Shown here piece after piece: positions 1-36,768 of a stretch of DNA of 36,768 bases. Within the stretch, counting starts at the first letter, position 1. Every line of letters starts with the position of its first letter. The notes beneath the pieces are model-generated. The model saw only the letters and a list, made by a program, of their open reading frames with translations, did not search any database and was not told the DNA's origin. The stretch comes from an uncultured Acidobacteriota bacterium (lineage in GTDB: Bacteria; Acidobacteriota; Thermoanaerobaculia; Multivoradales; SZUA-115). Position numbers and translations under genes: made by a program. The stretch lies in contig CALMKX010000013.1 in NCBI GenBank assembly GCA_937867335.1, positions 1 through 36,768 of the forward strand. Reading direction: 5' to 3'.

Positions 1-133
1 CCATGTCGAGCGAGGCCTCGATGCGCCAGGCGGTGTCGAGCGCATCGCGGCGGGCGAGGGTCGACACCCGCAGCGCCGCCTTGGCCGTCGCCGCCCCGCA
101 GCCTGTGGCCATAAATCTCAATAACCGTTGCAT
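1..133 (-). CDS. 5' fragment of an unrecognised protein gene, cut by the window edge
   Basis: An open frame reads leftwards from an ATG at 133 (or a second ATG at 112) to the window edge, giving about 44 residues without a stop. The start reads MQRLLRFMATGCGAATAKAA and continues with an Ala/Arg-rich segment. A short hydrophobic start followed by Gly-Cys could be part of a weak export or lipoprotein signal, but it is not a good lipobox. It is divergent from the gene at 235, with about 100 bases between them. No family is recognised, and too little is present to exclude a chance open frame in GC-rich DNA. Confidence 0.3.
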   Translation of the reverse strand, partial: MQRLLRFMATGCGAATAKAALRVSTLARRDALDTAWRIEASLDM

Positions 134-234
134 CAGTGCGCGGATGTGTGGTATCGCTGTGTCGAATCGGCTGGTATCAACCCCTTTAGCGCGCGACGCT
201 TGGGCGGCCAAGCCCGCGGCATCTGGCGGACATC

Positions 235-1164
235 ATGAAAAGCACCGCTGCGCTCGCCCTGACCATCCCCGCCGCATCGGCCCACGCCACACCTGTCGTC
301 GACTCCGACCCGGCCGTGTGGGCGTCCTGGCACTACATCGCCCGGTTCCTCGCCGGCGCCGACCGTCCGCTCGAGCTCGGCGCGCAGTCCGATCGTCTGG
401 TGACGGTGCGGTTCTTCGACGGCGACGCGACGCGCGGCGTGCTCGAGCAGACGGAAGGGCCGCGGCGCGGCATCCACCTGCTGCCGGTGGACGCCGGCGG
501 CGTCGAGCGCCTGTACGTGCCGCTGTCGGCCATCCGGGACGTGGTGTCGGTGCGCAGCCTCGGCGACATCCTGGTGCGCGAAGGCATGCTGAGCACGCAG
601 GCGCTCGATCGCGCCGTGGCGCGCCAATTGGAGCTGCGGCAGCGCCGGCTGGGCGACATCCTGCTCGAGCGCGGCGCCATCAGCCGCGATCAGGTGACGC
701 GGGCCCTCGAGCTGCAGCGCTCGGCGCCGGGCAAGCGCATCGGCGACATCCTGCTCGAGGTCGGGTTCGTGAGCCGCGAGCAGCTCGGCGCGGCGGTCGA
801 GGTGCAGAAGATGCTGCGCGGCAAGCGCCTCGGCGAGCTGCTGGTCGAGATGGGCTTCGCCGACCGCAAGGCGATCGCCATCGCGCTGGCGCTGCAGTTC
901 CACCTGCCGTTCGTGACCCTCGCCGCGGCGACTCTCGATCCCGCGCTGCGCGAGATCGTGCCGGCGAGCGTCGGCCGCCGCTGGTGCTTCCTGCCGCTGT
1001 CGCTCGAGCGCGGCGTGCTGACGCTGGCAATCGCCGATCCCACCGAGCTCGAGTTCAAGAGCGAGCTCCGCACCCGCACCGGCATGGCCATTGCCGAGGC
1101 GATCGCCACACCCGACGACCTCGAGCACGCGCTCGATCGCTACTACGGCGACGAGCCGGAGTAG
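235..1164 (+). CDS. Protein with four tandem MshEN (GspE N-terminal) cyclic-di-GMP-binding-type motifs
   Basis: This is a 309-aa protein. Residues about 53-105 resemble a small beta domain (RFFDGDATRGVL ... LYVPLSAI) like those found before GspE-N domains in other proteins. Four 24-residue motifs follow, beginning at S108, R138, R168 and R198 with exact 30-residue spacing. Each has R/S-L/I-G at the start, a central Gly and a terminal Gln, which is the signature of the MshEN c-di-GMP-binding motif. A typical MshEN domain has two such motifs. The C-terminal part (about 222-309) matches the rest of a GspE N-terminal domain, ending in AIATPDDLEHAL-type sequence. No ATPase domain follows, so it is probably a stand-alone c-di-GMP effector or type II secretion/pilus regulator (inference). 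The first 18 residues look export-like, which conflicts with a cytoplasmic ligand. The true start may be further downstream. Confidence 0.75.
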   Translation: MKSTAALALTIPAASAHATPVVDSDPAVWASWHYIARFLAGADRPLELGAQSDRLVTVRFFDGDATRGVLEQTEGPRRGIHLLPVDAGGVERLYVPLSAIRDVVSVRSLGDILVREGMLSTQALDRAVARQLELRQRRLGDILLERGAISRDQVTRALELQRSAPGKRIGDILLEVGFVSREQLGAAVEVQKMLRGKRLGELLVEMGFADRKAIAIALALQFHLPFVTLAAATLDPALREIVPASVGRRWCFLPLSLERGVLTLAIADPTELEFKSELRTRTGMAIAEAIATPDDLEHALDRYYGDEPE

Positions 1165-1280
1165 CGCCGCCGTCCCCTCAGGAGCGGTTCAGTTTCAATT
1201 CTCCCGCCGCGCGAGGACCCAGCAATCGACCAATTCTGTTCGCGCCGGGAGCCCTCGTCTGCGTTCCAGAATTGGCCCGG

Positions 1281-1310
1281 TTGACCCGCGCGGGTGCCTC
1301 GGGCTAGGCT
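1281..1310 (+). promoter_or_regulatory. Probable sigma-70-type promoter of the metH leader
   Basis: TTGACC at 1281-1286 and TAGGCT at 1305-1310 are separated by 18 bases. The -10 keeps the three most conserved positions (TA...T). A start point 6-7 bases downstream would fall at about 1316, the first base pairs of the riboswitch P1 stem. This match in position is the main support. It is a visual call only. Confidence 0.5.
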
Positions 1311-1314
1311 AGAA

Positions 1315-1400
1315 CTGCATTGAGAGCGGTCCGGCGCAAGCCGGGCTCGGCAACCTGGGACGGACACCCAAGGTGCCCTCCCGCGCAAGCGGGAATGCGG
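1315..1400 (+). promoter_or_regulatory. SAM-clan riboswitch aptamer (SAM-I / SAM-IV type) upstream of metH
   Basis: The segment folds by eye into the four-helix plan of the SAM-I/SAM-IV clan. P1 is CTGCATT (1315-1321) with AATGCGG (1394-1400). P2 is GAGC pairing with GCTC around an inner CCGGC-GCAA-GCCGG hairpin. P3 lies in the conserved GGCAACC ... GGTGCC core, with CCTGGG opposite CCCAAGG. P4 is CCCGC-GCAA-GCGGG. The GGCAACC and GGTGCC blocks are hallmarks of S-adenosylmethionine aptamers of this clan. It lies between a promoter and a terminator hairpin and precedes methionine synthase, which is the expected target. The subclass (SAM-I, SAM-IV or the I/IV variant) was not resolved. Confidence 0.75.
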
Positions 1401-1459
1401 CTGGTTCTCCTCGGAGTTCCGGCAACCAAGTGTCCCTGTCGGCTTCGGCCGTTCCCGTG

Positions 1460-1490
1460 AGCCCGTCTCGTGATGCGAGGCGGGCTTTTC
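1460..1490 (+). terminator. Rho-independent terminator, likely the metH riboswitch expression platform
   Basis: AGCCCGTCTCG (1460-1470), a TGATG loop and CGAGGCGGGCT (1476-1486) form an 11-bp stem with one G-U pair, followed by TTTT at 1486-1489. A CGGC-TTCG-GCCG hairpin lies just upstream (1440-1451). The position, 59 bases after the aptamer and 42 before the metH start, fits transcriptional control in which SAM binding leaves this terminator free to form. Confidence 0.7.
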
Positions 1491-1531
1491 GATTCTCGGG
1501 CCTCCCGCCGGCCAGAGCCAGGAGCCGGGCC

Positions 1532-4500
1532 TTGAGTCAGATCTCTGAGAGCTTCCCCCGACCGGTCGATCTCGAAGTGCGCCGAGCCCGGCTCGAGCGC
1601 GAGCTCGAGGGCCGCATCCTGGTGCTGGACGGCGCCATGGGCACCCAGCTTCAAGCAGCAGGTCTTTCGGCGGCGGATTTCGGGGGGGCCGAGCTCGAGG
1701 GCTGCAACGAGAACCTCTGCGCGACCCGACCGGACGTGGTGCTCCGGGTGCACCTGGAGTATCTGGCCGCGGGGGCCGACATCGTCGAGACCAACAGCTT
1801 CGGCGGCACTCCGCTGGTGCTCGCCGAGTACGGACTGGCAGAGCAAGCCTTCGAGCTCAACCGGAGAGCAGCGGCGATCGCCCGCCAAGCCGTGGCCCAG
1901 GTGGAAACGTCCGGGCGTCCCCGTTTCGTGGCCGGCTCGATGGGACCCACCACCCGAGCGATCTCGGTCACGGGCGGAGTGAGCTTCGAGGAGCTCGTGG
2001 AGCATTTCCGGATCCAGGCGCTGGGGCTGATGGCGGGCGGCGCCGACTATCTACTGGTGGAGACCTGCCAGGATACTCGCAACATCAAGGCCGCCCTGCT
2101 GGGAATCGAGCTCGCCACCGAGCTCGCCGGCTGGGGCCTACCCATCGCCGTCTCGGCCACCATCGAGCCCACCGGAACGATGCTCGCCGGCCAGGATGCC
2201 GAGGCTCTGGCGATTTCGCTCGAGCACGCGCAGCTGCTCTATCTGGGCCTGAACTGCGCCACCGGGCCGGAGCTGATGCGGGACCACCTCCGCACCCTCG
2301 CGGAGCTCGCTCGTACGCGGGTGGCCTGCGTGCCCAACGCCGGCCTGCCGGACGAGGAAGGGCAGTACCGGGAGGGCCCGGACGAAGTGGCAGCCGTACT
2401 CGCGGATTTCGCCCGGGCTGGCTGGCTGAACCTCGCCGGCGGCTGTTGCGGCACGAACCCCGGGCATATCCAGGCCATCTCGGCGGCGATGGCGGGCCTG
2501 CTCCCGCGCTCCGTGCCGGAGTTTCACCGCGCTTTCGTCTCGGGTATCGAGGCGGTCGAGCTCGAGGCGGAGAACCGGCCTCTGCTGGTGGGGGAGCGCA
2601 CCAACGTACTGGGCAGCGCTCGTTTCAAAGAGCTGGTCGGTGCGGGGGAGTGGGAGGCGGCGGCCGAAGTCGGCCGAGCTCAAGTGAAGGCGGGAGGCCA
2701 GATTCTCGACGTCTGCCTGCAGGACCCGGAAGCCGACGAACTGGGCGGCATGGAGGCCTTTCTCGATCGACTGGTGCGGCTGGTCAAGGTGCCGCTGATG
2801 ATCGACACCACCGACGCCACGGTGATGGAGCGAGCCCTTCGGCATTGCCAGGGCAAGGCCGTGCTCAACTCGATCAACCTCGAGGAAGGTCTCGACCGCT
2901 TCGAGCGCGTGGTGCCGCTCGCCCGCCGGTTCGGCGCGGCGCTGGTGGTGGGACTGATCGACGAAGCGGGCATGGCGGTGACCGTGGAGCGCAAGCTCGA
3001 GGTGGCTTGGCGCAGCTTCGAGCTGCTGACCGGCCGCTTCGGAATCCGCCCCGAGAACCTCTGGTGGGATGCTCTGGTCTTCCCCTGCGGCACCGGCGAC
3101 GAGAAGTACCTGGGCTCGGCCGCTGCCACGCTCGAAGCCGTCCGGCGGCTGAAGCAGGAGCTGCCGGACACCCGTACCGTGTTGGGCATCTCGAACGTCT
3201 CCTTCGGTCTGCCGGCCGCCGGGCGCGAGGTGCTGAATTCGGTGTTCCTCTACCATGCCACCCGCAACGGTCTGGACGCCGCGATCGTCAACACCGAGCG
3301 GGTCGCTCGCTACGCCGAGATTCCTGAGGAGGAGCGGCGGCTCGCCGAGGCGCTGATCTTCCTGCCGACCGGCGACGCTGAGGCCGGCGAGGCGGCGGTG
3401 ACAGCCTTCGCCGGCCACTTCCGCGGCAGAGCTGCGCGAGTCGAGCGTTCTTCGCGCGCCGAGTTGCCACTTGCCGCGCGCCTGGCGAGGGCCGTTGTCG
3501 AGGGCAGCAAGGCGGGGCTCCAAGAAGACCTCGAGCAGGCGCTCGGAGATCCGGCCTACGTGGAGCCGCTCGACATCATCAACGGCCCGCTGATGGCCGG
3601 CATGAGCGAGGTGGGGCGGCTGTTCAACGACAATCAGCTGATCGTCGCCGAAGTGCTGCAGAGCGCCGAGGTGATGAAGGCCGCAGTGGCCTTTCTCGAG
3701 CCTCACATGGCTCGCACGGAGGGTGCTACGCGAGGGAAGGTGTTGCTCGCCACGGTGAAGGGCGACGTCCACGACATCGGCAAGAACCTGGTGGACATCA
3801 TCCTCTCGAACAATGGCTTCTCGGTGGTGAACCTGGGCATCAAGGTGCCGAGCGAGCAGCTGATCCAGGGCGTGCGGGAGCACCGGCCGGATGTCATCGG
3901 CCTTTCCGGGCTGCTGGTCAAGAGCGCGCAGCAGATGGTGCTGACGGCCGGGGACCTCGCCGCGGTCGGGATCGACACCCCGCTTCTGGTGGGCGGCGCA
4001 GCTCTCACTCGTCGTTTCACCCACCGCAAGATCGCGCAGGCCTACGGTTCGTTCTGCACCTACGCCAAGGACGCGATGAGCGGCCTCAAGCTGGTCGAGA
4101 GGCTGCTCGACCCTACCGGGCGGCCGACGCTCGAAGAGGAGGTGAGCGAGCTGTTGGTCGCCGACACCGAGGTAGCGGAAGGGGCGGAGCCGGCTCCTCG
4201 AGACCTGCCGGCGCTCGCTCCGGTCAGCAAGGAGATTCCGGTGCCCCGGCCCGAGCACCTCGAGCGGCGCGTGGAGGAGTTCGACCCGGCTGAGGTGTGG
4301 CCCTGGGTGAATCCGCAGATGCTCTATGGCAAGCACCTCGGCCTGGGCGGTTCGGTGCGGGCTTTGGCGGCGGCGAAGGATCCGCGATTCCTCAAGCTCC
4401 GGGCGGTGGTGGAGGAGGTGGAAGAGTGGGCCAGCGGCGAGGGCGTGATGCCGGTGCGGGCGGTGTGGCGATTCTTCCCCGCTCGAGCCGAGGGCAGTGC

Positions 4501-5014
4501 GCTGGTGCTCTCGTGCCCGGCGACCGGCGCGGAGGCCGCGCGCTGGCAGCTACCCCGGCAAGCGCGGCCGGGAGGGCTCTGCCTTACCGACTACGTTCTG
4601 GAGGGGGACCATGTGGCATTGTTCGTCACCACCGCCGGCCGTGGCATTCGCGAGCGAGTGGCCGAACTCAAGGAGCGGGGGGACTACCTGAAGAGCCACA
4701 CCCTGGCCGCCCTCGCCCTCGAAACTGCCGAGGCGGCGGCCGAGCTGGTGCATGCCCGGCTGCGCGCTGCCTGGGGCTTCCCCGACGGCCCCGAGCTCTC
4801 TGCCCAGGACGTCCTCTCCGCCCGCTACCGGGGGAAACGCTACAGCTTCGGCTATCCGGCCTGCCCGGATCTCGCCGGCCAGCGAGCGCTGTTCGCGGCG
4901 CTCGAGCCCGCCGAGATCGGAGTCGAGCTTACCGACGGCGACATGATGGATCCGGAAGCGAGCGTCTCAGCGCTGGTCTTCCACCATCCGGAGGCGCGCT
5001 ATTTCGCGGTCTGA
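1532..5014 (+). CDS. metH: Cobalamin-dependent methionine synthase
   Basis: The enzyme transfers a methyl group from 5-methyltetrahydrofolate to homocysteine through cob(I)alamin, making methionine in the cytoplasm. The protein has 1160 aa (E. coli MetH about 1227) and all four modules in order. The homocysteine domain has GAMGTQ at about 34 and zinc ligands C242 (GLNCATG), C305 and C306 (GGCCGT). A pterin-binding domain follows (about 350-610). The B12 cap and Rossmann domain carries GDVHDIG, with the cobalt-ligating His at about 747. The C-terminal AdoMet-activation domain carries GYPACPD. I chose TTG at 1532 because AGGAG lies 7 bases upstream, the start falls after the riboswitch terminator, and homology begins soon after. 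The open frame extends upstream through the riboswitch, but that part is leader. The gene ends 16 bases inside the convergent nuclease gene. Confidence 0.96.
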   Translation: MSQISESFPRPVDLEVRRARLERELEGRILVLDGAMGTQLQAAGLSAADFGGAELEGCNENLCATRPDVVLRVHLEYLAAGADIVETNSFGGTPLVLAEYGLAEQAFELNRRAAAIARQAVAQVETSGRPRFVAGSMGPTTRAISVTGGVSFEELVEHFRIQALGLMAGGADYLLVETCQDTRNIKAALLGIELATELAGWGLPIAVSATIEPTGTMLAGQDAEALAISLEHAQLLYLGLNCATGPELMRDHLRTLAELARTRVACVPNAGLPDEEGQYREGPDEVAAVLADFARAGWLNLAGGCCGTNPGHIQAISAAMAGLLPRSVPEFHRAFVSGIEAVELEAENRPLLVGERTNVLGSARFKELVGAGEWEAAAEVGRAQVKAGGQILDVCLQDPEADELGGMEAFLDRLVRLVKVPLMIDTTDATVMERALRHCQGKAVLNSINLEEGLDRFERVVPLARRFGAALVVGLIDEAGMAVTVERKLEVAWRSFELLTGRFGIRPENLWWDALVFPCGTGDEKYLGSAAATLEAVRRLKQELPDTRTVLGISNVSFGLPAAGREVLNSVFLYHATRNGLDAAIVNTERVARYAEIPEEERRLAEALIFLPTGDAEAGEAAVTAFAGHFRGRAARVERSSRAELPLAARLARAVVEGSKAGLQEDLEQALGDPAYVEPLDIINGPLMAGMSEVGRLFNDNQLIVAEVLQSAEVMKAAVAFLEPHMARTEGATRGKVLLATVKGDVHDIGKNLVDIILSNNGFSVVNLGIKVPSEQLIQGVREHRPDVIGLSGLLVKSAQQMVLTAGDLAAVGIDTPLLVGGAALTRRFTHRKIAQAYGSFCTYAKDAMSGLKLVERLLDPTGRPTLEEEVSELLVADTEVAEGAEPAPRDLPALAPVSKEIPVPRPEHLERRVEEFDPAEVWPWVNPQMLYGKHLGLGGSVRALAAAKDPRFLKLRAVVEEVEEWASGEGVMPVRAVWRFFPARAEGSALVLSCPATGAEAARWQLPRQARPGGLCLTDYVLEGDHVALFVTTAGRGIRERVAELKERGDYLKSHTLAALALETAEAAAELVHARLRAAWGFPDGPELSAQDVLSARYRGKRYSFGYPACPDLAGQRALFAALEPAEIGVELTDGDMMDPEASVSALVFHHPEARYFAV

Positions 5015-5982
5015 GTGGCTGAGGCGAGGCGGGCTTCCACCAGGGCTCCCAGCCGGTAACCGGCGAGCGCGATCGCTGGCCTGGCCAGAGCGAGAGCTCG
5101 TTTCTGGTAGGTCGCGGGAGGCGCCTGGTTGCGAAGGAGCTCGGGTGGGTAGAGCTCCCGCTTCGCGATCTCGGCGCTCGCTTCGGCCCACTCCTCGAAG
5201 GCCTCGACGGGCTGCCCCGAGGCCCCGGCCTGGCGGGGATGAGCCCGTTCCAGCTCGCGCGCCAGGCGATCGACGAATCGGCTGGCACCTAGCCACCAAG
5301 GCTTCGGGTTCTGCTGGGTCAGCAGGCTGTCCCAGAAGAAATGCAGGTTGCTGGGCCGGCTCTCGCCGGGTGGAACGCCGAGCAGGAAGTCGTTGCCCCC
5401 GCGGTCCCCTTTGGGCTCGGAGGAGGTGACCCGCGCGCTGGTGTGGAGGGGCTGGTGGAGATCGCCCACCAGATGGAGAATCCATGCCAAGGCCAGTCCA
5501 CGCTCCCGGTCCGGGCGGCTGCGGTCCCCCAGGAGGGCCGCCAGCCGGCCGAGGGCCTCCACCACGTTCTCCGGTGCCGGTTTGAGGTCCGGCCGGGCGA
5601 CCGGCGGCCCCCCAGCTGCCCCCGATTCCCAGAAGAAGTTGATGTAGTGCCAGCTCGGGCGGTCGAACACCGGGTTGCCCCGGGCGAGGTCCGGCCAGAT
5701 GGCGGCCTGTTCCCAGAGCGCCTGCCCGCAACGTTCCGGGCCACGGCAAGAGGGGGCCTTGAGCTCGGCTTCCTCGGGCACCGCTTCGAGCAGTCGCACG
5801 GCCTCCTGCCGGGTCGGCTCGGAAAGCTGATCCCAGGCGATCTTGGCCACGACTTTGTGCCCGAGGTCGTCCCAAGCTCGGAGGGGGTAGCCGCCGGCGG
5901 CAAGGGCGAGCAGAAGTCCGGCGACCTTGGCGCTGCGCCGGCTCCTGTGGCGCGGTTGCCCGCAGAGAGGAGATTGATACAC
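4999..5982 (-). CDS. S1/P1-type zinc nuclease, exported
   Basis: This predicted secreted single-strand nuclease and 3'-nucleotidase has three zinc ions. After an Arg-rich n-region and a hydrophobic run, the mature protein should begin at Trp in WDDLGH. That supplies the family's W1 and H6 ligands. Other ligands visible are Asp in WPDLARG, His in WHYINFF, the HLVGDLHQPLH cluster (equivalents of H116, D120 and H126 in P1) and NLHFFWD (H149, D153), so the active site is complete. From GTG at 5982 the product is about 327 aa. An ATG at 6021 would add 13 residues, and neither start has a strong ribosome site. It is convergent with metH, overlapping it by 16 bases, and divergent from the carboxypeptidase gene. 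Its 3' part contains one copy of the 17-bp repeat. Confidence 0.88.
   Translation of the reverse strand: MYQSPLCGQPRHRSRRSAKVAGLLLALAAGGYPLRAWDDLGHKVVAKIAWDQLSEPTRQEAVRLLEAVPEEAELKAPSCRGPERCGQALWEQAAIWPDLARGNPVFDRPSWHYINFFWESGAAGGPPVARPDLKPAPENVVEALGRLAALLGDRSRPDRERGLALAWILHLVGDLHQPLHTSARVTSSEPKGDRGGNDFLLGVPPGESRPSNLHFFWDSLLTQQNPKPWWLGASRFVDRLARELERAHPRQAGASGQPVEAFEEWAEASAEIAKRELYPPELLRNQAPPATYQKRALALARPAIALAGYRLGALVEARLASATQTAK
5274..5290 (-). repeat. 17-bp dispersed motif, copy 1 (exact)
   Basis: On the minus strand this reads AGGTGCCAGCCGATTCG, an exact copy. It lies in the nuclease gene and encodes GASRF within the product. Confidence 0.8.
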
Positions 5983-6042
5983 TGCGGCCCCATTCCCATC
6001 GAGCGGAGCTGTGCCGTTCATCCACCCGGAGCTGGAATTGCC

Positions 6043-7596
6043 ATGACACGAAGAGGCCGTCTCGGTTTGGCTGCTGTTGCGGGCATCTCGATCTCGCTGC
6101 TCCTGCCGGCCGATCTTCCGGCGGAGGAAAACCCACCGCAGGCCACGGAGGGCAAGGCGGCATCGGCCGAGTTCCATCCACCTCAGCCGGAAGAGAAGCT
6201 CTCGGTCACCCATCACACCGCCACCCTGGGCGGTCGAAAGCTCAGCTATACCGCCACCGCCGGGCAGTACTTGCTGCGAACCGAGGAAGGCAAACCGCGG
6301 GCAAGCGTCTTTTTCGTGGCCTACACCCTCGACGGTGTGGCCGAGGGGATGAAGCGGCCGGTCACTTTCAGCTTCAACGGCGGCCCGGGAGCGCCGGCTC
6401 TTTGGGTTCACCTCGGGGCGTTCGGCCCCAAGAAGGTGCGCTTGACCGACGAGGGAATGCCGATCGCGCCCCCGGGTGAGCTGGTGGACAACGAGTACTC
6501 CTTGCTGCCGGCCACGGATCTGGTGTTCATCGATCCGGTTTCGACCGGTTTTTCGCGCGCCGTGCCCGGCGAAGCGGAAAAACAATTCCATGGCTACAAG
6601 GAAGATATCGAATCGGTGGGGGAATTCATACGGCTGTGGGTAAGCCGTAACAGTCGCTGGGGAAGCCCAAAATTCCTCGCCGGCGAGAGCTACGGCACCA
6701 CCCGCGCCGCGGGCCTCGCGAACTACTTGCAGTCCCGCTTCGGGATGTTCTTGAACGGGGTGGTGCTGATCTCCTCGGTGCTCAACTGGCAGCATCACCA
6801 GTTCGACGCCGGCAACGACATGCCCTACTTGATCTTCCTGCCCTCCTACGCCGCGGCGGCCTGGTATCACAAACGCCTGCCGCCGGAGCTTTCCGGGGAC
6901 CTCGAGAAAACCCTCGCCGAAGTGGAGCAATTCACTCTCACGGACTACGCGCTCGCGCTGCTGGCCGGGGACGCGCTCGCCCCGGCGCGGCGGCGGGAGG
7001 TCGCCGAGCGGGTCGCGCGCTACACCGGCTTGTCGGTGGATTATGTGGAGCGCAGCAACTTGCGAATCGAGATCAACCGCTTCACCAAGGAGCTGTTGCG
7101 CGGCCAGGCTCGAACCATTGGCAGGCTGGACGCGCGCTTCCTGGGCTACGACCGCGACAGCGTGGGTGAAGTGCCGGACTTCGACCCTGCCTTGATCTCG
7201 GTAGTGCAGGGCTTCGTCACCTTGTTCAACGACTACGTGCGCCGCGAACTCGGCTTCGAGAGCGATCTACCGTACGAGTACCTGGCGGCTCGTGTTCGCC
7301 CTTGGAGCTTCGCGGAGTTCCAGAACCAGTACCTGAACGTGGGCGAGGATCTGCGCCAGGCCATGGTGCAGAATCACTCGCTCAAGGTGCTCTTCGCCGC
7401 CGGCTACTACGACTTTGCGACGCCCTATTTCGACGCCAAGTTCACCTCGGCCCATCTCGGCCTGCCGCCGGAGATCGCGCGCAATGTGGAGACCGTGACG
7501 TTCGAGAGCGGGCACATGATGTACATCCGCCAAGCCGACCACCAGAAGCTCCATCAGGCGGTGGTGGACTTCCTGGCCAAGGCGGTGGGACGCTAG
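6043..7596 (+). CDS. Serine carboxypeptidase-like peptidase, family S10, exported
   Basis: This is a 517-aa alpha/beta-hydrolase peptidase that would remove C-terminal residues from peptides outside the cytoplasm. An N-terminal signal sequence (about 1-27, Arg-rich then hydrophobic) is followed by the S10 core. That core contains the oxyanion segment FNGGPG at about 111-116, the nucleophile S216 in GESYGT, the acid D457 in GYYDFATP and the base H491 in SGHMMY. All three catalytic residues are present. The start at 6043 fits the signal peptide; the frame is open further upstream, but that part overlaps the divergent nuclease gene. The gene ends in a stem-loop shared with the convergent YHS gene. 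Bacterial S10 proteins of this type are common in acidobacterial and related genomes (known). The substrate is unknown. Confidence 0.92.
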   Translation: MTRRGRLGLAAVAGISISLLLPADLPAEENPPQATEGKAASAEFHPPQPEEKLSVTHHTATLGGRKLSYTATAGQYLLRTEEGKPRASVFFVAYTLDGVAEGMKRPVTFSFNGGPGAPALWVHLGAFGPKKVRLTDEGMPIAPPGELVDNEYSLLPATDLVFIDPVSTGFSRAVPGEAEKQFHGYKEDIESVGEFIRLWVSRNSRWGSPKFLAGESYGTTRAAGLANYLQSRFGMFLNGVVLISSVLNWQHHQFDAGNDMPYLIFLPSYAAAAWYHKRLPPELSGDLEKTLAEVEQFTLTDYALALLAGDALAPARRREVAERVARYTGLSVDYVERSNLRIEINRFTKELLRGQARTIGRLDARFLGYDRDSVGEVPDFDPALISVVQGFVTLFNDYVRRELGFESDLPYEYLAARVRPWSFAEFQNQYLNVGEDLRQAMVQNHSLKVLFAAGYYDFATPYFDAKFTSAHLGLPPEIARNVETVTFESGHMMYIRQADHQKLHQAVVDFLAKAVGR

Positions 7597-7630
7597 CCGG
7601 CGGGCTGGGCCCGCCGGCAGGCCGCTAGCG
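7591..7630. terminator. Bidirectional stem-loop between convergent genes
   Basis: GCCGGCGGGC (7596-7605) and GCCCGCCGGC (7609-7618) form a perfect 10-bp stem with a 3-base loop. An outer CGCTAGC (7591-7597) / GCTAGCG (7624-7630) pair includes both stop codons. There is no T-tract, so it may act as a Rho-assisted or mRNA-stabilising end for both genes. Confidence 0.6.
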
Positions 7631-8086
7631 CTTGACGATCTGCGGCCAGTTCTGGTCGGCGCTCGCGATGTAGCTGGCCATGTTCTTCAGCCATTCCTCC
7701 TGGATCTTGCGGTTGTAGTTCAGGTAGAGCTTGCCGTCGACAATCTTCCAGGCCTGGGGATCGATGCCGGCGGTCGAGCCTTTGGCCACCGCGTAGGCGC
7801 AGTAGCCGCCGTACTGGGGCGCGTACTTCTCGGGCTCTTTGGCGAAGGCGTCTCGGTGGTCTGCGGAAGCGAAGCGCCAGGTCGCCCCCTGCCAGGAAAA
7901 CACGAACTCCTTCGAGCCCTCGACGGGTTTGCCGTCGGTGAAGTAGGCGACGGGGTCGTAGCCCTGCAGAGCCACGCCACCGAAGGTGGTCTTGTTGATC
8001 GGGTCGACGGCATAGACAGTACCGGCGAGAGCCAGGGCGAACAGGGCGGCGAGGGCGAGCGAGCGGTAGAAGCGGGGTCGGATCAT
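7625..8086 (-). CDS. YHS domain-containing protein, exported
   Basis: This 153-aa protein starts with a clear signal peptide (residues 1-26, ending VYA). A YHS domain follows, with GYDPVAYF at about 42-49, a central FSWQGATWRFAS strand pair and YGGYCAYAVAKG, which holds the single Cys. The length and layout match the YHS-containing (seleno)protein family of periplasmic proteins, thought to bind metals; the exact role is not settled. I chose ATG at 8086 over the longer frame from 8167 because it gives a clean signal peptide and has AAGGAG upstream (12 bases away, somewhat far). It converges on the carboxypeptidase gene and is divergent from the glycosylase gene. Confidence 0.88.
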   Translation of the reverse strand: MIRPRFYRSLALAALFALALAGTVYAVDPINKTTFGGVALQGYDPVAYFTDGKPVEGSKEFVFSWQGATWRFASADHRDAFAKEPEKYAPQYGGYCAYAVAKGSTAGIDPQAWKIVDGKLYLNYNRKIQEEWLKNMASYIASADQNWPQIVKR

Positions 8087-8209
8087 GGTGGCAGGAATCT
8101 CCTTGTGGGTCGGGTAAGCGAGAGGCTTGGAGCCTCTTGGATGCAACAAACGGCCTCCACGTTTCATGCCAGCCGCCTCATGGAGCAGGGCTAGAATTCC
8201 GGTGCCCTG

Positions 8210-8839
8210 ATGAGCCAGTTCGCCGCCGACACACTCGCTACCTTGCCGCCGAGCTTCTTCGACCGGCCGGCGAGCGAGGTGGCTCGGGCTCTCCTCGGCC
8301 GATACCTGGTACGGGAGCTCGAGGGCGAGCGGCTGGTGCTACGCGTGGTCGAGACCGAGGCCTACCTCGGCATGGAGGATCGCGCAAGCCACGCCTGGGC
8401 TGGGAGGCGAACCCCGCGCAACGAGAGCCTGTACCTGCCGCCCGGCCACGCCTACGTGTATTTCATCTACGGCATGCACTTCTGCCTGAACGTGACGACG
8501 GGACCTGTGGGGGCTGGAGGGGCAGTGCTCTTCCGAGCCGGTGAGCCGCTCCTGGGTGAGGAGACGATGGCCCGACTGCGGGGCCTTGTGGGTCGGCCGA
8601 AGCCGGGCGCGGTCGCCGGCGGGCCTGGGAAGCTGGCGCGGGCCTTGGGGGTGGATCGAGCACTGGATGGGTCGAGGCTCGCCTGCGGTGAGCTCTGGCT
8701 GGCCGAGGGGAGCGAGGTGCCAGCCGAACAGCTCGTGGTGGGGCCGCGAGTGGGGATCGACTACGCCGGCGAGGCGGTAGGTTGGCCGCTGAGGTTCGCG
8801 GAGAGGGCCAACCGGCACGTCTCGCGACCCCGCCTCTGA
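8210..8839 (+). CDS. 3-methyladenine DNA glycosylase (AAG/MPG family)
   Basis: This base-excision repair enzyme removes alkylated purines. The 209-aa length is typical of bacterial AAG-type enzymes. Family motifs are clear: ALLGRYLVR at about 27-35, VETEAYLG at about 47-54 (containing the catalytic Glu), YVYFIYGMHFCLNV, and GGPGKLARALG in the C-terminal third. The start ATG at 8210 precedes a normal N-terminus. It is a single gene, divergent from the YHS gene and convergent with the glycosyltransferase gene. A degenerate copy of the 17-bp motif lies in its 3' part, where it encodes EVPAEQ. Confidence 0.95.
   Translation: MSQFAADTLATLPPSFFDRPASEVARALLGRYLVRELEGERLVLRVVETEAYLGMEDRASHAWAGRRTPRNESLYLPPGHAYVYFIYGMHFCLNVTTGPVGAGGAVLFRAGEPLLGEETMARLRGLVGRPKPGAVAGGPGKLARALGVDRALDGSRLACGELWLAEGSEVPAEQLVVGPRVGIDYAGEAVGWPLRFAERANRHVSRPRL
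8715..8731 (+). repeat. 17-bp dispersed motif, copy 2 (degenerate)
   Basis: It reads AGGTGCCAGCCGAACAG, identical to the consensus over the first 13 bases. It lies within the glycosylase coding region, so it could be an eroded copy or chance. Confidence 0.45.
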
Positions 8840-8853
8840 CCCCGACCTCCGCA

Positions 8854-8870
8854 AGGTGCCAGCCGATTCG
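8854..8870 (+). repeat. 17-bp dispersed motif, copy 3 (exact, intergenic)
   Basis: An exact AGGTGCCAGCCGATTCG lies in the 42-base gap between the convergent glycosylase and glycosyltransferase genes. It is the only copy outside coding DNA. Confidence 0.8.
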
Positions 8871-8881
8871 CCAGCGGCGAC

Positions 8882-10060
8882 TCAGCGGGAGCCGGCTCTT
8901 CGCTGGACTTCCTGATAGACCTTTTCCATCTGCTCGGCGACGGCTGCCCAGGTGAAGCGCCGGCGCACGAGCTCGGCGCCTCGCCGGCCCATCTGAGCCG
9001 CCTGGTCAGGATCCGCCAACAGGCCCCGCAGCGCGCGAGCCAGGGTTGACGAATCGGCTGGCACCACGAGACCCGCTCTCGCTTGGAGGACTTCCGAGGC
9101 CAGGCCGACTTCCGGACTGAGAACGACCGGTCGCCCCGCGCCCATCGCCTCCAGCACGACGTTGCCGAAGTTCTCCGAAAGGGACGGCAGGACGAGCGCC
9201 GCGCAGCGGGCCAGGAGGGCGGCCTTGTCGGCCCCCGACACCGGTCCGGGGAGGCGTAGCCTGTGGGCCACGCCAAGGCTCTGGGCTTGGCGGCTCAAGG
9301 CTGGCGCCAGCCCTTCTTCGTCGTTGCCGGCGAGGACCAGGGTGCCGTCTCCAAGCTCCGCCAGGGCGGCGATCACCCGGTCGAGCCCCTTTTTCCAGGA
9401 GATCCGACCGAGACAGAGGAAGAACGGGCCCAGGCGAACGAGTTCGTCTACGGCGGGAGAGAGCGCGGCATCGGGACGGTCCTCGAGCTCGGCCAAGTCG
9501 ATGCCGTTGGGCACCACGAAGAGCTCCGGCAGGTGCCAGCCGAATCGTCGGGCTTCGGCCGCTTCGAGCTCGCTGGTCACATGGAGGCCGGCGGCACGCT
9601 CGAGGAGAGGCCGGTCCACCGCGGCGAGCCACAACCGCTTGCGCCATCGTCCCCGCTGGCGGATCAGGTCTTGGACCAGCATGCCCCGCGGGGCCACCAG
9701 GTAGGGGACCCGCGCCAGCCGGGCGGCACGGCCGGCCGCGGCGGGAGGCCAGAGAAAGAGAGAGTGGAGGTGGGCGACATCCTGCCGAGGCATCTCCTGG
9801 GCGAGGGCCGCGGCCATCGTGGGGGAGCGGTAGAGCCGCCGAGAGAGGCGCGTGGGGAAATAGCGGACCGCAACGCCGTCGAGGTCGACCGGCCGGGCGA
9901 GTGGAACCTCGAGGTCTTCGTGCGCATGGACGTTGGTGGTGAAGACGGAGACTTCGTGGCCCCTCGCCACCAGCGCTTTGGCCAGACCGTGGATGGCGAA
10001 GATCGGCCCGCCGTGCCGCCAGGCCGGCAAATAAGTCGGGACGACGTGGAGGATTCGCAA
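8882..10060 (-). CDS. Glycosyltransferase, family 4 type (GT-B fold)
   Basis: This 392-aa protein starts with MRILHVVPTYLPAWRHGGP, the glycine-containing loop of a GT4 N-terminal Rossmann domain. The C-terminal domain begins around FFLCLGRISWKKGLDRVI. The nucleotide-sugar binding segment LPSLSENFGNVVLEAMGAGR carries the family's E-x7-E pattern. It probably adds a sugar to an exopolysaccharide, lipopolysaccharide or glycolipid on the cytoplasmic face of the membrane; donor and acceptor cannot be told. It is the last of three same-strand genes (permease, map, this gene), 29 bases after map. Two copies of the 17-bp repeat lie inside it in opposite orientations, encoding VPADSS and FGWHLP. Confidence 0.9.
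   Translation of the reverse strand: MRILHVVPTYLPAWRHGGPIFAIHGLAKALVARGHEVSVFTTNVHAHEDLEVPLARPVDLDGVAVRYFPTRLSRRLYRSPTMAAALAQEMPRQDVAHLHSLFLWPPAAAGRAARLARVPYLVAPRGMLVQDLIRQRGRWRKRLWLAAVDRPLLERAAGLHVTSELEAAEARRFGWHLPELFVVPNGIDLAELEDRPDAALSPAVDELVRLGPFFLCLGRISWKKGLDRVIAALAELGDGTLVLAGNDEEGLAPALSRQAQSLGVAHRLRLPGPVSGADKAALLARCAALVLPSLSENFGNVVLEAMGAGRPVVLSPEVGLASEVLQARAGLVVPADSSTLARALRGLLADPDQAAQMGRRGAELVRRRFTWAAVAEQMEKVYQEVQRRAGSR
9050..9066 (-). repeat. 17-bp dispersed motif, copy 4 (16/17)
   Basis: On the minus strand it reads TGGTGCCAGCCGATTCG, one mismatch at the first base. It lies in the glycosyltransferase gene. Confidence 0.75.
9531..9547 (+). repeat. 17-bp dispersed motif, copy 5 (16/17)
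   Basis: It reads AGGTGCCAGCCGAATCG, one mismatch. It lies in the same glycosyltransferase gene as copy 4, in the opposite orientation and a different codon phase. Confidence 0.75.
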
Positions 10061-10089
10061 TCGGGCCTCTCGGGGCCAGGGCTCGCGGG

Positions 10090-10839
10090 CTAGGCGCCGA
10101 GGGCGGTCAGCACGATCGGCTTGCCGCGAGTGATCACCAGGGTGTGCTCGTAGTGGGCGGAGAGGGCGCAGTCGGTGGTGCGCACGGTCCAGCCGTCGAG
10201 GGCCATGTACGAACCGCCCGAGCCGGCCGAGATGATCGGCTCGATGGTGAGCACCATGCCGGCCTCGAGTGGGCTATGGGCCTCGGGGTCGTCGAAGTTG
10301 GGTACCGTGGGCTCTTCGTGGATGCTGCGGCCGATGCCGTGGCCGCAGAGGGGAGGAATCACCGCGAAGCCCTGGCGCCGCACTTCGGTCTCCACGGTAC
10401 GCCCCACGCGGTTGACCGGGCTGCCGGCGCGGGCCACGGCGAGCGCGGCGGCGAACGCTGTGCGGGCGCAACTGGCGAGGCGCACGGCCTGGCTGGGGCG
10501 TGGCTCCACCACCACGGTACAGGCGGTGTCGGCCATGAAGCCGTCCTTCTCGACGGTGACATCCAGCTTGACGACGTCCCCCGGCTGGATCTTGCGTTCG
10601 CCCGGCACGCCGTGGACCACCTCGTCGTTCAAGCTGATGCAGGTTGCGGCGGGGAAGCGGTACACCAACTCGGGAGCGGAGCGGGCGCCCTCGCGCTCGA
10701 GCACTCCGCGGGCCAGGGCGTCGAGCTCAGCGGTGGCGATTCCCGGCTGTACGGCTCGGCGCATCACCTCGAGGGTCTCCGCGGCGATCCGCCCGGCGCG
10801 CTTGAGCCCAGAGAGCTCGGCTTCGGAACGTACGGTCAC
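10090..10839 (-). CDS. map: Methionine aminopeptidase, type I
   Basis: It removes the initiator methionine from nascent proteins using two metal ions. The protein has 249 aa, as expected for a type I enzyme without extensions. The residues that define the family are visible: H76 (VVHGVP), metal ligands D93 (VKLDVT), D104 (GFMADTA), H167 (LCGHGIGRSIHEEP), E200 (LTIEPI) and E231 (HYEHTL). The start codon is GTG at 10839. It sits between the permease and the glycosyltransferase on the same strand with short gaps (41 and 29 bases). The three are probably co-transcribed, although the functions are unrelated. Confidence 0.96.
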   Translation of the reverse strand: MTVRSEAELSGLKRAGRIAAETLEVMRRAVQPGIATAELDALARGVLEREGARSAPELVYRFPAATCISLNDEVVHGVPGERKIQPGDVVKLDVTVEKDGFMADTACTVVVEPRPSQAVRLASCARTAFAAALAVARAGSPVNRVGRTVETEVRRQGFAVIPPLCGHGIGRSIHEEPTVPNFDDPEAHSPLEAGMVLTIEPIISAGSGGSYMALDGWTVRTTDCALSAHYEHTLVITRGKPIVLTALGA

Positions 10840-10880
10840 CGGGCGAGCGTATCAGAGCCCTCCGAGCGCGGAGCGACCCT

Positions 10881-13346
10881 TCATTCGCGACTCAGAAGGC
10901 GCGCCGGCTCGATCCGCGCAGCCCGCTGGGCCGGTCCATAGGCGGAGAGCAGGGCGGCCGCAGCGAGGGCCGCCGCCACCGTGGCGAGCGCCCAGGGCTC
11001 GTGGGCCCGGATGCCGAAGAGCTGGCTCTGCAGCAAACGCCCGGCCGCGAGAGCCCCGGCGAGGCCCAGGAGAAGGCCGCGGAGCACGAGCCGAGCGGCC
11101 TCGCCGAGAACGAGGTTGAGGGCTTGGCTGGGGTTGGAGCCCAGTGCCATGCGGAGGGCGATCTCCCGCGACCTCCGGGCTACCGAGTGAGCCACCACGC
11201 TGGCAGTACCGGCCGAGGCGAGGATCAGGCCGAACAGGCCGATCCATCCGCTCACCTGGGCGTTCAATTGCTCGGCCAACAGGGCTCTCTCGAGGTTTTC
11301 GTCGAGCGGTGCCACCTCGACGGTCGCGAGGCCTTGGGTGGAGGCCGCCATGGCTTCGTCGAGCGCGTGCACCAAGGCCGCCGAGTTGCCGCTCGCGCGT
11401 ACCAGCAGGCTGGCCCGTTTCCAGGGCCGCTGGGTCCAGGAGTAGTAGGCGAGGGGGCCGATCGGCGAGCGCAGATCGAGGTAGCGGGTGTCGGCCACCA
11501 CACCCACGATGCGATAAGGGCCGCGATCGTCGGGGCGGGGGCCGCCCACCACGGTCAAGGTCTGCCCCAGGGCGCCGCGGGGAAAGAACTTCTCGGCGAA
11601 GCGCCGGTTCACCACGGCCACCCGTTCGCTGTCCGCCCGATCCTCCGGGCCGAAGGTGCGGCCGGCGACCAGCGCTGCCCCCAGCGTCTCGAGGTAGCCA
11701 GGGCCGATCGCCGCTCCATTGACTTCGATCGGCTCGGTGTTTCCGGGCAGCAGGAGCTGGTCGCCGAAGGCACCGCCGTAGAGCGGCGGCTGTGCCACGA
11801 GCCCGGTAGAGCGCACTCCAGGCAGGATGCGCACTCGCTGGACCAGATCGTCCACGCAGCGGCTCCAGGCCTCCGCCGTGGCATTGGCCCCGGGGCCGGG
11901 CTGGCCGGCGAGGTAGAACGAGGCGAGATAGAGGGAGTGGGTGTCGAAGCCCGGGTCCACCCGCCGGAGCTCCACCAGGCTGGTGGTGAGCAGCAGGGCG
12001 CCCGTGAGGAGCAGGGTGGCAAGGGCGGTCTGGAGCACGACCAGGAAGGATGCCAGGCGGGATCTCGCTCCCGCAGCGAGGACCCCGGCGGCACTTCGCA
12101 GGGACGGCAGCAGCTTGCGCGCCGAGGCGGTCGCCAGAGGAGGCAGACTCAAGAGAACCGCCGTCATCATCGTCGCGGCCAGGGCGAAGAAAGCAACGCG
12201 GTCGTCGAACCGAAGGGCGATGACCTCCTCGCCGAAGTTTCCCCGGCCGACGGGAACCGAGTGCAGAGCCGGCTCGAGGAGCTGGATGCCGAGCCAGCCG
12301 AGTGCCGTTCCGAGCAGGCCGGCGAGGGTGGCCACCAGGGCCACCTCGGAGAGCAGGCTGCGCACGAGCGACCAGCGACCCGCCCCGAGGGCGGCGGCGA
12401 CCGCGAGCTCTCGCTGCCGCTCCAGGGCGCGGGCGAGCATCAGGGTTCCCGCGTTGGCGGAGGCGAGCAGAAGCACCAGCGCCACCACGGTGGAGACCAG
12501 GGCGGCGTGCAGGGTGAGGCTGCGGTCGGTGCCGGCGTCTTCGTCCTGGCTCACCAATCGGATCAGGCGCGGCTCGGCAAGGGGAGCTTGTTGATCGAGC
12601 CCTCGGGCCACGCCTGCGAGAAAGGCTGCCGCTCCTGCGCGGCTGGCTCCCGGGGCCAGCCGGCCGTAGACGTTTCCCAGGGTGACCGAGCGCTCGCTGA
12701 GCCCTCGAGCCACGTCCTGCCAGTGGGCGAAAGGCAGGTAGATCCCGAGCGGCAGGCCCGTTGCCGCGAAGCCCGGTGGGGCCACGCCCACCACGGTGTA
12801 GGAAAACTGCCCATCGAGCAGCACGCTGCGGCCGATCACCTGACGATCGCCGGCGAAACGGCGCTGCCAGAGCCGGTAGGAAATCACCACCGCCCGTGGA
12901 GCCTCTGCCGAGTCGTCCTCGAGGCTGAGCCAGCGGCCGAGATAGGGAGCCTTGCCCAGGAGGGAGAAGTAGTCGCCTCCCACCAGCCAACCCCATTCGA
13001 AGCGGGAATCCCCGCCGGGGGTGGCCAAGGCTGATGAGAAGACCCGCGCGACCGTGAGCTCCTCGAGAGGCGGCTTGTCCGAGGAGTGGAGGGCGCGCCG
13101 GTAGTCCTGCCAATCGGGGTAGGAGAGGCCCAGGTCCGGTTCCTTGGCCGAGGCCCCCTGGAGGCGGAAGACGCGCTCCGGCTCCGGCGCGTCGAGGCCT
13201 TCCCAGAGGAGTCTCGAGACATAGGCGAAAAGCACCACGTTGGCGGCGATTCCCAGGGCCAGGGTGCCTACCATCAGCACGGCGGTCAGGGGCCGATGGA
13301 GGAGGGTGCGTCCGGCTCTGCGGAGCTCACGCCCGAGGTTCGTCAT
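10881..13346 (-). CDS. Large MacB/FtsX-type ABC transporter permease, acidobacterial ADOP-like
   Basis: This is an 821-aa inner-membrane permease with the two-module layout of the long permeases abundant in Acidobacteria. There is an N-terminal MacB_PCD-type region after the first membrane segment (TAVLMVGTLALGIAANVVLF, about 21-40). A FtsX core with three helices lies around 285-420. A second periplasmic domain covers about 490-690, and a second FtsX core closes the protein. The FtsX-associated REIALRMALGSNPSQ segment is near the end. ATG at 13346 is chosen because GGAGGG lies 7 bases upstream; the longer frame to 13502 has no such support. No ATP-binding subunit is encoded nearby, so it is an orphan here. 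Family members are predicted macrolide, lipoprotein or peptide exporters; the substrate is unknown. Confidence 0.9.
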   Translation of the reverse strand: MTNLGRELRRAGRTLLHRPLTAVLMVGTLALGIAANVVLFAYVSRLLWEGLDAPEPERVFRLQGASAKEPDLGLSYPDWQDYRRALHSSDKPPLEELTVARVFSSALATPGGDSRFEWGWLVGGDYFSLLGKAPYLGRWLSLEDDSAEAPRAVVISYRLWQRRFAGDRQVIGRSVLLDGQFSYTVVGVAPPGFAATGLPLGIYLPFAHWQDVARGLSERSVTLGNVYGRLAPGASRAGAAAFLAGVARGLDQQAPLAEPRLIRLVSQDEDAGTDRSLTLHAALVSTVVALVLLLASANAGTLMLARALERQRELAVAAALGAGRWSLVRSLLSEVALVATLAGLLGTALGWLGIQLLEPALHSVPVGRGNFGEEVIALRFDDRVAFFALAATMMTAVLLSLPPLATASARKLLPSLRSAAGVLAAGARSRLASFLVVLQTALATLLLTGALLLTTSLVELRRVDPGFDTHSLYLASFYLAGQPGPGANATAEAWSRCVDDLVQRVRILPGVRSTGLVAQPPLYGGAFGDQLLLPGNTEPIEVNGAAIGPGYLETLGAALVAGRTFGPEDRADSERVAVVNRRFAEKFFPRGALGQTLTVVGGPRPDDRGPYRIVGVVADTRYLDLRSPIGPLAYYSWTQRPWKRASLLVRASGNSAALVHALDEAMAASTQGLATVEVAPLDENLERALLAEQLNAQVSGWIGLFGLILASAGTASVVAHSVARRSREIALRMALGSNPSQALNLVLGEAARLVLRGLLLGLAGALAAGRLLQSQLFGIRAHEPWALATVAAALAAAALLSAYGPAQRAARIEPARLLSRE

Positions 13347-14001
13347 GCCGCATCCCTCCCCGACGGGGTCGAAGTGCCCGGCGTCGTTGCCGCGCGTGGG
13401 TCGTCTCGAGCAGTCTACGGGCGGCAGGGCGGTGGTGTTGGGCGGGTCGTTCTTGGGTAGTTTCTCCCCCTGTGGGAGAATGGCCAGGTAGGAAACCGCC
13501 ATCGAGAAGGGTGCCGCAGGGTGTTCCGCGGACTCGTTCGGACGCCGGCCAGGCCTCGGGAAGCCCTGCTTTCGGCAGCCGAGGCCCGCCGCGCCGCACG
13601 CTGGTCAGGAGCTCCACGCTGCTTGTCGCTCATGGCATAGGCCTTGCTCTAGTGGCACGACGTTTCCGCTCAGTGCGTTCCCAGGAAGTGCTCCGTCGGA
13701 GCTGGGCGGCCACGACAACCCGCAGCTTCAGGCGCTCGAGTCCCCAGCCCGAGTGCCTTGCTAGCTGGTCTCTTTGCCGAGGGACCGAGAGAGCGCGAGG
13801 TGGAGGGACCTCGGGATCTCGGGCTCCGAAGTGAAGCGACGAATCGGCCTCAGCGGTAGCTTGCGGTCGGCGATCCCAAAGCTGGCCGTTCAAGTTACCG
13901 CTCTTTTTTTGCTTGGCTGCCGCCACCGTAGGCCTCTCCCCGTCCGCTCTCGACTGCCCTGACAAGCTGCTATGCTGGCCGGGACAAATGGAGGCTTTGC
14001 C
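13347..14001. other. 655-base divergent intergenic region
   Basis: It lies between the divergent permease and FG-GAP genes. The open frames in it have no ribosome site or recognisable protein and look like GC-rich noise. A small hairpin, TTCTCCC (13462-13468) with GGGAGAA (13474-13480) and a 5-base loop, sits about 115 bases upstream of the permease start and may be an operator. A run of seven T lies at about 13906-13912. TATGCT at 13970-13975 could be a -10 for the FG-GAP gene, but no good -35 accompanies it. I see no RNA gene or repeat. Confidence 0.4.
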
Positions 14002-15540
14002 ATGCACTCATTTCAAAGGGTCGGGTCCGCTCTCCTTTCCACGCTCCTGGCGGCTTCCGCGATGGCGCTGCCGGCCGTTGCTGGAACTCTCTCCGTGGTG
14101 AGCCACACGCCGGCCCGGAACTCGAGCACGGCGTTGCCGGGCACCACCATCGCTGTCACCTTCAATCTGCCGCTCAATACGGCTACGGTCACTGCCACGA
14201 GCTTTCGAGCCTACGGGCGCTGGAGCGGCCCGGCCTCCGGCGCCTTCGCTTTCAGCAACGCGAATCAGACGGTCACGCTCACTCCCAATCGGCCCTTCTC
14301 GGCCGGCGAAACGGTGTTCGTCAATCTGGCCAACACGCTTCAGGCCGCCGACGGCTCGCCCTTGAGGAGCGCCGGCTACGCCTTTCTGTTCGGCATCCGC
14401 GTGCTCGGCGGCAGCGCCGAGATGGTGGAGATCGACCAGCTATCGGTTCAGACCACGGCGAGCGCCACCCGGCTTTACGGCGGTTTCGCGGCCGACTTCG
14501 ACCACGATGGCTGGCTGGACCTCGCGGGGGTGAACGAGGTCTCGCACGACCTGCGGATCCTCTTCAACCGGGACGACGGCACCGGTCTCTTCAATCCAGT
14601 ACACCTGCCGGTGACGCCGATCGGTGTCGAGGCGAGTCCGAACGAGCCGGGGGACTTCGACAACGACGGCGAGGTAGACGCGGCGATCGTCAACGCTTCG
14701 GACGGCACGGTCTCGGTGGTGCTCGGCCACGGCGACGGTAGCTTCGATCCCCAGCAGGTTCTGACCGTGGGCAGCGGCCCCCACGGCATCGCGGTGCTGG
14801 ATGTCGACGGCGACGGCGACTGGGATGTGGTGACCGGCGGCTACAACTCGAACAACATGACCCTCTACCGCAACAACGGCAGTGGCGTTTTCGGCTCCTC
14901 CTCGAGCTTCGACGCCGGGGGCAACGGCGAGTGGCCGGTGGCGGCCGGAGACATGAACAACGACGGCATCACCGACCTGGTGGTGGGCACCGCCAACGAC
15001 GCCAAGGTCCACGTGCTGACCGGCAATGGCAACGGCACCTTCACCCACGCGAGCAGCGCTGCCTCCGGCGGCTTCACCTGGATGCTCGCTCTGGGCGATG
15101 TCAACGGCGACGGCAATCTGGACGTCTCGGTGGCCAACGGCGGCGACTCGAACGGCGGCATCCTCTTGGGCAACGGCGCCGGAGGCCTCGCCGCGGCCGT
15201 CACCTATGCGATCGGCGGCAGCGCCGTGGCCACGGACCTCGGCGACCTCGACGGCGATGGGGACCTCGACTGGGTGCTGTCGAGCTTCGGCGCCGCCCGC
15301 TGGTACTTCAAGCGCAACGGGGGCAACGGCACCTTCAGCGACCTGGGCGAGATCGCTGCGCCCCAATCCGGCTCCTGCGCCGTGCTGTTCGACGCCGACA
15401 ACGACGGCGACCTCGACGCCGCCCTCTTCGACGAGCTGGCGGACACCATCCAGGTGATCCGCAACCTGGGCGGCAACCCGGTCTTCGCCGACGGCTTCGA
15501 AACCGGCAACACCAGCGCCTGGGCAGCCCAGGTGCCGTAG
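14002..15540 (+). CDS. Secreted FG-GAP/VCBS repeat protein with Ig-like N-domain and DGFETGNTSAW tail
   Basis: This 512-aa protein starts with a signal peptide (about 1-28, ending AVAG). A Big_5-like Ig domain follows (about 29-135, SHTPARNSSTALPGTTIAVT onward), then about seven FG-GAP repeats with Ca-binding-like Asp loops, such as DFDHDGWLDL, DFDNDGEVDA, DVDGDGDWDV, DMNNDGITDL, DVNGDGNLDV, DLDGDGDLDW and DADNDGDLDA. These should form a seven-bladed propeller. The last 17 residues carry FADGFETGNTSAWAAQVP-type sequence, a short conserved-looking tail that may be a sorting signal (inference). ATG at 14002 is preferred over 13972 because GGAGG lies 8 bases upstream and the signal peptide begins there. 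It is probably an extracellular or cell-surface adhesion or binding protein. Confidence 0.85.
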   Translation: MHSFQRVGSALLSTLLAASAMALPAVAGTLSVVSHTPARNSSTALPGTTIAVTFNLPLNTATVTATSFRAYGRWSGPASGAFAFSNANQTVTLTPNRPFSAGETVFVNLANTLQAADGSPLRSAGYAFLFGIRVLGGSAEMVEIDQLSVQTTASATRLYGGFAADFDHDGWLDLAGVNEVSHDLRILFNRDDGTGLFNPVHLPVTPIGVEASPNEPGDFDNDGEVDAAIVNASDGTVSVVLGHGDGSFDPQQVLTVGSGPHGIAVLDVDGDGDWDVVTGGYNSNNMTLYRNNGSGVFGSSSSFDAGGNGEWPVAAGDMNNDGITDLVVGTANDAKVHVLTGNGNGTFTHASSAASGGFTWMLALGDVNGDGNLDVSVANGGDSNGGILLGNGAGGLAAAVTYAIGGSAVATDLGDLDGDGDLDWVLSSFGAARWYFKRNGGNGTFSDLGEIAAPQSGSCAVLFDADNDGDLDAALFDELADTIQVIRNLGGNPVFADGFETGNTSAWAAQVP

Positions 15541-15555
15541 ACGCTCCGATCAGCA

Positions 15556-15590
15556 GCTCCGGGGCGAGGCGCCTTGGCCCCGCCCGGAGC
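15556..15590. terminator. Stem-loop between convergent FG-GAP and sulfatase genes
   Basis: GCTCCGG (15556-15562) pairs perfectly with CCGGAGC (15584-15590). Further GC pairing (GGCG with CGCC and CCTTGG-region bases) extends the hairpin. There is no T-run. Its position 16 bases after one stop and 7 before the other suits a shared transcript end. Confidence 0.55.
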
Positions 15591-15596
15591 ACGGCC

Positions 15597-17609
15597 TCAG
15601 TCGCGTGTGGGCAGGATCTGCGCCTGGCTCTTGCAGATCTCCTTCCACTTGAGCGGGTGTTCCTTGAGATCCTGGATCCGATCGTCGACCATGATCTCCT
15701 TCATCGGCGACGTCGGCAGGAACGGCGGGTAGTCCACCAACACGCAGTAGAAGCGCTGAAACTCGCCACTGAACAGGTGCTGGGCCCAGAGGTGGCGGAT
15801 GTTGATGTTGTCGCTCTCTTTCGGGTCCTCCTGCAAGTTGAACATCCAGAGATAGGAAACCGGCAGGGTCACTCCGGAAAGCCCGCCGGCATAACCTTGA
15901 GAAAGCCCCACCGGCTCGGTGACGGCGACATGGGCCTTGAGCTCGTCCATGCGCACGGCGGCGAAGGTGGTGAGATACCAGTCGAGGTTGCTGCGCCGGC
16001 TGGACTCACCCTCCTTGGCGAGCAGGAACGAGGTTTGATCGATGCCGTAGACGTAGCGATTCTTGAGGAAATCCGCCAGCTCCTTGCCCACGCCGGGATT
16101 CTGCTCGGGATGAGCGTAGTCGAAGCCCGCCAGGGTGAGGGCCGTGGTGTAGAGGTCCGCTTGGTTGAAGATGCCGTCGGACTGGCGCCCTGCGTCGATC
16201 ATGCCCGGCCAGTAGGCGATGCCGGGAACCCGTACGCCGCCTTCCCAGGTATCGCCCTTGCCACCGCGGAAAGGCGTGTGGCCATGGGGCGGGATCTCGT
16301 CCTCGGGCCCGTTGTCCGAGCTCATGAAAACTAGGGTGCTCTCATCCTGGCCGGTTTCCTTGAGGGTCTTCATCAGCTGGCCGAGAATCTCATCCATCTC
16401 CACCGTGCAATCCGAGTAGATCGTTCGAGCGTAGGAAAGGCGCCGATCGCCCAGGTTGGGATAGTTGTCGAAATGGCAGCCGCGGGTGGCGTGGTAGAGG
16501 AACCAGGGCTCTCGGCTCCCGGCCATCTTGCGCAGGAAGTTGGTGGAGTAGTCCACCCAGACCTTGTCGAGGTCGGCGATGCTGATCTTCTTGCTTTCGT
16601 TCTCCGGTCGCACCCAGCAGTGGTTGGTGTTACCGCGATTCTTCTGCCCCTCGAGAGCCTTCGCTTCCCACGGAATGGTGATCTCGGCGAGGGCTTCGCA
16701 ACCCGGAGACTTGCGTTCGTCGTCTTTCGAGGTCTCGATCCTGGCCTGGACCTCCGCCGGCGGCTTGAGCTCGGTCGAGGCGTGGATCATGTAGTGGCTG
16801 AAGTGGTTGTTGTCCATGTAGGTGGTGCGCTCTTCGTCGCGCACCACCTCCGGGTTGTAGTACTGGTCGCGCCACTCGGTGTACATGTCGGAAACCGAGA
16901 GGAAGCCGAGATAGTCGTCGTAGCCGACATTCTGGGGCAGATTGGGAAGGTTTTCTCCCATATGCCATTTGCCCACGCCTTGAGTGCGGTAGCCCATCTT
17001 CTTGAGCAACCAGGGCAGGGTGATCGATTTTTCCGTGAGGCCGCCCGGGTCGCCGTACATCGGCGGGTAGAGCACGCCGTGGTGCACCGGCAGCTGGCCG
17101 GTGTGGATGGTGGCGCGGCTCGGCGAGCAGGTGGGTTGGGAGTAGGTGGAGGTCAACAGCAGGCCCTTCGCCGCGAGCTGATTGACATTCGGCGTGGCAG
17201 CGCCGTAGGCCAGGCCGCCGCCGTAGGGGCCGAAGTCCCCCCAGCCCATGTCGTCCACCAGGAAAATCAGGATATTCGGCTTGCGGCAGCCCTTCTCCCG
17301 CGCGGGGTCGAAGCGGCAGGACTTGCAGGAGCGGGCCAGCACCTCGGCGCAGAAGCCCTTGGCCTGCAGCCGGTTGATCGATTCCTGGATCTGCCCGGGG
17401 TGAGGAATCGCGGGCTCCATGTTCGGCGCCGGCGCCTCGAGCAGTTTCGCTTTCACCAGGTAGCGGTTCTGCTCCGCGGCCTGGCGATAGTCGAAGCCGC
17501 CCCAGCTTGCGCCGCCGGCCTCGTCGGCTGCGAGGAGCGGCGAGCCGCCCAGGGCGAGGAGGAACAGGGTAGCCAGGGCGGCTACCGGAATGAACCGTCT
17601 CCGTCTCAT
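15597..17609 (-). CDS. Exported sulfatase (formylglycine-dependent, arylsulfatase type)
   Basis: This 670-aa sulfate-ester hydrolase has a signal peptide (about 1-28, ending LLAA). The sulfatase core starts at about 110 with PNILIFLVDDMGWGDF, which holds the metal ligands D119 and D120. The formylglycine signature CSPSRATIHTG begins at C161, a Cys-type site that needs a maturase. KWHMGE at about 218-223 and SSDNGPEDE supply other active-site residues. Between signal and core lies an unusual 80-residue segment with four Cys (C87, C95, C98, C108, including CKSC), which is not a haem motif. ATG at 17609 has AAGGAG 8 bases upstream. It follows the multihaem gene by 39 bases on the same strand, so the two are probably co-transcribed. 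Substrate unknown. Confidence 0.92.
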   Translation of the reverse strand: MRRRRFIPVAALATLFLLALGGSPLLAADEAGGASWGGFDYRQAAEQNRYLVKAKLLEAPAPNMEPAIPHPGQIQESINRLQAKGFCAEVLARSCKSCRFDPAREKGCRKPNILIFLVDDMGWGDFGPYGGGLAYGAATPNVNQLAAKGLLLTSTYSQPTCSPSRATIHTGQLPVHHGVLYPPMYGDPGGLTEKSITLPWLLKKMGYRTQGVGKWHMGENLPNLPQNVGYDDYLGFLSVSDMYTEWRDQYYNPEVVRDEERTTYMDNNHFSHYMIHASTELKPPAEVQARIETSKDDERKSPGCEALAEITIPWEAKALEGQKNRGNTNHCWVRPENESKKISIADLDKVWVDYSTNFLRKMAGSREPWFLYHATRGCHFDNYPNLGDRRLSYARTIYSDCTVEMDEILGQLMKTLKETGQDESTLVFMSSDNGPEDEIPPHGHTPFRGGKGDTWEGGVRVPGIAYWPGMIDAGRQSDGIFNQADLYTTALTLAGFDYAHPEQNPGVGKELADFLKNRYVYGIDQTSFLLAKEGESSRRSNLDWYLTTFAAVRMDELKAHVAVTEPVGLSQGYAGGLSGVTLPVSYLWMFNLQEDPKESDNINIRHLWAQHLFSGEFQRFYCVLVDYPPFLPTSPMKEIMVDDRIQDLKEHPLKWKEICKSQAQILPTRD

Positions 17610-17648
17610 CGGGATCTCCTTTCGGGAGGGAATGCCGGCAGGCCGGCG

Positions 17649-19904
17649 TCAAGGATCAGAGCGTTCGAGCGAGACCAGCGCGAGGGCGAGCTCGCGGTGG
17701 TTGGGAGAGCGGGAGAGGGCGGCCCGGAGTACGGAGCGGGCCTCGCCAGGGCGGCCGGCCGCCTCGAGGGTGAGCGCCCAGGCATAGGCGTGGGAGGGCT
17801 CCTCGGGGGCGAGCCGAGCGGCCTGGGCGAGCTCCGCGAGAGCTCCTGGGAGGTCGCCGCGGCGTACGCGGGCGAGGCCGAGGGCATGGTGGGCCTCGGC
17901 GCTGCGAGGTGCCAGCCGATTCGCGGAGAGGAGCTCCTGCTCCGCCTCGGAGTCGCGGCCGACGCGGCGCAGGATCTCCGCCAGGTTGAGGCGGGCCGGC
18001 ACGAAGCCCGAGTCGAGGGAGAGGGCGCGCCGGCTGGCCGCCTCGGCAGCTTCGAGATTGCCGAGCTGGGCCTCGAGCGAGCTGAGGTTGAGCTGGCTCT
18101 CCGGTCGTTCCGAGCGGGCGGCGAGGGCGGAGCGGAGTTCGTCCAGCGCCCTGTGGCCCAGCGCCCCCCAGCCCAGCGCGCTCGGTAGCCGTTCCGGATG
18201 CTCGGCAAAGAAATCGGAGAGCGCGGCGAGCTGCCGGCCGGCTTCCAGGCGCACCGTGAGGGAGGGATCCCCGAGGCCCTGTTCCACCAGCTCGAGCCGC
18301 GCCTCGGGCTCGAGGGCCTGCGCTCCTACCAGGGCGGCTTCCCGCACCATCGGCTCGGCATCGGCGAGGCTGGTCCTCAAGCTCTCGCCGTCCGTGCCCC
18401 CGGGAAAGCCGCCCAGCAGCACGAGCGCCGTCGCCCGGGCGATCGCCGGCACGGCGGGATCGGCGGCGAGGGCTCCGAGGGCCGGCGGGGCATCCGGGCG
18501 ACCTTCTCGGCCGGCAGCGATCACTTCGCCCCAATGAGGAGGCGGCGTGCGGCCGGTCCAGCTGGAGATGGCCTGGGCCGCCCAGGCGGCGGATCGCTCG
18601 GTGTGGCAGCCGTTGCAGGCGTTGGGCGTGCCTAGGCGGGCGGAGAGATCCGGCCGGGGGACGCGCAGGCTGTGATCGCGGCGAGGGTCGACCACCAGGT
18701 AGTTGCGGGCCGGCATGTGGCAACTCGTGCAGCGCGCCGCCGAGGTGCCAGCCGAATGGTGATGATGGGCCGGGGAGTCGAACCGTTCGGCCGAATGGCA
18801 GCGCGCGCAGAGGGCGTTGCCCTCGGCGCGAAGGGTCAGGCGGTGGGGATCGTGGCAGTCGCTGCACACCACCCCGGCGCCGTGCATCTTGCTCTGGACG
18901 AAGGAGCCGTACTCGAAGACCTCGTCCTCGATCTGGCCGTCCGGAAAATAGAGCCCGGCCTCCAGGCTCACGGGCCGGTAGGCGTCGAAGAGGCCCGAGC
19001 CGGGCTCAGCGTCGGGGGTGATCGGATCCCGCCGGGAATGGCAGCGGGCGCAGGTTTCGAGCTCGGCCGAAGAGGAAGGCGGAGAGGTTCGGCGGCCGTT
19101 GCCGGTGGCCGGGTCTACCCCCCAGGCGGAGCTGCCACTGCCTCGCAAGGCACGCAAGAACCCCCGGCCGGGGGATGCCGGAGCCTTCCCCTCGGCCCAG
19201 GCCAAGTGCCCCGAAGCCGGCCCGTGGCAGGCCTCGCAGGAGACGTCGATCTCGGCGAAGCGGGTCTCGAAGCGATCCTCGGCCGGCAGGTAGCCCTTGT
19301 CGAGGCCGGTCGAGTGGCAGTCCGCGCACATCGAGTTCCAGTTCTGGTCTCGGCCGGTCCAGTGCAGCGAGTCGCCGGGCTTCAGGAGTTGCGCGGGGTA
19401 GAGCGAGTACCAGCGCTGGCCGCCGGCGGCAGCCGGTCGCGAGTCCCAGGCGACCGAGAAGGCCTGGTAGCGGCCGCCGGGCAGCTCGAGTAGGTACTGC
19501 TGGAGGGGTTCGACGCCGAAGGTGTAGGCCACCCGGAACTCGCCCACGCGGCTGCCCGGGCCTGCGGTGCGTACGAAGAAATCCTTGCCGCGGCGGAAGA
19601 ACTGCGAGGTGCCAGCCGATTCGTTGAAGGTGGTGCCGGAGAAGTCCCCCAGCACCGTCTGCGCCGTCGCCTCCTGCATCGCGAGGTCGTGGTGCGAGCC
19701 TTGCCAGGCCGCGAGCTCGGCCGGGTGGCAGGCGGCGCAGGTGGCCCGGCCTACGTAGCGAGGAGGCTCGGCGGCGCCGGCGAGAGGCGTCGCTGCCGCG
19801 CTACCAGGCCGATCGGCAAGCGGGCTGCAGCCGAGGATCGCGAGCACCCATCCCACCCCGAGCCCCAACCGGACCCAGCCTCCAAGCGAACAAACCTCTG
19901 CCAT
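17649..19904 (-). CDS. Octahaem cytochrome c lipoprotein with HEAT-like and TPR C-terminal region
   Basis: This 751-aa protein has a short hydrophobic N-terminus ending AILGC (C26), a likely lipobox. Eight CxxCH haem-c motifs follow, at C56, C193, C223, C285, C348, C366, C392 and C430. The spacing is like the cytochrome c554-type multihaem proteins that are fused to TPRs in Acidobacteria and Planctomycetes. Residues about 460-580 look like HEAT repeats (Ala/Leu-rich, EAALVGAQAL), and about 580-745 are TPRs (NLEAAEAASRRALSLD). It probably transfers electrons in the periplasm while the TPR part docks a partner. ATG at 19904 has GGAGGG 6 bases upstream. Probably in one transcript with the downstream sulfatase. 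It contains three copies of the 17-bp repeat, which encode ANRLAP, SAGTSA and SAGTSQ. Confidence 0.9.
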   Translation of the reverse strand: MAEVCSLGGWVRLGLGVGWVLAILGCSPLADRPGSAAATPLAGAAEPPRYVGRATCAACHPAELAAWQGSHHDLAMQEATAQTVLGDFSGTTFNESAGTSQFFRRGKDFFVRTAGPGSRVGEFRVAYTFGVEPLQQYLLELPGGRYQAFSVAWDSRPAAAGGQRWYSLYPAQLLKPGDSLHWTGRDQNWNSMCADCHSTGLDKGYLPAEDRFETRFAEIDVSCEACHGPASGHLAWAEGKAPASPGRGFLRALRGSGSSAWGVDPATGNGRRTSPPSSSAELETCARCHSRRDPITPDAEPGSGLFDAYRPVSLEAGLYFPDGQIEDEVFEYGSFVQSKMHGAGVVCSDCHDPHRLTLRAEGNALCARCHSAERFDSPAHHHHSAGTSAARCTSCHMPARNYLVVDPRRDHSLRVPRPDLSARLGTPNACNGCHTERSAAWAAQAISSWTGRTPPPHWGEVIAAGREGRPDAPPALGALAADPAVPAIARATALVLLGGFPGGTDGESLRTSLADAEPMVREAALVGAQALEPEARLELVEQGLGDPSLTVRLEAGRQLAALSDFFAEHPERLPSALGWGALGHRALDELRSALAARSERPESQLNLSSLEAQLGNLEAAEAASRRALSLDSGFVPARLNLAEILRRVGRDSEAEQELLSANRLAPRSAEAHHALGLARVRRGDLPGALAELAQAARLAPEEPSHAYAWALTLEAAGRPGEARSVLRAALSRSPNHRELALALVSLERSDP
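17907..17923 (+). repeat. 17-bp dispersed motif, copy 6 (exact)
   Basis: An exact AGGTGCCAGCCGATTCG on the plus strand, antisense to the cytochrome gene, in the TPR part. Confidence 0.8.
18743..18759 (+). repeat. 17-bp dispersed motif, copy 7 (15/17)
   Basis: It reads AGGTGCCAGCCGAATGG, two mismatches, within the haem part of the cytochrome gene. Confidence 0.6.
19607..19623 (+). repeat. 17-bp dispersed motif, copy 8 (exact)
   Basis: An exact AGGTGCCAGCCGATTCG in the cytochrome gene near its 5' end. It is the last copy in the window; none was seen from 19.7 kb to the right end. Confidence 0.8.
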
Positions 19905-20001
19905 GGCACCCTCCGGGAGCCCTCGCCGAGCGTGGCGTGGTGAATCTCCGGCTAGGTAGTGGGGCGAGACGGGGAGCTATCGCAGGGGCAGAGGGAGATT
20001 T

Positions 20002-21582
20002 CTAGGTGCTGGGCTCACCCTTGCGGCGGTCCACTGCCCTTCTCACCGTCGCAAGGGGAACGTTGAAGAATTGGGCAATCTCGCTGAGCCGAAGGCCACC
20101 TTCGAGGTAGGCTCGAGCCATGGCCTCCTGGCGGTCGGGGTAGCGCTGAGAGTAGCTCTCAATGGATGGCGGTACCGGGCTGTGACCGGGTACTTTCACG
20201 GGCGGAGGTGGCGCAGCAGGCCCCGCGACCGGCCCCGGGGCAGGTGCAGGTTGGAGTTCTGGCCGGTTCTTGCTGGTTCCGACGACCACTGCAGCCTCGG
20301 TTCGGCCGGTGGGTACGAAGACCAGCCGCCGGTCGCTGGGAGGTAAGAAGGCCACCAGCTGGTGGGTCGGCTTGCCGGCCTCTTCGACGAGCTTCTCCTG
20401 TAGGAGCCGCAGTGAGCCGCCGATCGACGCGCCGACCACTGTGTCGGCGACACCTCGCCCAATCACTCCCGTGCTGAATGCAAGCCAGCTCGAGATCGGG
20501 TCGAAGAGCGCGCCTCCGAGGGCGCCACCGAGCAGACCTCCGAGTCCGCAAGCCCGGAAGTCCTCTCGGGTGTTGTATCGGAGCCCTTGGCCGAGCCCGA
20601 GCAGGAGACCCATCAGAGCCCAGGCAAGCACACGCAGGGTGTAGTGCAGCCAGGGGTTGGTCAGCGCCTCTGCCTCCGGAGCACCGTGTCCCCCTCGGGC
20701 CTGTCTCATGTCGGTTGCCCGCTCCAGAATCCGGTTGAAGGTGGCCACCAGTTGAGAGGCCTTGGCAACGGGGTAGTAGTTACCTCCCGTGACATGGGCA
20801 ATGTTGCCGAGTAGGTCGGCGTTGACTTCCGAGCCGAGCCCGACGGTATGGATCTTGATCCCGGCTCGGGCGGCTTGTACGGCGAGGTCGGGATCGTAGG
20901 CTCCAGCGCCATCGGTCAGGAAGATCAGGTGCTGAGCGCGGCCCGGATCACGGGCTTTCTCGAGCTCGGCCAGCCCAGCCGAAAGGCCTGCCGTCAAGCT
21001 GGTTTTGCCGGAATCGTCTACCTTGCCCACTGCGTCGCTGGCGGCACTTCGAACCTCGGGACTGGACAGCTCGGTCAAGGGGAAAAGTACAGTGGCGGTG
21101 TCGTCGAAATCCACCACGGCAACGCGGTTGGTCGAAGAGAGGCGCTGAATCAGCTCACGTGCAGCGTCTCGGCGTTTTCCCCAGGGATCGCTACCGCCGA
21201 ACAGGATCCCGCTCATGCTGCCCGAGGAATCCAGCACCAGAGCGAAGTCCGCCGTGGATTTGAGGGCGAAGCGATCTGGGGCGAGGCCATAGAGCCATTG
21301 GCCCACGGTTCCCCCGAGCGAACCGCCAAGGCCCCCGAGTACCAACCCCAGCACAGCCCCAAGAGCAAGCCGGCGCCGGTTGCGAAGAACCAGGCCCTCC
21401 GTCATTCCCACTGCAGAGCCCACAGCCAAGCCGAAAAGCGCGAAGTAGAGAGCTGCTTCGGCTAGATGGCTCGCTCTTCCGCCGGCGGCCTCTCCGCCAG
21501 CGCCAACCAGCTCGGTGATAGCAAAGCCGACCAGGCCACCAAGCCCACCTGTCAGGATGAAAGAGCGTGAGCGAACGCGCAT
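20002..21582 (-). CDS. Membrane-anchored von Willebrand A protein with C-terminal helix-turn-helix
   Basis: This 526-aa protein has three hydrophobic segments near the N-terminus (about 8-27, 43-65, 73-98). The vWA domain (about 110-290) has a complete-looking MIDAS: DSSGS at 118-122, a Thr at about 194 and FLTDGAG with D224. More glycine-rich hydrophobic segments follow (about 318-334, 345-390), then a Pro-rich linker (about 442-472). The end (475-520) contains EGGLRLSEIAQFFNVPLATV, a helix-turn-helix like those of resolvase and transposase-linked regulators. A vWA joined to membrane helices and an HTH is unusual. ATG at 21582 has AGGAGGG upstream. It is divergent from the chaperone-GTPase operon, sharing a 176-base control region. 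It is probably a sensor or assembly factor for that system (inference). Confidence 0.85.
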   Translation of the reverse strand: MRVRSRSFILTGGLGGLVGFAITELVGAGGEAAGGRASHLAEAALYFALFGLAVGSAVGMTEGLVLRNRRRLALGAVLGLVLGGLGGSLGGTVGQWLYGLAPDRFALKSTADFALVLDSSGSMSGILFGGSDPWGKRRDAARELIQRLSSTNRVAVVDFDDTATVLFPLTELSSPEVRSAASDAVGKVDDSGKTSLTAGLSAGLAELEKARDPGRAQHLIFLTDGAGAYDPDLAVQAARAGIKIHTVGLGSEVNADLLGNIAHVTGGNYYPVAKASQLVATFNRILERATDMRQARGGHGAPEAEALTNPWLHYTLRVLAWALMGLLLGLGQGLRYNTREDFRACGLGGLLGGALGGALFDPISSWLAFSTGVIGRGVADTVVGASIGGSLRLLQEKLVEEAGKPTHQLVAFLPPSDRRLVFVPTGRTEAAVVVGTSKNRPELQPAPAPGPVAGPAAPPPPVKVPGHSPVPPSIESYSQRYPDRQEAMARAYLEGGLRLSEIAQFFNVPLATVRRAVDRRKGEPST

Positions 21583-21702
21583 GAACCCTCCTGGACCGTG
21601 GACGCCGAGCTGCCCATCCGTCCGCGCTACAGCAAGAAGACACAGCTCCCGCCCCGAGGTTTAGCCACTTTGTGCTCAACCTTCTCACCGAGCCTGTGTC
21701 CA

Positions 21703-21741
21703 TAAACGCGAGGCCAAGCAAGCCATCGGTTCTCGCGTTTA
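21703..21741. promoter_or_regulatory. Perfect 10-bp inverted repeat in the leader of the chaperone-GTPase operon
   Basis: TAAACGCGAG (21703-21712) and CTCGCGTTTA (21732-21741) are perfect inverted repeats 19 bases apart. They end 17 bases before the GrpE-like start and 6 before its GGAGG ribosome site. They lie between two divergent transcripts, one of which encodes an HTH protein. It could be a two-site operator or an mRNA hairpin in the leader. The sequence is not CIRCE (TTAGCACTC-N9-GAGTGCTAA), although the position before grpE-dnaK recalls it. Confidence 0.6.
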
Positions 21742-21758
21742 GAGACGGAGGAAAGAAA

Positions 21759-22433
21759 ATGGAGCTGCAATCCGACGAGTGGGTGAGCCCGCCTGCGGAG
21801 ACTTCACAGGAGCAGTCCGAGCTAGAGCAAGCGGTGGCCGGCGACCAGCCGCTGTCCGTCGAAGCTGATGCCGTTGGGTCGGTCCCCGAGGGCCAGCCCG
21901 ACTGGGAGCCGCTGGCTGTGCGAGTGGAAGGCGGCCTTGCCGAACTTCGGGAGCTCTTTGCTACCAGGCTCGCATACGACCAGTTCAAAGAGCAGCAGAT
22001 CGACCGGCTTCACTCAGAGCTGCAGATCTACAAGGAGGGCTTCCTCCGTCGCGTCCTGCAGCCCCTCGTAATGGGCCTGATCCGGCTCCATGACGATCTA
22101 AGCCGGCATGCCGAGGCGGTCGCGGCTCGCGGACCGGAAGAGCTCTCTCGTGAACGCGTTCTGTCCGATCTAGATGGGTTCCGTGAAGATGTCGAGATCC
22201 TTCTGGAACAGCATGGCGTGACGCGATACCAGGTAGGTACTGAGGCCTTCGACAGCCGTCGTCAGATTGCTGCGCGAACACGACCCACTTCAGATGCTGC
22301 TCAGGTTGGCTGTGTGGCCGAGCGTCTGAGGCCGGGCTTCGAGCTGGCAGAGTTTCAGCTGCAGAAGGAACGAGTCGTGGTCTTTGTTGCACAACCCACG
22401 CAGAACGAGACGGTGGAAAAGGAGACTCCATGA
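21759..22433 (+). CDS. GrpE-like nucleotide exchange factor, divergent
   Basis: This 224-aa protein has an acidic, disordered N-terminus (about 1-55) and a helical region with FKEQQIDRLHSELQIYKEGF (about 78-97). A GrpE-like core then reads LLEQHGVTRYQVGTEAFDS and ends in a beta-wing-like FELAEFQLQKERVVVFVAQ. Canonical GrpE proteins have GxxFDPxxHEA at the equivalent place; here it is GTEAFDSRRQIA, so the family is recognisable but divergent. It should exchange nucleotide on the Hsp70 encoded next. ATG at 21759 has GGAGG 6 bases upstream; the longer frame from 21672 would run through the inverted repeat. It overlaps the Hsp70 start by 4 bases (ATGA), implying translational coupling. Confidence 0.8.
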   Translation: MELQSDEWVSPPAETSQEQSELEQAVAGDQPLSVEADAVGSVPEGQPDWEPLAVRVEGGLAELRELFATRLAYDQFKEQQIDRLHSELQIYKEGFLRRVLQPLVMGLIRLHDDLSRHAEAVAARGPEELSRERVLSDLDGFREDVEILLEQHGVTRYQVGTEAFDSRRQIAARTRPTSDAAQVGCVAERLRPGFELAEFQLQKERVVVFVAQPTQNETVEKETP

Positions 22434-24088
22434 ACGCGAACCGCGTCTTCGGCATTGATCTTGGCACCACATATTCGTGCATCGCTCACGTCGACGAGCA
22501 TGGAAAGCCTATAGTCCTGCCCAATGCCGAAGGAGAGGCCACAACACCCTCCGTAGTGTTTTTTGAAAGCCCAGAGAACGCAGTGGCGGGTGAGGCTGCC
22601 AAAGGCGTTGTCGCCATTCATCCAGACCTCTGTGTGGCGACGGTCAAACGCTCCATGGGTGATCCACACTGGGAGCGCACGTTCCACGGCAAGAGCTACA
22701 AGCCTCAGGAGGTCTCGGCGCTGATCCTGCGCAAAGTGGTCGGGGATGCTGAGAAACTGCTGGGCGAGAAGATCGAGAACGTCGTGATCACTTGCCCGGC
22801 CTACTTCGGAATCAACGAGAAGGAGGCGACCAAGCAGGCAGGAGAGATCGCCGGCCTCAATGTTCTCTATGTGATACCAGAGCCCACCGCTGCGGCGCTA
22901 GCCTATGGCATCGAGAACAAGGAAGATCAGGTGATTCTGGTGTACGACCTGGGCGGCGGTACCTTTGATGTCACCTTGATCGAGATCAAGGATGGCGACA
23001 TCACGGTGATCTGCACAGGTGGAGATCATCAACTCGGCGGCAAGGACTGGGACGACATCATCGTCTCCTACTTCGCTGAACGCTTCGCCGAGCAGACGGG
23101 AATCCCTGCAGACTCCTTGCTCGAAGACCTCGAAGCCTATCAGGAGCTGTTGACGGAGGCGGAGAAGGCGAAGAAGTTGCTCTCGTCCCGGGAGTCGGTG
23201 TCACAGGCGGTGCGCTTCGGTGGAGAAAGGGCGAAGGTAGATCTGTCTCGAGGCACTTTCAATGAGCTCACGGCGCCGCTGCTGGAACGCACGTTGACGC
23301 TGACGCAAGAGGAGATCGACAGGGCCCGAGCCAAGGGTTTCACACGGATCGACCGCTTGCTCCTGGTGGGTGGATCTACCTACATGCCTCAAGTTATCGA
23401 GGCCGTGAAGCGTCGTTTCCCCTTCGAGGTTCGCCAGTTCGATCCCAATCAGGCTGTGGCGAAAGGGGCAGCCCTCTTCGGTTACAAGTGCTATCTCGAT
23501 GAGCAGATTCGCATTCGTGTTGCGGAGAGGATGGGCCAAAGTGCCGACGCTGTCGACCTCGAGCGAACCGACCAGCGAGTAGTCGATCAGGCGCAGACCG
23601 AGGTGGCGCGTCAACATGGGTTGTCCGTTGTGGCAGTCAAGGCTTTGCAGAAGACTCGCGTCACGAACGTTTCCTCCAAGAGCTTCGGCATGGTGGCGCT
23701 CAACGAGAGCCGGCGCGATGTAGTGTTCAACCTCATCTTGCTCGACGAGCAGGTGCCGAAGGTGATTACGAAGGAGTTCTTCACCGTTGCCGAAGGCCAG
23801 GACTGCGTTGACCTGAAGTGCATGGAGAATCACGCCAACTCGGAAGTTGCCGAAGTGAGCGACAGCAACCTGGTGGGCGAGGCGGTATTGAGCTTCCGCA
23901 GGCCGGTACCGCAAGGCTCGCCGGTGGAGGTGACCTTCGATCTCGGGCCGGACGGCTTGCTCAGGGTTCAGGGTCGAGACGTCACCACCGGTGGCGAGAT
24001 TCATGCTGACTTCCGGACGGAGTCGATCCTGAGCCGAGAGGAGGTGAGCGAGGCCCGCACTCACAACCGTGGTCTGGCCGTGAGCTGA
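22430..24088 (+). CDS. Hsp70/DnaK-like chaperone lacking the C-terminal lid
   Basis: This 552-aa protein has a full actin-like ATPase domain (about 6-353). It shows phosphate loop 1 GIDLGTTYS (8-16), EPTAAALAYG (151-160), phosphate loop 2 DLGGGTFDVTL (173-183) and LVGGSTYMP (312-320). An extra segment of about 55 residues (355-410) follows. Then comes a beta-type substrate domain (about 411-530, SSKSFGMVALNESRRD onward). The normal DVTPLSLG linker is replaced by TNVSSKSFG, and the helical lid and C-terminal tail are missing (DnaK has about 640 residues). It is the second gene of the operon, coupled to the GrpE-like gene. It is probably a specialised Hsp70 working on partners encoded here rather than the general chaperone (inference). 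Confidence 0.92.
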   Translation: MNANRVFGIDLGTTYSCIAHVDEHGKPIVLPNAEGEATTPSVVFFESPENAVAGEAAKGVVAIHPDLCVATVKRSMGDPHWERTFHGKSYKPQEVSALILRKVVGDAEKLLGEKIENVVITCPAYFGINEKEATKQAGEIAGLNVLYVIPEPTAAALAYGIENKEDQVILVYDLGGGTFDVTLIEIKDGDITVICTGGDHQLGGKDWDDIIVSYFAERFAEQTGIPADSLLEDLEAYQELLTEAEKAKKLLSSRESVSQAVRFGGERAKVDLSRGTFNELTAPLLERTLTLTQEEIDRARAKGFTRIDRLLLVGGSTYMPQVIEAVKRRFPFEVRQFDPNQAVAKGAALFGYKCYLDEQIRIRVAERMGQSADAVDLERTDQRVVDQAQTEVARQHGLSVVAVKALQKTRVTNVSSKSFGMVALNESRRDVVFNLILLDEQVPKVITKEFFTVAEGQDCVDLKCMENHANSEVAEVSDSNLVGEAVLSFRRPVPQGSPVEVTFDLGPDGLLRVQGRDVTTGGEIHADFRTESILSREEVSEARTHNRGLAVS

Positions 24089-24134
24089 ATGGGGCTGGCC
24101 GGACGCTGATCCGTCACAGCGAGGAGAGCCTTCG

Positions 24135-27100
24135 ATGGCAATCGAACGGATGAACTTCTTCCTGCTTCTCGACCTCGACCCGAGTGTCGAGGACACTGCA
24201 GCGATCGAGCAGCGGATCGAGCAGAAGAGGCAGGAGTGGTCTCGCCAGGCGATGGGCAGTCCGAAGGCTCAGTTGCGTGCCAGGGCGAACTTGGCGTTGC
24301 TACCAGAGCTGCGGCTAGTGCTGCTCGATCCTGACCGGCGCAGAAGGGAAGCCCAGCTGGCGCGGCGGCTCGGCGACGAAGCCCGGACGAAGCTGCTCGA
24401 GGGGCTCGACGAGGCGATCGTCTTGTTGCGGGCGAGTGGCGAAGGCTGGGACGAGTCGACGATCGAGAGGCTGGCGAAGGAGCTGAGTCCCCTCACTGCG
24501 AAGGAGATCCGGGAACGGCTCGTTGCGGCTGACCTGGCTCCCGAGGGCCTTGATCGCGAGAAGAAGCGACGCCGAGCCGACAGAGCTGGTCTGGACCCGA
24601 CAACCCTCCGCAAGATCCGCGAGAACCTCGAGCATCTGAGGCTTGCGAATCTGTACGAGTTTCTGGCACTGGGGCCCCAATCTTCACCCCAGGCACTGCT
24701 CGCCCGGGCGGAGGAGAAGTACCTGGAGAGCCTTGGCCGGCCCAAGGCGGATGCGGACGCTCGCGCGGTCAACGCCCTCTCCGGTCTGGCGAAGCAGGCA
24801 TTCGCCTCCGACCAACAGAAGGCTCGCTACGACCAGTCCCTAGGCTTGGAGGCCATGGTCCAGCTCAAGCCGCGACTCGAAGACGCAGGCCGAGATGGGT
24901 TCCTGGCCCGGGAAGAAGTCAATGCCCTACTGGAGCTGGCGCGAAGGCGAGGTGTGGCAACCGAGGATGCCTTGGCCTACATCGAGGACTACGCGGCCAC
25001 TCGAAAATGGCGGATGCAGACCGATTCACAGCCTCTGCCCGCCGAGGAGTTGCAGCTCTGCGGTTACTGCAGAGCCCTGACTCGGCCGGGTGCTGAGCGC
25101 TGCCCTGGCTGTGGTGAGCTGCTCGAGCAGCCCTGCCCGCGGTGCGGCGCCAGCAATCCGACCTCGGCTGCTGCCTGCCTGAACTGCGGCTCCAAGGTCG
25201 GCGATGGCCCGCTCGTGGCGGGCCTGCTCCAGGAGGGGGAGCGGCTGGCTCTCGGCGGCGAGCTGGTTGCAGCTCTCGAGCACTTCGAACGAGGCCTTCG
25301 ATACTGGCCCGAGTGGCCGCCCTTGGTCCAAGCCCGAGAGCGGGCTCAACAACGCTTGAAGGCCAGGGAGATGGAGCTGGCAGAAGTCGAAAACCTCGTG
25401 GGAGCGACCCGGCTGGTTGCTGCCGAGAGAGCTCTGGAGCGCTTCTCCCGACTCTATGGCGCGGCGGGCACTCAGCGGCTTCGAGAGAGGATCGAAAGAG
25501 GGCTTGCCCTGGCTAGCGAGATCTTCGCTCAGGCTGAGAGCTTGCGGGCCGCTGGGGCCAATGCGGAGCGCGTCCGCGCCCAATTGGACCGAACCCTGAG
25601 GGCGTGCAGCGACTTCGAGCCCGCGCTCCAAGCTGCCGCCGAGATGCCGCTAGCCGCTCCTTCGGAGCTGGTGGCGGAAAGGCTCAGCACAGGTCTCAGG
25701 TTGCGCTGGAAATCGGTCTCAGACAAGGAGACCAGCGGCGTCACCTACCGAGTCTTGCGCAAACGACAGGGTATGCCCCTTGGACCGCAGGATGGCGTAC
25801 TCGTGGCGAGCGTGGCAGGCCCTCCAGTAGACGATGTCCAGGCCGAAGCCGGTGTGCCGTGGTGCTATGCAGTCTACTCCGAGCGCAGCGGTGTGCTGAG
25901 CCGAACAGCCGCACTTTCAGGGCCGCACTTGAGGCTCCTCGAAGTGGAAGCGCTCGAGGTGGAACCGGGGGATCGTTCGGTTTTGCTGCGCTGGCGAGCT
26001 CCAACCGGGTGCATCCGGGTAGAGGTCGAGCGCCAGCTCGTCCCCGCTGGTCCTGCTTCGAGTGCAGCCCCTTCGTTGCTGACCTCCACCGCCGAGTCGG
26101 CCCAGGACACCCGACTCCAGAACGGGAAGACCTATGCCTACCGAGTGGTAGCGGTCTATCCGGATCCCGCCCGTCCGGGAAGCGAGCTCCGCGCCGCTGC
26201 TGTCACGGTGGTAGCGACTCCGGTGGCTCCTCCTGCGCCCGTGCTCGATCTTCGTGCCGAGCGAGACGGCAACCGCCTGCGTCTGCGCTGGTCGAAGGTG
26301 GCTGAGGCTTGGGTGGAGATCCGGCTTTCCACCTCGCCGGTCGGCCTGGCGGCTGGCACGGCCGTCCCTCTGACCTCGACCGCTTCCTGGGGCGAGCGGC
26401 TGTCTGCCGCGGGCGGAGAAGCGCTCGAGACGCGCCTTCCCGGGCCCGGGCGATTCTGGCTGATACCACTCTCGGTGCGGGGTCGAACGGCGGTGGTGGG
26501 AGCTAGTGCCGAAGTCGTGAACCTCGAGGCGGCAACCCATCTGGAGGCTCGGCGAGTTGGTGATGGTGTAGCGCTGACCTGGGACTGGCCGCGCGGAGCG
26601 GAGAAAGTAGTGGTCGCCTGGGCGCAGGAGGGTTTCCCCCAGGAACCCCACACCGGACCTGGAAGAAGAGTGGAGGTGTGCCGCGCGGAGTACGACCACG
26701 CAGGCTCTTGGCTTGTTCCGCACTTGGAGCGACGCCGGCACTTCTTCTCGGTCTTCGTAGCCGTGCCGGGACAAGACCTCTTCGCTCCGCCTGCGACGGT
26801 GGTCGAGAGCGGCGGTCAGGAGGCCGTGGCCCACTATCGTGTCGGCACCCGCCGAGCCTTGCTTTCTCGGTCGGTCACAGACGCCTGGATCGAAGTGAGC
26901 TGCAAGGACGGTCTGGCAGAACTGCCGGGTCTCTTCGTGGTGGCCAAGCCTCAAGCGGTGCCGATCGCAACGGCAGACGGCGAGATCGTCGTCAAGTTGG
27001 ACTCTCTACCTATTCGAGAGGGCCAGGCGCGGATCCCTCTCCCAAGCGCCTCGCAGCTTCAGCGTTGCTACTTGAAACTTTTCTTCCAGGATCCGAGCCA

Positions 27101-27155
27101 TGCTCGCTCGATTCGCCTGCTACCGGCAGCGAGTGCGCAGCTTCGGGTGGTGTGA
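24135..27155 (+). CDS. 1006-aa protein: two degenerate J-like regions, double zinc ribbon, TPR-like helices, fibronectin-like repeats
   Basis: Residues 6-78 (NFFLLLDLDPSVEDTAAI to LLDPDRRRREA) and 172-237 (NLYEFLALGPQSSPQALL to ARYDQSLG) have the layout of J-domains, but neither has the HPD motif that stimulates Hsp70. A double zinc ribbon follows, with C309, C312, C323, C326 and C334, C337, C348, C351. Then comes a TPR or coiled helical part (about 355-560), with LALGGELVAALEHFERGL. From about 565 to 950 there are fibronectin III-like beta repeats (LRLRWKSVSDKETSGVTYRV, RSVLLRWRAPTG, NRLRLRWSKVAEAWVEI, GVALTWDW). No membrane segment is seen. It sits 46 bases after the Hsp70 gene with GAGGAG before the ATG. 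It is probably a scaffold linking the Hsp70 to the GTPases. The whole architecture is not one I can name. Confidence 0.8.
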   Translation: MAIERMNFFLLLDLDPSVEDTAAIEQRIEQKRQEWSRQAMGSPKAQLRARANLALLPELRLVLLDPDRRRREAQLARRLGDEARTKLLEGLDEAIVLLRASGEGWDESTIERLAKELSPLTAKEIRERLVAADLAPEGLDREKKRRRADRAGLDPTTLRKIRENLEHLRLANLYEFLALGPQSSPQALLARAEEKYLESLGRPKADADARAVNALSGLAKQAFASDQQKARYDQSLGLEAMVQLKPRLEDAGRDGFLAREEVNALLELARRRGVATEDALAYIEDYAATRKWRMQTDSQPLPAEELQLCGYCRALTRPGAERCPGCGELLEQPCPRCGASNPTSAAACLNCGSKVGDGPLVAGLLQEGERLALGGELVAALEHFERGLRYWPEWPPLVQARERAQQRLKAREMELAEVENLVGATRLVAAERALERFSRLYGAAGTQRLRERIERGLALASEIFAQAESLRAAGANAERVRAQLDRTLRACSDFEPALQAAAEMPLAAPSELVAERLSTGLRLRWKSVSDKETSGVTYRVLRKRQGMPLGPQDGVLVASVAGPPVDDVQAEAGVPWCYAVYSERSGVLSRTAALSGPHLRLLEVEALEVEPGDRSVLLRWRAPTGCIRVEVERQLVPAGPASSAAPSLLTSTAESAQDTRLQNGKTYAYRVVAVYPDPARPGSELRAAAVTVVATPVAPPAPVLDLRAERDGNRLRLRWSKVAEAWVEIRLSTSPVGLAAGTAVPLTSTASWGERLSAAGGEALETRLPGPGRFWLIPLSVRGRTAVVGASAEVVNLEAATHLEARRVGDGVALTWDWPRGAEKVVVAWAQEGFPQEPHTGPGRRVEVCRAEYDHAGSWLVPHLERRRHFFSVFVAVPGQDLFAPPATVVESGGQEAVAHYRVGTRRALLSRSVTDAWIEVSCKDGLAELPGLFVVAKPQAVPIATADGEIVVKLDSLPIREGQARIPLPSASQLQRCYLKLFFQDPSHARSIRLLPAASAQLRVV

Positions 27156-27163
27156 GTGGTCCC

Positions 27164-28354
27164 ATGTTCGCTTCGCTCAGAAGTCGTCTCTCCCGCCAGA
27201 TCTGCCCCTACTGCTTCGAGCCGTTTCGGCTGGGGAGCGCGCCTTTTCGCTGTACCAGCCCCGGCTCGCGGTGTCCGCCCGAGAAGGACGAGATTCGAGC
27301 TCGGAAATGGGGCGAGAACTTGTTGATGGGCCGAGTCCTGCCGCCAGGCGGCACCTTCGGGCAAAAGGCGCTGTGTCCTGCCTGCCAGCAAACGACTTCC
27401 AAGCGCCTTTGCCCCCATTGTCACATGGAACAGCCTCATACGATCGGGCGGTACCGCAGTCTGATCTTCGCCCTCATCGGCGCGAAAGAGGCGGGCAAGA
27501 GCCACTACCTGGCAGTGCTCATTGAGCAGATTCGCAAGCACGTGGGGCCATCGCTGGGCCTCCTCCTCGAGCCGATGAACGATGCAACCATCCGTCGCTA
27601 TCGCCACGACTTCTACGACCGCCTCTATCAACATGGAGCAGTCATCGAAGCCACCCAGTCGGCCCTAGCGAACGGCCGCGTCCAGATGCCGCTCGTCTAT
27701 TCGCTCACGTTGACCCGCCAGACGGCTGCGGGAAAGCCGAGGATCTGGGGAGTGGTCACCCTGGTCTTCTTCGACACCGCGGGAGAAGACCTGGACGATG
27801 AAGATGTGATGGCTACGGTGAACAAGTACATCTATCGAGCCGACGGCATTGTTCTTCTTCTGGATCCTTTGCAGCTCAAGCGAGTTCGAGCCAGATTGAA
27901 CGGCGCTCTGTCGCTGCCCGAGGTGAACACCGAGAGTGAAACCATCCTGGTGCGCACGACCAAGCTGATTCGCCTGGGTCGTGGCCAGGCACTTACCACC
28001 TGCATTCGAGCACCCCTGGCAGTAGCGTTCTCCAAGTTCGATGCCGTGGAGAGCCTGCTGGACCCACAACTTCAGCTGCACTCCAACTCGAACCATCGAG
28101 AAGGATTCGACGTCGACGACTTCGAGGCTGTGAACGCCGAGATGCAGGCCCTGCTCGAGCAGTGGGACTCGGGCGTGATCCCGCAAGAGGCGAGCACGCA
28201 TTACCGGAAGTTCGGCTTCTTCGGTGTCTCGGCGCTCGGCTGCCAACCTTTGAGCAACGGCCACGTGCCGAGAATCCTGCCGCGACGAGTCGAGGATCCC
28301 TTCCTTTGGCTTCTGTACTGCCACAGACTGATTCCGGCCCGGCGGCACAGGTGA
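27164..28354 (+). CDS. Zinc-ribbon GTPase A, soluble (double-GTPase 2-like)
   Basis: This 396-aa protein has an N-terminal zinc-binding part: C14, C17, C30, C37 and a second set C71, C74, C83, C86. The P-loop NTPase has Walker A GAKEAGKS (106-113), G3 DTAGE (204-208), LLLDPLQL after the switch region, and SKFD (290-293) in place of NKxD. This pattern, with IFALIGAKEAGK and YRADGIVLLLDP, resembles the family Pfam calls DO-GTPase2, described in predicted NTP-dependent conflict systems (named from memory). ATG at 27164 lacks a strong ribosome site. GTG at 27152 would overlap the upstream stop by 4 bases and is a fair alternative. It is likely regulated by the GAP1-like protein encoded next. Confidence 0.85.
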   Translation: MFASLRSRLSRQICPYCFEPFRLGSAPFRCTSPGSRCPPEKDEIRARKWGENLLMGRVLPPGGTFGQKALCPACQQTTSKRLCPHCHMEQPHTIGRYRSLIFALIGAKEAGKSHYLAVLIEQIRKHVGPSLGLLLEPMNDATIRRYRHDFYDRLYQHGAVIEATQSALANGRVQMPLVYSLTLTRQTAAGKPRIWGVVTLVFFDTAGEDLDDEDVMATVNKYIYRADGIVLLLDPLQLKRVRARLNGALSLPEVNTESETILVRTTKLIRLGRGQALTTCIRAPLAVAFSKFDAVESLLDPQLQLHSNSNHREGFDVDDFEAVNAEMQALLEQWDSGVIPQEASTHYRKFGFFGVSALGCQPLSNGHVPRILPRRVEDPFLWLLYCHRLIPARRHR

Positions 28355-28364
28355 GGGGGCCACG

Positions 28365-30965
28365 ATGAGGGCGTTGCAACTTCATTACACGTCATGCCGT
28401 TCCGGCCACGGTGGCAATGCAGGCTTCCAGACCCGAGCGATGTCTGGCGGCCTGAGCCTCGAGCAACAGCGAGAGATCGAGCGCCGCGGGGCCTACCGAG
28501 CGCCGCGAGACGCCACGAGAGAGCCTTCGGCCGAGCAGATCGCGCGGGATTTTCCCAGGGCCTTTCGCTGCTACTCGCTGACCTCGGGAGAGCTGGCAGT
28601 GACTCTTTCGAGCTATAGCGGTCGAGACTACAGCGGGCGGTGGGGCAACTTTTTCGCCCACACCTTGGTGCTGGACCGAGACGCTCTCGATGTTCTCTGG
28701 TCGATCGATCTGTACGAATGGCAGGGCTGGAAGCATCAGCTGGGCGAAGAGGAAGACGGCGAATCGGCCCCGCCCCGGCTACCGGAGATCGACCTCTCGG
28801 CAGTGGTGCCCGCGGAGTCGTTTCGCTTGCAGGAACTCTCGCAGTTCCTGCGATCTCAACCAGGTGGAGTTGCCTTTCTCGCGCGGCTGGCTCGTGCCCT
28901 CCTGGCCTCTCGCTCGGACTCCAGGCCTTTGGTGATCCGAGACGAGCCGGTCTTGGGTCTCTTTTGGGTCGCTTGCCTGCTCAAGTTGTTCTCGCCCCGC
29001 CATGCTCGAAGCCTGAGTTTTTCCACCTACCAAGACGATCCGCGCAGCTGCTTCGACGTGAATTCCACTACCGGCGAGACCGAGTTCGCTTTCACACCCG
29101 CCGAGGCGCGCTATCGGTTCTTTCTCTTCGATCGCAAGCAGGGTCTTGAAAGTGAGCTTCCCGCCGCGATAGACGACTACGCGGAGACCACTGCTCTTTG
29201 GCTCGCTGAGGCGCCGGAGACTCTCGGCAGATTCCATCGCTTCCTGACTCTGTTCCGGCACGAGCGCATCGAGCCGGCACTGGCTGCGGCGCTCGATCTG
29301 TTCCGCACGAGCCAGGACCCGGAGACTCTGCCACGCGGAGAGCGCCTGGCCGCGATGGTGCGCTTTGCTTCCGAGCACTCGACGGAGCAGGGGCGCCTGG
29401 AGCTGATGGCGAGCTTGGAGAGGGCTGTTCTTGGAGCGGGTCAGGACTTGGAGCCCGTTCGACTGGCCGAGCTGTGTTTGTTCTTCGCCCAGGGCGCGAG
29501 GGCGAGCAACAGAGCGGCCCATCGCGAAGTGGCGTTGCGGACCTTTCAGAGCCTGGTGGAACGAGTGCTCAACCGAGACCCTGGTGCCACGACTTCGCTG
29601 GAGCAGGCCTGGGCTGCTCTGCGTGAGCACTTGCCGGGGGTAGAGCGCGAGCGCGCCCGCACGCTGATCGACTCCGCCTGGGCACGAGGGCAAGGGGGGC
29701 AGCTTTCTCGGCTGTCGCAACCTGCGCTGGAGTTCCTCCTTGATGCAGTGCAAGAGTCGCTGGCCCTGCTCGGTCGAGGTCCGTCGTTCGAGCAGTCAGC
29801 CTTCCTGTTGCCCGCTCGAGCCTCGATCACGGCACACGGCGTCGTCGGTGCCCGAGCAGCCCTGCGCTGCGTAGAGGGGACGCCCGCAGAACTGGCGGGC
29901 CTGGCCCTGGCACTGGCTGGGGAAGGCTCCGGGCCGGCCGATCGAGAGGCACTGGGGCAAGCCCTAGCCGAGTTGCTGGCCGCTCTGCCGCCATCGCAAG
30001 CCAGCGAGGCTCGCCGGCAGCTGGAGGCCGCTCAGGGCGACGAGTTGCTGCTGGCAGAGTGGAGCCAACTCACCTCAGCAGCCACGGACCCCGTCGGGGC
30101 GTTCAGGCGTTACCAGGCAGAGGTGCTCGCAGCCTTGCCAGCTTACGCCCGTCGCTCGCAGGCTGAGATACGGAGACGGCTGCTAACTGTCCTGCCGGGA
30201 ACGGAGGCTCAGGAGCTGGCCTGCCATTGGCTCGAGACCGGGGAGCTGGAATCCTGCGGGAGGGAGACCGTTGGAATCTGCCTCTCGCTGGCGAACGAGG
30301 CCGTTGCGCTCCACCCTGGCCGAAAGAGTCGAGCTCGGGCAGAGCTGGTAGCCGACGCCGCCTTGCGGCTCAAGGTACATCTCAGCCCCGATCGGCCTCG
30401 GCTACAACGGATCCTGGCCGGCCTGGAGGAAGAGCAGGCCGGGCTCGCCGCAATCGATCTCAGGGCTCTGTCGTCAGACCTGGTCGCGCTCCGCGCCGAG
30501 GACTACCGGCAGTTCGTCGCAGCCTTTATGCCGTCAGTGCTCTCGCGCTGCGGCAACGCACGAGAGCACGGCAGAGTGGTTGAAGCCTGTCTGAGGCGAG
30601 ATCAGCTCGAGGCCTTTCTGATCGCTTATGAAGGCTTTCTTGGGGCGCGCCGTCGCCAGCCATGGCCTGAGCCTCTCCACATCGCGCTCAGGTTCTGGCT
30701 CAGCTACGACCACCGTGGTGAAGGACCGAGCGAGCTCGCTCTGGTCGAGAAAACGGCGCATCGGCTGGTGGAGCAGAGGCTGGGGCGCCTGGGCGTGGAC
30801 CGCCTCGAGCAGGTAGACAAGAGCCTCCGGAGCGCTCGGCTATCGCCCCTGGCCGAGCGGAAGTGGCACCAGATCCGAGCTCGGGCTACCTCGCGGCTGA
30901 GCTATCGGTTCCGTTGCGCCATGAGTAAGGCACTGGCTCGAGTCATTCCTGGGCTGAGGAGGTAG
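28365..30965 (+). CDS. GTPase-associated protein 1 (GAP1-N2/M type)
   Basis: This is an 866-aa protein. Its N-terminus (ALQLHYTSCRSGHGGNAGFQ, then AMSGGLS) is the signature start of the GAP1-N2 domain, covering about 1-140 with RWGNFFAHTLVL inside it. A second domain at about 155-265 (LARALLASRSDSRPLVIRD, LFWVACLLKLFSPRHARSLS, FSTYQDDP) fits the GAP1 middle domain. The remaining 600 residues are predicted to be helical and repeat-like (AxxxLxxxL patterns), with no enzyme motif found. GAP1 proteins are named for their constant linkage to GTPases in predicted conflict systems (recalled, not checked); their activity is unproven. ATG at 28365 has AGGGGG upstream. The gene lies between the two GTPases, 10 bases after the first and 3 bases before the small membrane gene. 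Confidence 0.85.
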   Translation: MRALQLHYTSCRSGHGGNAGFQTRAMSGGLSLEQQREIERRGAYRAPRDATREPSAEQIARDFPRAFRCYSLTSGELAVTLSSYSGRDYSGRWGNFFAHTLVLDRDALDVLWSIDLYEWQGWKHQLGEEEDGESAPPRLPEIDLSAVVPAESFRLQELSQFLRSQPGGVAFLARLARALLASRSDSRPLVIRDEPVLGLFWVACLLKLFSPRHARSLSFSTYQDDPRSCFDVNSTTGETEFAFTPAEARYRFFLFDRKQGLESELPAAIDDYAETTALWLAEAPETLGRFHRFLTLFRHERIEPALAAALDLFRTSQDPETLPRGERLAAMVRFASEHSTEQGRLELMASLERAVLGAGQDLEPVRLAELCLFFAQGARASNRAAHREVALRTFQSLVERVLNRDPGATTSLEQAWAALREHLPGVERERARTLIDSAWARGQGGQLSRLSQPALEFLLDAVQESLALLGRGPSFEQSAFLLPARASITAHGVVGARAALRCVEGTPAELAGLALALAGEGSGPADREALGQALAELLAALPPSQASEARRQLEAAQGDELLLAEWSQLTSAATDPVGAFRRYQAEVLAALPAYARRSQAEIRRRLLTVLPGTEAQELACHWLETGELESCGRETVGICLSLANEAVALHPGRKSRARAELVADAALRLKVHLSPDRPRLQRILAGLEEEQAGLAAIDLRALSSDLVALRAEDYRQFVAAFMPSVLSRCGNAREHGRVVEACLRRDQLEAFLIAYEGFLGARRRQPWPEPLHIALRFWLSYDHRGEGPSELALVEKTAHRLVEQRLGRLGVDRLEQVDKSLRSARLSPLAERKWHQIRARATSRLSYRFRCAMSKALARVIPGLRR

Positions 30966-30968
30966 CTC

Positions 30969-31169
30969 ATGAGTATTCGATACACGCCGGGTTGTAGCTG
31001 CCTAGAGCTGTGTTTTTACCTGGCGGCGGGGATGATCATTCTGGTCATCACTTACTATGTCGTCAATCTCATGGTGATGGCGGGAGCTGGTTACGGCGCC
31101 TTTGTCGCGGTCAAGAACTATATCCAGGCCTTCTATAGCAACGTCCGACCGGAACGGGTGACGGCATGA
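30969..31169 (+). CDS. Small single-pass membrane protein of the GAP1/GTPase operon
   Basis: This 66-aa protein has one long hydrophobic segment (about 14-45, LCFYLAAGMIILVITYYVVN onward), two Cys near the N-terminus and a short basic C-terminal tail. The ribosome site (GAGGAGG) lies over the stop of the GAP1 gene, and its stop overlaps the next ATG by 4 bases, so it is translated as part of the operon. No family is recognised. It could anchor GAP1 or GTPase B, or act as a membrane effector or pore (inference). Tight packing on both sides is the main reason to believe it is real. Confidence 0.75.
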   Translation: MSIRYTPGCSCLELCFYLAAGMIILVITYYVVNLMVMAGAGYGAFVAVKNYIQAFYSNVRPERVTA

Positions 31170-32593
31170 ATCCGTCAAGGCTTGTTCAGCCAGCGATTCG
31201 CAGCTATTTCTTCGGCAAAGGTTATCGGGAACTGGCTTCCACGATCAGCGCTTCGTGGAGTGCGAACTTGGCATCTGCGAGCCAGCTTTTCCAGCGAGCG
31301 GCAAGTCAGTGGCCACGTGGTTATCCGGGAAAGGCTCTGGCCGTTCTCTTTGGCGCCGCCGGTGCGTCGGTTATGGTGTTCGGTACGCTACTCTTTCTCG
31401 CTGCCTCGGTGCTGCACATTTCCCTGCTGTTGATCGTTTTGCTGTTGGTGTACCTGGCGTTCTCGCTCTTGTATCTGGTGGAGCGGGCCTATCTCGCAGT
31501 CCGGGGCTTCTTCACGGTTTGCCCGGCCTGCCACGAGAAGGTGCCGTTGCCGGAGTACCTCTGCCCCAAGTGTGGTGCGGTTCATAGCCGGTTGATTCCG
31601 TCCAGCTACGGCATCCTAAGCCGCACCTGCCAATGCGGCTGCCGTCTGCCGGCGACATTCTTCCTCGGCCGTGCGGGCCTGCCGTCGCGGTGCCCGGGGT
31701 GCCATCACTTGCTGGCTGCCGGCCACACCGAGTCGCGCAAGCACTTTGTGCCGATCTACGGTGGTCCTGCCGTAGGGAAGACGGCCTTTCTCTGCTCCGC
31801 AGCCTCGCAGCTGCTTGAAGTGGCACCGCAGCGAGGAGTGACCTGTGGTTTCCTGGAGGAACAGACGGCGCGCACGTTTTCACGCCTTCACGATGATCTG
31901 GCCCGAGGCCGCGCACCGGACAAGACCCACGACTCGGTTCCCAAGGCTTTCAATCTCGAGCTCCAGCGAGCCGGTCAGGCTCCGCGAGTTCTCTACCTCT
32001 ATGACCCATCCGGAGAGGTCTTCGATCGCTCGGAGGAAATGGTACTTCACAAGTTCCAGGGCTACCTTACGGGCTTGTTGTTCTTGGTGGACCCCTTTTC
32101 GCTGTCGGAGCTACGTCGTGAACGCGCCGGTGAACTGGCTTCTCTCGAGGCGACTCTGGCCCCCAGCCGCTTGCCGGTGGAAGATGCGCTGGCGCGCTTC
32201 CTTCTTAACATGGAGGAGCGCTTCGGCCTGGCCAAGACGGCCAAGATTCGGGTGCCCGTGGCTGTGGTGGTTAGCAAGATGGATGCTCTCGGGCTCGAGG
32301 AGAAGCATCGAGCCGCAACCGAAGAGATCAGGACGAAAGAGCGAGACCACTCGAATCACGGACTCTCGGCAGACGAGCAGGGGCTACGCCAGCTGCTGCT
32401 TCGCTGGGGAGCCGGGGATCTGGTTCACACCCTAGAAGCAAGATGCGACCGGGTGCGCTATTTTGGCTGCTCGAGTCTCGGACGAACGCCGGATTCGAGC
32501 GCTCGGCCGTTTGCAGGTCGAGGAGTCCTGGAGCCTTTGCTGTGGGTCCTTCGCAGCCAGGATCAAGGCTTTTTTCAGGGAATGGCTTCTTGA
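31166..32593 (+). CDS. Zinc-ribbon GTPase B, membrane-anchored
   Basis: This 475-aa protein has two adjacent membrane helices (about 56-83 and 85-107). A zinc-binding region has C119, C122, C133, C136 and a second cluster C155, C157, C159, C176, C179. The GTPase domain has Walker A GGPAVGKT (199-206), G3 DPSGE (280-284), LLFLVDPFSLSEL at about 304-316 and SKMD (370-373). It shares the domain plan of GTPase A (zinc ribbons, P-loop, D-x-x-G-E, SKxD), so the two form a soluble/membrane pair of distant paralogues. That is the arrangement expected of the predicted double-GTPase systems. It overlaps the 66-aa gene by 4 bases, ends the operon, and stops 13 bases before the convergent anti-sigma gene. 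Confidence 0.88.
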   Translation: MNPSRLVQPAIRSYFFGKGYRELASTISASWSANLASASQLFQRAASQWPRGYPGKALAVLFGAAGASVMVFGTLLFLAASVLHISLLLIVLLLVYLAFSLLYLVERAYLAVRGFFTVCPACHEKVPLPEYLCPKCGAVHSRLIPSSYGILSRTCQCGCRLPATFFLGRAGLPSRCPGCHHLLAAGHTESRKHFVPIYGGPAVGKTAFLCSAASQLLEVAPQRGVTCGFLEEQTARTFSRLHDDLARGRAPDKTHDSVPKAFNLELQRAGQAPRVLYLYDPSGEVFDRSEEMVLHKFQGYLTGLLFLVDPFSLSELRRERAGELASLEATLAPSRLPVEDALARFLLNMEERFGLAKTAKIRVPVAVVVSKMDALGLEEKHRAATEEIRTKERDHSNHGLSADEQGLRQLLLRWGAGDLVHTLEARCDRVRYFGCSSLGRTPDSSARPFAGRGVLEPLLWVLRSQDQGFFQGMAS

Positions 32594-32606
32594 GCCAGCT
32601 CCGAAC

Positions 32607-33446
32607 CTACTCCCCCACCACCCGCAGCCGGAATCGACCCACTTGCTGGCGGTGGCCGTCTTCTTGCTGCTCCTCAGCGCTCAGGAGGTAGTCCCCCGGC
32701 GAGAGGAAAGTCTTGGGCAGGGTGAGCTGGAGCACTTCGAGGGCGTTGGGTCGGAGACCTTCGCGGCGGAAGAGGCTCTGGCCCTGGGCGGAGCTGAGGG
32801 TGAGGGCGAAGGTGCTGGTGGGGGGGCGGGGGCCGGCGTCGAGGGCGAGGGAGAGCAGGGGGCCGGCCTGGGCGAGGTGGATCACGGTGGGGGCCGGCTC
32901 GGCTTCTCCTCGCAAGGTGGTGAGCAGGTAGACCGGCACTTCGGTGGGCCCTTCGAGCGTTGCCGGTGGCGGCGCCGCCTTCTGGCTCTCGAGCTGGGCG
33001 ATTCGGGCCTCTAGGCGCTCGCGCTCTTGGTCGCCCCTCGCCCGCTCGGTTTCGAGCTTCTGGGCGAGGCTGCCGGCTTCGGCCTGCTGGCTCTCGAACC
33101 GGTGCTGCCAGGCGGCGCTGGCCGCAGCGGCTTCGCTCTGCCGGCGGAGCAACCAGAGGGAAGGCAGGGCAGCGAGGAGCAGGGCTCCGAGGCCGAGCGC
33201 CAGGCGACCGAGCAGGCTCCTCCTGGCGAGCCAGGCGAGGAGGCCGGTGGCGAAGAGGGCGCGGCGGGCTGCTTCGGCGCCCAGGGCCTGGACGCCCAGC
33301 GCCAGGCCACGGGCGTGGGCGAGCTCTTGTTGGCATTCGGCGCAGCCCACGAAGTGTTCTTCGAAGGCGGCCTCGTCCTCCAGGCTCAGTTGGCCGCGCC
33401 GATAGAGGTCGACGAAGCCTCGTTCTTCGATGGTCGTGTGGTCCAT
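32607..33446 (-). CDS. Zinc-finger transmembrane anti-sigma factor
   Basis: This 279-aa protein has an N-terminal zinc-binding anti-sigma domain with the HxxxCxxC motif H31, C35, C38. One membrane helix follows (about 80-98), then a coiled coil outside the membrane (about 100-155, Gln/Glu/Arg-rich, LETERARGDQERERLEARI). A C-terminal beta-rich sensor domain covers about 165-279. It should hold the ECF sigma factor at the membrane. It starts 3 bases after the sigma stop (TGA-GCT-ATG), so the pair is translationally coupled in the usual order. The C-terminal domain is not recognised. It converges on the end of the GTPase operon. Confidence 0.85.
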   Translation of the reverse strand: MDHTTIEERGFVDLYRRGQLSLEDEAAFEEHFVGCAECQQELAHARGLALGVQALGAEAARRALFATGLLAWLARRSLLGRLALGLGALLLAALPSLWLLRRQSEAAAASAAWQHRFESQQAEAGSLAQKLETERARGDQERERLEARIAQLESQKAAPPPATLEGPTEVPVYLLTTLRGEAEPAPTVIHLAQAGPLLSLALDAGPRPPTSTFALTLSSAQGQSLFRREGLRPNALEVLQLTLPKTFLSPGDYLLSAEEQQEDGHRQQVGRFRLRVVGE

Positions 33447-33449
33447 AGC

Positions 33450-34112
33450 TCAGCCGAGCCTCAGGGCGGCGAGCAGGAGCCGCCTCAAGAGTAGTGATGC
33501 GAGAGCCGCCAGAATCGCGGATCGCAGCAGGGACGAACCCGAAAGTCGGGCTTCTCGGGCCAGGTAGAGGTCTTTGTAGCGCTGCCGGGCGCGATGGAGC
33601 ACGCGGTTGAACTGCAGGCTGGTGAGCCCGAGCTCACGGCAGAGCTGGTCTTTGTCTTCTTCGGCGAGGTAGAAGCGGAGCAGGATCTCGCGGTCCCGGT
33701 CGGTGCCGAGCTCGACGAGGACGCGGCGGGCGAGCTCGGCACGCTCGCCGGTGAGCAGGGTGTCGAGCTGTCCGGCTCCGGGAGCGGGCAGGTTGAGGCC
33801 GGCCTCGCTGTCCGGCTCCGTCTTGCGCCGGGTCTGCTTGCGGTAGTGCTCGATGGCGAGGTTCTTGGCCAGCTGAGCGAGGAAGCCGGGCAGGCGGGCC
33901 GGCTCCCGGAGCTCGCCGGCGCGCAGCTTCTCGAGCGCCAGGCGGAAGGTGTCCTGGAACAGGTCCTCCCGCTCGGGGCGACCGCCGGTGTGGCGATCGA
34001 GCAGCAAGCCGATGCCCCGACCGTAGAGCTCGATGAGCCGAGCCTCGGCTTCGGGGCGGCCGGCCAGGATGGCTGCTACCAGCTGCTCAGGATCCTCGAG
34101 TGGACGACTCAA
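33450..34112 (-). CDS. ECF-type RNA polymerase sigma factor with hydrophobic C-terminal tail
   Basis: This 220-aa protein has a sigma region 2 (about 10-95) including DLFQDTFRLALEKL and FLAQLAKNLAIEHYRKQTRR. Region 4 (about 115-185) includes LRFYLAEEDKDQLCRELGLT and SLQFNRVLHRARQRYKD. After region 4 comes an extra tail of about 35 residues that is strongly hydrophobic and Leu-rich, with an Arg pair in the middle. This is unusual for ECF sigma factors and could bind the membrane. The start is TTG at 34112; no ATG or GTG lies in a better position. An inverted repeat sits directly upstream. It is coupled to the anti-sigma gene and preceded by the unknown 145-aa gene and the CHAT gene on the same strand. 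Confidence 0.88.
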   Translation of the reverse strand: MSRPLEDPEQLVAAILAGRPEAEARLIELYGRGIGLLLDRHTGGRPEREDLFQDTFRLALEKLRAGELREPARLPGFLAQLAKNLAIEHYRKQTRRKTEPDSEAGLNLPAPGAGQLDTLLTGERAELARRVLVELGTDRDREILLRFYLAEEDKDQLCRELGLTSLQFNRVLHRARQRYKDLYLAREARLSGSSLLRSAILAALASLLLRRLLLAALRLG

Positions 34113-34136
34113 CCCGGGGATCCTATCGTCCCCGGG
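34113..34136 (-). promoter_or_regulatory. 8-bp inverted repeat abutting the sigma-factor start codon
   Basis: CCCGGGGA (34113-34120) and TCCCCGGG (34129-34136) are perfect inverted repeats 8 bases apart. They fill the space between the stop of the 145-aa gene and the TTG of the sigma gene, with no other ribosome site. In RNA it forms a strong hairpin that would hide the sigma start unless ribosomes finishing the upstream gene open it, or act as an attenuating end. Confidence 0.55.
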
Positions 34137-34574
34137 CTAGGCCTGGGGATCGGGGTGGGGCGGCGAGCCCTGGGCGTCGGCGCCCCAGACGCCCACCTGA
34201 TCGGGGTCGCCGACGATGGTAGTGCCGTAGAGGTAAGGCACGGTGGCGCCGCTGATCAGCTTGGCCGGGGCGAGGGCGATGAAGATCTGCAGCGGCTGTT
34301 TCTGGGAGTAGCCCGCCCAGCGCAAGGTGATGCCGTCGAAGACGAGAACCAGCGGCTGTTCGCTGGGGGGGGCGGTAGGGTCGGGCAGCACCGGCGTGCC
34401 AGTCTGGTCGCGAACGGTGAAACCGACACAAACGGCGTAGTCTTCAGCGGTCAGCGTCGGAGCGGTCTCGCCGCTCATGCCGATCGAGAGAGTCCAGCCC
34501 TCCTCGAGCCAGCAGCCAGAGCTGGTGGGTCCGATCTTCCAGACCTTGACGAAATCCTTGACGGTTGGGAACAT
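34137..34574 (-). CDS. Unrecognised 145-aa protein between CHAT and sigma genes
   Basis: I do not recognise this protein. It begins MFPTVKDFVKVWKIGPTSSG and is rich in beta-forming residues and Gly/Pro, with WSLSIG-like and AEDYAVCVGFTV segments. It contains two Cys and no signal peptide or membrane helix. ATG at 34574 has AGGAGG 6 bases upstream, the best ribosome site in this cluster; the frame extending to 34643 is unsupported. It lies 59 bases after the CHAT gene and directly before the sigma gene. Proteins cut by CHAT proteases are often encoded next to them, so it could be the CHAT substrate or a sigma-linked signal protein. Both ideas rest on position only. Confidence 0.65.
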   Translation of the reverse strand: MFPTVKDFVKVWKIGPTSSGCWLEEGWTLSIGMSGETAPTLTAEDYAVCVGFTVRDQTGTPVLPDPTAPPSEQPLVLVFDGITLRWAGYSQKQPLQIFIALAPAKLISGATVPYLYGTTIVGDPDQVGVWGADAQGSPPHPDPQA

Positions 34575-34633
34575 GAATTCCTCCTGCGACAGTGATTGTT
34601 TGTACCCAGAGTGAAACGAGGCGCGGCATTGTC

Positions 34634-36001
34634 TCAGCGCCACTCGCCCTCGAGCACGAAGCCGGCCCAGAAGAAGGGGTCCCGCCAGCGGCGGTCGGCG
34701 GCGAGGGCGCTCTGGGCTCGAGCGAGGGCGGCGGCAGGCGGCAAGCCGTCCTGCCAGAGGGCGCGATAGAAGTGGGCCATCAAGGCCGCGGTGGCCTGAT
34801 CCTCCACCGGCCAGAGGCTGGCGATCACCCGCGGCGTACCGGCGTAGAGAAAGCCACGGGCGAGGCCCACCAGGCCCTCGCCCCGCAGCTCGCGGCCGAG
34901 GGCGGTGCGGCAGCCGGAGAGCACCACCAGCTCGGCGCCGAGCTTCAAGCCGTAGACATCGCGCAGGCCGAGGAAGCTCTCCTGGGGCTCACCGGCGGCG
35001 TTCCAGGCCGAGAGCAAGAGGCCGGATCGGGCCGGCTCGGCGGCGTCGATCACGCCATGGGTGGCGAAGTGGAGAATGCGCTGCCCGGCGAGTTCGCCGC
35101 CGATCACTCGAGAGCGGGCGGCGTCGAAGCCCAGGAGCGCCCGAGCCTGGCCCTTTCGAGCGAGGCTCAGGATGGCCTCCGCTTCGAGCCGCGAGGCTGG
35201 TAGGGGCGAGGGATCGGCGACGCTCCCAGCGGAGCGCCGGGCGGCGCTGGGCAGGCGAGGATCGTCCGCGCGCAACACCGGGTCGGCCACGACGGCGATC
35301 GTCCCCTGGGCGAGCTCGCCGCTTCGGGGCCGGGAGCGCGCGGCCGCCAGGGCGGAGAGCGAGGGCAGGTAGGAGAGCTCGTGCCTCGCGGAAAGCAGAG
35401 TCCCGTCTCCCGGCTCGGGTAGCACGGCGAAGGGCAGGTAGCCGAGCGCACCGTCGGCCACGATCGCCAGGTGCCGGGCGGTTCGCAGGCGAGTGCCGAG
35501 CGGTGCGAGCAGGCGCTCGGCCAGGGCTCGAGCGAGCTCGCTCTGGGCGGCGCGGTCGCCTGGATCGAGCCGGGCGAGTTGCTCGGCGAGCTCCCGGGCG
35601 AGCGGCTCGAAGGCCTGACGCGGGCCCAGGGGGAAGGCTTCGAGGCGGGTCGGGGTGAGCCACCAGAGGAAGCTCTCGTCCGCTCCCAGGGCGTAGAAGA
35701 GAACCGCCGTCTCGGGGTCGAGCAAGGCCTGGGCCTCCGGGGCGGAGAGCGCGCGTGCCGGAGCGAGGCTCTGCGGGGCGTTGTTGGCCCCGCGGGCGCT
35801 CTCGGCGAGGGCCGCTTCCAGCGGATCGAGCTCGGCCACCAGCTCGCGCTCGCTCTGCTCGAGGAGAGGGCGGGCCGGGTCTTCGGCGCCGAGGCGCCCC
35901 AGCCGACTGAGCTTGGCGGCGAGCCGAGTCTCGAGCTCCCGACGCCGGGCGAGCAGAGCGACCACAGCGATCGCGGTCCAGACCAGCGTCCGCAAGCTCA
36001 T
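34634..36001 (-). CDS. CHAT-domain (caspase-like) protein, N-terminus uncertain
   Basis: Translated from ATG at 36001 this is 455 aa. A helical start (LLARRRELETRLAAKLSRLG) leads into a CHAT domain covering most of the rest. The catalytic dyad is visible: His in LHFATHG (codon at 35057-35059) and Cys in VLSGCRTALG (codon at 34910-34912). The family ending reads GTPRVIASLWPV and FFWAGFVLEGEWR. CHAT proteins normally have TPRs before the protease domain, and these are missing. The frame continues without a stop past 36001 into an MlaA-like sequence, so the natural N-terminus was probably lost at a junction between about 35.95 and 36.04 kb. The first 18 residues (MSLRTLVWTAIAVVALLA) are hydrophobic and may belong to either side. 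Likely a stress or conflict protease in one unit with the sigma/anti-sigma pair. Confidence 0.8.
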   Translation of the reverse strand: MSLRTLVWTAIAVVALLARRRELETRLAAKLSRLGRLGAEDPARPLLEQSERELVAELDPLEAALAESARGANNAPQSLAPARALSAPEAQALLDPETAVLFYALGADESFLWWLTPTRLEAFPLGPRQAFEPLARELAEQLARLDPGDRAAQSELARALAERLLAPLGTRLRTARHLAIVADGALGYLPFAVLPEPGDGTLLSARHELSYLPSLSALAAARSRPRSGELAQGTIAVVADPVLRADDPRLPSAARRSAGSVADPSPLPASRLEAEAILSLARKGQARALLGFDAARSRVIGGELAGQRILHFATHGVIDAAEPARSGLLLSAWNAAGEPQESFLGLRDVYGLKLGAELVVLSGCRTALGRELRGEGLVGLARGFLYAGTPRVIASLWPVEDQATAALMAHFYRALWQDGLPPAAALARAQSALAADRRWRDPFFWAGFVLEGEWR

Positions 36002-36034
36002 GGCCACCACCGTGCGCAGGTGGTCGGCCCAGTC

Positions 36035-36388
36035 GGTGTTGACGCCAAAGCGCGCGAGCGTGACCCCAGCCTTCGAGGGCGACCCTTGCAAAACGTCGTT
36101 CGCGAACACCACAGGGCTGTTCAGATTGCGCAGAAGGTTGCGGACGCCCGTCCGCGCGGGGCTCGGAACCACGTAGCGGTAGCCGAGGGCCACAGGCTCC
36201 AGCACCGCCGTATCGATGGCGTCGTGCACCGCATAGAGGCCGCGGTTCATGCCTTCCCATGGGTCGCTGACCTGCAGACCCGATACGTCGCGATCGGTGG
36301 TCATGGGCGCGGACTCGGCCGCTTGCGCCTGCACAGCGCCGCCTGTGAGCGCCAGAACCACGGCGCCGAATAAATCTCGTGCTCGCAT
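36035..36388 (-). pseudogene. mlaA: Truncated MlaA (VacJ) lipid-asymmetry lipoprotein, joined in frame to the CHAT gene
   Basis: From ATG at 36388 (GGAAGGGG upstream) the product starts with a signal peptide (FGAVVLALTGGAVQAQA). The conserved MlaA N-half follows, with DPWEGMNRGLYAVHDAIDTA, VALGYRYVVPSPARTGVRN, LLRNLNSPVVFANDVLQG and AGVTLARFGVNT. MlaA in the outer membrane removes misplaced phospholipids and normally has about 230-250 residues. Here homology stops after about 118 residues at NT, where the family continues with TIG. The frame then runs into non-MlaA and CHAT sequence. The style is alphaproteobacterial, unlike the rest of the window. It is either an assembly chimera or a broken, fused gene; I favour the chimera. 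Confidence 0.75.
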
Positions 36389-36599
36389 TTGTGATCCCCT
36401 TCCTCGCCTTATCGTTCTGGCGGTTTCCTCACACAAGTGCTTGATGGTTACGATTACGTTGTCGCCCGCAATTGCGGCTCAGACGCAACATATGGGTGCG
36501 TTCGGCGCAAAGGCCAAATCGGCGCGCCGCTTGTCAGGCGCTGCGTCCTGGTTAGTCTGACCATCGGCTTGCGCAATAACGAAAAACCAGACGCCGCTT

Positions 36600-36768
36600 G
36601 TGAACAGTCCCTCCACCGCCCCCGCGCCGCCTGGAATTGCGCGCGCCGACGTCTTGCGCTGGATCGCCCTGCTCGGGCTGTCCGTCCCGCTTTATGCAAC
36701 AATCACCCTTTCACCGCTGCTGAACGGCGCAGCGATGGACCGCTTAAACCTTGATTCGCTTCAGATCG
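36600..36768 (+). CDS. 5' fragment of a membrane protein, possibly a transporter
   Basis: From GTG at 36600 the frame is open for 56 codons to the window edge. The product begins VNSPSTAPAPPGIARADVLR and contains one hydrophobic helix, WIALLGLSVPLYATITLSPL. The Pro-rich start followed by a helix would fit a major-facilitator-type transporter N-terminus, but this is not secure. It is divergent from the mlaA fragment, with 211 bases between them that are lower in GC and show no clear site. It probably shares the foreign origin of the mlaA fragment. Confidence 0.4.
   Translation, partial: MNSPSTAPAPPGIARADVLRWIALLGLSVPLYATITLSPLLNGAAMDRLNLDSLQI

Follow-up and report, generated by a model that had tools for sequence, protein, structure and literature searches.

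The locus raises the question of why a 17-bp word, AGGTGCCAGCCGATTCG, recurs in and between the genes of one short stretch of DNA. This stretch, here called the window (36,768 bp), makes up all of contig C13, one of 391 in a 5.56-Mb assembly (genome G000). It contains four exact copies of the word and four to six near copies; sorted by mismatches, four copies are exact, two have one mismatch, one has two and three have three. Chance predicts 0.21 matches in the window at up to three mismatches, and 0 of 100 dinucleotide shuffles of the window reached ten. The copies are as follows.

5274..5290, minus strand: exact word, intergenic between metH (1373-5014) and a Peptidase_S10-like gene (5341-7596)
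8715..8731, plus strand: degenerate copy with three mismatches, near the 3′ end of an MPG DNA glycosylase gene, encoding EVPAEQ
8854..8870, plus strand: exact word in the intergenic gap 8839-8882
9050..9066, minus strand: one-mismatch copy within a glycosyltransferase gene (8882-10060, minus strand)
9531..9547, plus strand: one-mismatch copy within the same glycosyltransferase gene (8882-10060)
17907..17923, plus strand: exact word within a TPR/multihaem cytochrome gene (17649-19904, minus strand)
18743..18759, plus strand: two-mismatch copy within the same cytochrome gene (17649-19904)
19607..19623, plus strand: exact word within the same cytochrome gene (17649-19904)
163..179, minus strand: weak copy TGATACCAGCCGATTCG with three mismatches, near the contig start
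35469: weak copy with three mismatches

A first-pass annotation of this DNA had listed eight of these copies, from 5274 to 19607, and all eight are present with the mismatches given above (four exact, one each at 9050 and 9531, two at 18743 and three at 8715); six lie in predicted genes with Pfam matches, and those at 5274 and 8854 are intergenic. Its statements that the count is far beyond chance, that both strands and several reading frames are used and that the constraint acts on DNA were borne out. The word had also been described as absent from 19.7 kb onward, which holds except for the weak copy at 35469, missing from that list. Copy 8715 reads as ordinary coding sequence and may be of chance origin, and those at 163 and 35469 may likewise be chance matches. 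The reverse complement of the word contains TGGCAC, as in a sigma-54 −24 box; inspection of the flanks by eye found the −12 element absent at the expected spacing, and this candidate was rejected.

Across the whole genome we found ten exact 17-mers and none of the reversed control pattern; six of the ten lie off C13, so the word is not confined to this contig. At up to three mismatches there were 110 matches against 20 for the reversed control, and an 11-bp core, AGGTGCCAGCC, occurred 87 times in the 5.56 Mb (control, 4). The core is common to all dialects of the word, and a tail of six bases varies by contig: GATTCG on C13 and C229 (with single copies on C29, C319 and C378), TCTTGG on C61, C71, C124 and C177, GATTGT on C283, GATTGG on C179, and GATGGG on C55 and C77. 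Further tail variants occur in relatives. The element is 17-18 bp long with the core GGTGCC-A/C-x-CC, and its logo is sharply bounded at positions 0 and 17, with almost unconserved flanks. REPs are predominantly extragenic; by a crude ORF caller, 30 copies of the word were intergenic and 41 within predicted ORFs at 86% coding, a 4-5-fold enrichment between genes. Copies occur in either orientation. In several genomes tandem copies are spaced 24-46 bp apart; over all arrays the spacing is 24-57 bp. One short tandem array in G000 (C374:2028-2086) consists of three cores 24 bp apart. Two loci of the relative G018 (L220 9330-9408 and L227 7099-7604) carry inverted word pairs with a partly common spacer (CAACTCACTGAG...), resembling REPIN doublets.

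These counts bear on the trivial reading, that the word is an assembly artefact or a chance similarity among coding sequences. Copy 8715 and a G018 match (L223:9870) do read as ordinary VPAE/D coding; however, several contigs and other MAGs, named records among them, contain exact 17-mers, with reversed controls near zero. As an account of the word this reading can hardly be right, although some degenerate copies, 8715 for one, probably did arise by chance or as ordinary coding sequence, unlike the exact ones.

They also bear on the candidate functions proposed in the first-pass annotation, among which were an uptake sequence, a HIP1-like word and a chromosome-organising signal. As with DUS and USS, the words are short and may sit inside genes, and they occur on both strands at a frequency far above chance. 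Uptake words come as one or a few per genome and are abundant and genome-wide, whereas the words described here are few, local and, as detailed below, specific to individual genes. The 87 cores in 5.56 Mb are clustered on few contigs and end in differing tails, Y1 loci within a single genome have different words, and most relatives have zero matches to the 16- and 17-mers. Among named records, the relatives with the word are Acidobacteria/Thermoanaerobaculia MAGs. Because the copies are few, clustered and spelled in regional dialects private to their loci, all three functions are contradicted and we regard them as very improbable; a recombination-type signal, also among the candidates originally proposed, pointed the right way. 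A literature search for the core gave unrelated papers only, among the matches listed.

The decisive association is with HUH/Y1 transposase-like genes and sits outside the window, in which tblastn found no Y1 gene. The genome has three Y1_Tnp genes (PF01797), on C229, C61 and C283, and all three contigs are among the ten of 391 with at least three cores (p = 1e-5). Together they make up 2.5% of the genome and hold 18 of the 87 cores; when cores were merged into events separated by over 2 kb, the Y1 contigs held 8 of 59 events (p = 1e-4). On C229, the Y1 gene has a copy in the GATTCG dialect of the window 59 bp ahead of its start codon. Counting against the pattern, the C283 gene has upstream of it a TCTTGG copy in the opposite orientation, although most copies on that contig end in GATTGT. 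Beside the C229 gene, near the contig end (L119 18589-19479), we noted a glutamine synthetase-like ORF whose first residues are nucleotide-sugar epimerase-like (MVFLIGGRGLVGSAF), which may reflect a misassembly.

We examined the association around 46 related Y1 genes of relatives and of this genome, over up to 20 kb each, and took 20 stretches from relatives as controls. Near Y1 genes the most repeated complex 12-mer reached up to 15 copies, against 2-4 in controls with one at 7 (p = 2e-4, 46 versus 20). Many Y1 genes are surrounded by a 10-20 kb cloud of a private word of 14-17 bp, mostly in intergenic gaps and as short arrays plus single copies, and many have a copy of their own word ahead of the start codon, at 50-110 bp and oriented with the gene. 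In 17 of the 46 genes, a GGTGCC word of that orientation was present within 150 bp upstream (p = 4e-7), while upstream words on the opposite strand were at background (6 of 46, p = 0.26). The broad enrichment of GGTGCC near Y1 genes was modest (1.99 versus 1.68 in controls, p = 0.03). About half of the 46 Y1 windows had no clear private word, so the association is common, not universal.

Private words are specific to their locus even within one genome. The relative G009 has three Y1 loci with three words, present in 14, 9 and 4 copies at home and in 0-1 copies at the other Y1 loci, and in G017 the corresponding counts were 8 versus 0 and 5 versus 0. At up to two mismatches, private words gave 115 matches in twelve Y1 windows and none in same-genome control stretches, which covered 10 of the 12 windows. 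Word distance was correlated with Y1 protein distance over 22 words, a minority of which were taken from the surrounding cloud instead of the upstream copy (Mantel r = 0.34, p = 0.0014). Within this Thermoanaerobaculia order (Acidobacteriota), dialects of the word track genes for HUH/Y1 transposase-like proteins of about 300 aa. In G029 (L312 and L313), Y1 genes belonging to this clade also have nearby palindromic words in repeated copies, such as GGTGCCTGGCAC and GGTGCCCGGCAC, so some clade members may have more classical REP-like repeats.

The local clusters, together with a spelling of its own for each Y1 gene, suggest that the enzymes or their ancestors copied words into nearby DNA. We consider it probable that the word is one of a REP-like population of short elements associated with a clade of long HUH/Y1 (IS200/RAYT-related) proteins in Thermoanaerobaculia, copying included. 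On this view, each Y1 protein would recognise its own word and would nick and rejoin single-stranded DNA there, a reaction that could seed new copies preferentially in nearby DNA; copies inside the genes of the window would have been written over existing sequence, perhaps via annealing of a short single strand. We infer the Y1-driven copying, its local bias and the overwriting step from the patterns described here.

The window itself is probably either a neighbour of the C229 Y1 gene, separated from it by an assembly gap, or a cloud that has lost its Y1 gene. The ends of C13 and C229 do not overlap, and the synteny of metH and TDO in relatives was uninformative about the adjacency of the two contigs, as metH and TDO never shared a contig there. 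An orphan cloud, whose cognate Y1 gene was lost or which spread in trans from C229, would be compatible with the REP-like explanation. It is in keeping with a window that has no Y1 gene and with other Y1-less word clusters in G000 (C179, C71 and C177) and in G018, but an assembly of 391 contigs hides the neighbourhood, and we hold this origin to be possible though doubtful.

The Y1 proteins score above the PF01797 cut-off. Full-length members are 301-326 aa long (n = 45), and both HUH histidines (HxH), a Trp and the Tyr are kept in 45 of 45, with a conserved C-terminal part. The tyrosine motif of the clade is YxLxxGxKExLV (e.g. YLLSHGPKEGLV and YLLSHGCKEGLV), not Y---NP. A sequence search of PDB gave no meaningful match. 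An AlphaFold2 model, built with three sequences in the input and of modest confidence (pLDDT 74.5), had as its best fold match 4er8, the E. coli REP-associated tyrosine transposase, followed by IS200-type transposases. Whereas IS200/IS605 elements are multiple near-identical transposase copies with subterminal hairpins, the three Y1 proteins of G000 are 52-62% identical to one another. In L055 a partial Y1 C-terminal fragment (99-299) lies 3 kb from a full Y1 gene (3397-4305), which points to a duplicated and decaying copy, or to a second gene truncated where the contig ends.

The system behaves like REP/RAYT, yet several features that define REP/RAYT are missing from it. The two have in common a HUH/Tyr Y1 protein, a low transposase copy number, a repeat family of its own for each gene, repeats beside the gene (for many, not all, of the 46), covariation of protein and repeat, and 4er8 as the best fold. 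Every RAYT likewise comes with a repeat family of its own, and the RAYT gene may have REPIN clusters next to it (PMC2817692, PMC3116915, PMC6006769). In contrast, the GTAG/GTGG 5′ foot of REP was not seen in the word logos, and the word has no stable hairpin where REPs form a palindrome or stem-loop: among eight word variants folded as DNA, only those with GGTGCCAGCCACTT and GGTGCCAGGGGAAT did somewhat better than shuffles, and covariation between base −1 and base 15 was weak (p = 0.001). REPs are genome-wide, usually in more than 100 copies, while the words here lie mostly within ~10-20 kb, with 87 cores in G000. Scores against the NCBIfam model REP_Tyr_transpos (NF047646) were 50.5-54.2 bits for three proteins, below the curated cut-off of 80 bits.

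The proteins can also be compared with the described TnpAY1 classes. Class 2 has the motif Y---NP (PMC6006769), as opposed to YxLxxGxKExLV in a protein of ~300 aa with a conserved C-terminal part. Subclasses 2.1 and 2.3 (TIRYT) resemble the present clade in that their proteins are long, are extended at the C terminus, carry an NH[YF]H motif and are of low copy number; they differ in the Y motif and in the private word cloud, as no REP-like sequences were found near these long subclasses in the TnpAY1 survey (PMC6006769). Class 3, from Planctomycetes and Acidobacteria, shares the phylum and has atypical associated sequences, which reach hundreds of copies in Solibacter (PMC6006769), but its proteins are of ~178 aa with a Y----Q motif, and its structures have a CnGA foot. 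Long Y1 proteins account for some of the larger groups within the RAYT relatives.

A further difference concerns the copies inside genes. Published intragenic REPs are described as insertions (PMC3733652, PMC6006769), mostly on the strength of alignment to shorter homologues (PMC3733652). Compared with four to six orthologous proteins, the 17 bases of the word at 9050, 9531, 17907 and 19607 fill 17 columns, with no insertion. Site 9050 is ungapped against five of six orthologues, the sixth being 3 nt shorter there; site 9531 is ungapped against six, and sites 17907 and 19607 against four each. Orthologous DNA agrees with the word at 17907 in only 4-6 of 17 bases, which leaves some 12 bases changed and the length the same. 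At the glycosyltransferase sites it matches 5-11 of 17, against a mean near 5, and site 18743 is in a loop of variable length among orthologues. These alignments suggest that the four in-gene copies of the window at 9050, 9531, 17907 and 19607 replaced ancestral sequence; since the orthologues are just 41-61% identical, a compensated indel could also account for them. The stretches around two intergenic copies in G018, in contrast, have no counterpart in congeneric genomes.

Copies without insertion would also be expected if the words were binding sites of a local DNA-binding protein, possibly a domesticated Y1 regulator, arising by point mutation with selection or biased conversion and without any copying. 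The operator-like placing of a copy ahead of many Y1 genes, oriented with the gene and at a fairly constant 50-110 bp, fits such sites, as do the glycosyltransferase-site orthologues that already match 5-11 of 17 bases. Tandem arrays at 24-57-bp spacing, the occurrence of copies in either orientation and the expanded intergenic stretches of G018 are, on the other hand, copying-like, and at 17907 some 12 of 17 bases depart from the orthologues; on balance we think binding sites alone improbable and retain the REP-like population. A stronger version of it, in which this HUH/Y1 class writes its own word nearby by base replacement and so forms a local halo in and between genes, is speculative and we would not expect it to hold. 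If true, it would amount to short-range, sequence-templated overwriting, undescribed in REP systems, and overwritten in-gene copies would represent a new spreading route for a tiny element that leaves reading frames intact. The many clade genes with their own local word constitute natural protein-word pairs for probing recognition, function and cis action of these domesticated-looking enzymes.

Elsewhere in the window (21672-32593), GrpE/Hsp70 chaperone-like genes precede genes for zinc-ribbon, GAP1-N2/GAP1-M and double-GTPase (DO-GTPase2) proteins, in a GTPase-type operon such as Pfam lists under the name GTPase-associated proteins.
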